Part shown: positions 1 through 64,000 of the stretch, one piece after another
How positions within the stretch are numbered: position 1 is the first letter of the stretch
Layout: each line of letters opens with the position of its first letter
From: Echinicola arenosa
GTDB taxonomy: Bacteria > Bacteroidota > Bacteroidia > Cytophagales > Cyclobacteriaceae
Direction of reading: 5' to 3'
DNA: 64,000 bases
Assembly (NCBI RefSeq): GCF_014841125.1
Contig: NZ_JACYTQ010000010.1
Span: forward strand, 62,001-126,000
Translations under genes and position numbers: made by a program
The notes under the pieces: model-generated
The model's database searches: none
The model's input: the letters and a program-made list of their open reading frames with translations, nothing else
What the model was told of the DNA's origin: nothing

Positions 1-819
1 GAAAAGTACCTAAAGCCGTTGGCAGCTGGTGAAGTGTTAGGAGCATTTTGCCTATCTGAACCAGAAGCAGGTTCTGACGCCACTTCCCAAAGGACCATTG
101 CTGAAGATAAAGGAGATTATTACCTCATCAACGGTACCAAAAACTGGATCACTAATGGTTCTACAGCCAGTGTTTACTTGGTCATCGCCCAAACAGCTCC
201 TGAAAAAAAGCACAAAGGAATTTCTACCTTTATAGTAGAAAGGGATATGGTGGGCTTCGAAGTGGGCAAGAAGGAGGACAAGTTGGGTATTAGGGGATCT
301 GATACGCATTCTTTGATGTTTAATGATGTTAAGGTGCCCAAGGAGAACCGAATCGGTGAGGATGGTTTTGGTTTTAGCTTTGCCATGCAGACTTTGGATG
401 GTGGACGAATTGGGATCGCCGCGCAAGCCTTGGGAATTGCTTCAGGAGCCTATGAATTAGCTTTGGCTTATTCGAAGGAGCGTAAGACTTTTGGGAAACC
501 CATTAGCCAGCATCAGGCCATTCAGTTTAAATTGGCTGATATGGAAACAGAGATTGAGGCAGCAAGGCTGTTGGTGATGAAAGCGGCTTGGTTGAAAGAT
601 CAAGGAAAGGATTATGGACATGCCAGTGCAATGGCAAAATTGTACGCTTCTAAGGTAGCGATGGAAGTAACTGTAGAAGCTGTACAAATTCATGGAGGTT
701 ATGGATTTGTCAAAGAATATCATGTGGAGAGGCTTATGAGGGATGCCAAGATCACCCAGATTTATGAGGGAACCAGTGAAATTCAGAAAATAGTTATATC
801 CCGTAATATTTTAAGATAA
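1..819 (+). CDS. Acyl-CoA dehydrogenase, C-terminal part (5' end outside window)
   Basis: The frame is open from base 1 and ends with TAA at 817-819, giving 272 residues of a family that usually has about 380, so roughly the first hundred residues lie upstream. The fragment begins in the middle domain ([11 protein letters not shown], the flavin/substrate-contacting motif). It ends with the typical [16 protein letters not shown] segment, whose glutamate in YEGT is the usual catalytic base of short-chain enzymes. The enzyme would oxidise a fatty acyl-CoA to the trans-2-enoyl-CoA, passing electrons to FAD. Chain-length preference cannot be read from this fragment. No start codon inside the window should be taken as real. 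Confidence 0.95.
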
Positions 820-958
820 TAAATTTCAATACTAAAAGAATCACCTAGCCTTTATCATTTATACTATTCTTTTATTATGCTGAAACTTTTCTTTATTTTT
901 GTTATATAAAAGTTAAAAAAATCATACTTTTACAAGTAACATACAAAAAGCGTCTGTC

Positions 959-1891
959 ATGGAATATTACAATAAAGTCATTGAATCCGTTGGTGTAAGG
1001 TACACGAGGGGGAACAACTATAAAGTTGAGAGACCTATAACCGTGACGGATTATATTGAACCAGAGAACTCTGTAATCCTATTGCATCAAGGATCTTTAA
1101 AATTTGGAGATGAGCAAGAATTGGTAAATGAAGGGGAGATTCTCTTCATTCCTGCGGGAAGGCCAAGCAAAGTTACCTTTGGTCCAGCCACCAAAAGGAA
1201 TGAGTCGTCCAACGATGAATTTGTAGAAAACAAGAAAAAGCACCTACAAACCATCAGTTTCAAGGACATCAAAAATGCAGAAGAGGATTGTTTGACCATC
1301 GTTACCTTTGAAGCAAAGGTGTTTGATGTGGTTAATTTTTTCAACTCATTGGGAATTCCTCCATTTATCATCCGTTTTAATGACCGATTGGCCTCTATCA
1401 TTGAGGACGTGGTCAAAGAATCAGAGCAAAATACTCCTGGAAAGGAGCGAGTGATCAAGCTTCATACCGAGTTATTAGTGGTAGAATTGGTAAGACACAT
1501 TCTTAAAAACAGGTTGTTTGTGGAAGAAATGTCTACCAACAGTACCTATTTTAAAGATCCTCGTTTGATCGATATGTTCAATTATATCAAGAAGAACATT
1601 GGTGGAGATCTTTCCAACAAGGTATTGGCGAAGGTGGCCAATGTGTCTGAAGATTATGTAGGTCAGTATTTCAAAATGCTTACCGGTATCAATCCTCAAG
1701 ATTACATTGAATACCAACGAATGGAAGCTGCAGTGGATTTGCTAAGAACTACCAAGAAAAGCATCCGGGACATCGGCAAAGAAGTAGGATACAAAGATAC
1801 GGCTTACTTCTGTCGAAGATTTAAAATGATGTACGGTTTGCCAGCTGGTAAAATGAGAAGAAGAGAATCCTTAATTAACGTTCAAGGATAA
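959..1891 (+). CDS. AraC-family transcriptional regulator
   Basis: This 310-residue protein has a cupin-like N-terminal sensor region (about residues 25-65, with GEILFIPAGRPSKV) and a C-terminal double helix-turn-helix from about residue 200. The second HTH ends in the family signature VGYKDTAYFCRRFKMMYG. It should bind DNA in response to an unknown ligand. It stands alone on the plus strand, preceded by a 139-bp A+T-rich gap, and its last 21 bases overlap the 3' end of the convergent GGGP synthase gene. ATG at 959 is the first good start. The target genes are unknown. Confidence 0.9.
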   Translation: MEYYNKVIESVGVRYTRGNNYKVERPITVTDYIEPENSVILLHQGSLKFGDEQELVNEGEILFIPAGRPSKVTFGPATKRNESSNDEFVENKKKHLQTISFKDIKNAEEDCLTIVTFEAKVFDVVNFFNSLGIPPFIIRFNDRLASIIEDVVKESEQNTPGKERVIKLHTELLVVELVRHILKNRLFVEEMSTNSTYFKDPRLIDMFNYIKKNIGGDLSNKVLAKVANVSEDYVGQYFKMLTGINPQDYIEYQRMEAAVDLLRTTKKSIRDIGKEVGYKDTAYFCRRFKMMYGLPAGKMRRRESLINVQG

Positions 1892-2653
1892 ATTATAGAC
1901 TTTCATAAAGTCAAGAACCTCGGTCAGCAGATCGGGGTTTTTTTCTACCCCATTTCCCAACACAACAATGTCCGCTCCGGCATCCCAAGCATTTCTGGCT
2001 TTTTCTACGGAGTTGATTCCTCCCCCCACTATCAAGGGAAATTGAGTTGCTTGTTTGACATTCTTGATGATTTCCTTTGACACGGGTGTGCTGGCTCCAC
2101 TGCCTGCGTCCAGAAAGAAGGTCTGAAGACCAAGGAATTTTCCGGCAAGTGCGGTGGCTTTGGCCAAAGATGGTTTGTTATTGGGGATAGGAATAGTTTG
2201 GCTGATGTAACTTGCACTGCTGATCTGTCCGTCATTGACCAGCATGTAGCCAGTGGGCAATACTTCCAGTTTTGTGTTTGCAAGTAATGGCGCAGCTGTC
2301 ACATGCTGACCAATTAGTAGTTCAGGATTTCTTCCTGAGATAAGTGAAAGAAAGAGTATCCCATCAGCCAGCGGGCTGATCTGAATGACATTACCCGGGA
2401 AGAGGACAACGGGAATGTCCGCACATACCTCTTTGATCCTCATTACGGTTTTATCAACATTTTTTTCTGTCAAGAGGCTTCCTCCAATAAAGAAAAAGTC
2501 AACCTCATCCTGATAGGCTTGCTTGATGAGTCGTTTAAACTGACTTTCTGTACCGATTTTTTCAGGATCAATTAGCAAGGCCAAGGCTTTTTTCCCTGAT
2601 TGGTGAAGTTGCTTAAATGCCTTGAAGATTTGATCAGACTTTTCTGCTGGCAT
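1871..2653 (-). CDS. Geranylgeranylglyceryl/heptaprenylglyceryl phosphate synthase family protein
   Basis: This 260-residue TIM-barrel prenyltransferase joins a polyprenyl diphosphate to sn-glycerol-1-phosphate, forming an ether bond. Family motifs are visible: LLIDPEK (residues 27-32), FIGGSLL (55-61), LFPGN (84-88), then YMLVNDG, DAGSGAS, VGGGI and GNGVE, which form the glycerol-phosphate pocket. Archaea use this enzyme for membrane lipids; group II bacterial members are known in Bacteroidota, where the final product is less clear. It is last in a minus-strand run, starting inside the upstream small-protein gene (20-bp overlap), and converges on the AraC gene with a 21-bp overlap. Prenyl chain length is not predictable by eye. 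Confidence 0.92.
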   Translation of the reverse strand: MPAEKSDQIFKAFKQLHQSGKKALALLIDPEKIGTESQFKRLIKQAYQDEVDFFFIGGSLLTEKNVDKTVMRIKEVCADIPVVLFPGNVIQISPLADGILFLSLISGRNPELLIGQHVTAAPLLANTKLEVLPTGYMLVNDGQISSASYISQTIPIPNNKPSLAKATALAGKFLGLQTFFLDAGSGASTPVSKEIIKNVKQATQFPLIVGGGINSVEKARNAWDAGADIVVLGNGVEKNPDLLTEVLDFMKVYNLSLNVN

Positions 2654-3002
2654 CGGTAGCTTTTTTTGAAAGGATATCGATTAGTTTGGCTTGTCCCAGC
2701 GAAAGGGCAACTATAAAGAGCCTTTTTCCAACACTGCTCATAAGGGAAGCTTTATGCTTTCTAGGCTTTCTGACTTTGATTGGATGTCCCTCATCTTTCA
2801 TTTCTTTGATGAGCTTTTTCTTTGCTTTCTTCTTACTTTTGCCACGAATCAGCTTAGTAGCTCCATAAGATACCAAGCCTCCGGCTAATACGGCACCGCC
2901 AACTTTTGCCCATGACTCGGATTCTTTTTTGAGAACGTCAAGCTGATGGTTAAGCTGTTTTTCAAGGTCTTCTTCTTGTTTTTTGAGCTCCTTATTGGTC
3001 AT
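2634..3002 (-). CDS. Small basic membrane-associated protein of unknown function
   Basis: This 122-residue protein begins with a charged, probably coiled-coil stretch (residues 1-30) followed by a glycine-rich hydrophobic segment (about 33-50, VGGAVLAGGLVSYGATKL). A lysine/arginine-rich linker and a second hydrophobic stretch (about 92-110) come next. The layout is reminiscent of YtxH-like envelope proteins, but I do not recognise a family with certainty. It overlaps the upstream DUF1469-like gene by 11 bp and the downstream GGGP synthase gene by 20 bp, so the three are almost certainly co-transcribed and translationally coupled. Confidence 0.75.
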   Translation of the reverse strand: MTNKELKKQEEDLEKQLNHQLDVLKKESESWAKVGGAVLAGGLVSYGATKLIRGKSKKKAKKKLIKEMKDEGHPIKVRKPRKHKASLMSSVGKRLFIVALSLGQAKLIDILSKKATDASRKV

Positions 3003-3357
3003 TGCTTTTATTTGTTTTTCTGCTGAATAGTAGGAATTTACTTATTCCTTCATGAACAGCTTTTTGAATACCCACAGAGTCTTTTACGATGTAAAGTAAT
3101 ATCAGAAAGGCTACATAAATCAACCCAACATATAAAAACCCAAGTGAATTGGAGTAAGTAAGTTCTGCAAAGTAAAATGCCAAGGCAATGCTGGCAAAGA
3201 GCAAAATGAACACACTGATAATTACTACCATGCTCAAAATAGCTATCCGGGTGATAATTCCGGAGAGCTCCTCTTGGATGTCGTTTTTGGCCATTTGGAT
3301 TTTGACCTCTATCAACTTTTTAACTGTATTAATTATCTCGGAGACGTTTAGCATCAT
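2992..3357 (-). CDS. Phage-holin-superfamily (DUF1469/YqjE-like) small membrane protein
   Basis: From the tandem ATG pair at 3357/3354 this is about 121 residues. It has an N-terminal amphipathic region, two membrane segments (about residues 30-58 and 68-92) separated by a short charged turn, and a charged tail. This matches the DUF1469/'phage holin family' pattern common in stress- and envelope-related operons; it is not a true lysis protein. The open frame extends 19 codons further upstream, but the added residues look unlike a protein start and the ATGATG is preceded by AAAG, so I placed the start there. The function is unknown. It overlaps the next gene by 11 bp. Confidence 0.75.
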   Translation of the reverse strand: MMLNVSEIINTVKKLIEVKIQMAKNDIQEELSGIITRIAILSMVVIISVFILLFASIALAFYFAELTYSNSLGFLYVGLIYVAFLILLYIVKDSVGIQKAVHEGISKFLLFSRKTNKSNDQ

Positions 3358-3432
3358 CTTTAGATTATGATTAAAAATTATTCCTTGAGACAAACTCAAT
3401 ACAATATACATCAAAAACCTTGCTTGAAAAAT

Positions 3433-4026
3433 TTAAACCGCTTGACCTTCAAAGTAAAAATAGAAGGATAATACTGCCTCTATGGCTTTTTTGATAGCAA
3501 TATTAATCGGAAACTGCTGCTCTGCCATGTGGAAGTCAATGGTAGATAGGCGGGTATAGTAGTCCGAACTGCCAGGAATCTCCAGGTCGTTTTGGATAGC
3601 ACGAGTGACAATTTGGAACTGCTGTTGTTTCTGTTCTTTAATGTTTTTGCAAGTAATCAATTCCTTTTTGCCTTCTCTATTTCTTCTAGAGGAATTTCCA
3701 AATAATCGACAGATTAGCCCTCGATGGTTGTATTGGGTGCAATGACCAGCTGCTCCGTCAGCACTAAGCAGTTTGAGAACGACACAATAGCTGTCTTCGG
3801 TAGCGGTTTCCAGTTGATCAAGCAATGCTTCAGCCTGTCCTTTTTGATACAGGTCAAATGCTAGTGGCAAAAATTCCAAGACGGTTGCGGGAACTTTGGG
3901 GTTGGCACAGCATTTTCCACAGCCGGATAGGCAGGTTAGTTGACTTTGCGCAAGATAATCTTGCACTTCCATGTCGAGGTCGTTGAATATTTCATTGACT
4001 TTCAGTGATTTCTCTTTAAGATTCAT
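3433..4026 (-). CDS. YkgJ-family zinc/iron-chelating cysteine-cluster protein
   Basis: The protein has an N-terminal CxxxCGKCC cluster (in CLSGCGKCC) and later cysteines in GHCTQYNHRGLICRLFG and ITCKNI. This is the pattern of the YkgJ/UPF0153 family, thought to bind zinc or an iron-sulfur centre; the biochemical role is not settled. The frame runs back to a GTG at 4047, but ATG at 4026 (protein starting MNLKEKSL) is the more likely start, giving 197 residues. It is the first gene of the minus-strand run leading to the GGGP synthase and is divergent from the LOG-family gene. Confidence 0.85.
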   Translation of the reverse strand: MNLKEKSLKVNEIFNDLDMEVQDYLAQSQLTCLSGCGKCCANPKVPATVLEFLPLAFDLYQKGQAEALLDQLETATEDSYCVVLKLLSADGAAGHCTQYNHRGLICRLFGNSSRRNREGKKELITCKNIKEQKQQQFQIVTRAIQNDLEIPGSSDYYTRLSTIDFHMAEQQFPINIAIKKAIEAVLSFYFYFEGQAV

Positions 4027-4221
4027 ATGTGTTGATAAAAAGCCCACGAAAGTAATTCAATGGCCGAGAATTTGCAATAAAAATTAATCAGGGGAACTGT
4101 TTTTCTTCGTAAATAATTATTAAAAAACCTTTATTTCCTTTTAAGGTTGAAACAAGTAAATTAGTCAACTGAAAGTAAACACTTTTGGTACAAGCGTAAC
4201 GATAGCTTTTTAAATATAAAT

Positions 4222-4959
4222 ATGATGAGTGAAGAACCGGAAAAAACTGAATTGACAGAAGAAGATAGAATCCGAAGGGCCTTTAAAGAAAAGGATTGGA
4301 GTGAAATAAAAAGTGCCAACTCCTGGGTGATCTTTAAGGTCATGTCAGAGTTTGTTGAAGGCTTTGAAAAATTAGCAAAAATAGGTCCTTGCGTATCTAT
4401 TTTTGGCTCAGCCAGAACACCTCAAGACAACAAATATTACAAGATTGCAGAAGAAATAGCCGCAAAATTGGTTCGCCACGGTTACGGAGTGATCACTGGT
4501 GGGGGGCCAGGTATCATGGAAGCAGGCAATAAGGGAGCTCATTCGGAAAAAGGAAAGTCTGTAGGACTCAATATTCAGTTGCCATTTGAGCAATTCAATA
4601 ACATTTATATCGACCAAGACAAGCTGATCACTTTTGATTATTTCTTTGTGAGGAAGGTCATGTTTGTGAAATATGCCCAGGGTTTTATTGTACTTCCCGG
4701 CGGTTTTGGGACTATGGATGAGCTGTTTGAGGCGATCACTTTGATCCAAACCAAAAAGACAGGAAAGTTTCCAATTATTTTGGTTGGGAAGGAATTTTGG
4801 GAAGGTTTGATCGAATGGATAAAAACAGTGATGTTGGACAAGCATAAAAACATCAGTCCAGAAGACATGGATTTATTTTCGGTGGTGGATACAGCCACCG
4901 AAGCGGTCAAGGTGATTGACGAATTTTACAGCAAGTACTTATTATCTCCAAATTTTTGA
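4222..4959 (+). CDS. LOG-family (TIGR00730) nucleoside 5'-monophosphate phosphoribohydrolase
   Basis: This 245-residue Rossmann-fold protein carries the two LOG hallmarks, GGGPGIMEAGNKGA near residue 95 and PGGFGTMDELFEA near residue 160. The conserved arginine/glutamate pocket of these motifs hydrolyses the N-glycosidic bond of nucleoside monophosphates, including cytokinin ribotides in plants; the bacterial physiological substrate is usually unknown. Codon 1 could be either ATG of the tandem pair at 4222/4225. Its TGA stop overlaps the TTG start of the downstream transglycosylase, so the two are coupled. Confidence 0.9.
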   Translation: MMSEEPEKTELTEEDRIRRAFKEKDWSEIKSANSWVIFKVMSEFVEGFEKLAKIGPCVSIFGSARTPQDNKYYKIAEEIAAKLVRHGYGVITGGGPGIMEAGNKGAHSEKGKSVGLNIQLPFEQFNNIYIDQDKLITFDYFFVRKVMFVKYAQGFIVLPGGFGTMDELFEAITLIQTKKTGKFPIILVGKEFWEGLIEWIKTVMLDKHKNISPEDMDLFSVVDTATEAVKVIDEFYSKYLLSPNF

Positions 4960-5912
4960 TTTTGCGTAACCTTCACATTTACATATTGTACGGTCTCGTG
5001 GCGGTACTTTTCGGATTAGTGTTTTACTACAAGAATGATTCCCCAGAAGCAGTATCCTCTGAAAATGAGCGATGGCTTCCTTTAAAAAGGGAGCGATCCC
5101 AAATTGGAGCCCCAATGCAGGAGGTGAGGGTGAAATTGTTTGATATTCCAAACAAAATGGAATTTGCAGGGGAATCAGTTCCTTTAAATGAAAGTGATAT
5201 CAAAGAGCGTTTTGAGCGGGAAATCTATGTTAATGTGTATTGGGAATCCAACATGTTGCTCATGATGAAAAGGGCCAATAAGTACCTTCCTATGATTGAA
5301 AGGGTGTTGGCTGAAAATCGTATCCCTGATGATTTCAAATACCTTGCTATGATAGAGTCAGGCTTAATGAATGTTGTTTCTCCGGCTGGGGCAAGAGGCT
5401 TTTGGCAGTTTATGGAAGGGACAGCTAAAGACTATGACCTGGAAGTTAATAAGGAAGTTGATGAGCGCTATCATTATGAGAAATCAACCATAGCGGCTTG
5501 TAAGTATCTGCAAAAGTCATACGCCAAGTTTGGTAAATGGACAAGCGTGGCAGCGAGTTATAATATGGGCCAAGCAGGCCTAAGCAGAAGGATGAATGAC
5601 CAGCAGCAACCTGATTATTATGACTTGCTACTGAACGAGGAAACCAGCAGGTACATGTTCCGGATTTTGGCTTTTAAGGAAGTGTTTGAGCATCCGGACA
5701 AATATGGCTTTGAGCTGACCAATGATGACCTGTACCATCAGCCTGAATTGAAGACGCTGATTGTCAAAAATACTATTCCAGATTTAGCCGAATGGGCTAT
5801 TAAAAATGGCACTACGTATAAAGTGTTGAAAACCTACAATCCATGGATGAGAAAGACCAAATTGACCATCCGCCGTGGCAATCAATATGAAGTCCAACTT
5901 CCAATTGACTAA
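4956..5912 (+). CDS. Membrane-anchored lytic transglycosylase (SLT/MltD type)
   Basis: The protein has an N-terminal signal anchor (about residues 7-26, ILYGLVAVLFGLVFYY) followed by an SLT goose-type lysozyme domain at about 105-220. The catalytic glutamate is in AMIESGL, followed by SPAGARGFWQFM and AASYNMGQAGL, all typical of MltD/Slt enzymes that cleave peptidoglycan with formation of 1,6-anhydro-MurNAc. The C-terminus (about 250-318) is a short LysM-like remnant. No ATG lies before the anchor. The start must be TTG, at 4956 (forming a TTGA overlap with the preceding stop) or 4962. Confidence 0.9.
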   Translation: MILRNLHIYILYGLVAVLFGLVFYYKNDSPEAVSSENERWLPLKRERSQIGAPMQEVRVKLFDIPNKMEFAGESVPLNESDIKERFEREIYVNVYWESNMLLMMKRANKYLPMIERVLAENRIPDDFKYLAMIESGLMNVVSPAGARGFWQFMEGTAKDYDLEVNKEVDERYHYEKSTIAACKYLQKSYAKFGKWTSVAASYNMGQAGLSRRMNDQQQPDYYDLLLNEETSRYMFRILAFKEVFEHPDKYGFELTNDDLYHQPELKTLIVKNTIPDLAEWAIKNGTTYKVLKTYNPWMRKTKLTIRRGNQYEVQLPID

Positions 5913-5973
5913 ATATAATTTGAACAATTATTAGGATTTATTGATTATATTGGAGATGGTCTACTCCAACTAT

Positions 5974-7653
5974 ATGAAAAACAAGAAGCTAATTATTTTT
6001 CTCGGATCCTTATTGTTTCTTATCCTCTTTATTTTGAAAGGAGTTCCTTTGTTGGTTAACCTTTATCTCAATAGCCATGCGGACAAAATAGTGAGTGATC
6101 TGATTACCAGAACCAATGATTTTAGCGGCCATAAAGTAAAATTTGGAAAGATACACCTCAATTATGACTACCGTGGTACATACTTAGAACTGGATTCTGT
6201 TGCGATCTTTCCCGATGAAATTGCTGATAACAATAGGGTAAAGATTGATCTTTTAGCTGAGAGGATTCTGCTTTCAGGCTTTTTGTGGAAGAGCTTATTG
6301 TTGGATAATGCCATTGTGTTGGATTCTGCGGAGTTGAGAAAGGTGACAATCCACAGCATGTCTCCTTCGTTGGATTCTTTGAACCTTAAAAGCAAGGAGG
6401 AAATCAAGCGGAAGAAAGGAAAAGATTACACTTCCATTCAAGTAAACCATATCGATTTAGATGATTTTTCCATCGAAAACAGGGATATTGGCAATGATTC
6501 ATCAAGGCTTGAAATAGCAGGGCTGAATGTGACGGCCAATCATTTTACCCTAACCAGCGAGGATTTGGAAGACCCAAAGGCACTTTTTGATGTGGAGATG
6601 ATAGAGGGAAAGATCAGGCATGCATCCATTCATTTTAATGAATACCGGAATGAAATTATCACCAAAAATTTGACATTCAGTAAAGAAAAGAGGAGCCTGT
6701 CCATTGATAGTGTTCGGTTGGATAACAAGTGGGACAAGTACAAGTACATCAATGATTTTCGTTTAGAAACAGATTGGGTAGAATTAGAAAGGGGAAACTT
6801 GGAATTGGTTAATATGAATTATGATGCCTATTTCCGAGAGGGGATTATAGAAGCTGAAAAGCTGTTGGCAAAGGATATTAAGATTGCTGTTTTCAGGGAT
6901 AAAAGGAAGCCCGATAATACCCAAAAACGGCCGAAAATGATTCACAAGATTATTGGTGGTATTCCGAAGGATTTACATGTGGATATGATCAAAATGGAAA
7001 ATGGTTATGTGTCTTATGAAGAAAGGCCAGACAATGAAGCCCCCGTAGCCGGGCAAATCTACTTTGATCAAATTGATGCTGAGATCATTAATATTACCAA
7101 TATCCCGAAAATGCTGGATATGCACAGTGAGCTAAATCTAAAGGCCAATGCAAGGATAATGGGCAAGGGAAATGTGGATTTGAACGTTACTTACTTTTTA
7201 CAGGACAGCACGGGTGGATTTACCATGAATGGACATGTCAAGGACTTGGATCTTACAGCGATCAATCCGATGTTGAGGCCAGCCACCCAAGTAGAGGTGA
7301 GAAGTGGGGTTATAGACGATTTGTCATTTGACATCAAAGGGAATGATGTTGAAGGCACTGGGGATTTGATCATGAAGTACCATAATTTGGCGATAGATAT
7401 TCGTGGAAAGTCCTATGGGAAAGGTCAAAATGTCTTTCAGAAAATTGGCTCTTTTCTGACCAATAAGTTGGTGATTCGTTCAGAAAACCCCAACAAAAAG
7501 GGAGAATTGAAGACAGGGGATATCTATTTTAAGCGTGACCAGAGCAAGTTTATCTTTAACTATTGGTGGAAAATGATCCTAAGCGGAATGCGGTCCACCT
7601 TGACAGGAGAAGATGAGGCCAAAATGAGAGAAAAGGCCGAAAAGAAGGATTAA
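5974..7653 (+). CDS. AsmA-like/DUF748-type envelope protein
   Basis: Starting at ATG 5974 (MKNKKLIIFLGSLL) gives 559 residues. They comprise an N-terminal membrane anchor (about residues 4-26) and a long, beta-rich periplasmic region with repeated short hydrophobic strands, ending in a charged tail after a YWWKMILSGM helix. This is the appearance of AsmA/TamB/DUF748-like proteins, which bridge the periplasm and are implicated in lipid movement. The assignment rests on overall architecture, not a clear motif. The frame continues upstream through TTG codons to 5941, but the chosen ATG directly precedes the signal anchor. It lies 61 bp after the transglycosylase gene and could share its transcript. 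Confidence 0.7.
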   Translation: MKNKKLIIFLGSLLFLILFILKGVPLLVNLYLNSHADKIVSDLITRTNDFSGHKVKFGKIHLNYDYRGTYLELDSVAIFPDEIADNNRVKIDLLAERILLSGFLWKSLLLDNAIVLDSAELRKVTIHSMSPSLDSLNLKSKEEIKRKKGKDYTSIQVNHIDLDDFSIENRDIGNDSSRLEIAGLNVTANHFTLTSEDLEDPKALFDVEMIEGKIRHASIHFNEYRNEIITKNLTFSKEKRSLSIDSVRLDNKWDKYKYINDFRLETDWVELERGNLELVNMNYDAYFREGIIEAEKLLAKDIKIAVFRDKRKPDNTQKRPKMIHKIIGGIPKDLHVDMIKMENGYVSYEERPDNEAPVAGQIYFDQIDAEIINITNIPKMLDMHSELNLKANARIMGKGNVDLNVTYFLQDSTGGFTMNGHVKDLDLTAINPMLRPATQVEVRSGVIDDLSFDIKGNDVEGTGDLIMKYHNLAIDIRGKSYGKGQNVFQKIGSFLTNKLVIRSENPNKKGELKTGDIYFKRDQSKFIFNYWWKMILSGMRSTLTGEDEAKMREKAEKKD

Positions 7654-7773
7654 CTTTTTGACCAGATAAACTTATTGAGGTTTATAGCGGTTAAAAAAAG
7701 ATGGCAAGGGTATTTTCCATTAAATATCCATATTTTTGTCAAATTGTAAACGCTAAAAAGGACTGATCCTTTC

Positions 7774-10599
7774 ATGACGAAAACAGTAGCAGCAGTAGAA
7801 GAAAAGATTGAGATTTATGGTGCCAGAGAGCATAATCTCAAAAACATAGATTTATCCATCCCCCGAAACAAATTAGTGGTGATCACAGGGCTTAGCGGAA
7901 GCGGAAAGAGTTCCTTGGCTTTTGATACCATTTATGCAGAAGGACAGCGCAGGTATATGGAGAGTTTCTCCGCTTATGCCAGGTCTTTTCTGGGAGGGAT
8001 GGAGCGTCCAGATGTGGATAAGATCAATGGGCTTTCGCCAGTGATTTCCATTGAACAGAAGACGACCAGCAAAAATCCTCGATCTACGGTAGGGACTGTC
8101 ACGGAGATTTATGATTTTATGCGTTTGCTATACGCAAGGTCTGGTGAAGCGTATTCATACCTTTCTGGCAAGAAGATGATCCGACAAACGGAAGATCAGA
8201 TTATTGATCAGATATTAGAACATTTTGGAGGAAAAAAACTATACATCTTAGCCCCAGTGGTTAAAGGGCGTAAAGGGCATTATAGAGAGCTTTTTGAGCA
8301 AATCCGAAAGATGGGGTTTTCTAAAGTTCGAGTGGATGGTGTGGTGATGGAGATGGTGCCCAAAATGCAAGTGGATCGTTACAAAATCCATGATATTGAA
8401 ATCGTAATTGACAGGATCATTGCCGAGGAAGATGATCGATATAGGATTACCCAATCTCTTAAGACCGCCCTTCAACATGGCAAGGGTGTGATTATGCTAA
8501 GGGATGAGGATGGCAATGTCCATCACTTTTCCAAATACCTGATGGACCCTACTACAGGTTTATCCTATGATGAGCCCGCTCCGAATACTTTTTCTTTCAA
8601 CAGTCCTTATGGAGCTTGCCCAACATGTAATGGCTTGGGGAATATTGAAGAAATCACCAAGGAGAATATCATCCCAAACCCTAATTTAAGTATCTCCCGA
8701 GGCGGAATAGCACCTTTGGGAGACTACCGTGATATTTGGATTTTCAAGAAGATTGAGGCCATTTTAAAGCATTTCAAATCCAGCCTATCCACTCCTATAA
8801 AAGACTTGGACGAGGGTGTATTGGACATTCTCTTGTATGGAGACAAAATGGAAGTGGAGGTAGACTCTGTAAAATATCCGGGAACCAAATGGAATACTAC
8901 CTTTGAGGGAATCGTAAACTTTCTTCAAAAGCAACAAGAAGGTGGTTCTGAGAAGATCCAAAAGTGGGTAAGTGACTTTACCAGCACAAAGGTATGTCCA
9001 GATTGTGAGGGTTACAGGCTGAAGAAAGAAGCACTGCATTTTCTAGTGGCGGGCAAGCACATTGGAGAGTTGGCCATGATGGATATCAGGCAGCTGGGGG
9101 ATTGGTTTGATCATATTGATGACAAGCTTACAGAAAAGCAGAAAATCATAGGCACGGAGGTGCTTAAGGAGATCAGGAAGCGAATAGGTTTTCTTTTGGA
9201 TATTGGCCTTGATTACCTGTCCCTAAACAGGCCATTGAGAACGCTTTCCGGTGGCGAAGCACAAAGGATCAGGCTGGCCACGCAGATTGGAACCCAATTG
9301 GTGGGTGTATTGTACATCCTTGATGAACCTAGCATTGGGCTTCATCAAAGAGACAATGTCAAACTCATCAAGGCTTTACAGGATTTGAGGGATTTAGGTA
9401 ATTCTGTATTGGTTGTAGAGCATGACAAGGACATGATGCTTGATGCGGATTTTGTGGTGGACATCGGCCCAGGTGCAGGTAGGCATGGTGGGCAGATTGT
9501 AGCCCAGGGCAATCCTCAAGAGTTTCTAAAACAGAATAGTTTAACCGCCCAATATTTGAATGGTCGCGAGGCAATTTCTGTTCCTCAAGAAAGAAGAAAG
9601 GGAAATGGAAAGACTCTAAAGCTCACCCAGGCACAAGGCAATAATTTGAAAAATGTTGATCTGGAATTGCCTTTGGGAAGCATGATCTGTGTCACGGGTG
9701 TGTCTGGAAGTGGAAAGAGTTCCTTGATCCATGAAACTTTGTTTCCACTGCTCAACCAACATTTTTATCGTTCACGCAAAGAGCCTTTGGCTTATAAGAG
9801 CATCGAAGGTTTGGAGCACTTGGATAAAGTTATTGAAGTGGACCAGTCTCCTATTGGCCGGACACCAAGATCGAATCCAGCTACTTACACCGGCGTATTT
9901 ACGGATATCCGGGCTTTGTTTACAGAGCTTCCTGAAGCCAAAATTCGAGGCTATAAACCAGGAAGGTTCAGTTTCAATGTCAAAGGTGGACGTTGTGAAG
10001 ATTGTGAGGGAGCTGGGATGAAATTGATAGAGATGGATTTCTTACCGGATGTCCATATTCCTTGTGAAACTTGTAAAGGCAAACGCTATAACAGAGAAAC
10101 GCTGGAGGTGAGATTTAAAGGCAAATCCATTTCGGATGTTTTGGATATGACGGTAGAGCAAGCGGTAGAGTTCTTCGAGAAGCAACCTAAGATTCTCCGA
10201 AAAATTCAAACCCTGAATGATGTGGGCTTGGGCTATATTACCTTAGGACAGCATGCCACCACTCTTTCAGGTGGTGAAGCACAAAGGGTGAAATTAGCTA
10301 CGGAGTTATCCAAAAAGGATACCGGAAAGACCTTTTACATTCTTGATGAACCTACAACCGGCTTGCACTTTAAAGATATTGAACACCTTCTGGAAGTTTT
10401 GAACAGGTTAGTGGACAAGGGAAATACTGTTTTGATCATTGAGCATAATCTAGATGTGATCAAAGTGGCTGACCATATCATAGATCTTGGACCGGAAGGA
10501 GGAAATAAAGGCGGGGAGATTGTGGTTCAAGGTACACCCGAAGTGGTAGCGGAACATCCATCCAGCTATACAGCTAAATTCCTTAAAATGGAGCTTTAG
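7774..10599 (+). CDS. uvrA: UvrABC excision nuclease subunit A
   Basis: This is a full-length 941-residue UvrA, the damage-sensing ATPase of nucleotide excision repair. Two ABC ATPase halves are visible: Walker A GLSGSGKSS at residues 39-47 and GVSGSGKSS near 645, each with an LSGGEAQR signature. The zinc modules are also present: CPTC/CPDC around residues 282-410 in the first half and CEDC/CETC around 745-770 in the second, which bind DNA. A TATTTTTG promoter-like -7 box lies at 7731-7738, 35 bp upstream of the ATG, but without a convincing -33 box. The gene appears to be transcribed alone. Confidence 0.98.
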   Translation: MTKTVAAVEEKIEIYGAREHNLKNIDLSIPRNKLVVITGLSGSGKSSLAFDTIYAEGQRRYMESFSAYARSFLGGMERPDVDKINGLSPVISIEQKTTSKNPRSTVGTVTEIYDFMRLLYARSGEAYSYLSGKKMIRQTEDQIIDQILEHFGGKKLYILAPVVKGRKGHYRELFEQIRKMGFSKVRVDGVVMEMVPKMQVDRYKIHDIEIVIDRIIAEEDDRYRITQSLKTALQHGKGVIMLRDEDGNVHHFSKYLMDPTTGLSYDEPAPNTFSFNSPYGACPTCNGLGNIEEITKENIIPNPNLSISRGGIAPLGDYRDIWIFKKIEAILKHFKSSLSTPIKDLDEGVLDILLYGDKMEVEVDSVKYPGTKWNTTFEGIVNFLQKQQEGGSEKIQKWVSDFTSTKVCPDCEGYRLKKEALHFLVAGKHIGELAMMDIRQLGDWFDHIDDKLTEKQKIIGTEVLKEIRKRIGFLLDIGLDYLSLNRPLRTLSGGEAQRIRLATQIGTQLVGVLYILDEPSIGLHQRDNVKLIKALQDLRDLGNSVLVVEHDKDMMLDADFVVDIGPGAGRHGGQIVAQGNPQEFLKQNSLTAQYLNGREAISVPQERRKGNGKTLKLTQAQGNNLKNVDLELPLGSMICVTGVSGSGKSSLIHETLFPLLNQHFYRSRKEPLAYKSIEGLEHLDKVIEVDQSPIGRTPRSNPATYTGVFTDIRALFTELPEAKIRGYKPGRFSFNVKGGRCEDCEGAGMKLIEMDFLPDVHIPCETCKGKRYNRETLEVRFKGKSISDVLDMTVEQAVEFFEKQPKILRKIQTLNDVGLGYITLGQHATTLSGGEAQRVKLATELSKKDTGKTFYILDEPTTGLHFKDIEHLLEVLNRLVDKGNTVLIIEHNLDVIKVADHIIDLGPEGGNKGGEIVVQGTPEVVAEHPSSYTAKFLKMEL

Positions 10600-10659
10600 G
10601 TCTTCTAGGCAAAGTATGCTCCTTTTAGCCATTGCCTGATCCATTGATAAAAAATACCT

Positions 10660-11745
10660 ATGCACATTCGAAGACTTCCTTATATTTGGGAAGGAATGGA
10701 CAGGAGTAGATTATATTGGATATTACAGTTTTTGGGTTGGTCAAGCTTTGCTGTGATCAACCTATTTTTTGTTTCACTAATCAGGGGAATTACCTCAGTG
10801 CAGATTGGTGCTTACTTGTCACTAGGAGCTTTTTATTTTTTGTCCACGCACTATTTCAGGCATATTATTAAATCCAAAGGCTGGTTTGATTTCAATATTT
10901 CAAAACTCTTGATCAATGCCCTTATAGCACTTTTGGCATTAAGTTTTGCCAATGTGATTGCTACCATTTTGATCAATTGGATTTTTGGAATATTGAGGGT
11001 TCAGGAAGATTTGAAGCCAATCGTATTATTGGTGAATATGTTCATTAGCTTTCTGTATTATACGCTGTGGGCCATGATGTATTTTTTGTACCATTTTTTG
11101 GAGAACTACAATACCACCTTAAAATACCAAGCAAAGATCAATGAAATCAAATTAAACCAATTAAGAAGCCAGCTCAATCCACATTTCATTTTTAATGCGT
11201 TAAATAGTGTAAGGGCACTGGTAGATGAAAACCCTCCAAAATCCAAGGAGGCTATTACGCAACTGAGCAATATCCTGCGTTATTCATTGATCATGGATAA
11301 GAAAAGAACAATAGATTTCAGTGATGAAATAAAAATCGTAAAGGATTATCTGGATTTGGAAACTATTCGTTTTGAGGAACGATTGAGCGTTACCTATGAA
11401 ATTGAAGAACAAGCTTACTATTATAAAATTCCCCCCATGATGCTTCAGACCATTGTTGAAAATGCTATCAAACATGGGATTTCAAACCGGATGAAAGGGG
11501 GGCTTATACATATTAAATGTACTATTGGTCTTGCAGATGACCTGTATATTTCCGTAAAAAATAGTGGTCAACTCAAGGGAAGTGCGGGCCGGAAAAATGA
11601 TGGTTCGGGACACGGGATTTCCAATACAATTCAGCGACTTAAGCTGATTTATGGCAATAAGGCCAATTTCAAAATGAAAAATTTCGACTCGGAGTTTGTA
11701 GTGACCGAAATAAAAATTCCGAAACATTATACTAAATTAGATTAA
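10660..11745 (+). CDS. LytS/YehU-type sensor histidine kinase
   Basis: The 361-residue protein has four predicted membrane segments in residues 20-150, then a His_kinase domain with the phosphoacceptor motif LNPHFIFNALN (histidine near 175). An N-box (VENAIKHGI) and glycine-rich ATP lid (GSGHGISNT) follow. It should autophosphorylate on histidine and pass the phosphate to the LytTR regulator 18 bp downstream. The ATG at 10660 is used here; an internal ATG at 10696 follows GGAAGGA and would also give a sensible N-terminus. The signal sensed is unknown. Confidence 0.93.
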   Translation: MHIRRLPYIWEGMDRSRLYWILQFLGWSSFAVINLFFVSLIRGITSVQIGAYLSLGAFYFLSTHYFRHIIKSKGWFDFNISKLLINALIALLALSFANVIATILINWIFGILRVQEDLKPIVLLVNMFISFLYYTLWAMMYFLYHFLENYNTTLKYQAKINEIKLNQLRSQLNPHFIFNALNSVRALVDENPPKSKEAITQLSNILRYSLIMDKKRTIDFSDEIKIVKDYLDLETIRFEERLSVTYEIEEQAYYYKIPPMMLQTIVENAIKHGISNRMKGGLIHIKCTIGLADDLYISVKNSGQLKGSAGRKNDGSGHGISNTIQRLKLIYGNKANFKMKNFDSEFVVTEIKIPKHYTKLD

Positions 11746-11763
11746 TCATAAAATCAATATAGC

Positions 11764-12510
11764 ATGCGTGCACTAATAATAGACGACGAAAGACTGGCCA
11801 GAAAAGAACTGATCAATTTATTGAAAGACATCGAGGAGGTGGAAGTAGTAGGTGAAGCGATCAATGTCGATGATGCCAAAGAGAAGATTTCAAGTTTAAA
11901 TCCAGATGTCATTTTCCTGGATATCCAAATGCCAGAAAAGACGGGTTTTGACCTGCTGGCAGAAATGGAAGCAGTGCCCAACGTTATATTCACCACAGCA
12001 TATGATGAATTTGCGCTAAAAGCTTTTGAGGTGAATGCGCTTGACTATCTGCTAAAGCCCATAGAACCAGAGAGATTGTCGGAAGCCATTGTAAAGCTTA
12101 TGAGCAAACTGAATGGTGGTGGTACTTCTTCTACTAAAAATGAGGGAAAAATTACCCAAGATGATGACAAAAAGTTATCTTTGGAAGATCAGGTCTTTGT
12201 AAAAGACGGAGATAGATGTTGGTTTGTAAGGTTGGAAAATGTGCGATTGTTTGAATCAGACGGCAATTACATAAAAGTGTATTTTGATAACAATAAACCG
12301 ATGATTCACAAATCTCTTAATGCATTGGATGAAAGATTGGACGAAAAGTCTTTTTTTAGGGCCAGCAGAAAGCATATAATTAATTTAAGTTGGGTAGAGG
12401 GGATTGAGCCTTGGTTTAATGGTGGCTTGGTAGTCACTCTAAAAGGTGGTGATCGAATAGAAGTAAGCCGAAGGCAAGCAGCAAGATTTAAGGATATGAT
12501 GAGTTTGTGA
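11764..12510 (+). CDS. LytTR-family response regulator
   Basis: The protein has an N-terminal receiver domain with the acidic pair D7/D8, phosphoacceptor D53 (in FLDIQMP) and the conserved lysine in LLKPI. A C-terminal LytTR DNA-binding domain (about residues 145-245) follows, with the family motif FFRASRKHIINL. It lies 18 bp after the kinase gene and forms a LytS/LytR-type two-component pair with it. Proteins of this type bind short direct repeats upstream of their targets; none can be identified here. Confidence 0.95.
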   Translation: MRALIIDDERLARKELINLLKDIEEVEVVGEAINVDDAKEKISSLNPDVIFLDIQMPEKTGFDLLAEMEAVPNVIFTTAYDEFALKAFEVNALDYLLKPIEPERLSEAIVKLMSKLNGGGTSSTKNEGKITQDDDKKLSLEDQVFVKDGDRCWFVRLENVRLFESDGNYIKVYFDNNKPMIHKSLNALDERLDEKSFFRASRKHIINLSWVEGIEPWFNGGLVVTLKGGDRIEVSRRQAARFKDMMSL

Positions 12511-12670
12511 TATTTGTAATATAAAAAAATGCAGTTCTTAAATTGTATTTCTGGATTAATATTCTCATTTTCAATGAACAAAGTATTATTCCTTTTAACT
12601 GTGGACTGTAATTAGTAGATGTAAAAAATTTTAGACTTCACCAATAACATTTAAGGAACCACACCAAAAT

Positions 12671-13423
12671 ATGAAAGACGAAAGAATTTTAGTTGTAGAG
12701 GATGATCCGGATATTGCGGAAAATATTGAAGAGATCCTCGAACTTTTAGGTTACGTAAATATTGACATAGCTAATTCTGCCAACCAAGCGATCAAGGTCA
12801 TTAAGAAATATAGACCTGACTTGGTGTTTATGGATATCAAGCTTAAAGGAGATAAAGACGGTATTGAATTGGGAGAAATCATCCAGCAAATGGTAGATGC
12901 TCCTATTGTTTACGTTACTTCATATAGTGATCCTACCATTATAGAAAGGGCCAAGAGAATTCACCCTGCTGGTTTTATTGTTAAGCCATTCAACACCAAC
13001 GACATCCATGCGATTGTAGAGATCGTACTTTATAATAGAAGGACACAAGCGGCTCATGCAGATGCGCCGAAGGCAAATGCGGAAAGCCCTTATTTGGTAA
13101 CCGATGCCGTTTACATCAAATCTGATAATGCTTATGAGCGTGTAGATTATGAAGATGTTTATTATGTAGAGGCTAATGGTAATATGGTGTCTATTTTTAC
13201 CAAGAACAAGACATATACGATCCGTAAATCCATGAAGGATATGGAGGAAAAATTACCTTCCAACTTGTTCTTAAGGGTTCAAAAATCCTACATTGTCCAG
13301 TTGGCTCAAATCCAGAGTTTCAGCACCAAGGAAATCACTTTGAAAAGTGGTGCCATAGTACAAGTGGGAAGACAGTATTACAACAGTTTCCTAGCGAAAT
13401 TGAATACTATTACAGAGAGTTAA
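12671..13423 (+). CDS. Second LytTR-family response regulator
   Basis: The receiver domain (residues 1-125) has D11/D12, phosphoacceptor D55 (FMDIKLKGDKDG) and the lysine of IVKPFN. A linker rich in alanine leads to a LytTR DNA-binding domain (about 140-248; FLRVQKSYIVQL). The receiver is closer in style to hybrid-kinase or CheY-type receivers than the one next door, so its partner kinase may be elsewhere. It is separated from the preceding pair by 160 bp and followed by a strong terminator. Confidence 0.93.
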   Translation: MKDERILVVEDDPDIAENIEEILELLGYVNIDIANSANQAIKVIKKYRPDLVFMDIKLKGDKDGIELGEIIQQMVDAPIVYVTSYSDPTIIERAKRIHPAGFIVKPFNTNDIHAIVEIVLYNRRTQAAHADAPKANAESPYLVTDAVYIKSDNAYERVDYEDVYYVEANGNMVSIFTKNKTYTIRKSMKDMEEKLPSNLFLRVQKSYIVQLAQIQSFSTKEITLKSGAIVQVGRQYYNSFLAKLNTITES

Positions 13424-13442
13424 ATTAGAAATCACCAAAGTC

Positions 13443-13473
13443 AAAGGCCTTCATGGAAATGAAGGCCTTTTTT
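13443..13473 (+). terminator. Rho-independent terminator after the LytTR regulator
   Basis: A perfect 12-bp stem (13443-13454 with 13459-13470; AAAGGCCTTCAT) closed by a GGAA tetraloop runs into a T tract. It lies between convergent genes, and the T tract favours the plus-strand transcript. Confidence 0.93.
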
Positions 13474-13494
13474 AGTTTTTAATGCTTTTTCTGG

Positions 13495-14850
13495 CTATAG
13501 GAGCTCATTGGCTAGGTTGGCCAACTCTGATCTTTCTCCTTTTTCAAGTTTAATATGAGCATAAAGGGGATGATCCTTAACCCGGTCAATGAGATAGGAA
13601 AGTCCGTTACTTTGACTGTCTAGGTAAGGTGTGTCAATTTGGTGCACATCACCTGTAAAAACAATTTTAGTATTCTCTCCTGCCCTACTGATAATGGTCT
13701 TGATTTCATGGGGGGTCAAGTTCTGCGCCTCATCCACAATAAAGAATATATTGGAAAGAGATCGACCACGGATATAGGCCAATGGTTGGATCACCAATTT
13801 TTCTTGATTGACCATTTCCGTAATTTTCTGGAACTCCTTGTCTGATTCTTTAAACTGGTTTTGTATAAACTTGAGGTTGTCCCATAAGGGCTCCATATAA
13901 GGGTTCAGCTTGGACTTGATGTCTCCGGGGAGGTATCCAATATCTTTGTTGCTTAAAGGAACAATAGGACGCGCCAAGAATATTTGCTTATAGTCTCTTC
14001 TCTGTTCCAGTGCCCCTGCAAGAGCCAAAAGGGTTTTCCCTGTACCAGCCACACCTTGCACAGATACCAACTTGATATTAGGATTGGTAATGGCATGCAA
14101 GGCGAAAGTTTGCTCTGCATTTTTTGGCTTGATATTATAGGCCAATTTTTTGTCTACCCGCTCTACAGTATTGTTTTCGCCATTGTAAAAAGACAACACC
14201 GAGTTCTTATCACTTTTGAGAATGTAATAGGTATTGGCTTTTCTTTTTCTGGTACCCAGTACTTTTTTCGCTTCTATGGTATGAGAATCATACAGCTCGT
14301 TAATGACATCAGGGTCTATGCCTTCAAGGATATCCTTGCCTGTATTTTCCAGCTCGGTAATGTTCTTGATTTTACCAGTTTCATAGTCCTCAGCCTGGAT
14401 ATTCAGGGATTTTGCCTTTAAGCGAAGGTTGATGTCCTTACTGACCAAAATTACTTTGCGGCCATTTTCACCATTTTTTAGGTTCAAGGCTGCATTGAGA
14501 ATTTTATGGTCGTTTTTTTCTTCTCCAAAAACTTTGTTGGCATCTTCTTCGGAACTTTCAGAGGAAGTCATCATCACTTTGAAATTCCCTTTGGTTTTTC
14601 CATTGAGCGGGGTCCATTCGTGAATCATTCTATCCTTGGACAGCTTGTCCAACAATCTGATAAACTCTCTCGCCTCGAAGTTTTTGGAATCGTTGCCCTT
14701 TTTAAACTGATCTAATTCTTCCAAAACAGTAATGGGGATCACCACATCGTGTTCAGCAAAATTCATTATCGAATTGTGGGCGTAGAGTATGACCGAAGTG
14801 TCCAAAACGAAGATTTTTCGGTCATTTTCGTTTTTCTTAGCTCTTGGCAT
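13495..14850 (-). CDS. PIN domain-PhoH ATPase fusion protein
   Basis: The N-terminal PIN ribonuclease domain (about residues 12-150, with acidic D17 in FVLDTSVILYA and later conserved aspartates) is joined to a PhoH-type ATPase. The ATPase has Walker A GVAGTGKT near residue 268 and Walker B FIVDEAQN near 372, followed by GDVHQID. PhoH2-like PIN-PhoH proteins act as ATP-dependent RNA-unwinding ribonucleases in studied bacteria; the role here is inferred. At 451 residues it is full length for the YlaK/PhoH2 type. The ATG at 14850 opens directly into the family's usual basic N-terminus. Confidence 0.92.
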   Translation of the reverse strand: MPRAKKNENDRKIFVLDTSVILYAHNSIMNFAEHDVVIPITVLEELDQFKKGNDSKNFEAREFIRLLDKLSKDRMIHEWTPLNGKTKGNFKVMMTSSESSEEDANKVFGEEKNDHKILNAALNLKNGENGRKVILVSKDINLRLKAKSLNIQAEDYETGKIKNITELENTGKDILEGIDPDVINELYDSHTIEAKKVLGTRKRKANTYYILKSDKNSVLSFYNGENNTVERVDKKLAYNIKPKNAEQTFALHAITNPNIKLVSVQGVAGTGKTLLALAGALEQRRDYKQIFLARPIVPLSNKDIGYLPGDIKSKLNPYMEPLWDNLKFIQNQFKESDKEFQKITEMVNQEKLVIQPLAYIRGRSLSNIFFIVDEAQNLTPHEIKTIISRAGENTKIVFTGDVHQIDTPYLDSQSNGLSYLIDRVKDHPLYAHIKLEKGERSELANLANELL

Positions 14851-15000
14851 AGGCGAAAAAGGTTAGTGATTAATAGTCTCTAATAAGATAGATAATAATC
14901 TCTGTGAATACCATTTTTTTGGATAAAATAAAGAAGTGATTTGTGGGGTAATCTGTAAGCTTCTGTAGTCCAGTGAGATAAAAAATAATATCAACGAAAA

Positions 15001-15048
15001 AATAAAAAAAGCAGCCCTCAAGCCCTTCCGGAAGGCTCAGAGCTGCTT
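15001..15048 (-). terminator. Rho-independent terminator after the PLP decarboxylase
   Basis: On the minus strand, an outer stem AAGCAGC/GCTGCTT (15042-15048 with 15009-15015) encloses an inner AGCC-TTCCGGAA-GGGCT stem and is followed by seven T residues. It lies 22 bp past the stop of the decarboxylase gene. Confidence 0.9.
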
Positions 15049-15069
15049 GAAAATATTATTTGATTCCAA

Positions 15070-16320
15070 TTAACTTTTGCTGATCAGCTCTCCCTCAAGA
15101 TCCATTAGGAAGCTGTCCAAAACACCTTGTCTTACGTGGTGCATTACCACAATCTTGTACCATTTAGCACCGTATTCATAACTATCAGCTACTAAGTTGT
15201 ACTTAGTGGCAATACGTTCAGAAATGTACTCTGCCTTGATGGTAATGATATTCAGGTGTGGGTTCCTAAAATACTCCACTCCCATTCTGTCCAGCTTGGT
15301 GCAGATTCTTTCAGTACGGTCACATAGGGAGGCCATTTTATATTTCCACCCTTCTGATCCATGGATTTTGAGGATCATCCACATGGATACTGCATTCGCG
15401 CCAGAGCGGCTACCGCTTAACGTGTAATCCTTTCCTGGGATATATTGGGCCTCCTCGGTGCATACATGGTGGATATAGCCTTTTCTGATCAAGAATAAGC
15501 CTGTACCATATGGTGTTTGCAACATTTTGTGACCATCACTTGTAATGGAAGTGATGTATGGATTCTTAAATGTGTACGGGCTTTTTTCATCTGTAAATGG
15601 ATAGATGAACCCTCCATAAGCGGCATCAACGTGGATTCTGAACGGTACATTGGCAGCGGTAAAGAAATCACCCAATCTGTCCACGTCGTCTACTGAACCA
15701 AACATGGTGGTAGAAAGGTTGGCCACTACAATAAAATACTTATAGCCAGCTTCTTTGGCAGCATTGATCTTTGTTTCCAAGGATTCTTCAGTGATCTGCC
15801 TTGTTTCATTGTCCACATCGAGAATGATGCTGTGCAAGTTGAGCAGGTTGGCTCCCTTTGGCATGGAGTAGTGTGAGTCACTACTATAGACCACAGCAAT
15901 CTCATCGGTCTTGGCGCCGAATTCATCCCTGAAGAAGTTTCTGTATACCCACATGGCCTGAATATTGGCTTCTGTACCTCCGGTGGCCACATAGCCATCC
16001 TGTTGGCCTTCTTCTCCATCAAAGATCTGTTCTGCAACCAGTTTGATCAGGTCTCTTTCTATCTTTTGAGTGCCTGCGAAAATTTCCAAAACAGACTTAT
16101 CACTTAAGGTATGGATGCCGATATGGTTTGGGTTTTGAACCATAACAGACATAAAGGGAGCGTCTTTCAAGAAAGGAGCATCATGATAGAATTCGGTAGT
16201 ATCCAAATAGGTTCCAGGTACTCCAAGCGCAGGATATTCTCCCCTGTAATCATGGTTTTTACTCAATGCGCCAAATATTGCTTTTTTTACTTCTTCGTGA
16301 GATAATTTCTTCCAGTACAT
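15070..16320 (-). CDS. Group II pyridoxal-phosphate-dependent decarboxylase
   Basis: This 416-residue fold-type I PLP enzyme belongs to the glutamate/aromatic/histidine decarboxylase group. Visible features are GYVATGGTEANIQA (phosphate pocket), HVDAAYGGF (aspartate pairing the pyridine nitrogen) and TSDGHKML, whose lysine (near residue 265) forms the Schiff base. The substrate cannot be decided from motifs. The protein starts with the MYWKKLS N-terminus seen in a Bacteroidota-specific subgroup often labelled aspartate aminotransferase family. It has its own terminator and a 128-bp gap from aroE, so it is probably a separate unit. Confidence 0.88.
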   Translation of the reverse strand: MYWKKLSHEEVKKAIFGALSKNHDYRGEYPALGVPGTYLDTTEFYHDAPFLKDAPFMSVMVQNPNHIGIHTLSDKSVLEIFAGTQKIERDLIKLVAEQIFDGEEGQQDGYVATGGTEANIQAMWVYRNFFRDEFGAKTDEIAVVYSSDSHYSMPKGANLLNLHSIILDVDNETRQITEESLETKINAAKEAGYKYFIVVANLSTTMFGSVDDVDRLGDFFTAANVPFRIHVDAAYGGFIYPFTDEKSPYTFKNPYITSITSDGHKMLQTPYGTGLFLIRKGYIHHVCTEEAQYIPGKDYTLSGSRSGANAVSMWMILKIHGSEGWKYKMASLCDRTERICTKLDRMGVEYFRNPHLNIITIKAEYISERIATKYNLVADSYEYGAKWYKIVVMHHVRQGVLDSFLMDLEGELISKS

Positions 16321-16448
16321 AATGATAGAATTTTAGCTGTATCAGCCTGTATCAAAAGGCAATCTATCCTAGGACAAATAGCCATAGCGGAATTGCTCCT
16401 ATTTGAAAATAGCAGACAGATAAGGTATTGAATAAATGAAATAGATAA

Positions 16449-17189
16449 TTAGTTCCAGATCTGCCAAGCTGCTTCAGCTTGGAGATGTAGCATTTCTAAA
16501 CCATTTTTCACTACCGCCCCACGGGCTTCCATAGACCGCATTAGGAAGGTTTTTTCAGGATTGTACACCAAATCATACACTTTGTGTTCCCTGCCTATTT
16601 GGCTGAGAGGGATGTCAGGCATTTCCTCTGTATTAGGAAATGTTCCCAAGGGAGTGGTGTTGATGATAAGGTGATGCTCTTGGAGGTGCTTTTCGTTTTT
16701 TACGAGCTCATCGTAAGTAATGAGCTCTGGTTCATTGGTATTTCTCGATACCATTATGTAGGGAATATTCAAGCTTTTTAGCGCTTGTTTTACAGCCTTA
16801 GAAGCTCCGCCAGTACCCAAGACTAAGGCTTTGGTCTGATCAATCCCGTTCAACCATGATTTCAGTGAATCCTTAAATCCGATATAATCAGTATTGTACC
16901 CAATTAATTTGCCGTCTCTAACCTTGATGCAATTTACTGCCCCAATAGCTTCACAGCTTGGTTCTAGTTGATCCAAAAAAGGAATGACTTGTTGTTTATA
17001 AGGGATGGTGACATTGATGCCTTCCAGTTCCGGATTATTTTTGATCAATTCAGGGAATTTGTCGATCGTATCCAGCTCATAGAGCTCATACTGACAACTG
17101 CTTATGTTTTCCTTTTCGAATTTTTCAGTAAAGTACTTCTTCGAAAAGGAATGTTTCAGCGGATAACCGATAAGTCCGAATTTTCTCAT
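16449..17189 (-). CDS. aroE: Shikimate dehydrogenase
   Basis: This 246-residue NADP-dependent enzyme reduces 3-dehydroshikimate to shikimate in aromatic amino-acid synthesis. Substrate-binding S14/S16 (HSFSKKYF), catalytic K65 (TIPYKQQ) and D101 (YNTDYIGF) are present, with the dinucleotide loop GTGGASKA at 125-132. Its ATG overlaps the stop of the preceding DUF368 gene in an ATGA arrangement, so it is the last gene of a coupled operon. The length is slightly short but normal for Bacteroidota. Confidence 0.95.
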   Translation of the reverse strand: MRKFGLIGYPLKHSFSKKYFTEKFEKENISSCQYELYELDTIDKFPELIKNNPELEGINVTIPYKQQVIPFLDQLEPSCEAIGAVNCIKVRDGKLIGYNTDYIGFKDSLKSWLNGIDQTKALVLGTGGASKAVKQALKSLNIPYIMVSRNTNEPELITYDELVKNEKHLQEHHLIINTTPLGTFPNTEEMPDIPLSQIGREHKVYDLVYNPEKTFLMRSMEARGAVVKNGLEMLHLQAEAAWQIWN

Positions 17190-18121
17190 TTCTTTTTTAA
17201 ATAAAACGCCATTCTCTCCAATCCTATCACAAGCAGTATCCCAAACAAGAACGCTAATAAACCAATAAAGAATTTTGGTTCATTACCTGTTTCCGTCAAA
17301 TAATGGTTGGGCCATAAGTTTTCAGTTATAAATGGTTTTTGCTCACCACTACTTGAAACTCTGTAGCTCAGTACTTTTTTCCAAGGCCAGATCTTATTGA
17401 TAGAGCCAAGCATAAATCCTGATAGTACAGCGATGGTCACTGCATGATGATTTTTCAATAACCAGGATATCAGCCTGGAAAATGAAAGTATCCCTACTAC
17501 ACAGCCTACAGCAAAGACTCCCAATGTAAGGAAGTCCCTTTCGGTGACTGCATTGAGGATGGCTTCGTATTTTCCCAATATCAAGAGCAGGAAACTTCCG
17601 GAAATTCCAGGAAGAATCATCGCACAAATGGCGATGGCTCCTGCGATAAAGGTGAAGTATAAAGCATTTGGCGAATTGACAGGATTAAGTCCTGTGATCC
17701 AATAAGCCAACACTGCTCCTACTGGAATGGCTATGAAAACCATTAAGTTCCATCTCTTGATATCCCGCAAGATCAATACTGAGCTGATGATAATCAGACC
17801 ACAGAAAAACGACCATAACGGGATGGGATGTTCCTCCATCAAGTAGGTGATCAGCTTTGAGAGCGCAAAGATACTAGTAAAAATCCCAAAGAACAAGGAG
17901 CACAGAAAGGGACCATTGACATGTTTCCATAAATCCTTGATCTGGAACTTGGCCAAAAGCTTCAAAGCGTCCAAATCAAAGGATTTGATACTATCCAGAA
18001 GCGTTTCGTATATGCCGGTAATCAGGGCAATGGTTCCTCCGGAAACGCCGGGAACAATATCTGCTGCGCCCATACCCATTCCTTTGAGGTAGTTAAGAAT
18101 GTAGTTTTTTGTCTGCTTCAT
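17186..18121 (-). CDS. DUF368 membrane protein (undecaprenyl-phosphate translocase family)
   Basis: This 311-residue polytopic protein has about eight to nine membrane segments and the family's paired re-entrant motifs GMGMGAADIVPGVSGGT near the N-terminus and MILPGISGS in the middle. DUF368 (PopT) proteins have been shown to return undecaprenyl phosphate across the membrane for cell-wall and glycan synthesis; applying that here is inference from family. An upstream ATG at 18148 is in frame, but ATG 18121 (MKQTKNYIL) matches the usual family start. The stop overlaps the aroE start by 4 bp. Confidence 0.88.
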   Translation of the reverse strand: MKQTKNYILNYLKGMGMGAADIVPGVSGGTIALITGIYETLLDSIKSFDLDALKLLAKFQIKDLWKHVNGPFLCSLFFGIFTSIFALSKLITYLMEEHPIPLWSFFCGLIIISSVLILRDIKRWNLMVFIAIPVGAVLAYWITGLNPVNSPNALYFTFIAGAIAICAMILPGISGSFLLLILGKYEAILNAVTERDFLTLGVFAVGCVVGILSFSRLISWLLKNHHAVTIAVLSGFMLGSINKIWPWKKVLSYRVSSSGEQKPFITENLWPNHYLTETGNEPKFFIGLLAFLFGILLVIGLERMAFYLKKK

Positions 18122-18171
18122 TGGGAGGAAAGAAAAGAAAGCGACCATATCATTACAGTCGCTTTTAGTTT

Positions 18172-18942
18172 TTATACGTTGGCAAGGTCAAGGAAATGAT
18201 CAAAAGTATCTCCTCTAAGACCTAATCGAATCGTTTCTAATGGGATTACCTCGTTTGGAGCAATATTTCCTAGGTTTACATTGGCTCCCAAAAGTTTGAT
18301 AAACCAAACTTGTTGTGCTTTTTGAGGTGCTTCCCATAGGATTTTTTCCTCCGGTATTTTGGTCAAAATTTCTTCTACAAGACCTTGTCTTACTTCACCC
18401 GAATCTCTAAAAAGACCTACGTTTCCGGCTTCTCTTGATTCTCCGATTACTTTCCAAGCGCCCGCATCCAGTTCAGTTTGCATTTGCTCGATCCATTTGT
18501 AAGGGGGGATGATTTTGGCTGCATCTTTAGAGCCTACTTCGGAAAGAACCGTTACTTCTTTTGCCAAGGTCCTGATATATTCACACTTTTTATCGTGGTC
18601 CAAGGTGATCGATCCGTCAGAAACCTCAGCATAAGCCAAGTCAAATTTATCCAAAACTTTTCTGTAATCTTCAAATTGGTTTCTTATCACGAAAGCTTCA
18701 AAAAGCGTTCCCCCAAAATAGACAGGGATGCCAGCGTCTTTATATATTTGAAGTTTTTGGGTAAGGTTTTTAGTCACATAAGAAGTGGCCCAGCCTAGTT
18801 TAACGATATCTACATAGTCACCACATGAATCAATAAAGTCTTCTACTTCTCGAAGGCTTAGACCTTTGTCCATCGCCATTGTATATCCGGTAGTTCGTGG
18901 TTTTTCTGTACGTACGGGCACATTCTTCAGCACGTAATTCAT
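18172..18942 (-). CDS. Phosphosulfolactate synthase-like protein (ComA family)
   Basis: The 256-residue TIM-barrel protein matches the ComA family, which adds sulfite to phosphoenolpyruvate to give (R)-phosphosulfolactate. Family segments include VDIVKLGWATS, GIPVYFGGTLFEAF, EVSDGSI, LSEVGSKD and the arginine-containing IGESREAGNVG. In methanogens the product feeds coenzyme M. Bacteroidota do not make that cofactor, so the sulfonate probably goes elsewhere, for example to sulfolactate or sulfonolipid-type compounds; this is inference. It sits between a TPR gene (31 bp upstream) and the DUF368 gene in one operon. Confidence 0.88.
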   Translation of the reverse strand: MNYVLKNVPVRTEKPRTTGYTMAMDKGLSLREVEDFIDSCGDYVDIVKLGWATSYVTKNLTQKLQIYKDAGIPVYFGGTLFEAFVIRNQFEDYRKVLDKFDLAYAEVSDGSITLDHDKKCEYIRTLAKEVTVLSEVGSKDAAKIIPPYKWIEQMQTELDAGAWKVIGESREAGNVGLFRDSGEVRQGLVEEILTKIPEEKILWEAPQKAQQVWFIKLLGANVNLGNIAPNEVIPLETIRLGLRGDTFDHFLDLANV

Positions 18943-18973
18943 TCTCTAAAATTTAAGGTAAATAGTAATCGGC

Positions 18974-20380
18974 TTATAATCCTTCTTTGTATTGAGAGAT
19001 GATCTTGTATATGGCCTTTTGATGCTTGACTTCAGGCATCAGCTCATATAAAATCTCGTGTCTTTCAAAGTCCAAAGTTAATGCATTTTCTAAATATGAA
19101 AAGGCTTCTTTGTATTTACCTGTCTTTATGAGATAAACTACTAGTCTATAATAGAGTTCCGCTTCTTCTGGTAATTCGTCCATTCCTTCCTTCAGGACGT
19201 CGATGGCTTCCTCAAATCTGTTTTGGTCAAAATAGATGATCGAAAGGTTGATATAAGTCTCCATCAGACCCGGCTCGAGGTTAATGGCTTCTTCGTAGGC
19301 TTCAGAGCTGGCTTGCAAGTTTCCCAAGTGGTATTCCGCATCTGCCAGTCCTACCCAGTAGTTGGCACTGACGCTGGAGAGCTTAAGGGCTTTTTTGAAA
19401 TAGTGTATGGCTTCAAAAAATTTATCTTTTTTTAACATACACATACCCAAACCAAACCATGCATCATCGTATTCTGGATCGAGTTTAGCGGATTTTTTAA
19501 AGTATTTGAATGCTTGATCCATCTGGTCTAGCTTCTCATAAGCTGCGGCTAGGTAGCAGCAGTTTTCTGAGTTGGCTCCCTCACAGTTGATAGTATTTTG
19601 GTAGGCCTCGATGGCCTGCTCATACTGCTGGGTGTTCATCATGGCATTACCCATGTTGAAATAGGCAGAAGCAAAGGTGTCGTCAATGATCAGGGCATAG
19701 TCGTAGGCATTGATGGCCTCTTCATACCTGCCCAATCGGTTATATACGACGCCAAGGTTATACCAAGCTCCTGCACTGTAAGGATCCTGATCGATAAATT
19801 CCTGATAGAACTGCAGAATTTCGTCAAAAGACCCTTCTTCCTCGGTGATCATGGCCAGTTGGAAAAGGGCATCCTCGTGGTTGATCTTGAGCTTCACAGC
19901 CTCCTTGTAATTATGAATTGCTTTTTCGGTATTGTTTTCAGCTCTGTAAAAATTCCCAAGTGAATAAAATACTTCGGCTTTGTCTTCTGCCATTGGGAGG
20001 AAGTCCTCCAAGATTTGTATGGCCTCTTTGGTACTGCCATTTAGCAACAAGCCATTGGAAAGCGCCAAGATGATTTCTTCGTTATGTGGCGAAAGGTTGT
20101 TGATGTTCTCAAGTACTTCCAGCCCCTCTTCAAGTTCATCATTGAAGATAAGGCATTGGCCATAAAGCAATTTTATTTCTATAGAAAAAGGAAACCTTTC
20201 CAGCGCGATTTTACATGCCTTCAGGGCTTTCTTGAATTTCTGGGAATCAAAATAATACCGGACAATATCTTCCAACTCCTCTTCATCGAAAAAGAGGTCC
20301 AAGTTGGCTTTCAGGGAATTTTCAAACCGCTCGATCAATGCTCTTTCCTCTTCCCTATCGTGTTCAAAATCTCCAGTCAT
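18974..20380 (-). CDS. Tetratricopeptide-repeat protein
   Basis: From ATG 20380 (MTGDFEHDREEE) the protein has 468 residues. It is almost entirely a TPR solenoid of about eleven to twelve 34-residue repeats (for example the helices around AWYNLGVVYNRLGRYEEAI and AYFNMGNAMMNTQQYEQAI), with no signal peptide, so it is cytoplasmic. The frame extends to a TTG at 20431, but the ATG is more credible. It heads the operon TPR-comA-DUF368-aroE. A scaffold role is likely; partners are unknown. Confidence 0.88.
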   Translation of the reverse strand: MTGDFEHDREEERALIERFENSLKANLDLFFDEEELEDIVRYYFDSQKFKKALKACKIALERFPFSIEIKLLYGQCLIFNDELEEGLEVLENINNLSPHNEEIILALSNGLLLNGSTKEAIQILEDFLPMAEDKAEVFYSLGNFYRAENNTEKAIHNYKEAVKLKINHEDALFQLAMITEEEGSFDEILQFYQEFIDQDPYSAGAWYNLGVVYNRLGRYEEAINAYDYALIIDDTFASAYFNMGNAMMNTQQYEQAIEAYQNTINCEGANSENCCYLAAAYEKLDQMDQAFKYFKKSAKLDPEYDDAWFGLGMCMLKKDKFFEAIHYFKKALKLSSVSANYWVGLADAEYHLGNLQASSEAYEEAINLEPGLMETYINLSIIYFDQNRFEEAIDVLKEGMDELPEEAELYYRLVVYLIKTGKYKEAFSYLENALTLDFERHEILYELMPEVKHQKAIYKIISQYKEGL

Positions 20381-20501
20381 ATATTTGGCTTTGAATTTAT
20401 TTTTAAGATACCAAATTAATTGGTAGCTCAAATAGCTAATGAAATTATTTTTTCGACTTTTTAGCCAAAAAGGTGATAGTCTTGGGATTAACGAAAAAGG
20501 T

Positions 20502-21461
20502 TTATTTTTCGTTCACAGCCCACTGAAGGGTTTCTTCTAAAGGGGTGTATTTGAAATCAATAGCCCTGGAAATTTTAGCATTATTGAACTCAATTGGAAG
20601 CTGGGCCAGCATGGCTGTTTGTTTGTTCAGGATACTTTTTTTGCCAAATAACCGTGAAAAGTTGTTCCAAGCCATGGCCAAGTTGATCAAGGTTCCATTG
20701 ACAGCTATTTTGGGTGCTTTTTTACCCATGACTTTGGCCAAGCTTTCGAAAAAATGTTGGTACGGAATACTCTTATTGTTTAGAATGAAACGTTCATTCC
20801 ATTGGCTTTCTTTGTAAAGCAGATAAGTTAACTTGGCTGCATCTCGGATGTCTATATAGTTGAGGGAGCCCTTTGGATAGAAAGGGTTCTCTTTTTGGAC
20901 ATAATTATAGATTGCAGTGCTACTTCTTTGATCTTTTTCTTTGGCCAGCAAAATAGAAGGGTTTACGACCAATGCTTCCAGTCCTTCTTGTACGCCTCTC
21001 CAGATTTCCAATTCTCCAAGATATTTAGAAATGGCATAAGGGGTGTTCCAGGGAGAATCGACCCATTTATGGTTTTCATCGATGACATTTTGGTCGGGAG
21101 TCCTGCCCAGAGCAGCAACTGAACTGATGTGGATAATTTTCTTGATTCCTTTCTCCAACATCACATTGACCACATTGGCACTTCCTTCACAGTTTATTTT
21201 GAGCAATCGCTCCTTGTCTTTCGGGCTAAATGAAACCAGGCCGGCAGCATGAATGATCATGTCCATCTCTTCAAATGCATCTTCCAACGACTGGTAGTCA
21301 TTAATATCGCCTTCATGCCAGGTGATTTTATCTTCCAAATCTCCTAGAAGTCTGGTTTGGCTCTCAGGCCTTTTGAGGCCATGGATTTCTCCAAGATCCT
21401 GAAATTCCCGGGCTAGATAACTGCCTATAAGACCAGTAATACCTGTGATCAGAATTTTCAT
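20502..21461 (-). CDS. NAD-dependent epimerase/dehydratase family protein
   Basis: This 319-residue extended short-chain dehydrogenase has the N-terminal nucleotide motif GITGLIGSYLA, HAAGLVSF, HISSVAALG and the catalytic YAISKYLGE (YxxxK). It should act on a nucleotide sugar or related alcohol/ketone; the substrate is unknown. Its ATG overlaps the end of the CpsB-like gene (4 bp), placing it third in the rfbC operon and suggesting a role in surface polysaccharide precursors. Confidence 0.88.
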   Translation of the reverse strand: MKILITGITGLIGSYLAREFQDLGEIHGLKRPESQTRLLGDLEDKITWHEGDINDYQSLEDAFEEMDMIIHAAGLVSFSPKDKERLLKINCEGSANVVNVMLEKGIKKIIHISSVAALGRTPDQNVIDENHKWVDSPWNTPYAISKYLGELEIWRGVQEGLEALVVNPSILLAKEKDQRSSTAIYNYVQKENPFYPKGSLNYIDIRDAAKLTYLLYKESQWNERFILNNKSIPYQHFFESLAKVMGKKAPKIAVNGTLINLAMAWNNFSRLFGKKSILNKQTAMLAQLPIEFNNAKISRAIDFKYTPLEETLQWAVNEK

Positions 21462-22201
21462 AATTGAGGATTAGAGAGCGTAAGGGCTTTTAATTTAGAG
21501 TAATATTTGCTGTTGGGGAGGTGCTGCAAGGCATCGAGGTAGCGATGGTTGTGACAGTCAGTGCCGACAAACTTGATGGCCTTTCGGTCAATCATTTTTT
21601 CTGCAAGTTGCTTTACGGGCTTGGAATAATAACCTGTAAGCGATAAGAGGTTCATTTGGAAAAGAACACCTTTTTCGATCAGGGAGTCAAACAACTCTGG
21701 ATCCTGATGTAAATATAGGTAGCGCTCAGGGTGGGCAAAGATGGGCTTATAGCCTTTTGTTTCCAAAGCGAAGAAGGTTTCCTGTAGCATTCTGGGCTTA
21801 TTGATAAAACCCGTTTCAATAAGGATATGATTGTCTCCAAAAGTCAATAAGGGTTCACCTTTTTCCAGTTTTTCATTGAAGATTTCGTCCAAGTAGTATT
21901 CCGCAGCAGCTTCTATTTCAATGGCTATCCCTTCTTTCTTTAATGCCTCTTGGACTTTTGTCAATCCCTCAGAGATGATTTCTGGCGTGTTTTTATAAAA
22001 TTCAGTCATCACATGAGGCGTTGTGATCAGCTTCCGCAAGCCATAGCCTTGAAGCCTCTTAATCAGCTCAATAGATTCGTTCAAAGACTTGGAGCCATCA
22101 TCAATCCCTGGGATAAGGTGTGAATGCATATCTACCTCCATCCAGTCCAAAGACAAGGGACCCGTTTGTTTCTTACTTTTGAATAAATCCAGTAATCCCA
22201 T
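21458..22201 (-). CDS. CpsB/YwqE-type PHP-domain tyrosine phosphatase
   Basis: The 247-residue PHP-fold protein has metal ligands in DMHSHLIPGIDDGS (residues 24-37), TTPH (near 61), E in AAAEYYLD, AHPERY and the C-terminal GTDCHN. This is the CpsB/Wzb-like manganese-dependent phosphotyrosine phosphatase family that controls capsule and exopolysaccharide export in other bacteria. No tyrosine kinase is encoded next to it here. It begins 1 bp after rfbC and overlaps the epimerase gene. Confidence 0.87.
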   Translation of the reverse strand: MGLLDLFKSKKQTGPLSLDWMEVDMHSHLIPGIDDGSKSLNESIELIKRLQGYGLRKLITTPHVMTEFYKNTPEIISEGLTKVQEALKKEGIAIEIEAAAEYYLDEIFNEKLEKGEPLLTFGDNHILIETGFINKPRMLQETFFALETKGYKPIFAHPERYLYLHQDPELFDSLIEKGVLFQMNLLSLTGYYSKPVKQLAEKMIDRKAIKFVGTDCHNHRYLDALQHLPNSKYYSKLKALTLSNPQL

Positions 22202-22202
22202 A

Positions 22203-22754
22203 TTACAAACCTCCTCCAGTCTGCTGCTTAAATTCTGCTAGTGTTGGTAAAGCTAAATCTTTTTCTGAAATGATAGGAACTCCTACTTTCCAATCAATGT
22301 CCAGATCGGAATCATTCCAGATGATTCCTCCTTCACTATCTTTGTGATAAAAGTTGGAACATTTATAGGAAAAGATGGCATCTTCCAAAACAGAAAATCC
22401 ATGTGCAAAGCCTTCTGGTACATATAGCAAATTGTGCTGGGCACTGTCAAGGATTACGCCATGAGACTGACCGAAAGTTGGAGAGTCTTTTCTTAAGTCA
22501 ACACAAACGTCGTACACTTTACCAGTGATGACCCTAACTAATTTCGCTTGGGCGTAGGGAGCAAGTTGAAAATGGAGCCCACGAACGGTCCCTGCGATTG
22601 AAAAAGACTGGTTATCCTGCACCCATCGGGTATTGATGCCTTTTTCAGCCAATAGGTCCTCTCTGTAGGTTTCCAAAAAATAGCCCCTAGCGTCATTAAA
22701 AACCTTAGGGTAAATTTCGTATACATCTTTAATTGGGGTACTTCTTATTTCCAT
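22203..22754 (-). CDS. rfbC: dTDP-4-dehydrorhamnose 3,5-epimerase
   Basis: The 183-residue cupin enzyme converts dTDP-4-keto-6-deoxyglucose to dTDP-4-keto-L-rhamnose. It shows VRGLHFQ with the catalytic histidine, KLVRVITGKVYDVCVDLR, PEGFAHGF and the conserved tyrosine in YKCSNFYH. It leads the three-gene minus-strand operon. rfbA, rfbB and rfbD are not in this window, so the rest of the pathway must be elsewhere. Confidence 0.95.
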   Translation of the reverse strand: MEIRSTPIKDVYEIYPKVFNDARGYFLETYREDLLAEKGINTRWVQDNQSFSIAGTVRGLHFQLAPYAQAKLVRVITGKVYDVCVDLRKDSPTFGQSHGVILDSAQHNLLYVPEGFAHGFSVLEDAIFSYKCSNFYHKDSEGGIIWNDSDLDIDWKVGVPIISEKDLALPTLAEFKQQTGGGL

Positions 22755-22987
22755 TTCTCTCTTCTATTGTCCAAAGCAAGCCGTAAATTTCCATTCTTTC
22801 TCCTTATAAGACTAATTTTACACAAAATAATTTGGAGATTTGTGGGGAATGGTAAGCATTTTGATTTTGATGTAAACTCACCAAATATTGTGAAAATGAA
22901 CTACTTTGAATGAATTATGTTTCAATAAGTTCGAATAAATATTAAATTATAATTAATAACATTGCATTCCCAATAGGAGCAAACTGA

Positions 22988-24265
22988 ATGAGTAAATATA
23001 CGAGAAAATTAAAAAAACTGATAGAAACGGCCCCTCAAGAGGAAACAGCTGTTTTGGTAGCCTTGATTAAACAAAATCAATCAGAGCATGAAGTGGAAGA
23101 GCATCTGGATGAATTGGCCTTTTTAACAGAGACATTAGGCGCCAGGGAGGTTTATCGATTTACACAGCGACTGGAAAAGCCAGACGTAAGGAGTTTTGTG
23201 GGTACAGGTAAGCTGGAAGAGATTCAATCTTATGTCAAGCATTTTGAGGTGGATATGGTGATCTTTGATGATGATCTTTCTCCTTCCCAAATGAGGAATC
23301 TGGAAAATGAGTTGAAGGTGAAGGTCTATGATCGTTCTTTATTGATTTTGGACATTTTTCTCAACAGGGCACAGACGGCACAAGCCAAGACTCAAGTTGA
23401 GCTGGCCCGTTTTCAATACCTATTGCCGAGATTGACTAGAATGTGGACTCACTTGGAGCGTCAGCGAGGAGGAACGGCCACTCGTGGTGGTGCCGGTGAG
23501 AAAGAAATCGAAACGGATAAAAGGATGATCCGTAACCAGATTACCTTGTTGAAGGAAAAGCTGCGCAAGATTGAAAAACAAGGAGAAACGCAGCGAAAAG
23601 GACGAAAAGGAATTGTCCGGGTTGCTTTGGTTGGATATACCAATGTGGGCAAAAGTACCTTAATGAATTTAGTGACTAAATCGGAAGTATTGGCGGAGAA
23701 TAAACTTTTTGCAACAGTGGACTCTACCGTTCGAAAAGTGGTCTTGGATCATATCCCATTTTTGCTTTCTGATACAGTCGGGTTTATCAGGAAGTTGCCT
23801 ACTCACTTGATTGAGTCATTTAAATCTACCTTGATGGAGATCAAGGAAGCAGATGTATTGGTGCATGTGGTGGATATATCCCATCCAAGTTTTGAGGATC
23901 ATATTGCTGTGGTGAACCAAACTTTGACTGAGCTTGGAGCGGGTGAAAAACCGATTCTTTTGGTTTTCAATAAGATCGACTTGGTGCCAGAGATGCCTTC
24001 AGAAGAAGAGTTGATGCACATGACTGAGTTGGAAGTGGAGGAAGCCAATTATTTGGATCTGGATGAGCTGAAGAAAGTTTATGCGAAGAAAACGGGAATT
24101 GAACCTGTCTTTATGGCGGCACAAGACGGAACCAATGTGGAAGACTTTAGAAAATCTTTAACTGCCGAAGTAAAAAAGCAGCACATGAAGATCTATCCTC
24201 ATTATTTGGCGGCGGAAACTTATGATCTTTCCCAGTTTGAGGATTGGAATGAAGAAGAGAACTGA
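22988..24265 (+). CDS. hflX: GTPase HflX
   Basis: This 425-residue ribosome-associated GTPase has the N-terminal HflX domain (FVGTGKLEEI, FDDDLSPSQMRNLE, DRSLLILDIF) and a glycine-rich linker (RGGTATRGGAGE). The G domain has G1 GYTNVGKST near residue 217, G3 DTVGF, and NKID. HflX splits stalled or hibernating ribosomes under stress. The divergent 233-bp gap upstream separates it from rfbC. A candidate -7 box TAACATTG (one mismatch) lies in it. Confidence 0.95.
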   Translation: MSKYTRKLKKLIETAPQEETAVLVALIKQNQSEHEVEEHLDELAFLTETLGAREVYRFTQRLEKPDVRSFVGTGKLEEIQSYVKHFEVDMVIFDDDLSPSQMRNLENELKVKVYDRSLLILDIFLNRAQTAQAKTQVELARFQYLLPRLTRMWTHLERQRGGTATRGGAGEKEIETDKRMIRNQITLLKEKLRKIEKQGETQRKGRKGIVRVALVGYTNVGKSTLMNLVTKSEVLAENKLFATVDSTVRKVVLDHIPFLLSDTVGFIRKLPTHLIESFKSTLMEIKEADVLVHVVDISHPSFEDHIAVVNQTLTELGAGEKPILLVFNKIDLVPEMPSEEELMHMTELEVEEANYLDLDELKKVYAKKTGIEPVFMAAQDGTNVEDFRKSLTAEVKKQHMKIYPHYLAAETYDLSQFEDWNEEEN

Positions 24266-24289
24266 TAGTTGTCCCACCACTTTTAATAG

Positions 24290-24331
24290 ATTTAGCTCAA
24301 GCGATGAGAATGTTCTTCCCTTGAGCTAAAT
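24290..24331 (+). terminator. Probable terminator hairpin after hflX
   Basis: A perfect 12-bp inverted repeat (ATTTAGCTCAAG at 24290-24301 with its complement at 24320-24331) encloses an 18-base loop, 25 bp past the hflX stop. The following T tract is weak (TTATAAT), so termination may be partial. Confidence 0.6.
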
Positions 24332-24375
24332 TTATAATAACCTTTCAATTGACTTAAAGATAGCTTTATAGAACG

Positions 24376-25062
24376 ATGAAAAGAGTAATCCGTTTTTTGG
24401 GAAAGATTCTGTTGTGGTTTTTTATTCTTTCTATTGGTTTTACTGTACTTTATCGCTTTGTACCTGTTTACATTACGCCATTGATGGTGATTAGGATGGT
24501 GGAGCAGTCAATGGATGAGAAAAGGGCAGTAAAGTTGGACAAAAAATGGATGCCAATTGGGGAGATATCACGCCACATGCCCCAAGCTGTTGTAGCATCG
24601 GAGGATCAAAAATTTTTGGAACACCATGGTTTTGACATGGACGCGATACATGAAGCCTTGGATGAAAATCAATCAGGAAAGCGGATCCGAGGTGGCAGTA
24701 CCATTTCTAACCAAACCGCCAAAAACGTCTTTCTATGGCCAGGAAGAAACTATGTTAGAAAAGGCTTAGAGGCTTATTTCACACTATTAATTGAATTGAT
24801 CTGGTCCAAAGAGCGGATCATGGAAGTCTATTTAAATGTCATAGAGGTGGGAGATGGAATTTATGGTGTGGAGGCAGCAGCCCAAGAATTTTACAAAAAG
24901 CCAGCTTCAAAGCTCAGTCGCCAAGAGGCGGCCATGATTGCTGGAATTCTGCCCAGTCCCTTAAGATGGAATCCTGTAAAACCAACCGCTTATAATTACA
25001 AACGTCAGTCCTGGATATTAAGGAACATGAACAACCTGAATCCAGTAGGTTTTGGGAAATAG
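24376..25062 (+). CDS. mtgA: Monofunctional biosynthetic peptidoglycan transglycosylase
   Basis: The 228-residue GT51 enzyme polymerises lipid II into glycan strands at the outer face of the cytoplasmic membrane. One N-terminal membrane helix (about residues 7-27) precedes the transglycosylase domain. The catalytic glutamate E76 is in VASEDQKFLEHHGFD, followed by RGGSTISNQTAKN, KERIMEVYLN and AAAQEFYKK. There is no penicillin-binding transpeptidase domain. Confidence 0.95.
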   Translation: MKRVIRFLGKILLWFFILSIGFTVLYRFVPVYITPLMVIRMVEQSMDEKRAVKLDKKWMPIGEISRHMPQAVVASEDQKFLEHHGFDMDAIHEALDENQSGKRIRGGSTISNQTAKNVFLWPGRNYVRKGLEAYFTLLIELIWSKERIMEVYLNVIEVGDGIYGVEAAAQEFYKKPASKLSRQEAAMIAGILPSPLRWNPVKPTAYNYKRQSWILRNMNNLNPVGFGK

Positions 25063-25152
25063 TAAACTAGATTTTAAATGTAAAATACTGGACAAAAGAC
25101 AAAGCTGAAATCTTTATTCTTGGGTTTATGGCTTGTTTTCTAAATCCAGCTT

Positions 25153-26259
25153 CTAAAATCTATCCTTGATCGCTCCCTTCTCAATATCAAAATAGACAAT
25201 ATCCGCATCAATATCCTTTAAAATGTTTTTGGTCCTTTCTGGTCTGGCGTCAGTGATAAAGAGTTGGCCAAATTCGTGGTGGGCCACCAATTCCATCATT
25301 TTACCAATGCGGTAATCGTCCAGTTTGTCAAAAATATCATCCAGCAACAGGATTGGCTTGGTGTTGGTTACTTCTTTGAAAATTTGGAATTGTGCGAGTT
25401 TCAAGGCGATTAGGAAGGATTTCTGTTGGCCTTGGGAGCCAAATTTTTTCAAGGGATATCCATCGATTTCAAAGACAAAATCATCCTTATGGATTCCTAC
25501 ATTGGTTCGTTTCCTGATCAGGTCTTTTTGAAGACTATTGTGGAAGTGCTCTTCAAAGTCAGCTTTGGCACAATGGCTTTCATAGCGGATTTCTACTGCT
25601 TCTCGCTGTCCGGAGATTTCCGAGTAATGATGGAGCAAGGAAGGTTTGAAGCGTTCAATAAAAAGTGTTCTTTCTTGGTATAACCAATTGGATAAACTGA
25701 TCAGCTCTAAGTCATATGGTTCGAGTAGGTTCCTGTCAAACCGGTTCTGTTCGGCAAACTGTTTGATCAGTGCGTTTCGCTGTTTCAAAAAATGGTTATA
25801 TCGAACGAGCTTGGCCAAGTAGTTTTTGTCCAACTGTGAGAGGATACTGTCAAAGAATTTCCGTCTTTCTTCACTTCCCTCTTTGATTAAGGCTGTGTCA
25901 TCAGGAGCAATCAGAACTACGGGTAAAAGTCCGATATGCTCACTCATTTTTTCATAAGCCTTGCCGTTATTGAGGAGTTGTTTCTTCTTTTTACTTTCCA
26001 AGATGCATTGGATCTCTATTGATTTATTTGCTTTCTCAAATTCAGCCTTCATGGAAAAGAAGGACTGATCATGCTGGATATTTTGCATATCCACGGAGTT
26101 GAAAGCACTTTTGGTCAGGCAGAGATAGTGGATCGCGTCGAGCAGGTTGGTTTTGCCACTCCCGTTGATGCCTAAAAAACAATTGATTTCCTCTGAAAAA
26201 GTCACCTTTGCCTTGCTGTAATTTTTAAACTGAATCAATTGAAGGTTTTTAAGGTGCAT
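25153..26259 (-). CDS. recF: DNA replication and repair protein RecF
   Basis: The 368-residue SMC-like ATPase has Walker A GINGSGKTNLL (residues 30-40), a FGSQGQQKSFLIALK signature near 285 and Walker B PILLLDDIFDKLD near 307. It loads RecA at gaps with RecO and RecR. The gene is single and convergent with mtgA; a 218-bp divergent gap separates it from the GH43 gene. It is not next to dnaA/dnaN/gyrB as in many phyla, which is usual for Bacteroidota. Confidence 0.95.
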   Translation of the reverse strand: MHLKNLQLIQFKNYSKAKVTFSEEINCFLGINGSGKTNLLDAIHYLCLTKSAFNSVDMQNIQHDQSFFSMKAEFEKANKSIEIQCILESKKKKQLLNNGKAYEKMSEHIGLLPVVLIAPDDTALIKEGSEERRKFFDSILSQLDKNYLAKLVRYNHFLKQRNALIKQFAEQNRFDRNLLEPYDLELISLSNWLYQERTLFIERFKPSLLHHYSEISGQREAVEIRYESHCAKADFEEHFHNSLQKDLIRKRTNVGIHKDDFVFEIDGYPLKKFGSQGQQKSFLIALKLAQFQIFKEVTNTKPILLLDDIFDKLDDYRIGKMMELVAHHEFGQLFITDARPERTKNILKDIDADIVYFDIEKGAIKDRF

Positions 26260-26421
26260 AGAGGGACTGTTGATTTTGATTGATTATACAAATGTAAGGA
26301 GATGGCGTTTCTTTGAAAGGAATTTTAGATCAATACTTATTAACATAAATTATTGCAAGACGATCAAATAATTTTGGTATCAAAAGTAACATGATGTTTA
26401 AATGTCAAAAAGACACTAAAT

Positions 26422-26454
26422 TTTGTGTTGGATTAATTTGTCTGAGTATATTTA
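26422..26454 (+). promoter_or_regulatory. Candidate promoter for the GH43 gene
   Basis: TTTG at 26422-26425, a 21-bp spacer and TATATTTA at 26447-26454 match the Bacteroidota TTTG-N19-21-TAnnTTTG pattern with one mismatch. The ATG lies 23 bp downstream. Confidence 0.5.
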
Positions 26455-26477
26455 CTTTTACAAAACTGAAATAACCC

Positions 26478-27485
26478 ATGAATTACTTTCGAAAGTTATA
26501 CTTGGCCTTAACATTGGTATTTACATTTGGCCATTCTTTATTGGCGCAAGAACTTAAATTTAATAACCCTATAGCGGAGCAGCGGGCTGACCCTTGGGTA
26601 TGTAAATCTGATGATGGTACCTATTTTTTGATTGCTACCGTACCCGAGTATGACCGTATTGTCATTCGGCAGGCCAAGACCATCAATGGACTAAAAGAAG
26701 CAGAGGAAAAAGTAGTTTGGCGCAAACATGGTTCCGGTGTGATGGGCCATCATATATGGGCGCCCGAGCTGCACCAAATTGACGGCAAATGGTACATTTA
26801 TTTTGCTGCAGGGGAAGCCGAAAACATTTGGAATATCAGGATGTGGGCTTTGTCCAACCCCGCCGAGGATCCCATGGAAGGAGAATGGAAAGAGGAAGGC
26901 AGGATCATGACTGATATTGAATCATTTTCATTGGATGCCACTACTTTCGAACATCAAGGCAAACGGTATATGATTTGGGCACAGAATGTCAGGGGTGGTG
27001 AGCACGGTACAGGATTGGTCATGTCTGAAATGCAAAGCCCTACTACTTTGAGAGGGCCTGAGTTGGTGCTGACCGAACCGGAATTTAGCTGGGAGAGGGT
27101 AAAATACAATGTAAACGAGGGCCCGGCAGTGATCAAAAGAAATGGAAAAATCTTCGTTACCTATTCGGCAAGTGCCACCAATGATAATTACTGTATGGGC
27201 ATGTTATGGATAGACGAAGATGCTGACCTCATGAATATCAATAACTGGAACAAGTCACCAGGGCCAGTTTTTTATTCCAATGAGGAGGTGAAAAGATATG
27301 GGCCCGGACATAATTCCTTTACCCTGGCAGAAGATGGAGAGACTGTCATTATGATCTACCATGCCAGAGACTATAAAGAGATCCAAGGGCATGAATTATC
27401 AGACCCCAACAGGGCTACCAGAGCCAGAGAGGTAAAATGGACTCAGAGCGGATTTCCCGATTTTATGCAGAAAGTAGGAGATTAA
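26478..27485 (+). CDS. Secreted glycoside hydrolase family 43 protein
   Basis: The 335-residue protein starts with a signal peptide (cleavage probably after residue 23, LLA-QE). A five-bladed beta-propeller of GH43 type follows. Likely catalytic residues are D38 (RADPWV, base), D153 (SLDATTF, pKa modulator) and E214 (VNEGP, acid); E97 lies in WAPELH. Members hydrolyse arabinose- or xylose-containing glycans. It stands alone, without a SusC/SusD pair, so its substrate cannot be inferred from neighbours. Confidence 0.92.
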   Translation: MNYFRKLYLALTLVFTFGHSLLAQELKFNNPIAEQRADPWVCKSDDGTYFLIATVPEYDRIVIRQAKTINGLKEAEEKVVWRKHGSGVMGHHIWAPELHQIDGKWYIYFAAGEAENIWNIRMWALSNPAEDPMEGEWKEEGRIMTDIESFSLDATTFEHQGKRYMIWAQNVRGGEHGTGLVMSEMQSPTTLRGPELVLTEPEFSWERVKYNVNEGPAVIKRNGKIFVTYSASATNDNYCMGMLWIDEDADLMNINNWNKSPGPVFYSNEEVKRYGPGHNSFTLAEDGETVIMIYHARDYKEIQGHELSDPNRATRAREVKWTQSGFPDFMQKVGD

Positions 27486-27633
27486 GGATTGATTGATTTT
27501 CAGAGTCTAATACTTAAGATGATGTTAAAAGGAGTTTAAGTTGGAATTTCCAGATTATGCATGATAAATTCATGATCTTTTGTACGATATGTGGGTAGAA
27601 ATACCAATTACCTTTTTCAGATTCGTAAAAGCC

Positions 27634-27665
27634 TTTGTTAATCAATGAATACTTATTTATATTTG
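27634..27665 (+). promoter_or_regulatory. Promoter of pdhA
   Basis: TTTG at 27634-27637, a 20-bp spacer and a perfect TATATTTG at 27658-27665 match the Bacteroidota sigma consensus. The leader to the ATG would be about 28 bases. Confidence 0.75.
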
Positions 27666-27699
27666 AGCCCCGAAAAATGCATATTTTATAATTAACGAT

Positions 27700-28722
27700 A
27701 TGGCGAAAAAGAGTTCTACGTCCACTAAATCCAAAGTAAAATACTCCAATGATACCTACGCTTACTGGTATGAGAGCATGTTGCTCATGAGGAGATTTGA
27801 AGAAAAGGCTGGCCAACTTTATGGTCAACAAAAAATCAGAGGTTTTTGTCACTTATATATAGGTCAGGAGGCTTGTGCTGCTGGTGCAATCACTGCCCTG
27901 GAAAAAGAAGATAAATGGATCACCGCTTACCGTGACCACGCACATCCACTAGGATTAGGTACTGATCCAGGTGCTGTGATGGCAGAACTTTACGGTAAGG
28001 CTACCGGTACCACCAAGGGTAAAGGTGGTTCTATGCACATCTTCGATAAAGAGAGAAACTTTATGGGAGGTCATGGCATCGTAGGTGCACAGGTTCCAAT
28101 GGGCTTGGGTATAGGCTTTGCTGAGAAATATAAGGGCACCAAAAACCTTTGTATTTGTCACATGGGTGATGGTGCTGTTAGACAAGGTGCCGTACACGAA
28201 GCTTTTAACTTGGCGATGTTGTACAAAACTCCTGTGATCTTTGTAATCGAAAACAATGGCTATGCCATGGGTACTTCTGTCACACGTTCTTCTAATGTAG
28301 ATGATCTCTCTACTATCGGAGAGTCTTATGATATGCCTTCTTTTGCGGTAGATGGAATGAATGTGGAAGCTGTTCATGAGGCAGTATCAGAAGCAGCAGA
28401 AAGAGCTAGAAAAGGTGACGGTCCTACTTTGTTGGAATTTAGAACTTACCGATATAAAGGCCACTCTATGTCTGATCCTCAGAAATACAGAACACGAGAG
28501 GAAGTAGAGGAGTACAAAGCGAAGGATCCAATTGAGCAAGTGAAGAAAACCATCTTGGACAATGAGATTCTTACTGAAGAGGAAATCAAAAAGATTGATG
28601 ATAAAGTGAAAAAGCAAGTGGCTGATGCAGTGAAATTTGCTGAAGAATCTCCATGGCCTGATGGTCAAAAAGCATTTGAAGATGTTTATATGCAAGAGGA
28701 TTATCCTTTTGTGATGGAATAA
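27700..28722 (+). CDS. pdhA: Pyruvate dehydrogenase E1 component, alpha subunit
   Basis: The 340-residue thiamine-diphosphate enzyme subunit shows the ThDP/Mg motif GDGAVRQGA starting near residue 156 and ending in ENNGYAMGTS, an MRRFEEKAGQLYG N-terminus, and the regulatory-loop region RYKGHSMSDP. With E1 beta it decarboxylates pyruvate and transfers acetyl to lipoyl-E2. The beta subunit is not adjacent: a terminator follows immediately, then the integrated element. In the ancestral arrangement the next gene would have been the TPR gene at 40867. Confidence 0.95.
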   Translation: MAKKSSTSTKSKVKYSNDTYAYWYESMLLMRRFEEKAGQLYGQQKIRGFCHLYIGQEACAAGAITALEKEDKWITAYRDHAHPLGLGTDPGAVMAELYGKATGTTKGKGGSMHIFDKERNFMGGHGIVGAQVPMGLGIGFAEKYKGTKNLCICHMGDGAVRQGAVHEAFNLAMLYKTPVIFVIENNGYAMGTSVTRSSNVDDLSTIGESYDMPSFAVDGMNVEAVHEAVSEAAERARKGDGPTLLEFRTYRYKGHSMSDPQKYRTREEVEEYKAKDPIEQVKKTILDNEILTEEEIKKIDDKVKKQVADAVKFAEESPWPDGQKAFEDVYMQEDYPFVME

Positions 28723-28736
28723 AATTATAACTCATG

Positions 28737-28787
28737 AAAAGTCAGCTGTCTGCGTGGTTTTCTTCACCAAAACAGCTGACTTTTTTT
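28737..28787 (+). terminator. Rho-independent terminator after pdhA
   Basis: AAAAGTCAGCTGT (28737-28749) pairs with its complement at 28772-28784. The 22-base loop is followed by T residues to 28787, overlapping the paired T run. Confidence 0.85.
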
Positions 28788-28794
28788 ATGATAG

Positions 28795-28824
28795 TTTGCG
28801 AATAAACTAAAACCGTTATATTTG
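28795..28824 (+). promoter_or_regulatory. Promoter at the left junction, reading into the element
   Basis: TTTG at 28795-28798, an 18-bp spacer and a perfect TATATTTG at 28817-28824 form a Bacteroidota-type promoter. The -33 box is host DNA, while the -7 box is the first part of the 21-bp attachment repeat. It points into the element and would transcribe the HEPN-motif gene at 28931. Before integration it would have driven the TPR gene now at 40867. Confidence 0.65.
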
Positions 28825-28837
28825 CGACTGAAATTTT
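28817..28837 (+). repeat. Left 21-bp direct repeat (attachment site)
   Basis: The 21 bases beginning TATATTTGCGACTGAAA recur exactly at 40840-40860 in the same orientation. One copy lies at each end of an integrase-bearing element, as expected of attL/attR. The host flanks differ (GT before this copy, TTTATTG after it). Confidence 0.88.
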
Positions 28838-28868
28838 TTTATTGATGAAAATCAGCTAGTTATGTATT

Positions 28869-28890
28869 TTAGGGTAAAATTTAGGGTAAA
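28869..28890 (+). repeat. Paired TTAGGGTAAA repeats near the left end (possible integrase arm sites)
   Basis: TTAGGGTAAA occurs at 28869-28878 and 28881-28890, a 12-bp period. Related copies lie near the right end at 40720-40729 and 40733-40742. Short direct repeats just inside both att sites are the usual form of arm-type binding sites for tyrosine integrases with an N-terminal arm-binding domain. Confidence 0.55.
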
Positions 28891-28930
28891 TTTTTTATAA
28901 TGATCTGGTATAAATAACTTTTGAAGCTTA

Positions 28931-30139
28931 ATGAAAATAACAGCTAGGAATATTAATCAGATAAAAGAGTCCTTCAAGAAATTAGTTGATAAATATCAAC
29001 AACTTTCTGACGAATATGACCCTGATGATTCAGTTTATGAAATATCAATTGGAATGGAAGAAATACAACTTCCATTCCCTAAAGATCCTGATGCTTTTCA
29101 TCAGGTTAGTGATTTTATTCGATTGATGAATGAATTTGAATCAATTCGTTTCGAAAGTAAAAATAAAGTAATTACTACAAGATTCTCTCAAAGAGCCATT
29201 TTTTGTAATGATCAACTATTTTATGAAATCGTTGAAAATGGTAAAAATAATCTTGAATTTACCTTCAATGACATTACTTTAAGGATAGTAAATAATCCAA
29301 TTTTAATAGGTTTAGGTTCTTTACATTATGGTTTATGGGATAAATATGTTCCTCCCTGTTCATCTTACAATGCAATTGAAGTTGAATATAAAGGAGACCG
29401 TTCTAATGTTAATGAAGATGAGCTTATTACTTCTTATATTTACTCATTAGCAGTAAAATTTGATTTCGATATCCATTTGATTGATGTTTATGACAGTGGA
29501 TTATTTGACTTTGATACGGATGAAGAAGTCGATCCAAAAAATCATAAAATTGATTCTATAGAAAGTTATAATTTCGGTATGGATCTATATCTCAAAGCAA
29601 ATCGAGATATTGATGAAGAAATGAGACTTTTGTACTATTACAAGGTTCTTGAATTTTTTGCTCCAGTTGAAATAAAAAAAAATGCCAATGAAAAACTTAG
29701 ATTAAAGCTGTTTTCCCCCAAAGCGACAGAGCCTGACGCTAATTTTTTGCAATCAATTTTTGCTTTAACAAAGAGGTATGAAGAAGATCTAAGGGATAAT
29801 GAACTTATAAAACCATTACTTAGGGAGTGCATTGATATTGTTGATTTATATGAATTTTTGCCAGAAAGTATAAAGCATAAAATACGGAGAGAATTAAAGA
29901 TAAGTATTGTTTCTTATGATTTGGATTCTCAAAATGTAATTAAATTATCAGATTATATAAGTACAATAATTTATGCAACCAGGAATTCATTTGTTCATGC
30001 AAAGTCGAATTATAGTTCTAATGGAAAAGAATGTACTGATGAAGAATTGGCTGACCTAAATATCTTTTTAAAGCATACATGTAATTCAGTAATTAAATGG
30101 TATAACAGGTTACCGAATCATCTTAAAATCATGAATTGA
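28931..30139 (+). CDS. HEPN-motif protein of unknown function (candidate defence effector)
   Basis: This 402-residue, very A+T-rich gene is the first cargo gene inside the left repeat. I do not recognise the N-terminal two thirds. The C-terminal quarter is alpha-helical and contains R351-NSFV-H356, the Rx4H motif of HEPN ribonuclease domains, in the context YATRNSFVHAK that resembles Apea-like HEPN proteins. An acidic segment (DFDTDEEVD) lies near residue 198. There is no signal peptide or membrane segment. HEPN domains often act as RNA-cleaving toxins in defence systems, so an antiphage role is plausible but unproven. The promoter would be the host-derived one at 28795-28824. Confidence 0.65.
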   Translation: MKITARNINQIKESFKKLVDKYQQLSDEYDPDDSVYEISIGMEEIQLPFPKDPDAFHQVSDFIRLMNEFESIRFESKNKVITTRFSQRAIFCNDQLFYEIVENGKNNLEFTFNDITLRIVNNPILIGLGSLHYGLWDKYVPPCSSYNAIEVEYKGDRSNVNEDELITSYIYSLAVKFDFDIHLIDVYDSGLFDFDTDEEVDPKNHKIDSIESYNFGMDLYLKANRDIDEEMRLLYYYKVLEFFAPVEIKKNANEKLRLKLFSPKATEPDANFLQSIFALTKRYEEDLRDNELIKPLLRECIDIVDLYEFLPESIKHKIRRELKISIVSYDLDSQNVIKLSDYISTIIYATRNSFVHAKSNYSSNGKECTDEELADLNIFLKHTCNSVIKWYNRLPNHLKIMN

Positions 30140-30180
30140 CCAATGTTTAAATAAGTGTTTGGTTTATAATTGCAAGTTAT

Positions 30181-30200
30181 GTTTTTGGATATCCAAAAAC
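30181..30200. repeat. Perfect 20-bp palindrome
   Basis: GTTTTTGGAT is followed directly by its reverse complement. It lies 41 bp after the HEPN-motif gene. No T tract follows, so a dimeric-protein binding site or cruciform is at least as likely as a terminator. Confidence 0.6.
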
Positions 30201-30232
30201 TAAAATTCGGGTTTTCACACCTCTTTTACTTG

Positions 30233-30250
30233 AAATCGTGGGAACGATTT
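30233..30250. repeat. Inverted repeat AAATCGT-GGGA-ACGATTT
   Basis: A perfect 7-bp stem encloses a GGGA loop and is followed by ATTTCTTCCC. It could be a weak terminator for the HEPN-motif gene or part of a regulatory region. Confidence 0.45.
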
Positions 30251-30270
30251 ATTTCTTCCCTTTGGTCAAT

Positions 30271-30290
30271 TCTCTAATATTTATTAGAGA
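30271..30290. repeat. Inverted repeat TCTCTAAT-ATTT-ATTAGAGA
   Basis: A perfect 8-bp stem with a 4-base loop, the third of three closely spaced inverted repeats in this gap. Its function is unknown. Confidence 0.45.
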
Positions 30291-30439
30291 TAAATGAATA
30301 GGTGATAATTTAAATATTGGATTAACTTATGATTAATGAATAGATATGAATTGGGGTTTGAAATTAAAGAAGCTATTAAAATCTTCAATAATTACTTTTA
30401 AACATTTTTAGCACCTAACCCACCGAAATATAATGAGTA

Positions 30440-30474
30440 TTTTCACTATGGAACAGTGAGTTTGTATTATTTTG
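30440..30474 (+). promoter_or_regulatory. Candidate promoter/operator of the XRE gene
   Basis: A one-mismatch -7 box TTATTTTG lies at 30467-30474, 24 bp before the ATG. TCACT-N7-AGTGA, a dyad at 30443-30459, sits between the -33 and -7 regions, where a controller protein could bind and repress. The -33 box (TTTT at 30440-30443) is poor. Confidence 0.35.
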
Positions 30475-30498
30475 CAATTGAATTAAAATGGTTTGAAA

Positions 30499-30708
30499 AT
30501 GAACCGAATTAAAGAAATCCTGAAAGCCAAAGGAATAACGCAGACTTGGCTTGCTGAGAAAATGAATAAAAGCTACACGACAATAAACGAGTATGCTCGA
30601 AACGTAAGACAGCCAAGTGTAGAGGATTTATATGAAATAGCTGACATTTTACAAGTACAGGCAACTGACTTGTTAGTAAATAAAATGAATAACAATGATA
30701 GAAACTAA
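30499..30708 (+). CDS. XRE-family HTH regulator (candidate restriction-modification controller)
   Basis: The 69-residue protein is little more than a Cro/CI-type helix-turn-helix (TQTWLAEKMNKSYTTINEYARN, spanning residues 13-34) plus two more helices. This size and position just upstream of a restriction-modification operon are typical of controller (C) proteins that time nuclease expression. ATG 30499 (MNRIKEIL) is preferred to a TTG two codons upstream. Its last 14 bases overlap the methyltransferase gene, so translation of the two is linked. Confidence 0.85.
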   Translation: MNRIKEILKAKGITQTWLAEKMNKSYTTINEYARNVRQPSVEDLYEIADILQVQATDLLVNKMNNNDRN

Positions 30709-32719
30709 GGTTATCATTTCAATTCCCGAAGGAAAACTAAGGGACTACATTGATGGAACAATTCGAGTTGACACACCTGAAGAATACGTTAGACAGACCG
30801 TTGAAAAAAGATTGATTAACGAACACAAATACTCAAAGGAACAAATCAAAATTGAGTATGGAGTTCAAATGGGTTCGGGTAAAAAGCGAGCTGACATTGT
30901 AATCTTTCCAAAAGATTCAACAGCAGAAGAAATTAAAGACCAAGACAATATTTGGTTAGTCATTGAATGCAAAAAAGAAGCTGTTAAGCCAACCGACAAA
31001 AACAATGGCGTTGAGCAGATGAAATCCTACATGGCTGCTTGCGGAAACTGTGAGTGGGGAATGTGGACAAACGGAATGCACAAAGAAGTTTGGCGGAGAG
31101 TTAGGAACGAGCAAGGAAAATATGTTTACGAAGAGTTTAATGATATTCCTTCTGCTGACGGAACAACTGACGAACACGAAAGACCAAATCGAAATACTTT
31201 AATTAAGGCTTACGAAGACAATTTACTCTTTACCTTCAAAACTTGCCATAACATTATTTACGTCAATGAAGGTTTACAAAAGCAACCTGCATTTTTTGAA
31301 TTTCTTAAAATAATTTTCTGCAAAATTCATGACGAACGTAACTTACTTGAACCAGTAGAATTTTTCACTACTTCAAAAGAGAGAAATTACAAAGACGGTC
31401 AAGCAAGTGTTTACAAGAGAATTTCTAAAATATTTGAGGACGTTAAAAAGCGACACGGACAAATATTTGATAAAAATGATGAAATAAAATTAGCACCAAG
31501 AACTGTAACTTATTTGGTCGCTGAACTTCAAAAGTATGCTCTTCTAACTACAAATATTGACATTAAAGGAAAAGCCTACGAAGAGATTGTTGGTGCTAAT
31601 CTAAGAGGCGACAGAGGCGAATTTTTCACGCCAAGAAATGTTATGAAAATGGCAGTCGCCATGCTTAACCCAAAAGAAACTGAACGCGTTTTGGACAGCA
31701 GTTGCGGAACGGGTGGCTTTGTAGTTACTGCAATGACAGCAGTAATTGATTCTTTGCGGGAAAGAATGGAAAGCCAATATGGCGAAGAAGAAGGATGGAA
31801 CGCAGACGTAAGAAAAGCATTTAACGATAAAATTTCTGAAATCGCTTCTGAAAATTATTTTGGTTTTGACATAAATCCAGACTTGGTAAAAGCAACCAAA
31901 ATGAATATGGTAATGAATAATGACGGAAGCGGAAATATTCTGCAACTCAATTCACTTTTACCACCGCAAGAATGGGAAGAAGAAACCAAAAAGAAACTTG
32001 CAAAAGCATTAGATATTTCTGCAAGTGAAATTCGCAACCATAAAAGTTTAAGTCATTTCGATATTATTGTAACCAATCCACCATTTGGCTCAAAAATTCC
32101 AATCAAAGACCAGCAAATACTCGAACAATTTGACATAGCTTACATTTGGAATAAAGACGAAAACGGAAATTGGTTTAAAACAGACCGTTTACAGTCAAGC
32201 GTACCACCAGAACAACTTTTCATTGAACGAATTATTCAACTTTTAAAAGAAGGCGGTAGAACAGCAATTGTTTTACCTGATTCAATTTTAGGTGCACCAG
32301 GTCTTGAATACATTCGTCATTGGTTAATTAAAAACACCAAAATTATTGCGAGTGTTGATTTACACGCTGATGCATTCCAACCAAGGAATGGAACGCAATG
32401 TTCTATCCTATTCCTTCAAAAGAAAACCAAAGCAGAAATAGCTGACGAAGAAAAGTCAAGACAAATAATTGATTACGACATTTTCATGACCATGATAGAC
32501 CATATCGGTCATGACAAAAGAGGTGGGAAAATCTTCAAAAGAGACGAAAAAGGAAATATCGTAATGATTGAAGTTGAAGAACTTGTAAAGGAAAAAGATG
32601 CTGACGGAAATTTAATTGCTCGTAAAGAAGTAACACAAGAAAAAATTGTGAATGACCAGACTATTCACGTTGCAGACGTTTTTTCAAAATGGAAAACTAA
32701 ACAAGGAATAGCATGGTAG
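30695..32719 (+). CDS. BcgI-like fusion: HSDR_N-type nuclease domain plus N6-adenine DNA methyltransferase
   Basis: The 674-residue protein joins two activities. Residues about 1-150 form a PD-(D/E)xK-like domain of the HSDR_N type, with E37, D67 (KKRADIVIF) and E91-C-K93. Residues about 270-600 form a type I HsdM-like adenine methyltransferase with motif I DSSCGTGGF (334-342) and catalytic NPPF (461-464). A helical region lies between them. This matches the A subunit of BcgI-type type IIB enzymes, which cut and methylate with a separate specificity subunit. No HsdR translocase follows. An alternative is a type I modification subunit with a vestigial nuclease domain. The specificity gene starts 7 bp before its stop. 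Confidence 0.85.
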   Translation: MIETKVIISIPEGKLRDYIDGTIRVDTPEEYVRQTVEKRLINEHKYSKEQIKIEYGVQMGSGKKRADIVIFPKDSTAEEIKDQDNIWLVIECKKEAVKPTDKNNGVEQMKSYMAACGNCEWGMWTNGMHKEVWRRVRNEQGKYVYEEFNDIPSADGTTDEHERPNRNTLIKAYEDNLLFTFKTCHNIIYVNEGLQKQPAFFEFLKIIFCKIHDERNLLEPVEFFTTSKERNYKDGQASVYKRISKIFEDVKKRHGQIFDKNDEIKLAPRTVTYLVAELQKYALLTTNIDIKGKAYEEIVGANLRGDRGEFFTPRNVMKMAVAMLNPKETERVLDSSCGTGGFVVTAMTAVIDSLRERMESQYGEEEGWNADVRKAFNDKISEIASENYFGFDINPDLVKATKMNMVMNNDGSGNILQLNSLLPPQEWEEETKKKLAKALDISASEIRNHKSLSHFDIIVTNPPFGSKIPIKDQQILEQFDIAYIWNKDENGNWFKTDRLQSSVPPEQLFIERIIQLLKEGGRTAIVLPDSILGAPGLEYIRHWLIKNTKIIASVDLHADAFQPRNGTQCSILFLQKKTKAEIADEEKSRQIIDYDIFMTMIDHIGHDKRGGKIFKRDEKGNIVMIEVEELVKEKDADGNLIARKEVTQEKIVNDQTIHVADVFSKWKTKQGIAW

Positions 32720-34197
32720 ATAACAGCAATTTAGCGTACAAGTTTCAAGAAGTTGAAAAGGAAATAGATTACACCTATTTACCTGAACCATTAAAATACA
32801 CTTCTGTTTCGTTAACTGAGGTTTTCAATAACAAGCTACGATTAGAAGCCAATTCTTTCAACTTAGAAGCAAAAGCTGCTAAAGAAAAAATTCTTAATAA
32901 TAAATATGGAGTAGTAAAACTATGGTCTGACAATGGGCTTGTTGATAAAGCTTTTCATAGACCAAGGTTTAAAAGAATCTATGTTGACCGTAAAGAAATT
33001 CCATTTTATCAACCCTCTTCTATAACAGATGTTTATCCAAAACCCTCGAAATATATTTCAGCTAAAACGGAAACAGACCTAGAAAGCTTAAAAGTAAAAA
33101 AGGGAATGCTTTTAATGACGGTATCGGGAACTATAGGAAAAGTTGCAATAGCGGGGAAAAAATTAGAAAATCAAATATTTAGTCATGACCTTTTAAGACT
33201 TACAGGTAAAGGGAAATACGATTCAGGGTACATTTATTGTTATTTCTTGTCTGAAGCGGGTCAACATATTTTGCAATCCAATAATTATGGGGCAGTTATT
33301 AAACACATTGAACCCGAACATTTGCAAAATATCATAATCCCAAATGCACCAGAAATATTAAAAAAAGAGATTCACGAACTTGTAATAGAATCTTACGATT
33401 TACGAGACGAATCCAATGATTTAATAGACAAAGCAGAGTCAATTCTTTATGAAGAACTTCAACTTAAACCAATTGAAGAATTGGAAACTACTTTTTTTGA
33501 CAGTTCCGTAGATTTAAGAAACTACTCTACTAAACTAAGTGGCTTGAATCTAAGACTTGAAGCTTCATTTCATGTGCCTTCAACGCAAGCCATATTAAAG
33601 GCAATTAACATACACGCAAAGGAAGTAACTAAAATTGGAGATAAAAGAATAGCTTCTGATATTATACTACCCGGTCGTTTTAAAAGAGTTTATGTCGAGA
33701 AACATAATGGCATTCCTTTTTTTGGAGGTAAACAACTATTGGAACTAAATCCAAGTAACATTAAATATTTATCACTTGACCAACATTCTAAAAGAATTGG
33801 CGAACAACTCTTTTTAAAAGAAAATATGACCGCTGTTACTTGTAGTGGGACAATTGGAAAAGTTAATATTATTCCAAAACATTGGGAGAATTGGACATTA
33901 AATCAACACGTAATGCGTATTGTTCCTGCAAATCTCGATATAGCAGGTTACATTTTTTGTTGGTTAAATACAGAGTTTGGTCATAGACTTATAACTCGTC
34001 ATACTTATGGCTCGGTCGTAGATGAAATTGATGATAGACACTTATCACAAGTGGAAATTCCATTACTTAAAAACGAGAAAAAACAGAAAGAAATTAATGA
34101 CTTGGTTTTACAGGCAAACGAATTAAGATACAAAGCCCATTTGAAAGAGCAGGAGGCGATTAAGAAAATGGAAACCATAATAAACGACACCAAATAG
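32713..34197 (+). CDS. Restriction-modification specificity subunit (HsdS/BcgIB-like)
   Basis: The 494-residue protein has two target-recognition half-repeats, each with the same internal landmarks: RFKRIYV near residue 91 and RFKRVYV near 320, MTVSGTIGK near 136 and VTCSGTIGK near 373. Each is followed by an NYGAVIKHIEPEHL/TYGSVVDEIDDRHL segment and a conserved helix. Together they should read a split recognition sequence and dock the methyltransferase/nuclease subunit. It overlaps the upstream gene by 7 bp. The stop codon lies inside the first arm of a terminator hairpin. Confidence 0.93.
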   Translation: MVDNSNLAYKFQEVEKEIDYTYLPEPLKYTSVSLTEVFNNKLRLEANSFNLEAKAAKEKILNNKYGVVKLWSDNGLVDKAFHRPRFKRIYVDRKEIPFYQPSSITDVYPKPSKYISAKTETDLESLKVKKGMLLMTVSGTIGKVAIAGKKLENQIFSHDLLRLTGKGKYDSGYIYCYFLSEAGQHILQSNNYGAVIKHIEPEHLQNIIIPNAPEILKKEIHELVIESYDLRDESNDLIDKAESILYEELQLKPIEELETTFFDSSVDLRNYSTKLSGLNLRLEASFHVPSTQAILKAINIHAKEVTKIGDKRIASDIILPGRFKRVYVEKHNGIPFFGGKQLLELNPSNIKYLSLDQHSKRIGEQLFLKENMTAVTCSGTIGKVNIIPKHWENWTLNQHVMRIVPANLDIAGYIFCWLNTEFGHRLITRHTYGSVVDEIDDRHLSQVEIPLLKNEKKQKEINDLVLQANELRYKAHLKEQEAIKKMETIINDTK

Positions 34198-34221
34198 CCC
34201 GGACTTTGCTCCGGGCTTTTT
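34196..34221 (+). terminator. Rho-independent terminator of the restriction-modification operon
   Basis: AGCCCGGA (34196-34203) pairs with TCCGGGCT (34210-34217) around a CTTTGC loop, followed by T residues. The last two bases of the specificity-gene stop codon are part of the stem. Confidence 0.9.
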
Positions 34222-34359
34222 CATGTTTGGTGTTTTTTAACTTAAAGCTATTCTGTTGAGCGAACGTCACATCTACGTTATTAAAAGTGTTTAACGAAAA
34301 GTCGTTCTAAAAATATTTCACGTATATGTAGAAAGTCCTTATTTAAATTTTTATTAGCT

Positions 34360-34482
34360 ATGAAAAAATCAAAAAATATTCTTTTTGTATTGATTACTAT
34401 TTTCTTCTTTTCAGGTTGTCAAGAGGTGCCCGAAACTGGATGTATAAAGGGTATTCTAATAGACCTTTTCTTTGCTTTTTGA
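34360..34482 (+). CDS. 40-residue lipoprotein-like peptide
   Basis: ATG 34360 to TGA 34480-34482 encodes a basic start (MKKSKN), a hydrophobic core and the lipobox FFSGC (cysteine 20), then only 20 more residues ending in a second hydrophobic stretch (ILIDLFFAF). It may be a real small membrane peptide, for example an immunity or toxin peptide, or the surviving N-terminus of a truncated lipoprotein. It lies between the restriction-modification operon and the AbiE-like pair. I see no homology I can name. Confidence 0.4.
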   Translation: MKKSKNILFVLITIFFFSGCQEVPETGCIKGILIDLFFAF

Positions 34483-34562
34483 TTAACCCATTATACATGA
34501 AATCTAAAAGTATGGATCCTGTGCCTAGGAGTTTTGATTATATTGTTTCTTATATTAGTTGA

Positions 34563-34868
34563 ATGGGTAACGCGATAAACAATGTCATCCTAACAGACTT
34601 CTTCCCCAAAAGCATTTTTTGGGACGTGGACGTTGATCGCTTAGATTATCGTGATGAAATTGATTTTATAATCCCAAGGGTGCTTGATAAAGGGCTATTG
34701 TTTGATTGTTTAGATAATTTGGAACAGCTTTATTCGCTTGAAGCCATTCAATATTTTTGTAAGAATAGTTCTCAGGTTTTTGGAAATGAAAAGATCAAAT
34801 TTTTAGCAAAAAAATATCGTCTTAAGCCAAAGCAATTTTTGAGATACGATCCTAATATTGAATTGTAA
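34563..34868 (+). CDS. DUF6922-type protein, likely antitoxin partner of AbiEii
   Basis: The 101-residue protein contains FWDVDVDRLDY (about residues 20-30) and DFIIPRVLDKG, the recognisable core of the DUF6922 family. A helical remainder with IQYFCKNSSQVF follows. In Bacteroidota this family regularly sits directly upstream of AbiEii nucleotidyltransferase toxins, as here with a 5-bp gap. It lacks the winged-helix domain of classical AbiEi antitoxins, so its mode of toxin control is unknown. Confidence 0.8.
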   Translation: MGNAINNVILTDFFPKSIFWDVDVDRLDYRDEIDFIIPRVLDKGLLFDCLDNLEQLYSLEAIQYFCKNSSQVFGNEKIKFLAKKYRLKPKQFLRYDPNIEL

Positions 34869-34873
34869 TAATC

Positions 34874-35695
34874 ATGGAAGCCGTTTCAAAAGAACATTAT
34901 CGATTGATTAAAACATTGATGGATTTGCCTTCCTTGAAGCAATTTAATTTAGGAGGAGGTACCAGTCTGGCTCTAAGGTATAATCATAGAATTTCTTTGG
35001 ATGTTGACCTATTTGCCCAGGGAGTTGTAGGAGCTGAAGCCATGATGATAATTAAGACTGAACTCGAATCAAATCTAGATGGTGTAAAGGTAGAGCTTAA
35101 CAATGCTCAACATGATTCTTTATCTTTTATCAGTGCAACTGTACCGGTTAATAAAAGTCAATCTCAAAAGCCCGAGGTCATTCAAGTTGAGATAATCCAG
35201 AATCTCAAAAACCTTTATGCCCCTGACATGGTAGGCGGAGTTAGGTTTATCAAAATAGATGATATTGGGGCTTTGAAGTTGTTGTCAGTTGTTGGAAGAG
35301 GTGTTAGAAAGGATTTTTATGATCTTCATTTATTAACTGAAATAAAGCCGTTGAGGCACTACTATGACCTGTTGATGGAATATCAAAAAATCAATGTTGG
35401 TTCTGAACCAAATATATTTGATCAAATGTCTCCATCAAACGGTGGAGAGAAAGCAGTTTTATCAAAAGACTTATCCATCCTTGCCGATTTTAACAGAGCA
35501 AGCTTAGAGAGGATCAAAAGTAACCAAATAAGGTCAGTGCCAGACTGTAAAATAGTGAACATGGAGCAGAGCTGGCAAATTATAAAGGGCGCCTGGAAGA
35601 AAAAGGTAAAGGAATTTGCTTTAGAAAGAGGCCTGAAATTCCAGGAAACTCCAGTCAAAAGGAAAAACAAGAATCAAAACTGGTTTATTAAATAA
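34874..35695 (+). CDS. AbiEii/AbiGii-family nucleotidyltransferase toxin
   Basis: The 273-residue DNA polymerase beta-like nucleotidyltransferase has the AbiEii motifs GGTSLALRY (residues 28-36), the metal-binding D43-V-D45 in RISLDVDLF, and the KDFYD motif at 146-150 (D147, D150). Known AbiEii toxins block growth by adding nucleotides to tRNA or other targets and cause abortive phage infection as type IV toxin-antitoxin systems. Here the partner is the upstream DUF6922 protein. The gene is full length and its active-site residues are intact, so it is probably active. Confidence 0.9.
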   Translation: MEAVSKEHYRLIKTLMDLPSLKQFNLGGGTSLALRYNHRISLDVDLFAQGVVGAEAMMIIKTELESNLDGVKVELNNAQHDSLSFISATVPVNKSQSQKPEVIQVEIIQNLKNLYAPDMVGGVRFIKIDDIGALKLLSVVGRGVRKDFYDLHLLTEIKPLRHYYDLLMEYQKINVGSEPNIFDQMSPSNGGEKAVLSKDLSILADFNRASLERIKSNQIRSVPDCKIVNMEQSWQIIKGAWKKKVKEFALERGLKFQETPVKRKNKNQNWFIK

Positions 35696-35737
35696 GGCTG
35701 TAATTATTGCTTTTGGGGAAAAGTTATACAACCAGTC

Positions 35738-35759
35738 CTATTCATTTATAAGTGAATAG
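35738..35759. repeat. Inverted repeat CTATTCA-N8-TGAATAG
   Basis: A perfect 7-bp stem lies 42 bp after the AbiEii stop, without a T tract. A related perfect palindrome TGAATAA-G-TTATTCA lies at 35799-35813, suggesting repeated binding sites with a TGAATA core. Confidence 0.45.
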
Positions 35760-35798
35760 ATTATTTATGATTAATTTAATTATGTATGGATGTATAAA

Positions 35799-35813
35799 TG
35801 AATAAGTTATTCA
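35799..35813. repeat. 15-bp palindrome TGAATAAGTTATTCA
   Basis: Perfect dyad around a central G, sharing the TGAATA core with the inverted repeat 40 bp upstream. Possible operator. Confidence 0.45.
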
Positions 35814-35923
35814 CCCATAAGATTTTAGTTCATAGTCGAATGGTTGCTAAATTTAAGGACCCCAATTCAAAGAATGCTTAGTATGATTTTAAAAGCGATT
35901 ACTAGTGGAAATTGCTGAAAAGT

Positions 35924-36157
35924 AGTCCTACATGTCCAACATTAAAAAAAATAAGCCATAGGCCTGTTTAGGCCTGTTTTTCTGTGATTCGTAGTGTAGG
36001 ACAACTTTATTTTTGTAGGACATTTTTATATAAATTATTAAGTGCTGTCCTACATTATCCTACAAATTGATAAGCAATTCCTACCTTGTCCTACGACTAA
36101 TACTAATAAAAGATAGTTCTCTTCTTCTATTAGCCTTATTATAGTTATTGTAGGACA
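35924..36157. repeat. Iteron-like array of TGTAGGACA repeats
   Basis: The 9-mer TGTAGGACA occurs in both orientations. Plus copies are at 35995-36003, 36014-36022 and 36149-36157. Inverted copies (TGTCCTACA) are at 36046-36054, with one mismatch at 36056-36064, 36087-36095 and 35924-35932, and a weaker one at 36077-36085. The array ends 50 bp from the 3' end of the helicase gene. Clustered iterons of this kind serve as replication origins or as regulator-binding arrays. Mixed orientation and irregular spacing exclude a CRISPR array. Confidence 0.75.
35960..35979. repeat. Tandem AGGCCTGTTT repeat / hairpin
   Basis: Two direct copies of AGGCCTGTTT lie at 35960-35969 and 35970-35979. Because AGGCCT is self-complementary they can fold as AGGCC-TGTTTA-GGCCT. 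T residues follow on the plus strand, and an A run (T run on the minus strand) lies on the other side, so a weak bidirectional terminator is possible. Confidence 0.5.
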
Positions 36158-36207
36158 GGTAGGATTGAATATTTAGGTTTTCTTATAATAGAGTTTAATA
36201 CGGAAAC

Positions 36208-38220
36208 TTAATCTTCATGGAAAGACCCCAATTTTTCTGAGGATTGAATGTTGTTGAGTGTACTGTTATTTTCTTCAGGGTAATCTTCCTTCATATCGAG
36301 TTTAAGACCGGATTCTTCCAATATCTTACAGTCAAAAAGAAATGCGCTAGTAACAATTCTTCTGTTGTCCTTGTAAAATGAAGTTGACTTGATTTGACCA
36401 ATGTATGCATGTGTATTTTCTAAATAATGGATAAGCGAGCCCTTGTCCAGTCCCGGTCTTTCTCCTTTTCTTCTCCGACCTTCGAGGTATTTGTGGTAGG
36501 CATTATTCAAGCGAATAAATAATATCTTTTTTAACCCTCCAAAATCCTTATCGACAGATCTTCTGTTTTCTAATATCTTTAATTTTCTATGATATTCGAT
36601 TTTAAAATCACCCTTTTCAGTTAGCTCATTCTCAGAAATTAAGTATTCAACCTCTTCCCAGAATGCATTGGTTTCATTTGATTTGGCAATAAAGTTATTT
36701 TGATCTCTAACATTTTTGGCTGCTACTGAAAGAACTTTTTCCCAATCAAAAGGCCATTTTAACTCTTTACTTAATATTTTCCATGTAGTTAGGATGGTCA
36801 CCATATTATTAATAATTCGGGATTTAATGTGTGGATCATCTTTCAGTATACCATTAATATCCTTCCTTACTGATTCGAATGTCAGAAAGTATTCTTGGTT
36901 AATTTTATTTCTATATTTTGTAATGTGTGCAGTTATATGGCTTAATCCCTCTTTCTCCATTTTCTGAAGTTTAGAGAGCTGGAATTGCTCTTCTGGACTA
37001 TATATGGTTTTAGTATATGTCAGTAGGATGCACCTATTAAATATCGCTATATCCATCGTTGGTCTTTCTTGGCCTGAAATATTACAGCCTGAGTATACTG
37101 GAGTTCTTGCCGTCCGATTGTTTGATTGATCTTTTATTGAAGTATCTGCCTTTGAATGATTGGATCCATCATATGCTCCTTTTATACCTCTTCCTCTTTT
37201 GGGGTCAATGGAATTTGAATATTCATCAAACCAAACAACTCCATTTCTGAATTGCGCAAATGTTCGATGGAAACTAACATCTGTTCCAGAATCAAGGTTA
37301 TATGGGTTTCTCCTCTCGCCAAACATATACTGTATACTCCAGCAAATTGTAGACTTTCCAGTGCCACTTTCTCCAAAATGAAATAAGTGAGGAAAATATT
37401 TAAGTTCCTTATAAATGATATCTCGAAATAGACAGGAAATATAAAAACAAGAGCTTAAGATGCCATTATCTCCAAAGACCTTATAGAATTGGATAATCCA
37501 CTCCTTAAATGTTATATACTCATGTTTCAAATATTTGATAGTTCTATCTACTTCATAACTTGAATCATTATTATACATGGGAGATAAAGCTGGAATGAGG
37601 TATAAAGTTTCTTCAACTTTGTCGGGGTCTCGGCAAAGACCATGTTCATTGGTAGGGTGAAAGATGCCATTTTTAATGATACCATTGGCAAAAGCGTAAA
37701 ATCCCTCTTTCTGCCAGCCCAAAACTTCAATTTCACGAACATTTTTAGTGTTGTCATAAATTCTCTTTTTTGTGTTTATATATTGGGAGGCATTCCCCTC
37801 AAAAAGAAAATTTCCTTGGGGTTCACAATAGGTTTTAAATTCATTAAGGTAGACTAAGGATTTAGCCGGGATTGAAATTATTTTTTGGTATGAATTTTCA
37901 TTCTGTAATTCTACTATCCTTTTACCGTTTTCAGTTCCAGGAACTAAGTAAAGTGGATTTATATGGAAGTTTGAGATTTTTTTTAATGAAATTATTTTTT
38001 CCTTAAAATCATAAACAGCATGGTAAATACAATTATTAAATATGAGATGTTTGTATTTATTAATTTCCCATTTTAAATGAGGTTCATTAAAATTGTTGGC
38101 AGCTTCAATTTCTTCGGGCCATGAATAACTCCATTCATGATTCAGGTTGTCAATGTCTGTTCTGATGCCATCCATTAAATCGGAATTGACAGTCTTGTCT
38201 TTATTGATATTATTGTTCAT
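36208..38220 (-). CDS. SF3/DUF927-like helicase ATPase (element replication protein)
   Basis: The 670-residue protein carries Walker A GESGTGKST (residues 283-291) and Walker B VVWFDE (328-333), then NISGQERP and an arginine in FNRCILL, the order seen in DUF927/SF3 helicase-like proteins of mobile elements. The N-terminal 250 residues show no primase motif that I can see; the C-terminal part is helical and may bind DNA. It probably unwinds the element's origin, most likely the iteron-like array beside its 3' end. The gene is strongly A+T-rich. Confidence 0.75.
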   Translation of the reverse strand: MNNNINKDKTVNSDLMDGIRTDIDNLNHEWSYSWPEEIEAANNFNEPHLKWEINKYKHLIFNNCIYHAVYDFKEKIISLKKISNFHINPLYLVPGTENGKRIVELQNENSYQKIISIPAKSLVYLNEFKTYCEPQGNFLFEGNASQYINTKKRIYDNTKNVREIEVLGWQKEGFYAFANGIIKNGIFHPTNEHGLCRDPDKVEETLYLIPALSPMYNNDSSYEVDRTIKYLKHEYITFKEWIIQFYKVFGDNGILSSCFYISCLFRDIIYKELKYFPHLFHFGESGTGKSTICWSIQYMFGERRNPYNLDSGTDVSFHRTFAQFRNGVVWFDEYSNSIDPKRGRGIKGAYDGSNHSKADTSIKDQSNNRTARTPVYSGCNISGQERPTMDIAIFNRCILLTYTKTIYSPEEQFQLSKLQKMEKEGLSHITAHITKYRNKINQEYFLTFESVRKDINGILKDDPHIKSRIINNMVTILTTWKILSKELKWPFDWEKVLSVAAKNVRDQNNFIAKSNETNAFWEEVEYLISENELTEKGDFKIEYHRKLKILENRRSVDKDFGGLKKILFIRLNNAYHKYLEGRRRKGERPGLDKGSLIHYLENTHAYIGQIKSTSFYKDNRRIVTSAFLFDCKILEESGLKLDMKEDYPEENNSTLNNIQSSEKLGSFHED

Positions 38221-38279
38221 ATTTAGGTGTTAAAATATCTTAAAAAACTTTGAAGGAGAGAATGCGGGTTCTCTCCTTT

Positions 38280-38579
38280 TTACTTTTGGGAATTAAACTC
38301 ACCAGCAAAATATTTTTTGATTTCATTTTTGTGGATGTAATATTTGCCCATTATCTTTTTATGCTGCATGCCCCTATCAAAAAATTTATAGAGGGTGTTA
38401 TAACTCTTCATATCCACCAACTCCATGAATTTTTTAGCAGTTATATATTCCACTAAGTCTTGTTCTTTAAAGGAGGATTCCTTTGATAATAATTGATCTA
38501 ATTTGTCTTCAATGATCCTGAATTTGTTTGATAAGCTCTTAGGATCGATAATTAAAAGTGTTTTATCTAAATTTTCCAT
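38280..38579 (-). CDS. Excisionase-like helix-turn-helix protein
   Basis: The 99-residue protein has a helical N-terminal part (residues 1-45) and an HTH_17/excisionase-type winged helix (about 46-93; YITAKKFMELVDM, then GKYYIHKNEIKKYF). Such proteins bend att-site DNA to favour excision or act as element regulators. It lies between the helicase and the integrase module. An array of TGTTAGYA half-sites begins at its start codon, suggesting autoregulation. Confidence 0.75.
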   Translation of the reverse strand: MENLDKTLLIIDPKSLSNKFRIIEDKLDQLLSKESSFKEQDLVEYITAKKFMELVDMKSYNTLYKFFDRGMQHKKIMGKYYIHKNEIKKYFAGEFNSQK

Positions 38580-38654
38580 TTGTTAGTATGTTTTGATTAT
38601 TATTACTAACAAATAAATAAAATGTTAGCATTATTTCAAAATGTTGCTAACAAA
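38579..38654. promoter_or_regulatory. Operator-like array: four TGTTAGYA half-sites in two inverted repeats
   Basis: TTTGTTAGTA (38579-38588) faces TACTAACAAA (38604-38613), a perfect 10-bp inverted repeat. TGTTAGCA (38623-38630) faces TGCTAACA (38645-38652). The two dyads have nearly the same span (31 and 30 bp) and fill the gap between the excisionase-like gene and the next gene upstream. This looks like a binding region for the element's own regulator. Confidence 0.6.
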
Positions 38655-38669
38655 TGAATTCATATATAT

Positions 38670-39419
38670 TCATTTATTTTGAAAAATGGCCTCTATTTTG
38701 CCTTCAAACATCTTAAAAACCTTATCCCTCTTATTCTTTTTATCACTTTTGGGTGATAACGGGAATAAAGAGTTTATTTTTTGTTCGTTATAAATGTCAA
38801 ATAGAAAAAGAAAATTGTCATTAAAAGAAGAATGAAATTCAAAAGAGGTTGATAATGAGTAAAGTAAATCTAAATCCTTGTGTTTAATTATATCATTAAA
38901 TAATTCGGATGAGTTTTCACGCATCGTTGATAAGAACAAGTAAACTGCTTTTGGGGGAAGTGACTCTACAAAAACGGTACTGGTTGAACTACCTTGTTTT
39001 GAAAAATAATCCAATAATTGATCCTTTATATCTTGATAAACAAACTCGTGACACGGAGTTATTACTTTATGAAAAACCTCAGAACTAAAAAATGAAATAT
39101 CAAATTCCGTAGAATAGAATTTGTCATGCAATGTTTTTGATTCATTTATAATCCATAGATCTCTTTTGATATGACCATCATAAGAAATGTTATTGTTCAA
39201 TATCGCTGATTTAACAGCTATACCTAATTTAACCCCAGAAGATTCTTCTATTCTAATTAAGTTTTCAGAAGCCGTCCAACTAAAACTTTTTAGTTTTACT
39301 GGTTTTCGATTATAAGTTATTTGAACATATAATGGGGACAAGTTTATGGGGTTCTTTTTAATCTTTTTTAAATCTTCTCCATAAAAATGTTTTATACTTA
39401 ATTTTTTTTCCTTAGCCAT
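38670..39419 (-). CDS. Integrase-associated protein of unknown function
   Basis: The 249-residue, A+T-rich gene encodes a protein whose residues about 25-50 (LSPLYVQITYNRKPVKLKS) resemble the beta-stranded arm-DNA-binding domain found at the N-terminus of Bacteroidota integrases, including the neighbour. No catalytic recombinase motifs follow, and the rest is helical. It may bind att-arm DNA as an accessory factor; that is inference. A minus-strand -7 box TACTTTTG at 39444-39451 with TTG about 22 bp upstream would provide its own promoter, 24 bp before the ATG. Confidence 0.6.
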   Translation of the reverse strand: MAKEKKLSIKHFYGEDLKKIKKNPINLSPLYVQITYNRKPVKLKSFSWTASENLIRIEESSGVKLGIAVKSAILNNNISYDGHIKRDLWIINESKTLHDKFYSTEFDISFFSSEVFHKVITPCHEFVYQDIKDQLLDYFSKQGSSTSTVFVESLPPKAVYLFLSTMRENSSELFNDIIKHKDLDLLYSLSTSFEFHSSFNDNFLFLFDIYNEQKINSLFPLSPKSDKKNKRDKVFKMFEGKIEAIFQNK

Positions 39420-39461
39420 AGAGTTTACGCGTAGTTATTGAAACAAAAGTAATAAATAACA

Positions 39462-40700
39462 TCAATCCTCTTTCAACAAGTCCTTAAGTGTTCTGAACAT
39501 ATCATTATTAGCCACACTATATTCTTGTTGTGTCTGGATCTTCTTATGACCCATCATTCTTTGTGTTATTTGATGTGGATATTGGTTGGCTACAGTACTT
39601 TTAAAGGTGTATCTAGCAATTCTTTGATTTAAATTGAACTCCAATTCCAATCGATTACTGATCACCTCTAAATTTCTTGATATTGAAACTGATGGGTTTG
39701 AATGGTTATAGGTTATGTTTGGGAAAAGTTTCCCTTTATATTCAGGGTGGTATTTATCAAAAATCTTTCTAACAATCCTAGGATATAAGGGGTTTTCAAA
39801 TCGACCCCTACCCTCTTTTGTGCGATTACCTACTATAACAGCATAACTTTTGTCTTCACCTTCAAAATAGAGGTTGTCTTCACATGTTAAATTGGCAATT
39901 TCCTTGTAGCTCCTACTGGTGTAGCAAAGGAAAAGGAATAGGTCCCTAATTTCCTCCCTGTGTTTTTCTCTTTTACCATCTCCAAATTTCATGTTTTCTA
40001 GGGCAATTAACTGCTCTTTGGTCAATGCATATTTCTTTCTCTTCTTGGCATCACTAAATTGAATCTTTTCAAAAAGCCTACTATTAAATGGTTTGTCTAA
40101 TTCACGGCACCATTCATTATACACCACTTTAACCTTGTTGAAATATTCCTTGGCGGTACTTCCAGCCATCATATTATTTTCTGGATTGTCCAGGAAGGAA
40201 GCTAATCCAGTAAAATATGCCCTGGTCATTTCATTGAAGCTTACATTTGGATTGTATTCTTTTACTTTATTCAGTGCAGATTGATAGTTCACTTTATTTC
40301 CCCTTTTGCTACTAATAAAGTGATCAAAGAACATTTCAAATGTTTGTTCTTGAGACTGTACTTTTTTCCCCTCATGAGAATAGTTCTTTTCATACCAATC
40401 TTTCACTGACTTTACTGTGATTACCGTTCCGTTCAGGCTACAGTTAGCAAGGTAAATATCAATCTGACTTTTTACTTTATTGATGATTGAATTGTATTCT
40501 CTGTAATTCGTTACATTTTTTTTTATCCACTTACCTTCACTATCTTGGAAGTCTTCAATCCGGATATTGGGAATTTTGGGAGCAATGCTTGTCTTTTTTC
40601 TTAGTTCTCGGATCATTACATAGATAGGATAAGTCCCTTTTTTATTGGGTTTACTTTTTCTATTGTAATTTGGATCTATTTCTACCCTAGTATAAATCAT
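39462..40700 (-). CDS. Tyrosine-type recombinase/integrase
   Basis: The 412-residue protein has an arm-binding N-terminal domain (YPIYVMIRELRKKTSI), a SAM-like core-binding domain (about 110-210) and a catalytic domain. The catalytic residues include the first arginine in YTSRSYKEI, lysine in NRTKEGRG, R363 in RIARYTF, H385 in MMGHKK and nucleophile Y394 in QEYS. The usual HxxR histidine is replaced: it reads R360-I-A-R363. It lies just inside the right 21-bp repeat and should catalyse integration at the TPR-gene promoter. The arm-like repeats lie 20-42 bp upstream of its ATG. Confidence 0.93.
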   Translation of the reverse strand: MIYTRVEIDPNYNRKSKPNKKGTYPIYVMIRELRKKTSIAPKIPNIRIEDFQDSEGKWIKKNVTNYREYNSIINKVKSQIDIYLANCSLNGTVITVKSVKDWYEKNYSHEGKKVQSQEQTFEMFFDHFISSKRGNKVNYQSALNKVKEYNPNVSFNEMTRAYFTGLASFLDNPENNMMAGSTAKEYFNKVKVVYNEWCRELDKPFNSRLFEKIQFSDAKKRKKYALTKEQLIALENMKFGDGKREKHREEIRDLFLFLCYTSRSYKEIANLTCEDNLYFEGEDKSYAVIVGNRTKEGRGRFENPLYPRIVRKIFDKYHPEYKGKLFPNITYNHSNPSVSISRNLEVISNRLELEFNLNQRIARYTFKSTVANQYPHQITQRMMGHKKIQTQQEYSVANNDMFRTLKDLLKED

Positions 40701-40719
40701 TTCCTAAATTAGTAGTTAA

Positions 40720-40742
40720 TTAGGGTAAAAAATAGGGGTAAA
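40720..40742 (+). repeat. GGGTAAA repeats near the right end (possible integrase arm sites)
   Basis: TTAGGGTAAA at 40720-40729 is identical to the left-end copies; a second, TAGGGGTAAA at 40733-40742, shares the GGGTAAA core. They lie in the integrase leader, so binding could also regulate integrase expression. Confidence 0.55.
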
Positions 40743-40815
40743 AAGAATGAAAAACAATAATATTCATCTATTATCAATTCTTTAAAAACAGCGTTTTTCA
40801 AAAAAAACAGTAGGT

Positions 40816-40847
40816 TTTGTTATTATATGAAACATAATCTATATTTG
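40816..40847 (+). promoter_or_regulatory. Promoter at the right junction, driving the TPR gene
   Basis: TTTG at 40816-40819 (element DNA), a 20-bp spacer and TATATTTG at 40840-40847 (attachment repeat) give a full consensus promoter. Its leader to the ATG at 40867 would be short. The element thus supplies a new -33 region to the host gene. Confidence 0.65.
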
Positions 40848-40860
40848 CGACTGAAATTTT
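40840..40860 (+). repeat. Right 21-bp direct repeat (attachment site)
   Basis: Exact copy of 28817-28837 in the same orientation, ending 6 bp before the start codon of the TPR gene. The base before it differs (C here, G-T on the left), which fixes the repeat at 21 bp. Confidence 0.88.
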
Positions 40861-40866
40861 AGAATA

Positions 40867-41583
40867 ATGGTTAAGAAAGAGATTAAAAAGGGAGCAGCTC
40901 ATGATGAACACAATGAGCTTTTAGAGAACCCTGAAGCAATTGCTGAAAGTTTAGGGAAAGGTGAAGCTTTCTTGAAGAAAAACTCTCGAGCTGTTGGTGG
41001 AATTATCATTGTTGGGATTTTGGTGATTGCTGGAATTCTTTATTTCCAATTCAATAATGCCAATAAAGATAAAAAAGCGCAGGGAGAGATGTTCCAAGCA
41101 GTATATTACTTTGAGCAGGACAGCTTGGATTATGCTTTGAACGGTGACGGTGTGAATGATGGCTTCTTAAAAATCTTGGATGAATACAGTGGTACCAACT
41201 CTGCTAATCTGGCCAACTTCTACGCAGGATCGATTTATCTTACCCAAGGAGAGTACCAAAAAGCAGTAGATTATCTGGAAGATTTTTCAGCTGATGACTT
41301 CTTTGTACAAGCTAAAGCTTATGCGCTTTTGGGAGATGCTTATGTGGAGCTAGGTCAAAACAGCGAAGCAATCAGTGCATTTGAAAAAGCTGCTTCTTAT
41401 AAGGAGAACAAGTTCTTTACGCCTATTTATCTGAACAAGTTGGCCATTGCTTATGAGGCAGCAGGGCAGATCGAAAAGGCAATTGATACCTATGGTACTA
41501 TAGAAAACGAGTATCCAGAATCTTACGAATTTACATTAGCACGAAAGCATAAAGCGCGCTTAGAAGGCCTTGCATCTAAGTAA
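40867..41583 (+). CDS. Membrane-anchored tetratricopeptide protein (YfgM-like)
   Basis: The 238-residue protein has a short cytoplasmic N-terminus, one membrane helix (about residues 44-63, GGIIIVGILVIAGILYF) and a TPR region (about 110-235). This architecture resembles YfgM, the periplasmic TPR protein associated with the SecYEG translocon and PpiD in E. coli. The similarity is in layout only. A PpiD-like gene lies 21 kb downstream. Its promoter is the integration site of the 12-kb element. Confidence 0.8.
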   Translation: MVKKEIKKGAAHDEHNELLENPEAIAESLGKGEAFLKKNSRAVGGIIIVGILVIAGILYFQFNNANKDKKAQGEMFQAVYYFEQDSLDYALNGDGVNDGFLKILDEYSGTNSANLANFYAGSIYLTQGEYQKAVDYLEDFSADDFFVQAKAYALLGDAYVELGQNSEAISAFEKAASYKENKFFTPIYLNKLAIAYEAAGQIEKAIDTYGTIENEYPESYEFTLARKHKARLEGLASK

Positions 41584-41609
41584 TGCTTTGTGATTTACAG
41601 CATTTTAAG

Positions 41610-41638
41610 AAGTAAGGCCAAACGGTCTTACTTTTTTT
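41610..41638 (+). terminator. Rho-independent terminator after the TPR gene
   Basis: AAGTAAGGCC pairs with GGTCTTACTT (one G-T pair) around an AAAC loop, followed by a run of T. Confidence 0.9.
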
Positions 41639-41678
41639 GTGTTTATACATTATTGAACACCATTAATAAAAATTAGAA

Positions 41679-42155
41679 ATGGCAACTTCACTGAAAAACT
41701 TAAGTGAGCACTCAGCTAAAAATATAAAGGACATTAGCGAAAAGAAATTTGGGATTGTGGTTTCGGAATGGAACGATGAAGTAACAGAGTCTCTTTTTGA
41801 AGGAGCTATAGAGACACTTTTGTCTCACGGTGCGAAAAAGGAAAACATTTACAGGAAAAACGTCCCGGGTTCTTTTGAGCTTACGCTTGGTGCACAATGG
41901 GTGGCAGCTGTAGAAGAGATCGATGCGGTAATATGCCTCGGATGTGTCATTCAGGGAGAGACAAGACATTTTGATTTCATCTGTGATGCGGTGGCTCATG
42001 GCATAACCAATGTGGGGCTGAAATACAATAAGCCAGTAATTTTTGGAGTGTTGACTCCAGACACCCAACAGCAAGCCATGGACCGTGCTGGAGGGAAGCA
42101 TGGCAACAAAGGGGACGAAGCAGCCATTACAGCCATAAAAATGCTCGGTTTCTAA
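41679..42155 (+). CDS. ribH: 6,7-dimethyl-8-ribityllumazine synthase
   Basis: The 158-residue enzyme performs the penultimate step of riboflavin synthesis. Motifs include VVSEWNDEVTE (substrate loop), PGSFELTLGA and the catalytic histidine in GETRHFDFI, then GVLTPDTQQQAMDRAGG. It starts a short plus-strand unit with aspartate kinase 45 bp downstream, though the pathways are unrelated. Confidence 0.96.
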   Translation: MATSLKNLSEHSAKNIKDISEKKFGIVVSEWNDEVTESLFEGAIETLLSHGAKKENIYRKNVPGSFELTLGAQWVAAVEEIDAVICLGCVIQGETRHFDFICDAVAHGITNVGLKYNKPVIFGVLTPDTQQQAMDRAGGKHGNKGDEAAITAIKMLGF

Positions 42156-42200
42156 TATCAAGCTAGAAAAACAAACCATTAACATACATCAACTAATCAA

Positions 42201-43520
42201 ATGAAAATCATGAAGTTTGGGGGAACCTCTGTAGGTAAACCCGAAAGAATGCATCAGGTAAAAGACCTGATTACCAGAGATGGTGAGAGAAAAATAGTAG
42301 TGCTTTCTGCACTTTCTGGAACCACTAATGCCTTGGTAGGTATTGGCGATGCCTTAGCAGAGGGAAAGAAGGATTTGGCGAAAGAGCGGATTGATACCCT
42401 CCATGCGCATTACCTGGAGTTTTACAAGGAGCTTTTGGAAACAGAAGCAGCCAGAAAGAAAGCAGAGAAAATCATCAAAGAACACTTTGAGTTTTTGAAC
42501 ATTATTCTCAAAATCTCCTTTAACGAAGCCATCAATAGAGATATTTTGGCTCAAGGGGAATTGATGTCCACCAAGCTCTTTTACACCTTATTGGAGGAAA
42601 AAGATGTTCCAGCGATATTTTTGCCTGCGCTTGAATTCATGAGTATTGATGAAAACAGTGAGCCTGAATTGAGCAAAATCAGTGACCGTCTGAAATCTAT
42701 CTTGAAGAACTACGATAAGGACGCGATCTTTGTTACCCAAGGATATATTTGCAAGAATCACCGAAATGAGGTAGACAACCTCAAAAGAGGAGGCAGTGAC
42801 TATACCGCTTCTTTGATAGGGGCAGCAATAAAAGCCAGTGTAGTGGAGATCTGGACAGATATCGATGGGATGCACAATAATGATCCTAGGGTGGTGGACA
42901 AGACTCGTCCGATTGCCCAGTTATCATTTGATGAGGCAGCCGAATTGGCTTATTTCGGTGCTAAAATCCTTCATCCAGCCTCTATCTGGCCAGCTCAGAA
43001 CTATAATATTCCCGTTAAATTGCTGAATACCATGCAGCCTGAGGCAGCTGGAACTACCATCACTGCGGAAGAAACTGGAAAAGGAGTCAAGGCCATTGCT
43101 GCCAAGGATAGCATCATTGCGGTAAAGATAAAGTCTAGCAGAATGCTACTGGCTTATGGTTTCTTGAGAAAGGTGTTTGAGATTTTTGAAAAGTACAAGA
43201 CACCAATCGATATGATCACAACTTCTGAGGTAGCGGTTTCTGTGACCATTGACGATGATTCCCATTTAAAGGATATTATTGTAGAGTTGGAGAAATTTGG
43301 AAACACGGAGGTAGACTATGGACAGACCATCATTTGCGTGGCCGGAAACATGATTGCCGAAAATACAGGCATGGTTAAAGAGGTGATGGATGCCTTGGTA
43401 GATTTTCCATTGAGGATGGTTTCTTACGGGGGTAGCCGAAACAACGTTTCCATCTTGGTAGATACCAAATATAAAAACGAAGCCTTGCAGCGACTTAATG
43501 ATGAGTTATTCCAATGGTAA
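42201..43520 (+). CDS. lysC: Aspartate kinase
   Basis: The 439-residue monofunctional enzyme phosphorylates aspartate at the start of lysine, threonine and methionine synthesis. The kinase motif KFGGTSVGK is at residues 4-12, LSALSGTTNAL follows, then RGGSDYTA and WTDIDGMHNNDPR. Two ACT-type regulatory segments occupy about 310-439 (for example DMITTSEVAVSVTID), so feedback inhibition is likely. There is no fused homoserine dehydrogenase. The exact isozyme name is a family-level choice. Confidence 0.93.
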   Translation: MKIMKFGGTSVGKPERMHQVKDLITRDGERKIVVLSALSGTTNALVGIGDALAEGKKDLAKERIDTLHAHYLEFYKELLETEAARKKAEKIIKEHFEFLNIILKISFNEAINRDILAQGELMSTKLFYTLLEEKDVPAIFLPALEFMSIDENSEPELSKISDRLKSILKNYDKDAIFVTQGYICKNHRNEVDNLKRGGSDYTASLIGAAIKASVVEIWTDIDGMHNNDPRVVDKTRPIAQLSFDEAAELAYFGAKILHPASIWPAQNYNIPVKLLNTMQPEAAGTTITAEETGKGVKAIAAKDSIIAVKIKSSRMLLAYGFLRKVFEIFEKYKTPIDMITTSEVAVSVTIDDDSHLKDIIVELEKFGNTEVDYGQTIICVAGNMIAENTGMVKEVMDALVDFPLRMVSYGGSRNNVSILVDTKYKNEALQRLNDELFQW

Positions 43521-43537
43521 ACTTATAATACTAGTAG

Positions 43538-43566
43538 AGCCATCTGCACATGCAGATGGCTTTTTT
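43538..43566 (+). terminator. Rho-independent terminator after aspartate kinase
   Basis: AGCCATCTGC pairs perfectly with GCAGATGGCT around an ACAT loop, followed by six T residues. Confidence 0.95.
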
Positions 43567-43675
43567 ATTGGAGTAAGAAGAGCTTGAAAAAGCTTATAAG
43601 TTGAAAGGGCCTTTGGAACATCTATGCCGAAATACCTATCTTTCCATAATAGTTAAATTGAAGAATCAGCCGAGT

Positions 43676-45406
43676 ATGAAGAAATTTACCCTTATTGTTT
43701 TTTTGCTGGCCTTGATAATAAAAGCTTATTCTCAAGAAAAGTACATCACTCAGTTTGAAAGCTCAAAGGGGATGGAGACCCCAGAATACGAAGAAATAAT
43801 ACAGTACTATAAGCTGCTGGCTGAGGATTTCGAGGAAGTGGAGATTAAGGAGATGGGGCCTACAGATAGCGGTAAGCCTCTGCATCTGGTGATCTATGAC
43901 AAGAAGGGAGACTTTAACCCACAAAAGTGGAAGGAAGAGAATCGGTTGGTTGTTTTTGTGAACAATGGTATCCATCCTGGTGAACCTGTGGGCATAGATG
44001 CTTCCATGATGTTTTTGAGGGATGTGCTTTTGGGAAAGGAACAAACGCCGGAAAGTATGGTTTTGGCATTGATTCCTGTCTATAATATAGGTGGGCACTT
44101 GAACAGAAATGCTACCACAAGGGTAAATCAAGTTGGACCCAAGGAACATGGATTTAGAGGAAATTCCAGGAATTATGATTTGAACAGGGATTTTATCAAG
44201 ACAGATACCCGAAACTCAGCAAGTTTTCAGGAAATCTTTCATTGGCTCAAGCCTCATGTATTTATAGATAACCATACCAGCAATGGTGCCGACTATCAAC
44301 ATGTCATGACTTTGATTGAGACCCAGCACAATATGTTAGGGGGTAAAGCTGGAGCCTATATGTATGAAACTTTGACACCGGGACTTTTTGTCCAAATGAA
44401 GGAACGAGATTTTCCGTTGGTACCTTATGTGAATGTTTGGGGAGATGTGCCAGAAAAAGGATGGACACAATTTAAGGATTCGCCACGCTACAGCAGTGGG
44501 TATACTTCATTGTTTCATACGATCAGCTATGTGCCTGAAGCCCATATGCTGAAAACTTACCAGCAGCGAGTGGAAAGTTTATACGCACTATTTCAATCTT
44601 ACATGGCCATTTTTGAACGGGATGCGCCCAAGATCGTCCAGGCGGTCGAGCAGGACAGGGAGGCAGACAAGGACAAGGAAACCTTTGATTTTAACTACCA
44701 GCTTGTCAAAGAAAATCCAGTGACCATTGACTTTTTGGGATATGAGTCAGGTTATAAACCCAGTGAGATTTCGGGAAAAGACCGTTTGTTTTATGATCAA
44801 AGTAAGCCTTTCCAAGCGAATGTGGATTATTATGATACGTTTGTTCCGAGTTTAAGCATAGCCAAGCCAAAGGCTTATGTTGTGCCACAAGGTTGGTATA
44901 ATGTGGTTGATAACTTACAGCGCAACCAAGTAAAAATGCACCAAGTAAAATCTGACAGTAGCTTTGAGGCCACAGTCTATTATATTCAAGATTTCGAAAC
45001 GCTTGGAAAGCCTTATGAGGGGCATTACCTCCACAGTAAGATAGCGGTCAGGGAAAACAAGGAGGTGCTGAAATTAAGGGCTGGAGATTGGTTGGTTCCA
45101 ATGGACCAAGAGGCCAATGGATTCATAATGGAGGTTTTAGAGCCACAGGCCGAGGACAGTTATTTTGCCTGGAACTATTTTGATACAATTATCCAAGCTA
45201 AGGAAGGTTATTCAGCTTACGTTTTCGAAGATTTAGCCGCAGATTACCTATTTCAAAATCCTGCATTAAAAAAAGAGTTGGAGAGGAAAAAAGCGGAGGA
45301 CCCTGATTTTGCTGACAATGGATCTGCCCAGTTGATGTGGGTTTATGAACATTCACCGTGGAAGGAACGTGCCCATATGCGTTACCCAATTTACAGGATA
45401 GAATAG
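43676..45406 (+). CDS. Secreted M14-family zinc carboxypeptidase-like protein
   Basis: From ATG 43676 (MKKFTLIVFLLALIIKAYS) the protein has 576 residues with a signal peptide. An M14 zinc-peptidase domain follows: HPGE (near residue 99-102) and the later histidine in FIDNHTSNGADYQH are the metal ligands, with NRDF in the specificity region. The frame is open 25 codons further upstream but lacks an ATG there. Substrate preference is unknown. The next gene starts 8 bp downstream. Confidence 0.87.
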   Translation: MKKFTLIVFLLALIIKAYSQEKYITQFESSKGMETPEYEEIIQYYKLLAEDFEEVEIKEMGPTDSGKPLHLVIYDKKGDFNPQKWKEENRLVVFVNNGIHPGEPVGIDASMMFLRDVLLGKEQTPESMVLALIPVYNIGGHLNRNATTRVNQVGPKEHGFRGNSRNYDLNRDFIKTDTRNSASFQEIFHWLKPHVFIDNHTSNGADYQHVMTLIETQHNMLGGKAGAYMYETLTPGLFVQMKERDFPLVPYVNVWGDVPEKGWTQFKDSPRYSSGYTSLFHTISYVPEAHMLKTYQQRVESLYALFQSYMAIFERDAPKIVQAVEQDREADKDKETFDFNYQLVKENPVTIDFLGYESGYKPSEISGKDRLFYDQSKPFQANVDYYDTFVPSLSIAKPKAYVVPQGWYNVVDNLQRNQVKMHQVKSDSSFEATVYYIQDFETLGKPYEGHYLHSKIAVRENKEVLKLRAGDWLVPMDQEANGFIMEVLEPQAEDSYFAWNYFDTIIQAKEGYSAYVFEDLAADYLFQNPALKKELERKKAEDPDFADNGSAQLMWVYEHSPWKERAHMRYPIYRIE

Positions 45407-45414
45407 ATAATTCG

Positions 45415-45735
45415 ATGAACAACCAAAGTTACCTTAAAAGGTTACAAGAAAAGTGGCAGCTGAACAGCCTTTGGCAAGTGGTGCTTGTCCTGATCACTTT
45501 TGCTTGTACCGGTTTTACTGTCGTTTTTATCAAACAGCCTATTCTGGACTTATTGAAGGTAGATATGGAATCCGGGGGTTTCTGGAAAACGATTTTATAT
45601 CTGCTGTTGGTTCTTCCGCTTTATCAGGTGTTATTACTGGCTTATGGCTTTTTGTTTGGGCAATTCAGATTCTTTTGGGAAAAAGAGAAAAAAATCATGA
45701 AAAGAATTGGCCGGTTGTTCATCCGGGAAAAGTAA
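45415..45735 (+). CDS. Small two-helix membrane protein (DUF6787-like)
   Basis: The 106-residue protein has a basic N-terminus (NQSYLKRLQEKW), two membrane helices (about residues 22-42 and 61-85) and a basic tail. This Bacteroidota-specific type is often annotated as DUF6787. ATG 45415 lies 8 bp after the peptidase stop, implying co-transcription. The function is unknown. Confidence 0.75.
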   Translation: MNNQSYLKRLQEKWQLNSLWQVVLVLITFACTGFTVVFIKQPILDLLKVDMESGGFWKTILYLLLVLPLYQVLLLAYGFLFGQFRFFWEKEKKIMKRIGRLFIREK

Positions 45736-45822
45736 TGTGCCGTAGGTAATTCAAGAATAATGAAAGGAAAGGGAGCTTTCCTTTTGAAATGGCATTAGTT
45801 ATCATTTATAACCCAAATCTTG

Positions 45823-45830
45823 TACATTTG
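45823..45830 (+). promoter_or_regulatory. Promoter -7 box for the ABC transporter gene
   Basis: A perfect TACATTTG lies 33 bp before the ATG. No good TTTG at the normal -33 distance is present, so only the -7 element is reported. Confidence 0.45.
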
Positions 45831-45863
45831 TAGCCGCAAATGTAAAAGTAGCTCACCCATATC

Positions 45864-47651
45864 ATGGCAAAGAAAAATAAAACACTTGAGGAACACGAAA
45901 AGAGGAAGTTGAACAAAAAGAACCTTCAAAAACTGATGGGGATCTTCAACTTTGTTTTGCCGTACAAGGGAGTATTTATAGTTGGTCTTGTTTTCTTGTT
46001 GTTTTCAAGTCTTACCCTGTTGGGATTCCCTTATGTGGCAGGTAAGCTGATCGACACAGCTCAAGGACAAGAATGGATTTTCAATGATATCAATTCCATC
46101 GCCTTGGTGCTGATTGGAATATTGTTCGTCCAAAGTGTATTTTCATTTTTCAGGGTATGGCTATTTGCTCAAGTGAGTGAAAAGTCCATGAGAGATATTA
46201 GGCTTTCATTATACAGCAGATTGGTGAACCTTCCCATGAGCTTTTTTGACAAGCGAAGAACAGGTGAATTGATCAGTAGGATTACTTCGGATGTGAGTTT
46301 ATTGCAAGATACTTTTTCAGTGACTTTGGCAGAATTGTTCCGTCAGGTCATCACATTATTGGCAGGTACTGTTTTCTTGTTTGTCACCACTCCACGGCTG
46401 ACCTTGTTTATGCTGGCTACCTTTCCAGTGTTGGTCATTATCGCCATGGTCTTTGGAAAATTTATCAGAAAGCTATCCAAGGAAACCCAAGATGAATTGG
46501 CTTCTGCCAATGTGATTGTGGAGGAGACTTTGCAGTCCATCACTACTGTTAAGTCATTTGCAGGAGAAGCTTATGAGTCTGCTAGGTATGAGCGAGGTTT
46601 GAACAGGGTAGTGAAGGTGGCGCTCAAAGCCGCTGGATTTAGGGGAGCATTTATTTCTTTTATCATTTTTGCGTTGTTTGGTGGAATTGTAGCGGTGATG
46701 TGGTATGGTGCCATGATGGTGAGTACTGGAGCCATGAGTATTGGTGATCTGGTTTCATTTGTGCTTTATACCACTTTCATTGGAGGCTCCATTGCGGGGC
46801 TGGGCGATATTTATGGTCAAGTACAGAAAGCCATAGGTTCTTCAGAAAGAGTGTTGGAAATTTTGGACGAAGAACCAGAAGCTTCCATGGCCGACTACCA
46901 GCATGTTAAAATTGAAGGAAATGTGGCCTTTAAAGATGTTAGCTTTAACTATCCGACCCGTCCAGATGCAGATGTGCTCAAACACATTCACCTATCTATT
47001 AGGGCTGGTGAAAAGATCGCCTTGGCGGGGCATTCTGGGGCGGGTAAGTCTACAATCATTCAGCTCTTGATGAAGTTTTATACCATCAAGTTTGGGGAAA
47101 TCAAGATTGATGGAAAGCCTATCCAAAATTGGAACCTGAAACAACTCCGTTCAAATATTGGCATTGTCCCTCAGGAGGTATTGCTATTTGGAGGAAGTAT
47201 CAGAGAAAATATCGCATATGCAAAGCCGGATGCTACTGAAGAGGAAATCATCGAGGCAGCCAAAAAGGCCAATGCCTGGCAATTTATTGGTAAGTTTCCA
47301 GAAGGTCTAGAAACATTGGTAGGGGAAAGAGGTGTGAAACTTTCAGGAGGACAGCGGCAAAGAATAGCCATTGCCAGGGCCATCTTGAAGAACCCTTCTA
47401 TTTTGATTTTGGATGAAGCTACTTCTTCTTTGGATGCGGAGTCAGAATCCTTGGTTCAGGAAGCTTTGGATGAATTGATGAAAAATAGAACCACAATTGT
47501 GATCGCTCACAGACTGTCAACCATTCGCAAGGTGGACAGGATCTATGTGATGAAAGACGGAGAAATTGTGGAAGAAGGAGACCATACGACATTGGCTGAT
47601 CAAGAAGGAGGTTTTTATGCCAACTTAGTGAAGCTTCAATTTGCAGAATAA
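45864..47651 (+). CDS. ABC exporter, fused permease/ATPase (MsbA-like)
   Basis: The 595-residue half-transporter has six membrane helices (about residues 30-310) and a C-terminal nucleotide-binding domain. Walker A GHSGAGKST is near 390, the LSGGQRQR signature near 493, and Walker B LILDEATSSLD and the H-loop IAHRLST follow. It should function as a homodimer exporting a lipid or drug-like substrate. The substrate is not deducible; it stands alone. Confidence 0.93.
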   Translation: MAKKNKTLEEHEKRKLNKKNLQKLMGIFNFVLPYKGVFIVGLVFLLFSSLTLLGFPYVAGKLIDTAQGQEWIFNDINSIALVLIGILFVQSVFSFFRVWLFAQVSEKSMRDIRLSLYSRLVNLPMSFFDKRRTGELISRITSDVSLLQDTFSVTLAELFRQVITLLAGTVFLFVTTPRLTLFMLATFPVLVIIAMVFGKFIRKLSKETQDELASANVIVEETLQSITTVKSFAGEAYESARYERGLNRVVKVALKAAGFRGAFISFIIFALFGGIVAVMWYGAMMVSTGAMSIGDLVSFVLYTTFIGGSIAGLGDIYGQVQKAIGSSERVLEILDEEPEASMADYQHVKIEGNVAFKDVSFNYPTRPDADVLKHIHLSIRAGEKIALAGHSGAGKSTIIQLLMKFYTIKFGEIKIDGKPIQNWNLKQLRSNIGIVPQEVLLFGGSIRENIAYAKPDATEEEIIEAAKKANAWQFIGKFPEGLETLVGERGVKLSGGQRQRIAIARAILKNPSILILDEATSSLDAESESLVQEALDELMKNRTTIVIAHRLSTIRKVDRIYVMKDGEIVEEGDHTTLADQEGGFYANLVKLQFAE

Positions 47652-47655
47652 GGAA

Positions 47656-47694
47656 TGAAAAAGTAACCAGTAAGACTTTTAAATCTTACTGGTT
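47656..47694. terminator. Hairpin between convergent ABC and LytTR genes
   Basis: AACCAGTAAGA (47665-47675) pairs perfectly with 47684-47694 around an 8-base loop. On the minus strand a TACTTTTTC tract follows, so it probably ends the LytTR transcript. The LytTR stop codon lies within the stem. Confidence 0.7.
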
Positions 47695-48456
47695 CACCCA
47701 TTTTTTGAATTTGCTTACTTTTTCCCTACTTACAATAATTTCTTCATTAAATGTAATGCGGGGAGTGATTTTCAACCGGTTATTGATGTATTTTTTAATG
47801 GCACCGATGGATTTGACGTTCATGATCATGCTTCGGTTGATGCGGAAAAACTGCTTCGGATCCAATTGGTCTTCCAAATCCATCAATTTGTTATTGATCA
47901 GGTATTGGTGGCCCGTTTCAGCCTCGACAAGGTAAGTCTGCCCTTGATCGGCCAAGAAAAAGGCTACATCCTCTTGGGTTTTCTGAAACAGCTGTTCTCC
48001 TGATTTTACCAAAAATCTTGACTTTTGCTTTTGGCTTTCTGAATTTTCTGAAGGGGCAGAAGGTTTGCTTTGTACCACTTTGTGCCTATAAAGTAGCTTG
48101 AACTTTTCAAAAGACTTCGATAGTCGTTCATCACTAGGATTGTCATTTAGAAAATCCATGCAATTGAGCGCAAAGGCCTTTTCCGTCACAAAAGGCTTGG
48201 TGGAGGTGAAAATTACAGGAATAGACTTATCCATCTTTTCAAATACAAAAGGGTGTAAGTCGGTCAGTTCATAGCTTCCCATAATCAGATCCACCTTGTT
48301 ACCTGCTTTGAGGTATTGCATGGCTTCTTCCCAAGAGGGCAGCACTTCCATGGTTTTTGCTTCTAGGCAAGCTTGGTGTATGTGATGACTCAGTCTGTAT
48401 CCTTCTTCGGGTTTATGGATGACCAGACATTGAATAAATTGGTTTTCAGTTTCCAT
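47686..48456 (-). CDS. LytTR DNA-binding protein with degenerate receiver domain
   Basis: From ATG 48456 (METENQF) the protein has 256 residues. The N-terminal 120 residues fold like a receiver but lack the acidic pocket: the expected DxxxxD positions read IHKPEE and the phosphoacceptor site reads LIMGSYEL, without aspartate. The C-terminal LytTR domain (about 150-250) is intact (FFRINRSMIMNV). It is therefore probably not controlled by phosphorylation. It follows nadC by 34 bp on the same strand. A TTG seven codons upstream is a less likely start. Confidence 0.85.
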   Translation of the reverse strand: METENQFIQCLVIHKPEEGYRLSHHIHQACLEAKTMEVLPSWEEAMQYLKAGNKVDLIMGSYELTDLHPFVFEKMDKSIPVIFTSTKPFVTEKAFALNCMDFLNDNPSDERLSKSFEKFKLLYRHKVVQSKPSAPSENSESQKQKSRFLVKSGEQLFQKTQEDVAFFLADQGQTYLVEAETGHQYLINNKLMDLEDQLDPKQFFRINRSMIMNVKSIGAIKKYINNRLKITPRITFNEEIIVSREKVSKFKKWVNQ

Positions 48457-48490
48457 TTTACTTTTACCTTGAATCAACGTTCAAAAAAGG

Positions 48491-49348
48491 TTAGTAGGCT
48501 TTCAGGCTTATGTCTAGACTTTTGATATGATGGGTCAATGCTCCTACAGAGATGAAGTCTACACCGCACTCGGCAACATTTTTTAATGTTTCTTCCGTGA
48601 TGCCTCCTGAGGCTTCTGTGGGAACGGCGCCGTCAATGATTTTTACAGCTTCACGCATCATTTCATAACTCATGTTATCAAGCATGATGACATCGATCCC
48701 TCCTACTGCCAAAACCTCTTTTACTTCATCAAGATTCCGTGTTTCTACCTCTATTTTAAGATCCAGTAAATTCTCTTTTAGGTAATGTTTGGTGGAAAGA
48801 ATGGCTGCTTCTATACCACCCGCAAAGTCAATGTGGTTGTCTTTGAGCATGACCATATCATATAGCGCAAAGCGGTGATTTTCTCCTCCACCGATGGCTA
48901 CCGCCCATTTTTCCAGCATCCTAAAGTTTGGTGTGGTCTTTCTGGTGTCCAGTAACTTGGCTTTGGTATGGGAAATTAACTGAGTGAGTTGATGGGTTTT
49001 GGTGGCAATTCCACTCATGCGCTGCATACAATTAAGTACTAATCGTTCTGTAGTAAGAATAGAGGCAGCTTTTCCAGATACAGTTAACCCAATATCTCCT
49101 TTCTTAGCGACTTGCCCATCCTTCATCAGTAGTTTGACCTCCAAGTCCTGATCATAGGAGTGAAAAATCATTTCAGCCAATTGAAGGCCAGCGACGATGC
49201 CGTCCTCTTTGATGATCAATTGTGCCCTTCCGGTTTGATTTTTTGGAATGGCAGCGAGTGTAGAATGATCCCCTTCTCCCACATCCTCCTTGAAGGCAGC
49301 TTGGATAAAGGCCTCTAAATTTTCCTGAGTTAGATAGTTTTCTTTCAC
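48491..49348 (-). CDS. nadC: Nicotinate-nucleotide pyrophosphorylase (quinolinate phosphoribosyltransferase)
   Basis: The 285-residue enzyme converts quinolinate and PRPP to nicotinate mononucleotide in de novo NAD synthesis. It shows EDVGEGDHST, LNCMQRMSGIAT, LLDTRKTTP (substrate arginine and lysine), GGGENHRF and VETRN, and ends with the phosphate-binding EASGGI segment. It is full length, and co-transcription with the LytTR gene downstream is likely. Confidence 0.96.
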   Translation of the reverse strand: MKENYLTQENLEAFIQAAFKEDVGEGDHSTLAAIPKNQTGRAQLIIKEDGIVAGLQLAEMIFHSYDQDLEVKLLMKDGQVAKKGDIGLTVSGKAASILTTERLVLNCMQRMSGIATKTHQLTQLISHTKAKLLDTRKTTPNFRMLEKWAVAIGGGENHRFALYDMVMLKDNHIDFAGGIEAAILSTKHYLKENLLDLKIEVETRNLDEVKEVLAVGGIDVIMLDNMSYEMMREAVKIIDGAVPTEASGGITEETLKNVAECGVDFISVGALTHHIKSLDISLKAY

Positions 49349-49438
49349 AGCGTAAAAATAAGAAAATTCAGGAAAGCAGCCCGAACCATGATGGGAAGTT
49401 CTGACTTAATTGATAGATGGTCTTGCAGCCTTGACTAA

Positions 49439-49846
49439 CTATTCTTTGTTAATGTCAATGGAATAAATTTTCTTCTCGTTGTCATCCTGTTTACATTTGA
49501 CAAGGATACGAAAATCAATACCTGCACTGTCATAGGTGCCAATAAAATAATGGATTTGACTTCCTGATTTTCCTTTATGGACAACTTCGAAGTCGGAAGG
49601 CGGAAACTTTTTGAAAAAGTCTCGGATGACCAGTTCCGCTTGGTTTCGGGAATAGTCTCCTTCATTGCCGTTGATGCTTAATTCTACGTTGTTTTCAAAA
49701 AAAGCAGAAAGATCTTTACTTGATCCGGCTTTAATGGAAATTGCAATCTCCTCGACATCACCGGTTTGTGACCATGCGGGAACATTGCACAGTATTAGCC
49801 CTGCAAGCAGTAGAAAGAATGCTCGTGTAATTAAATTTTTCATCAT
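49439..49846 (-). CDS. Secreted DUF4783 protein
   Basis: The 135-residue protein has a signal peptide (residues 1-26, cleavage near WSQ) and an NTF2-like alpha/beta domain, with FENNVELSI, YSRNQAELVIRDFF and the FPPSDFEVVHKGKS segment characteristic of DUF4783. It is probably periplasmic; the function is unknown. Two adjacent ATG codons (49846, 49843) can serve as start. Confidence 0.87.
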   Translation of the reverse strand: MMKNLITRAFFLLLAGLILCNVPAWSQTGDVEEIAISIKAGSSKDLSAFFENNVELSINGNEGDYSRNQAELVIRDFFKKFPPSDFEVVHKGKSGSQIHYFIGTYDSAGIDFRILVKCKQDDNEKKIYSIDINKE

Positions 49847-50025
49847 ATGTTGGTGCTCAAAATTTAAGCCAAAGTGCGTGGTTCTTTTTATATATGCTTA
49901 AAGTGAACAAAAAAAGGTAATTTTTGCTTAAAACCGAAAAAAAGGCGTTTTAAATCCTCAAAAAATGGTTCGTTGATTTTATGGCTTTAGCCAAAGGAAT
50001 TTTCTATCATTGTATTTAAAATCTA

Positions 50026-50033
50026 TATATTTG
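50026..50033 (+). promoter_or_regulatory. Candidate -7 box directly before gpmI
   Basis: A perfect TATATTTG ends 4 bp before the gpmI ATG. If used, the transcript would be leaderless or nearly so. No clean -33 TTTG is present (TTTC at about 50001-50004). Confidence 0.45.
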
Positions 50034-50037
50034 CCTC

Positions 50038-51561
50038 ATGGATAAAAAAGTTTTATTAATGATTTTGGATGGTTGGGGTCTTGCCACCAACCCTGATGTA
50101 TCAGCTATAGACAAAGCCAACACCCCATTTATCGACAGCCTTTTTGAAAAATATCCACATTCACGTCTGGAAGCTTCTGGTCTGGCCGTGGGTCTTCCTG
50201 AGGGCCAAATGGGGAATTCAGAAGTAGGCCATATGAATATTGGCGCTGGAAGAGTGGTTTATCAGGATTTGGTAAAAATTAACAAGGCAGTAGAGGAAGG
50301 TGAATTAAAAGATAATCCAATTTTGAAAAAAGCCTTTGCCACGGCGAAGGAAAACAATAAAAAGGTGCATTTTATCGGATTGGTTTCTGATGGAGGTGTA
50401 CATGCACATATCAAACATCTAAAAGGACTTTGTGATGCGGCAAAGGCCAATGATGTTGAAGAAGCTTATATCCATGCTTTTACCGATGGTAGAGATACAG
50501 ACCCTAAGAGCGGTTTAGGCTTTTTGGAAGAACTTCAAAACCATTGTGAAACTTCAACCGGTAAAATTGCTTCTGTCATCGGTAGGTATTATGCCATGGA
50601 CAGGGACAAAAGATGGGAAAGAGTAAAGCTCGCCTATGATGCGATGGTGCTAGGTGAGGGTGAAAAGTCCAAAGACATCCTGTCCTCGATCCGTAAATCT
50701 TATGCCAATGGCGTTACGGATGAGTTTATCCGCCCAATCGTCCATGTGGATGACAAAGGACAGGCGATAGCTACTATCGAAGATGGAGATGTAGTGATCT
50801 GTTTTAATTTCCGTACGGACAGAGGCCGTGAAATTACCCAGGTACTATGCCAGGAAGATTTTGAAGAATACAAGATGAAAAAATTGGATCTTCATTATGT
50901 GACTTTTACAAATTATGACGATACCTTCAAAGGGGTGTCTGTTATATTTGAAAAGGACAACTTACAAAACACCCTTGGTGAAGTATTGGCCAATAATGGC
51001 AAAAAGCAGATAAGAATTGCTGAAACCGAAAAATACCCACACGTTACCTTTTTCTTCTCAGGAGGAAGGGAGACAGAGTTTGAAGGAGAATCAAGGATTT
51101 TATGCAGCTCTCCGAAAGTGGCCACCTATGATTTGCAGCCAGAGATGAGTGCTCATGAGATTGCGAAGAAAATCAATGTGGAGTTGGATAAGAAGGAACC
51201 GGATTTTGTTTGCTTGAACTTTGCGAATGCCGATATGGTAGGGCATACTGGCGTTTTTGATGCAGCCGTAAAAGCTTGCGAAGCGGTGGATGAATGTACC
51301 AATTCAGTAATAACTACTGCCCTGAAAAATGACTACACCGTAATCGTAATCGCGGATCATGGTAATAGTGATATGATGATCAATGAGGATGGTTCTCCAA
51401 ATACTGCTCATACCACGAACTTAGTTCCTTGCATTATGGTTGATAAAAATGACCGTCTTGAAGTAAATGATGGTAAGCTAGGTGACCTTGCGCCTACAAT
51501 ACTAAAAATGATAGGCATTGACATCCCTTCAGAAATGACGGGTGATGTTTTGTTAAAATAA
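50038..51561 (+). CDS. gpmI: 2,3-bisphosphoglycerate-independent phosphoglycerate mutase
   Basis: The 507-residue manganese-dependent enzyme interconverts 3- and 2-phosphoglycerate in glycolysis and gluconeogenesis. LMILDGWG at residues 7-14 holds the first metal aspartate. The phosphoacceptor serine S61 is in MGNSEVGHMNIGAGR. HAFTDGRDTDP and RYYAMDRD line the phosphate site, and IADHGNSDMM completes the second metal site. Full length and intact. Confidence 0.98.
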   Translation: MDKKVLLMILDGWGLATNPDVSAIDKANTPFIDSLFEKYPHSRLEASGLAVGLPEGQMGNSEVGHMNIGAGRVVYQDLVKINKAVEEGELKDNPILKKAFATAKENNKKVHFIGLVSDGGVHAHIKHLKGLCDAAKANDVEEAYIHAFTDGRDTDPKSGLGFLEELQNHCETSTGKIASVIGRYYAMDRDKRWERVKLAYDAMVLGEGEKSKDILSSIRKSYANGVTDEFIRPIVHVDDKGQAIATIEDGDVVICFNFRTDRGREITQVLCQEDFEEYKMKKLDLHYVTFTNYDDTFKGVSVIFEKDNLQNTLGEVLANNGKKQIRIAETEKYPHVTFFFSGGRETEFEGESRILCSSPKVATYDLQPEMSAHEIAKKINVELDKKEPDFVCLNFANADMVGHTGVFDAAVKACEAVDECTNSVITTALKNDYTVIVIADHGNSDMMINEDGSPNTAHTTNLVPCIMVDKNDRLEVNDGKLGDLAPTILKMIGIDIPSEMTGDVLLK

Positions 51562-51568
51562 TAAACTT

Positions 51569-52138
51569 TTGAAAAAACAATTTTCATTACTTATGTTGGG
51601 GCTGCTTTTTTCCTGTAACCAAGGAGAAGAGCAGCCCTTGGCAAATCCGACCCAAATCAATCAGTATTTTCCTTTAAAAGACTTTGTTTCGGATCAGATT
51701 GGTAGGGTTAGTGATATGTCTGTGGAGAAGCTTACCGATATCAATGGAGAAGAGGAAAGTTTTGAGGTGAAATTAGATGCTGAAGGTTGGCGAAAAGAGC
51801 TGGACATTTTTATCCAGTCGGATATCAACAAAGCAGCCAATGCCAGTGCTTATCACACTGAGGAAAAAGGCCTTGTACTAAGGCATGAGCTAAAGCAAGG
51901 TCTGAAAGGCGAAGTAAAGCACATTCAAGTGGAATATGCGAGCAGAGAGAAGGAAGAGGTTCAAAAAATTGAATTCAAATCCGAAAAGGACAATTTTTTC
52001 TATCACTCCTTATCTGAAGGAGTTTTAGAGGTTGATGCTGAAACTGGTTTGCTAAAAAGCTATCACGTAAAAGGATACCAGAAAGTCTGGTTCTTGGACC
52101 CAAACCAGATTGAAATTTCAGGGAAATTGAAAAGATAA
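51569..52138 (+). CDS. Lipoprotein of unknown function
   Basis: The 189-residue protein starts with TTG at 51569 and has a lipobox LLFSC (cysteine 16), so it should be lipidated and exported. No earlier ATG exists, and the internal ATG at residue 9 would destroy the signal. The remaining domain is beta-rich and shows no family I can name. It lies 7 bp after gpmI and probably shares its transcript, ending at a strong bidirectional terminator. Confidence 0.75.
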   Translation: MKKQFSLLMLGLLFSCNQGEEQPLANPTQINQYFPLKDFVSDQIGRVSDMSVEKLTDINGEEESFEVKLDAEGWRKELDIFIQSDINKAANASAYHTEEKGLVLRHELKQGLKGEVKHIQVEYASREKEEVQKIEFKSEKDNFFYHSLSEGVLEVDAETGLLKSYHVKGYQKVWFLDPNQIEISGKLKR

Positions 52139-52157
52139 AATCAGTCATCTGGTCATA

Positions 52158-52197
52158 AAAAAGGGCTTGGTCAATTTATTATGACCAAGCCCTTTTT
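52158..52197. terminator. Bidirectional terminator between lipoprotein and NhaD-type genes
   Basis: A perfect 16-bp stem (52158-52173 with 52182-52197; AAAAAGGGCTTGGTCA) encloses an 8-base loop. It has A residues on one side and T on the other, so it can stop both convergent transcripts. Confidence 0.95.
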
Positions 52198-52217
52198 GTT
52201 AGTTGATATTATTCTGT

Positions 52218-53750
52218 TTATGAGAAAGCAAAGAATATCAGCCAAATGATAATCAGTACTGGCATCAATATCGGTATGGAGAACCTGATGATATAGCCAA
52301 AGAAAGACGGCATCTTGATACCTGTTTGTTCTGCAATGGACTTCACCATGAAGTTTGGTCCATTACCAATATAGGTCATTGCACCGAAGAAAACGGAGGC
52401 AATAGAAATAGCCATTAGCTGGAAAGCTGAATCATGGTATCCGTCCATGGCAAACTGCCTTACCATCTCCACATCTCCTATTCTCGCGCCTCTGGAGGCC
52501 ATAGCAGCAGCTAGGAAGTTAAGGTAAGTAGGCGCATTGTCCAAGAAGCCAGAAAGCAATCCTGTCCCCCAATAAAGTGAATTATGGCTAATAAGTGCAG
52601 ATCCCTCTGGAGATTTGGCAAATTCACCAACCAACTCCAGTGCCGGCATCATGGTACCGAAAATACCTATAAAGATAAAGGCCACTTCCCGAATAGGTTC
52701 AAAGTTAAATTCATTGCCCTTGATGGCTCTTTTATCGGCAAATTTATAGGAGAAAAATGCGACAGAGAACATGATAATTTCTCTTAAGAAAGAGAATTTG
52801 GTTCCATCATAAACAATGGCAGGTACCCAATCCAATACATTGGGATCAAGGAAAACCGAGATAATGACCACAAGCAGCCATAAGAAGTTTTTGGATCCAA
52901 TTAAAGATATTTTGTTGGTGTAAGATACTGGTTCCAGTTCTTCTGTGTCATTGGCTCTGCCAAATTTTTTGTCAATGATAAAGAACACCACAGAAAGGAT
53001 GGTCAAGGCAATTATCCAAGCAGGCCAATTGTGTTCTAAAGTCCAGAAAAAAGGAATCCCTTTTAAGAAACCTAGAAATAAAGGAGGGTCACCAATGGGT
53101 GTCAAGGAACCACCCACATTACTTACCATAAAGATAAAGAAGATGATGTGGTATGCCTGAATGTTATGTTTGTTGAGACGGATAAAAGGTCTTACCAAAA
53201 GCATAGAGGCTCCTGTGGTACCGATAAGGTTAGATACAATTGCACCGATAATCAATAGGGTGACATTGGCCATCGGAGTGGACTTTTTGTCGATTTCTAT
53301 CAATATTCCCCCAGAAGCAATGTACAGAGATGCCAACAAGGCGATAAATTGCAAATATTCAGCAAGCGCATGAATAGGAAGGTGAACATTTTGTAAAGCG
53401 AATATATAATAGAGAACAACTATGCTTGCCAAGCTAATGGCTACTTTAGGGTAATTATGGTGCCAGAAATGTTCATAGAACAAAGGTCCAGTTGCAATCA
53501 TCAAAAGTAACACCACGAAAGGAATAACAAGCCAAGCAGGCGCTAGATTATGAGACCCCTCAGCCTCATGCGCATCACCATGGTCTCCGGCGTGTTCAGT
53601 ATCAGATTGATGTTGATCTTCACCTGTCTGCTCCTGCTGATGTACTGTTACCTCCGTTGATTGGTGATTATTTTGGGCCATTGCAGGAATGGTGTTTGTG
53701 AAAAACACTGTTCCCCAAATGATCCCAAAAGCAATTATTATATTCTTCAT
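52218..53750 (-). CDS. NhaD-type sodium/proton antiporter
   Basis: The 510-residue protein has an apparent signal sequence, a histidine/aspartate-rich extracellular stretch (about residues 29-67) and about 12 membrane helices of the ion-transporter superfamily. SNLIGTTGASMLLVRP and PIGDPPLFLGFL are the NhaD hallmarks, with matching motifs in the second half (SGFLDNAPTY). It would export Na+ in exchange for protons. The His-rich loop may sense pH or bind metal; this is inference. Confidence 0.9.
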   Translation of the reverse strand: MKNIIIAFGIIWGTVFFTNTIPAMAQNNHQSTEVTVHQQEQTGEDQHQSDTEHAGDHGDAHEAEGSHNLAPAWLVIPFVVLLLMIATGPLFYEHFWHHNYPKVAISLASIVVLYYIFALQNVHLPIHALAEYLQFIALLASLYIASGGILIEIDKKSTPMANVTLLIIGAIVSNLIGTTGASMLLVRPFIRLNKHNIQAYHIIFFIFMVSNVGGSLTPIGDPPLFLGFLKGIPFFWTLEHNWPAWIIALTILSVVFFIIDKKFGRANDTEELEPVSYTNKISLIGSKNFLWLLVVIISVFLDPNVLDWVPAIVYDGTKFSFLREIIMFSVAFFSYKFADKRAIKGNEFNFEPIREVAFIFIGIFGTMMPALELVGEFAKSPEGSALISHNSLYWGTGLLSGFLDNAPTYLNFLAAAMASRGARIGDVEMVRQFAMDGYHDSAFQLMAISIASVFFGAMTYIGNGPNFMVKSIAEQTGIKMPSFFGYIIRFSIPILMPVLIIIWLIFFAFS

Positions 53751-53939
53751 TAAAATGAAATTAGATTAATTCGTCTTTGTTTTGCTGATTCTTTTTTTCC
53801 GTTATGGACAAAAAGTAGTCTGAAGGAATTTGCAACCCCTAAACTACAGAATTTGAGCCAAACCCACCAAAATAATTTGGTATGGTCGGAATAAATTAAT
53901 TTTGGGTTAATCTTTTAATCTTAAAAACGGTTATTCGTT

Positions 53940-55166
53940 TTAAACCAATAAGTTTAGAGCGATTTCAAAAGATTTTCTCGCTATACCTGTTTTTTCAGTA
54001 TGTAAATCATACGTAGATTTTAGTGCCTTATAAATGGTGTGGCTTACATCTTCGAAAATAGCTTGGTCAGTAACTTCGGCCCCATCGGACATTAGATAAG
54101 CAAAGACCCTTGCCATACCGCAATTAGCAATGAAATCAGGAATTACAGCCACTTTTTCATCTGCTGCCATACCTATTGGGCCAAAGAAAATCTCCCGATC
54201 CGCAAAAGGAACGTTTGCTCCGCAAGAAATTACTTCCAAACCACTTTGGATCAATCGATCCACTTGCTCTTTGGTTACCAACCTTGAGGCAGCAGCAGGA
54301 ATGAAAATTTCATGCTCTAAATCCCAGATTTTTTCATTGATTTCTTCGAAAGGAATTAGTTCTTCGACATTGAGTTTGTTTCCAATTCTGGTCAAAAACA
54401 GCTGGCGGATCTCATCAAGGGAAAATCCCTGTTCCTTGATCAGCCCCCCTTCCCGGTCAATGATGCCAATGACCTTAACGCCTTCCACCGCCAGAAAACA
54501 AGCAGCCGCTGAGGCCACATTCCCCCAGCCTTGGATGATAGCTCGCTTGCCTTTTAAGTTTCCACCCCAAAAGTGATAATAGTGTTTTACCGCTTCAGCC
54601 ACGCCAAAACCGGTAATCATATCCGCAACAGTATATTTCTTGGGGCTATCAGGAGTATAATTTGGGTCTTCCAAAACTTTGGAAACACCCTGGCGTAGCT
54701 GGCCCAGTTTTCTTATTTTTTGAGGTTCTGTAGCTTGATAGTATCCGTTGACTATTCCTTCTTGAGGATGCCAGAGACCATAGGATTCTGTTATGGGGAT
54801 GACCTCATGGATTTCGTCAATATTGAGGTCACCACCTGTTCCGTAATAGCTTTTTAAGATAGGTAGTACAGCCTTGTACCATCTTTTCAAGACTTCTTCT
54901 TTTCTGGGATCATTAGGGTCAAAGTTGATCCCGGATTTTGCTCCCCCAATGGGTGGGCCAGAAACGGTGAATTTAATTTCCATGGTTTTAGCAAGGGATT
55001 CCACCTCTCGCTTGTCCAGCCCCTTTCTCATCCTGGTGCCACCACCTGCTGCCCCGTTTCTCAGTGAGTTGATCACTATCCAACCTTCAGCTTCAGATTC
55101 GCTATCGCTCCATTCAAAAACAATCTCAGGTTGCTTGTTCTCAAATTTCTTGAGCAGTTCATTCAT
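53940..55166 (-). CDS. Glu/Leu/Phe/Val dehydrogenase family protein
   Basis: The 408-residue oxidative deaminase matches the glutamate dehydrogenase family. The N-terminal substrate domain has GGGTRMRKG and GPPIGGAKSGI, with the catalytic lysine and glycine-rich loop. The C-terminal Rossmann domain has IQGWGNVAS and the acidic end of the next strand. IPAAASRLVT and ISCGANVPF line the active site. The preferred amino acid cannot be settled by eye; glutamate is the default. 189 bp separate it from the NhaD-type gene. Confidence 0.9.
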   Translation of the reverse strand: MNELLKKFENKQPEIVFEWSDSESEAEGWIVINSLRNGAAGGGTRMRKGLDKREVESLAKTMEIKFTVSGPPIGGAKSGINFDPNDPRKEEVLKRWYKAVLPILKSYYGTGGDLNIDEIHEVIPITESYGLWHPQEGIVNGYYQATEPQKIRKLGQLRQGVSKVLEDPNYTPDSPKKYTVADMITGFGVAEAVKHYYHFWGGNLKGKRAIIQGWGNVASAAACFLAVEGVKVIGIIDREGGLIKEQGFSLDEIRQLFLTRIGNKLNVEELIPFEEINEKIWDLEHEIFIPAAASRLVTKEQVDRLIQSGLEVISCGANVPFADREIFFGPIGMAADEKVAVIPDFIANCGMARVFAYLMSDGAEVTDQAIFEDVSHTIYKALKSTYDLHTEKTGIARKSFEIALNLLV

Positions 55167-55440
55167 AAATACGGTTAATTAGAGTTGCACAAAAATAAAA
55201 AAAAATCGTTCTCAGGCTATTTCTGAGGCAAGCCTTTGGCTTTATTTTGAAAAAAAGCTCTAAACGGGTGTTTTTTTAACCTTGCTTGGTTCAGGTTTGC
55301 TTTAAAGTAACTTTTCATAGGGTTTATCTGGGTTTATTGAAACTTAAATTACCAGCTCTGTTATTTTAGCATTGGCTTTGGGTAATTTACGAAAAACTCT
55401 AGCAAAACTATAATATCTTAAAAAATGCAACCTCCGCAAA

Positions 55441-56520
55441 TTAAGGGGAATACCATACCCCTCCGCAACTGTCTGCCACTGCCCCCGTGACAGAGGCAAA
55501 AGAATTGGCCTCTTTTCTTATTTTCCTTACCCCTAAAAAGGCAAATATCAAAGCTTCTTTAAACTCAATGATTTCAGCATTGGGAACTACTACTGCGACT
55601 TTGTTTCCCAAGTATGTTTGAAGCCGATCAATAAAATAGTCATGATAAGCACCCCCACCAGTTATCAATAGCCTAGCTGGTTTATCTAAGGCATGGTTTA
55701 ATATTACCCGTGAGATTTGCAGGCTGTAATGCTCTACCAAGGTAGCCAAGAGATTTTCAGGAATATCCTGTTGAGCTTGAATCAATGGAATAAAGTTTTG
55801 ATCCATGTCTTCTCTTCCCAAAGATTTTGCCCCTTTTTTCTGGTAAAAGTCAGCGGCATTTAATTGGTCCAGAAAGTCTTGATTGACTTTTCCGGAAGCA
55901 GCCAGTTTTCCTCCTCTGTCAAAGGCGAGTCCTTTTCGTTTTGCGATAAGATTAAGCAGTAAATTAAATGGAGAAACATCAAAAGCGATTCTTTCGCCTT
56001 GGTGCATCATGGAAATATTGGAAATGCCACCTAGGTTAAGGCAGAATTCATAGTCTGCAAATAGATAATGATCCCCAATGGGTGCCAGTGGTGCCCCTTG
56101 TCCGCCCAAGGCAACATCCAAACTTCTAAAGTCGTTGATGACCGAAAAGCCTGAGGCTTTCATCAAACTCCAGCCACAACCGATTTGCTTCGTAAATCCC
56201 AAATGGGGTTGATGGAAGACGGTATGTCCATGAGAAGCAATGATTTCAGGATTTAATTGATGCTTATCGCAAAATGATTTGACCACTTCTCCCATCCATT
56301 GGCCAAATTGCACGTCCAGCAGGGAAAGCTCTTCACCAGACAAGGTATGTGAATTGGCCAGCTTGAAACCCAGTTCATCCGAAAATTCTAGCGTGCTTGC
56401 TTTTTCTATGGTAAAACGCCATCGATCTGAATAAGTAAAATGACAATAGGCCACATCCAGGCCATCCCCGGAAGTTCCGGACATCAAGCCAATGGCACGG
56501 TAAATTCTACTGGATTCCAT
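55441..56520 (-). CDS. anmK: Anhydro-N-acetylmuramic acid kinase
   Basis: The 359-residue sugar kinase of the Hsp70/actin-like fold opens with GLMSGTSGDGLDVA (residues 11-24, phosphate loop). It contains SHGHTVFHQP, NDFRSLDVALGGQGAPL, LNLGGISN and ITGGGAYHD. It phosphorylates and opens 1,6-anhydro-MurNAc released by lytic transglycosylases during wall recycling, which links it functionally to the transglycosylase at 4956. It is divergent from coaX; 274 bp upstream of GluDH hold no gene I can see. Confidence 0.95.
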   Translation of the reverse strand: MESSRIYRAIGLMSGTSGDGLDVAYCHFTYSDRWRFTIEKASTLEFSDELGFKLANSHTLSGEELSLLDVQFGQWMGEVVKSFCDKHQLNPEIIASHGHTVFHQPHLGFTKQIGCGWSLMKASGFSVINDFRSLDVALGGQGAPLAPIGDHYLFADYEFCLNLGGISNISMMHQGERIAFDVSPFNLLLNLIAKRKGLAFDRGGKLAASGKVNQDFLDQLNAADFYQKKGAKSLGREDMDQNFIPLIQAQQDIPENLLATLVEHYSLQISRVILNHALDKPARLLITGGGAYHDYFIDRLQTYLGNKVAVVVPNAEIIEFKEALIFAFLGVRKIRKEANSFASVTGAVADSCGGVWYSP

Positions 56521-56659
56521 AAGGGTTAAAGTTTGTTAAAATTGAGGACTTAAAGATAATTTTAAACGGTGTAATTCAAACCCGCTTTTTAAATTCCTTA
56601 ATTTAGCGCCGAAATTTGGGCTTGTATTGCTTGTTAGAAACGGCCTGTTTTAAGGCTTA

Positions 56660-57415
56660 GTGAGTAGTGCAATTAAAGGTGATGGCTTGAAGAATCTAGT
56701 AATAGATATAGGAAATACTCGGATAAAAGCAGCGATGTTTGAAGGATTGGCCCTTCAAGAGGAGTTCAGTGTGGAATACATGGATGAGCTCAGGAACCAT
56801 ATTCAAGAATGGGTCTTTGACCATGTCATGGTAAGTTCTGTGCGCTGGAATAAGGAAGAGTTGGAATTGATGCTGCCTTTTGGATTTTTCTTTTTGGACA
56901 GGGAAACACGCTTTCCTGTAGAAAACCATTACGAAACTCCCCATACGCTAGGCCTTGATCGCCTGGCTGCGGCCATTGGAGCTTACAGCTTGGTAGAGAA
57001 AGGGCCAGTTTTGAGTGTGGACTTGGGAACATGCATCACTTTTGATTTTATAGATAGCGCTGATCGTTATTTGGGAGGCGCCATTAGTCCTGGCATACAA
57101 ATGAGGTTTCAAGCCATGCACCGCCAGACAGCCAAACTGCCATTGGTTGAAATGGTTATGGGAGAAGAGCGGCCTAGTTTCATCGGAAAGAATACGGTGG
57201 AAGGAATGAAAAGTGGCGTTTATTATGGGATCCAAAAGGAAATAGAAGGAACTATCAGCCAATATCAGCATCAACACCAAGGTTTAAAGGTCTTTATTTG
57301 TGGAGGTGATGCAAAATTCTTTGAAAGCTTAACAAAAGACCACATATTTGTAATCCCCAATTTGGTCCTGCATGGATTGAATAGAATTTTAATTTACAAT
57401 GTCAATAAAAACTAG
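56660..57415 (+). CDS. coaX: Type III pantothenate kinase
   Basis: The 251-residue ASKHA-fold kinase phosphorylates pantothenate in the first step of coenzyme A synthesis. It shows DIGNTRIKAA (residues 16-25), a HTLGLDRLAA segment and SVDLGTCITFD with the catalytic aspartate, then GGAISPGIQMR. The start is uncertain: GTG 56660 is used here, but TTG 56687 (giving LKNLVIDIGNT) would fit the usual family N-terminus better. Its last 17 bases overlap the next gene. Confidence 0.93.
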   Translation: MSSAIKGDGLKNLVIDIGNTRIKAAMFEGLALQEEFSVEYMDELRNHIQEWVFDHVMVSSVRWNKEELELMLPFGFFFLDRETRFPVENHYETPHTLGLDRLAAAIGAYSLVEKGPVLSVDLGTCITFDFIDSADRYLGGAISPGIQMRFQAMHRQTAKLPLVEMVMGEERPSFIGKNTVEGMKSGVYYGIQKEIEGTISQYQHQHQGLKVFICGGDAKFFESLTKDHIFVIPNLVLHGLNRILIYNVNKN

Positions 57416-58682
57416 ACTGCAGTTAATTGGTGCATTTTGTGCCATTTTCATATTTACGCAAGCAAAAGGACAGATTGGTTCCTCTACCTATAGTTCTATC
57501 GGGATCGGAGACATGAACAACTCCGGGCTGACACCGAACCAGGCAATGGGTGGCTTAGGGATTAGTTATGGTGATGCTTGGTCTGTCAATCAGGTGAACC
57601 CTGCCCTTTCAGTAAAAAACAACGTGTTTAACTTTCAGGCGGCATTCAATTACAAGCGATTTTCTGCCCAAACTGCAACCAGTTCTTCTACACTTGATGG
57701 TGGCGGTCTGAGTAATGTGGTAATGTCATTGCCTATAAAACCAAGAAAATGGACGGTAGGCATGGGGCTAAACCAAATCAGCACGGTTGATTATGAGCAT
57801 TTGGTGGAAGCTCCCGTGGTCAATTCTGACCTGAACTCGGTGAGTAGGATAAGAGGGAGAGGAGGAATTAGTGAGGTGTATGTTTCTACCGGTTTTGAAT
57901 TATTTAGGAATTTTAACCTTGGTTTCCACGGATCCTACATCTTCGGATCTACAATCAATAGGCAACAATTGACACTGACCGATGAGGATGGAGTAGTTCA
58001 GGGTGGAGCTTCTGAATACTATGATAGATTAAGTTTGAGTGATTTTTCCTTTAAGGGAGGTGCCCATTATGCTTTGCGGACGGGAGAGCGGAGTCGCTTG
58101 AATTTTGGTGCCATTTATCACGTTTTTGGCGACTTAGAAGGAAAAAAGTTTGCGAAAATGGCAGGTATTGGGCAAGCTAGTGATCCGGATTCAAATGGAC
58201 AGACCGTATTCAATAACGAAAAGGGTAGTATTTATTTACCTAATAAGTTAGGTTATGGTATATCTTTCGAAAAAATCAATAAATTTGTAATTGGTCTTGA
58301 GGCTCAGCATCAGGATTTTAGGGAATATGAATCTTTCATAGGCTTAAATGAAGGTCTTGGAAATTCATTTAAAGTAGGCCTCGGTGGACAATTTGTTCCC
58401 GATATTTACTCCTTGGAAAGTGCTTTTATGCGGTCTACATTCCGGGCAGGGGTTGAATTTGAGCAAACCCCTTATCTGATAGGCCAAAATAAGGTCAATG
58501 ATATTGGCATTAATTTTGGAGCTTCTGTTCCTATGAACAGCTTATCACTCTTAAACATGGCTGTAAAAGTGGGACAGAGAGGTACAACAGAAAATGGCTT
58601 GGTTAAGGAAAACTATTTTAAAGTTTCACTTGGCTTTTCCATCAATGATAACAGTTGGTTCTACAAAAAAGTATTTGAATAA
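57399..58682 (+). CDS. Outer-membrane beta-barrel protein (OmpP1/FadL-like)
   Basis: The 427-residue protein has a signal peptide (cleavage near QAKGQ, about residue 25). A beta-barrel pattern of alternating strands follows, with many YxxG/GxG turns and a C-terminal aromatic strand ending in FYKKVFE. The N-terminal SSTYSSIGIGDM and GGLGISYGDAWSVNQVNPA segments resemble FadL/OmpP1-type proteins; the assignment rests on architecture. It overlaps coaX by 17 bp and precedes the TPR gene by 11 bp. Confidence 0.75.
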   Translation: MSIKTRLQLIGAFCAIFIFTQAKGQIGSSTYSSIGIGDMNNSGLTPNQAMGGLGISYGDAWSVNQVNPALSVKNNVFNFQAAFNYKRFSAQTATSSSTLDGGGLSNVVMSLPIKPRKWTVGMGLNQISTVDYEHLVEAPVVNSDLNSVSRIRGRGGISEVYVSTGFELFRNFNLGFHGSYIFGSTINRQQLTLTDEDGVVQGGASEYYDRLSLSDFSFKGGAHYALRTGERSRLNFGAIYHVFGDLEGKKFAKMAGIGQASDPDSNGQTVFNNEKGSIYLPNKLGYGISFEKINKFVIGLEAQHQDFREYESFIGLNEGLGNSFKVGLGGQFVPDIYSLESAFMRSTFRAGVEFEQTPYLIGQNKVNDIGINFGASVPMNSLSLLNMAVKVGQRGTTENGLVKENYFKVSLGFSINDNSWFYKKVFE

Positions 58683-58693
58683 ACATAATAAGT

Positions 58694-59998
58694 ATGAAAG
58701 CTAAATTTGCATTATTAGGGTTATTGTCTTTTGCATTAGCGGGCATGGCACAGGCACAGGATAACTGGAACTGGCCTTCTGATTCAGCCTTGGAATCAAA
58801 GGCTAGGGAGTATAACGCTGCCTACAACGATTATATGAAAGCCGATCAATTTATTGCGGCTACCAAACCTTTACACTGGCTATTGGTCAATGCACCAGAC
58901 CTTAATGAAGCCATTTATATCAATGGTGTCACCGTTTACAATGGTGCTGCTGATGAAACTTCCGATGAAGCTCAGAAAAAGATTTATCAAGATTCTGTAA
59001 TGACTATTTATGATTTGAGAGCTGAGAAATACAATAACGAAGCTGCTTGGATTGAAAACAAGGCTTATTATGGCTACAGATATTATAGAAGTGATAAAGA
59101 TAAAGTTGGAGATGCTGCTTCTTACTTTGCCAGAGATATTGAACTAAATGGTGAAATCAACACCTTTGGCTTGGTTCCTGCCTACTTTGATTTGGTATAT
59201 AGAAACAACGCGTACAACAATGCTTACACTCCTGAAGAGGTATTGGCGATTTATGAAAATCTAAATGCAAGATTGGATAAAGCGGAAGCTGCTGGAGAAG
59301 ATGTTTCAGGACAGAGAAATACACTTGACCAAATTTTGGTAAATATGGAAATCATCGATTGTGATTTCATTGAAAATAAAATGGGACCAAAACTAGTAGC
59401 TGACCCAAGCAATGTCAAGTTAGCTAAGCAAATTTTCCAATATTCAGTAACCTATAAATGCACATCTTCTGAAACCTTTACCAAGGCATTGGAAGTAGTG
59501 GATAATGATAATCCAACGTTCTCAACTTCTCAAGTAAGGGGAATGAGGTATATTCAAAGTGAGGAGCCTGCCAAAGCTGTTGAAATGTTCCAAAGGGCTC
59601 TTGAATTGGCCGAAAATGATGCTCAGAGAGCTGAAGTTAGTTTTGACTTGGCACGAGCACAAGCTAAAATCGGCCAGAAATCTGCGGCGAGACAATCTGC
59701 TTTGAAGGCTGCTGAGCTAGATTCGAAATTGGCTTCTGATGCTTGGTCTCTAATCGGTGGATTATACATGACTTCTGCCAATGATTGTAGAGGTGGTCAG
59801 AGCCGTGTAAAAGATTACTCTATCTTTATCGCTGCTTATGATGCTTTCGCCAAGGCAGGTGACAATTCAGGAATGGCCAGTGCCAAAGCACGCTTCCCTT
59901 CCAAAGAGGAATTGTTTACTGAAGGTTACCAAGTAGGCCAAACCATCAGCACTGGATGTTGGGTAGGTCAGACGGTTTCTTTAAAAACCAGAGATTAA
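58694..59998 (+). CDS. Secreted tetratricopeptide-like protein
   Basis: The 434-residue protein starts with a signal peptide (MKAKFALLGLL to MAQAQ, cleavage about residue 22). It is mostly helical with TPR-like repeats, best seen at about 275-350 (PAKAVEMFQRALELAENDAQRAE). Conserved cysteines occur near residues 217 and 256. It probably works in the periplasm or outer membrane together with the preceding barrel protein; the function is not known. Confidence 0.78.
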   Translation: MKAKFALLGLLSFALAGMAQAQDNWNWPSDSALESKAREYNAAYNDYMKADQFIAATKPLHWLLVNAPDLNEAIYINGVTVYNGAADETSDEAQKKIYQDSVMTIYDLRAEKYNNEAAWIENKAYYGYRYYRSDKDKVGDAASYFARDIELNGEINTFGLVPAYFDLVYRNNAYNNAYTPEEVLAIYENLNARLDKAEAAGEDVSGQRNTLDQILVNMEIIDCDFIENKMGPKLVADPSNVKLAKQIFQYSVTYKCTSSETFTKALEVVDNDNPTFSTSQVRGMRYIQSEEPAKAVEMFQRALELAENDAQRAEVSFDLARAQAKIGQKSAARQSALKAAELDSKLASDAWSLIGGLYMTSANDCRGGQSRVKDYSIFIAAYDAFAKAGDNSGMASAKARFPSKEELFTEGYQVGQTISTGCWVGQTVSLKTRD

Positions 59999-60040
59999 TA
60001 TCATTGAACATAAGGAGCATTAGCTCTCCTGATCATACTT

Positions 60041-60068
60041 AAAAGGCGGTTTTCATAACCGCCTTTTT
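60041..60068 (+). terminator. Rho-independent terminator after the TPR gene
   Basis: AAAAGGCGGTT pairs perfectly with AACCGCCTTTT around a TTCAT loop, followed by T. Confidence 0.95.
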
Positions 60069-60086
60069 GCTTTACTCGTATGGCTA

Positions 60087-60120
60087 TTTGGTAATTAACA
60101 CGATTAATTTGATAGATTTG
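60087..60120 (+). promoter_or_regulatory. Candidate promoter for lptC
   Basis: TTTG at 60087-60090, a 22-bp spacer and a perfect TAGATTTG at 60113-60120, 4 bp before the lptC ATG. Transcription from it would begin at or very near the start codon. Confidence 0.5.
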
Positions 60121-60124
60121 TAAC

Positions 60125-60676
60125 ATGAAACGAGTCGCTTTTATTTTTCTGGTAATTGTAATGGCTGCTTCCTGTCGTGAAAGTGTAGATTTGAGGCAAT
60201 TGGAGAACTACGATGGGCCTGTGCGGGTGACTACTGCCATGGAGGTTTTCAGAAGTGATTCGGCTGTGGTTCGGATTAAGATGACGGCACCCAGGCAATT
60301 GGTGTTTTCTAATAATGATATGGAATTTCCAGAGGGGATTTTGATCCACTTTTATGAAACAGATGGAGTGCTCAGCTCAACTATTAGAGCTGATAGGGCT
60401 TATTTTGATCATAGAGAGAATCTGTACCGCGGAGAAGGGGATGTCCGGGTCCATAATATCGAAAAAGGCAATAAGCTAAATTCTGAAGAGCTTTTTTGGG
60501 ATGAGCGGAAAGGGATAATATTTACCGAGAAATTTGTAACTGTCACAAAGAAAAACGGAACGGTTATTCACGGGACCGGAATGGAAGCTGATGAAAGCTT
60601 CAATGAGTATACCTTCTATAAAATCGTTGATAGTCCGATTGTAATTGAAGAGGGGCCATCCAATACTGAAAATTAG
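60125..60676 (+). CDS. lptC: LPS export protein LptC
   Basis: The 183-residue protein has a lipoprotein-like signal (MAASC, cysteine 17). A beta-jellyroll of the LptC/OstA type follows (EFPEGILIHFYE, IRADRAYFDHRENLYRGEG, TEELFWDERK-like segments). It would bridge LptB2FG in the inner membrane and LptA in the periplasm to move lipopolysaccharide. The lipobox, instead of a membrane helix, is a common Bacteroidota variant. No other lpt genes are in the window. Confidence 0.88.
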   Translation: MKRVAFIFLVIVMAASCRESVDLRQLENYDGPVRVTTAMEVFRSDSAVVRIKMTAPRQLVFSNNDMEFPEGILIHFYETDGVLSSTIRADRAYFDHRENLYRGEGDVRVHNIEKGNKLNSEELFWDERKGIIFTEKFVTVTKKNGTVIHGTGMEADESFNEYTFYKIVDSPIVIEEGPSNTEN

Positions 60677-60701
60677 ATACCATTATGGGTATAGGAATAA
60701 T

Positions 60702-60917
60702 ATGAAGCTAAAAGGAATAATTTTATTATCATTATCTGCTGCTTTGGTCATTATAGGGACGCATGTCACGATGACCCAAGGCATCACGTTTTCATATCCT
60801 ATTTTTATGTTTGCTGTGGCCATGTTATTTTGGTATAAGTACTTAAAAACTAAGTGGGCTGAGCAAGATCAGGAAGAAGTAGGTCAGCAACAAGACAGGA
60901 AGAAAAAAAGCAGATAA
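60702..60917 (+). CDS. Small two-helix membrane protein
   Basis: The 71-residue protein (from ATG 60702, MKLKGIILLSLS) has two hydrophobic helices (about residues 4-23 and 30-47) and a charged tail rich in K, Q and E. It ends at 60917, where the hemolysin-family gene starts (one shared base). A frame extends upstream to 60645 but would overlap lptC. Function unknown; co-transcribed with lptC and the next gene. Confidence 0.75.
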   Translation: MKLKGIILLSLSAALVIIGTHVTMTQGITFSYPIFMFAVAMLFWYKYLKTKWAEQDQEEVGQQQDRKKKSR

Positions 60918-62182
60918 TGGAATATCACTATTTGGGCTACGTCCTCATCACCATATTGTTTTCAGCATTGTTTTCAGGCTTAGAGATTGCGTTTGTATCT
61001 GCTAATAAGTTGCAGATAGAGCTGCAAAATAAGCAGGGAAGCTTTACAGGAAAGGTATTGGCAGGATTTGTCAAAAACCCTGGCCAGTTTATTGGTACTA
61101 CCCTGCTTGGCAATACCGTGTCACTTGTGGTTTATGGTATTTTTATGGCCTACTTGCTGGAGCCGACCATTCAGTCTTACCTGCCTGAAGGCCTGAACCA
61201 TCAAGCAGCCGTAATGATCATTCAGACAATTATATCTACTCTAATTGTCTTGATCACAGCTGAGTTTATCCCAAAGAGCATCTTTATGCTCAATCCCAAT
61301 AATTTACTGAGCTTTTTTGCTGTCCCATTTACTGTGATTTATTACCTCATGTATCCGATCGTGTGGTTGATTGTGGGGATGTCAAGGTTGTTTATTACCC
61401 ATGTTTTGGGCTTAGAATACAGCGAGGATAAACCGGTTTTCAAAATTACCGATCTCAATAGCTTCATTCAGGACAATTTGGAAACTGAAGGAGATGAAGG
61501 TATGGATATCGATACCAAGATCTTTGACAATGCGGTAGAGTTCAAAAAGGTAAAGGCTCGGGACTGTATGGTGCCAAGGACAGACATTGTGGCGGTAGAT
61601 GAGGAGGACAGTATTGAGGATCTGAAAGGAACTTTTATGGAGAGTGGACATTCCAAGATCATTGTATACAAGGAAAATATAGATGATGTCATCGGCTATT
61701 GCCATCACTTGGAGCTGTTCAAGAAGCCTAAAAAGATCACGGATATTCTCACCCCCATCATTATTGTGCCTGAGACGGCTTTGGTTCATGAGCTCTTGGT
61801 ACAGTTTATCGCCGAAAGAAAGAGCCTGGCATTGGTGGTAGATGAATTTGGTGGCACCAGTGGCATTGTAAGTATGGAAGATATTATTGAGGAGATTTTT
61901 GGAGAGATTGAGGATGAATATGACAATGATGACCTGATTGAGCAGGAGATTTCAGATAATGAGTATTTATTGAGTGCCAGACATGAAATAGATTACCTGA
62001 ATGAAAAATACGATTGGAATTTACCAGAGGGAGATTATGATACCCTTTCTGGATTCATCCTTTCGGTAACTGAAAATATTCCAAAAAAAGGTGAATCGGC
62101 TACTTATGGCCCCTTCACATTCACGGTGGTTTCCAAGCAGGATCACCGTATTGATACAGTAAAATTAAAGATAAATACCTAA
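60917..62182 (+). CDS. CNNM/CBS/CorC-domain membrane protein (hemolysin/GldE family)
   Basis: The 421-residue protein has an N-terminal CNNM/DUF21 domain with about four membrane helices (residues 5-160; SALFSGLEIAFVSA motif). Two CBS domains follow (about 205-320; CMVPRTDIVAVD and VVDEFGGTSGIVSMEDIIEEI), then a C-terminal CorC_HlyC domain (about 340-421). Such proteins are linked to magnesium or cation transport. GldE, a gliding-motility relative, belongs to the same family, and the two cannot be told apart here without gldD nearby. Confidence 0.88.
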   Translation: MEYHYLGYVLITILFSALFSGLEIAFVSANKLQIELQNKQGSFTGKVLAGFVKNPGQFIGTTLLGNTVSLVVYGIFMAYLLEPTIQSYLPEGLNHQAAVMIIQTIISTLIVLITAEFIPKSIFMLNPNNLLSFFAVPFTVIYYLMYPIVWLIVGMSRLFITHVLGLEYSEDKPVFKITDLNSFIQDNLETEGDEGMDIDTKIFDNAVEFKKVKARDCMVPRTDIVAVDEEDSIEDLKGTFMESGHSKIIVYKENIDDVIGYCHHLELFKKPKKITDILTPIIIVPETALVHELLVQFIAERKSLALVVDEFGGTSGIVSMEDIIEEIFGEIEDEYDNDDLIEQEISDNEYLLSARHEIDYLNEKYDWNLPEGDYDTLSGFILSVTENIPKKGESATYGPFTFTVVSKQDHRIDTVKLKINT

Positions 62183-62219
62183 GAGAGTACAATAAGTAAT
62201 TTATTGATAGTGATAATAT

Positions 62220-62250
62220 TTTGAATTTACCGCTAGATGTAATTATTTTG
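62220..62250 (+). promoter_or_regulatory. Candidate promoter of the PpiD-like gene
   Basis: TTTG at 62220-62223, a 19-bp spacer and TTATTTTG at 62243-62250 (one mismatch to TAnnTTTG). The ATG lies 22 bp downstream. The sequence continues GCGAC, as at the attachment-site promoter. Confidence 0.5.
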
Positions 62251-62272
62251 CGACACTTCAAAAACTAGAAGA

Positions 62273-64000
62273 ATGGCGTTAATAAAAGAAATCAGACAGA
62301 GAACAGGTCTTGCAATCGGTGTTATTGCAGTAGGGTTGATACTTTTCCTCGTAGGGGGAGACTTATTGGGTCCAAATTCAATGCTTTTAGGAGGCAGGGA
62401 TACCGTTGTAGGTGAAATTAACGGAGAGGAAATTTCCTATGAGGAGTATATTGACCAAGTAGAGCGGTTTAAATTAAACTACCAACAGAACACTGGTAGA
62501 AATCCATCAGAGAATGAGATGTACAGCATTCGTGAGCAGGCATGGCAGGCCATGATTGTGAAGCGAGTATTCTCTGAGCAGTATGAAGCGTTGGGCATGA
62601 CCATTTCTGATGAGGAATTGGTGGACATGGTTCAAGGTAAAAACATTGTGGCGGAACTTCGCCAGCAATTGACTAACCCGGAAACTGGCCAGTTCGACAG
62701 ACAGCAGTTGATCGCTTTCTTGCAGTCTTTGGAATCAGCGCCCGCACAGCAGAGAGCTTTCTGGGCACAGCAAGAACAGACTTTCGCTGATTCTAGGCTT
62801 CGAATCAAATATGACAACTTATTGGCGGCTTCTTCCTTTGCGAACAAAGAGGAAGGTGCTTTACAATACAGAATGCAAAGTTCTGTGGCGGATATTGAAC
62901 ATTTATTTGTTCCATTCTATGCAGTTTCAGATTCTGCGGTTAGCATCAGTGAATCTGATCTAAAAGCCTACCTTTCTGAAAATAAAGAAAAGTTTGAAGG
63001 AGCGAATACCAGGGATATCTCTTATATCAGGTTTGATCTTTACCCTAGCGGAGAAGATTCTGCGACGGTTATTCAGCAAATCTCTCAATTGACTGAGGAG
63101 CTAAGCAGTGCATCCAACGATTCTGTCTTTGTATTGAGAAATTCAGAAATTTCCAATCCATTCAGAACTTACTTGCCTGGTGAGCAACTTCCAGCTTTGT
63201 TGACTTCCAATGTGGAGGATCCTGAAGAGGGAGCGGTGTATGGTCCTTATATTACCGACAGAAGCACTTATGTGACTTATAAGGTTTCCCAGAAATTTGA
63301 TGGTACACCTAGAATGAGAGCCAGCCATATTTTGTTTGGTACTCAGGGAATGGATGATGCAGCTAAAGCAGAAGCGAAAACTCAAGCGGAGAAAGTACTT
63401 GCTGAACTAAAAGACGGTGGTAATTTCTTTGCGGCTGCGCAGCAATATGGACAAGATGGAACTGCCCAAAGAGGTGGTGATCTGGGATGGTTCGCTAAAG
63501 AAGATTTTGTAGAGCCATTTGCTGATGCAGTATTTGCCGCTAAGTCAACTGGTCTTATCAACAGTTTGGTGGAAACAGAATATGGTTACCATGTCATTTC
63601 TGTGACAGAAATGCCTAAGACAGCCACTGTAAAGCTGGCAACCTTAGAACTTGAATTAGGGCCAAGTGATGCGACCAGAAACGAGATTTTCAGAAATGCG
63701 GATTACTTTGCTGCCAATACAGGCAACGCAGATGAATTCAAAACAAATGCTGAGAAAGATGGATACAGAGTGCTTCAGGCCAATAGCCTTGGTACCAATG
63801 CAAGAAGTATCAACAATCTTGGAGGAGCCAGAGAAGTCGTAAGATGGGCATTCAATGATGCTTCTGTAGGAAGTGTTTCTCCAGTATTTGAATTGGACAA
63901 TGCTTATGTAGTGGCCATGCTAAGAGGAGAGACTGAAGAAGGGGATGTTACTTTGGATCAAGTAAGGGCTGAAGTGATGGCTCAAGTAAGAAACGAAAAG
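62273..64000 (+). CDS. PpiD-like periplasmic peptidyl-prolyl isomerase (3' end outside window)
   Basis: From ATG 62273 the frame is open through the last base (576 residues visible). The N-terminus has one membrane helix (about residues 12-30). A SurA/PpiD-like helical N domain follows (GEINGEEISYEEY), then a PPIC parvulin domain at about 345-440 (RASHILFGTQ, GGDLGWF, YGYHVISV), and the beginning of a further region. It would assist folding of exported outer-membrane proteins. The window cuts it before the stop codon, so the total length is unknown. Confidence 0.9.
   Translation, partial: MALIKEIRQRTGLAIGVIAVGLILFLVGGDLLGPNSMLLGGRDTVVGEINGEEISYEEYIDQVERFKLNYQQNTGRNPSENEMYSIREQAWQAMIVKRVFSEQYEALGMTISDEELVDMVQGKNIVAELRQQLTNPETGQFDRQQLIAFLQSLESAPAQQRAFWAQQEQTFADSRLRIKYDNLLAASSFANKEEGALQYRMQSSVADIEHLFVPFYAVSDSAVSISESDLKAYLSENKEKFEGANTRDISYIRFDLYPSGEDSATVIQQISQLTEELSSASNDSVFVLRNSEISNPFRTYLPGEQLPALLTSNVEDPEEGAVYGPYITDRSTYVTYKVSQKFDGTPRMRASHILFGTQGMDDAAKAEAKTQAEKVLAELKDGGNFFAAAQQYGQDGTAQRGGDLGWFAKEDFVEPFADAVFAAKSTGLINSLVETEYGYHVISVTEMPKTATVKLATLELELGPSDATRNEIFRNADYFAANTGNADEFKTNAEKDGYRVLQANSLGTNARSINNLGGAREVVRWAFNDASVGSVSPVFELDNAYVVAMLRGETEEGDVTLDQVRAEVMAQVRNEK

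Follow-up and report, generated by a model that had tools for sequence, protein, structure and literature searches.

The 12-kb segment that separates pdhA from the gene we take to encode a TPR protein, in a 64,000-nucleotide stretch of Echinicola arenosa DNA (the window), is an integrated mobile island. Our analysis indicates that this island is probably a site-specific integrative element that exchanges promoter halves at the TPR gene when it integrates. It is only moderately unusual, since it resembles known integrative elements; its features are listed in Table 1.

The island is bounded by a perfect 21-bp direct repeat, TATATTTGCGACTGAAATTTT, with copies starting at positions 28817 and 40840, which is the sole direct repeat of at least 12 bp between the two flanks compared. 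When the window was Markov-shuffled 30 times, the longest exact repeat reached up to 21 bp (median 16), and by length alone the repeat is only modestly unusual; its position is what counts. The GC content is 0.323 between the copies, against 0.405 elsewhere in the window, and an Rfam search over positions 26000–43000 gave no match. A query made of the joined flanks matched 11 of 11 genomes of the genus, the island's own included. Among the ten others the match was in one piece in six, with G008 at 97% identity, and in two pieces in four, where 271–585 bp separate pdhA and the TPR gene; the island is therefore absent from this site in all ten. Across the joint, the joined flanks and the empty site of G008, the closest relative, are 99% identical over 338 bp. 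Integrative elements of the tyrosine integrase type are recognised by an integrase, by direct repeats at the ends and by relatives with an empty site; all three were found, and the earlier note on this DNA, which described a segment bounded by the repeat and proposed its integration, was right on both points.

Table 1. Features of the island and its integration site (positions in the window)
Feature	Position	Strand	Basis or remark
Host promoter half A, pdhA side, facing first cargo gene	28777..28816	+	TTTG 18 bp upstream of TAtaTTTG
attL core	28817..28837	+	exact repeat; holds TAtaTTTG, likely -7 box of original host promoter
Candidate integrase arm-type sites, left pair	28870..28890	+	TAGGGTAAA twice, 12 bp apart; putative binding
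402-aa cargo protein	28931..30139	+	one Rx4H motif
XRE/HTH_3 regulator, control-protein-like	30493..30708	+	profile match
HSDR_N nuclease-type domain fused to N6-adenine methyltransferase, MAD2-like	30695..32719	+	profiles, motifs
Specificity (S) subunit, MAD5-like	32713..34197	+	profile match
DUF6922 protein, candidate antitoxin of AbiEii neighbour	34563..34868	+	putative role, from position
AbiEii-type nucleotidyltransferase toxin	34874..35695	+	46.4 bits, cut-off 22.5
Iteron-like cluster, candidate origin	35925..36166	both	TGTCCTACA / TGTAGGACA words
Phage-type helicase	36208..38220	-	matches C-terminal part of primase-helicase family
HTH protein, candidate excisionase/regulator	38280..38579	-	HTH_17 below cut-off; same place in relatives
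249-aa protein adjoining int	38670..39419	-	second gene in recurrent int-249aa-HTH order
Tyrosine integrase	39462..40700	-	TSR, TKEG, ARYTF, MGH, EY motifs
Candidate integrase arm-type sites, right pair	40721..40742	+	TAGGGTAAA, TAGGGGTAAA; putative binding
Island right arm B, promoter half upstream of TPR gene	40800..40839	+	TTTG 20 bp upstream of TAtaTTTG
attR core	40840..40860	+	exact repeat; within TPR gene leader
Host TPR gene	40867..41583	+	its likely promoter is the integration site

The 21-bp repeat likely contains the -7 box of the TPR gene promoter, as judged from its match to the Bacteroidota -33/-7 consensus TTTG / TAtaTTTG, of which the -33 motif is reported as not found in F. johnsoniae (PMC7366714). 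The earlier note makes no mention of a promoter at the repeat. A sigma-70 scan, which is not informative for this phylum, gave 55 sites vs 53.6 in shuffles. Between pdhA and the TPR gene, the integrase would recombine the 21-bp core, which overlaps the likely -7 box and the leader of the TPR gene; as that box is part of the core, integration would exchange promoter halves. Host half A and the core lie 93 bp before the first cargo gene, and the right arm B stands before the TPR gene as a likely replacement promoter half; with a TTTG of its own where the -33 motif is expected, arm B would keep the interrupted gene transcribed. Replacement promoters have been described for dusA islands, by reporter assay, and for SXT (PMC8409611). 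Like the island, these elements (IMEVchUSA3 and SXT in prfC) insert at the 5' end of a housekeeping gene and bring a new promoter, but they replace the beginning of the coding sequence as well, whereas the island core lies in the promoter and leader and leaves the protein untouched; they also belong to another phylum and differ in gene content.

Comparison within the genus revealed both halves in genomes that lack the island. The 40 bp of host half A are the same in G008, G005, G002 and G006, and A-type genomes match the left flank of the window up to the core, followed by host-specific sequence. Upstream of the TPR gene, the island's arm B is matched at 37 of 40 bp in G004, G009 and G010 and at 35 of 40 in G003, whereas the five A-type genomes included in the comparison match it at 9–10 of 40. 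These B-type genomes match the right arm up to the core, with host-specific sequence after it, and have longer pdhA-TPR gaps. Old integrations that left promoter scars would explain arm B in these congeners. On a broader reading, which we regard as possible at somewhat short of even chances, the -7 box is itself the crossover core, each integration gives the host promoter to the cargo and the element promoter to the host gene, and imprecise losses leave scars, so that the TPR promoter has been rewritten repeatedly in several genera.

It is also conceivable, if somewhat doubtful, that B is a native promoter allele which an ancestor of the island captured into attP from a B-type host, with no scars involved. 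Within the family, 11 of 390 genomes and 4 of 84 genera show the B pattern, and the B-like promoters of other genera are less and less like that of the island (scores 41, 28 and 23, hardly favouring B in G087 and G213, at 23 vs 21), as expected of a native promoter; in G208 and G076 a B-like promoter accompanies a TPR gene that lies away from pdhA. The sequences filling the enlarged gaps agree with native origin as well: those of G003, G004, G009, G010, G055, G087 and G213 contain no recognisable island gene, and that of G055 presumably resembles other host genes. The fillers of the four B-type congeners gave only chance-like best matches to the DNA of the island interior, among them one of 28 bp (E 0.011), and arm-site pairs were not seen in B-type fillers; island remnants there, sought by gene and DNA comparison, were rejected as none was convincing. 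A native allele is less easily reconciled with the tree of pdhA and TPR from 16 genomes, for which the AU test rejects a single clade of G003, G004, G009 and G010 (p-AU 0.0015); the A-type G007 groups among these four, with moderate support at two inner nodes (76–87 and 80–96). A further point against it is that, among 30 family loci, all 6 B-like promoters stand at enlarged or broken pdhA-TPR gaps, such gaps being found as well at 4 loci with other promoters.

Returning to the integrative element, the integrase named in the earlier note matches phrog_1 (E 7e-16, PHROG), and the candidate arm-site pairs flank the core on both sides. The HTH protein, read before as excisionase-like, keeps the same position beside the integrase in relatives, but matches HTH_17 only below the cut-off (15.7 bits, cut-off 27, Pfam); perhaps together with the 249-aa protein, it would control excision. 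The N-terminus of the 249-aa protein gives a weak hint of an integrase arm-like domain, since the comparison of its family with the integrase profile covers only 22 columns (probability 6%, E 0.006); a fold search with its model (mean pLDDT 60.6) gave no match at E <= 0.001.

The order int-249aa-HTH recurs in other genera of the same bacterial order (L139–L146, L070), where the HTH proteins are 26–38% and the 249-aa proteins 19–25% identical to those of the island in multiple alignments. Searching genome contigs for matches to the integrase alignment yielded 2 loci. Unlike the island, these elements have a tRNA gene beside int in 4 of 5 loci scanned, and we rejected the idea that the group as a whole targets promoters. 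They also carry other replication genes, with TraG following the order in G449 and DUF3987 or AAA_25/primase-type genes at other loci. These distant elements at tRNA genes, one with TraG, show that the order is no satellite marker. They would fit a mobilizable element, an IME or decayed ICE moved by the conjugation machinery of another element, which we consider rather unlikely: the kinship is distant, with integrases 21–26% identical except in G114 (39%), the replication protein of the island is of phage type and not DUF3987 or AAA_25, and a Pfam search confined to the 10 main ORFs gave no relaxase or conjugation match.

The helicase, called SF3/DUF927-like in the earlier note, lacks the N-terminal primase part and matches phrog_22657 (E 9.5e-40) and phrog_1139 'DNA primase' (E 1e-16); DUF927 itself is below the cut-off (17.9 bits, cut-off 22.6, Pfam). 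Beside its 3' end, TCCTAC/GTAGGA words occur 9 times in 512 bp, where 0.2 are expected and none of 5000 shuffles had more than 3; the whole window has 30. Tandem Repeats Finder listed nothing in the window; the iteron-like copies are irregular and lie on both strands. The repeat cluster may be a replication origin, from which the helicase would probably replicate the excised circle.

The array and the order int, HTH, helicase, repeats are as stated in the earlier note, which compared the layout with PICIs, and no relaxase (Pfam) or structural-protein match (Pfam, PHROG, NCBIfam) was found in the 10 main ORFs, as it had also held. A PICI/PICMI-like satellite would be induced through its HTH regulator by a helper phage, excise, replicate from the repeats and be packaged by the helper. 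The likeness extends to the helicase: 49 phage records match it, its nearest relative (45%, G009) is accompanied by a head maturation protease and a weak TerL match, and a more distant relative, in G143, by TerL and tape-measure genes, both regions being prophage-like. The attachment site, the integrase and the absence of structural matches are as in PICIs, with the HTH below cut-off and the origin a candidate one. The satellite claim itself finds less agreement, and we consider it possible but rather unlikely, given the missing primase part and the lack of any recognised terS or capsid-interference gene (PHROG search). No packaging gene was found in the island; some PICIs use cos. No relative turned up in viral contigs, whichever of helicase, integrase, right arm or attP junction served as the query. 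A TerL search of the island's own genome gave one weak match of 24 bits, but this search is also positive in 11 of 14 control genomes, and therefore no helper was identified. The defining features of PICMIs, found in Vibrionaceae, are a DUF3987/DUF5906 primase and a location adjacent to fis (PMC10803314). They share with the island int, a small gene beside it, an HTH_17/AlpA-type gene, a replication protein, defence cargo and the absence of capsid genes; the island differs in its pdhA-TPR site, in matching neither DUF3987 nor DUF5906 (Pfam), in its HTH below cut-off and in having no known helper. The element of PMC12324425, as described in that source, is unlike the island in carrying structural genes. 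A literature search of titles and abstracts, incomplete in coverage, found no described Bacteroidota satellite family. The island would move either by mobilisation in trans or by packaging in a phage.

The earlier note mentions defence genes, and the cargo does include defence-type genes, namely a MAD2-/MAD5-like pair and an AbiEii-type toxin. The fused nuclease-methyltransferase (RADIV, ECKK and NPPF motifs; best solved match RM.BsaXI) scores 627 bits against MAD2 (cut-off 720, NCBIfam) and the S subunit 391.6 bits against MAD5 (cut-off 400). The full MADS set is mad1-mad8, whereas only these two components, both just under the cut-offs, were recognised here. No match to the AbiEi antitoxin profile was found, the neighbour of AbiEii being the DUF6922 protein. 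The Rx4H motif of the 402-aa protein may be HEPN-like; this protein scores 16.8 bits against MauJ (cut-off 28, Pfam), and its structural model was unusable (pLDDT 34). The R-M/MAD-like pair, the AbiE-like pair and the 402-aa protein are candidates for anti-phage defence, and the cargo may protect the host or stabilise the island.

In many integrative elements, a carried copy of a tRNA end keeps the host unharmed. In the present case, island and host appear to share the conserved promoter box itself, so that integration would be neutral, cargo expression would be coupled to integration and legible promoter fossils would remain. As empty, occupied and putative scar states exist side by side in the genus, the promoter-exchange idea is directly testable, and for the satellites and defence islands of Bacteroidota the island is an additional, clearly delimited element that has a candidate origin.

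The perfect 21-bp direct repeat that the earlier note had placed at both ends of the segment was recovered as two exact copies in the window, and the DNA between them has a GC content of 0.323 vs 0.405 outside and carries 10 main, largely non-overlapping ORFs. By length alone the repeat is nothing extraordinary for 64 kb of AT-rich DNA: in 30 shuffled windows the longest exact repeat reached up to 21 bp, with a median of 16. The host gene names pdhA, TPR and ribH are assumed here, partly following the earlier note.

Features of the island and its flanks, in window coordinates
Feature	Coordinates	Strand	Remark
Putative host promoter half A (pdhA side)	28777..28816		
Core, attL copy	28817-28837		exact 21-bp repeat
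Integrase		minus	phrog_1 match; catalytic-type motifs
249-aa protein		minus	
HTH protein, 99 aa		minus	
Helicase, 670 aa		minus	aligns with positions 570-1036 of a phage family 1185 positions long
Cargo protein, 402 aa		plus	of no recognised kind
XRE regulator		plus	
Nuclease-methyltransferase fusion		plus	nearest NCBIfam model MAD2, just under cut-off
S subunit, beside the fusion		plus	nearest NCBIfam model MAD5, just under cut-off
DUF6922-AbiEii pair		plus	
Island right arm B	40800..40839		
Core, attR copy	40840-40860		exact 21-bp repeat
TPR gene	40867..41583		

A query of 538 bp of left flank, carrying a single copy of the repeat, fused to 540 bp of right flank was searched in 11 genomes of the genus and matched all 11, the window's own included; by this search the island is absent from the pdhA-TPR site in all 10 other members. 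The empty site in relatives, proposed in the earlier note as a check, was contiguous in six of the 10 (G008 at 97%; G001, G002, G005, G006 and G007 at 76–81%). The other four (G003, G004, G009, G010) matched in two pieces, the pdhA and TPR matches being separated by 271–585 bp vs 116–119 elsewhere. Since G008 is the nearest to the window's genome in the pdhA+TPR tree, either the gain of the island here or its precise loss in G008 would be recent.

Just left of the core, these four island-free genomes closely match the island right arm (B), with 37/40 identities in G004, G009 and G010 and 35/40 in G003, vs 9–10/40 in G001, G002, G005, G006 and G008, which carry the host half (A), as does G007. 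About 72–74 bp of the right arm are common to G004, G009 and G010; further left these vary in length and mostly in sequence, and 91 bp beside pdhA can be aligned between G009 and G010 (77%). Among 30 family loci with sequence, typed by eye (scores were computed for 34 of 37 loci), 19 have an A-like promoter and a pdhA-TPR distance of 114–136 bp. Six are B-like (G003, G055, G087, G213, G208, G076), with 196–901 bp or with pdhA elsewhere, the B score of G087 and G213 barely exceeding the A score (23 vs 21); four are neither and have enlarged gaps too (G094, G011, G117, G223), and the last is the window's own. The B pattern, which does not pick up G208 and G076 with their greater divergence, occurs in 11 of 390 family genomes and four of 84 genera. 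In pdhA+TPR trees the A-type G007 is nested in the B-type group (support around it 87/96/100/99 with 26 genomes and 76/80/99/94 with 16), and a single clade of G003, G004, G009 and G010 was rejected (p-AU 0.0015; 16 genomes). The simplest account of these sequences would be former occupation of the site by an element bearing a B arm, followed by its precise loss in G007 and its imprecise loss in the other four. However, neither an island gene nor a remnant of such an element was found in the extra DNA of those four, its short DNA matches to the island being chance-like; the likeness of B-like sequences falls with distance, and the tree is built from two flanking genes only.

The same interval is enlarged in other genomes as well. 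At locus L105 (G011:C66) pdhA (231090-232106) and the TPR gene (187154-187858) lie about 43 kb apart with a third promoter type, which is another insertion or rearrangement, and in G109, G038 and G115 the interval measures about 2.6–3.0 kb.

Both the integrase and the helicase announced by the earlier note are borne out by the matches in the table. Relatives of the helicase were found in 14 of 195 genomes at E <= 1e-10, counting that of the window. They also occur in three plasmid records and in 49 phage records, none of which reaches 60% identity. The nearest, in G009 (45%), has an N-terminal zinc-ribbon/DUF6371 part that the island helicase lacks, and its surroundings include a head maturation protease (E 1.7e-49) as well as a TerL match, albeit a weak one (E 2.4e-6); TerL (3e-17) and tape-measure (4.7e-54) genes accompany a 28% relative in G143. 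The island helicase looks phage-derived. Loci L064 and L189 (G009:C1:5310000-5345900) form the prophage-like region of G009, whose 1113-aa primase-helicase shares 45% identity with the island helicase; a phage from that family may act as helper or have been the donor.

A profile of the 249-aa protein, built from two sequences, gave matches in 24 of the 390 genomes searched from the order, mostly over the N-terminal part alone. In eight genomes besides its own (G087, G240, G371, G428, G439, G449, G458, G491) an integrase flanks the gene on one side and an HTH gene of about 100 aa on the other; a ninth, G114, was reached via its integrase (39%), the only match at E <= 1e-40 among 147 other family genomes. 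The order was not seen within the stretch inspected in the remaining 15 matched genomes; by eye, an HTH-like ORF lies downstream in G265 and at one G335 locus, and a serine-recombinase-like ORF adjoins the other G335 locus and the G345 locus. ARAGORN placed a tRNA beside the integrase in four of five loci run (tRNA-Met in L139, L140 and L145, tRNA-Arg in L146; none in L070), and G449 has TraG. The recurrence of this order, together with the tRNAs and TraG, argues that it is a property of a broader group of integrative elements, to which the island's kinship is distant (21–26% integrase identity in L139, L140, L145 and L146). L140-L144 (g82 genomes) are such elements whose cargo, following a shared replication block, varies; L140, the one scanned, gave tRNA-Met, and the adjoining gene we take to be era-like. 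Other families of the order have stand-alone genes of about 235–245 aa with an N-terminal KKxKKITxKFFLN...YPLY-like signature (L113, L114, L121, L128 and similar), located at a distance from tyrosine integrases; these are possible kin of the 249-aa protein.

For the nuclease-methyltransferase fusion with its S subunit, the nearest solved structure is RM.BsaXI; we infer a role of the cargo in defence from family only. The iteron-like array reported beside the helicase corresponds to nine TCCTAC/GTAGGA words in the 512 bp between helicase and AbiEii, where 0.2 are expected. Just inside the left end, TAGGGTAAA occurs twice, 12 bp apart, and a similar pair, its second copy with one extra G, lies inside the right end. 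Elsewhere in the window there are single copies at 6234 and 22706 plus two on the other strand, about one being expected from base composition, and such a pair arose in 0 of 200 shuffles; the pairs are plausible candidates for integrase arm sites. The satellite reading of the earlier note is possible from the layout, which resembles those described for PICIs (PMC6092414) and PICMIs (PMC10803314); some of the features that define these classes found no match. We class the island as an integrative element that may be mobilised in trans or packaged by a phage.

The core holds TAtaTTTG, the Bacteroidota -7 consensus according to PMC7366714, where the -33 motif is given as not found in F. johnsoniae. 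TTTG lies upstream by 18 bp in A and 20 bp in B. Integration thus swaps the halves: A, followed by the core, comes to lie 93 bp ahead of the 402-aa cargo gene, and B in front of the TPR gene. Replacement promoters are documented by reporter assay for dusA-specific islands and stated for SXT (PMC8409611 for both). Since a terminator-like hairpin is visible by eye between the TPR gene and ribH, the promoter change would perhaps affect the TPR gene only.
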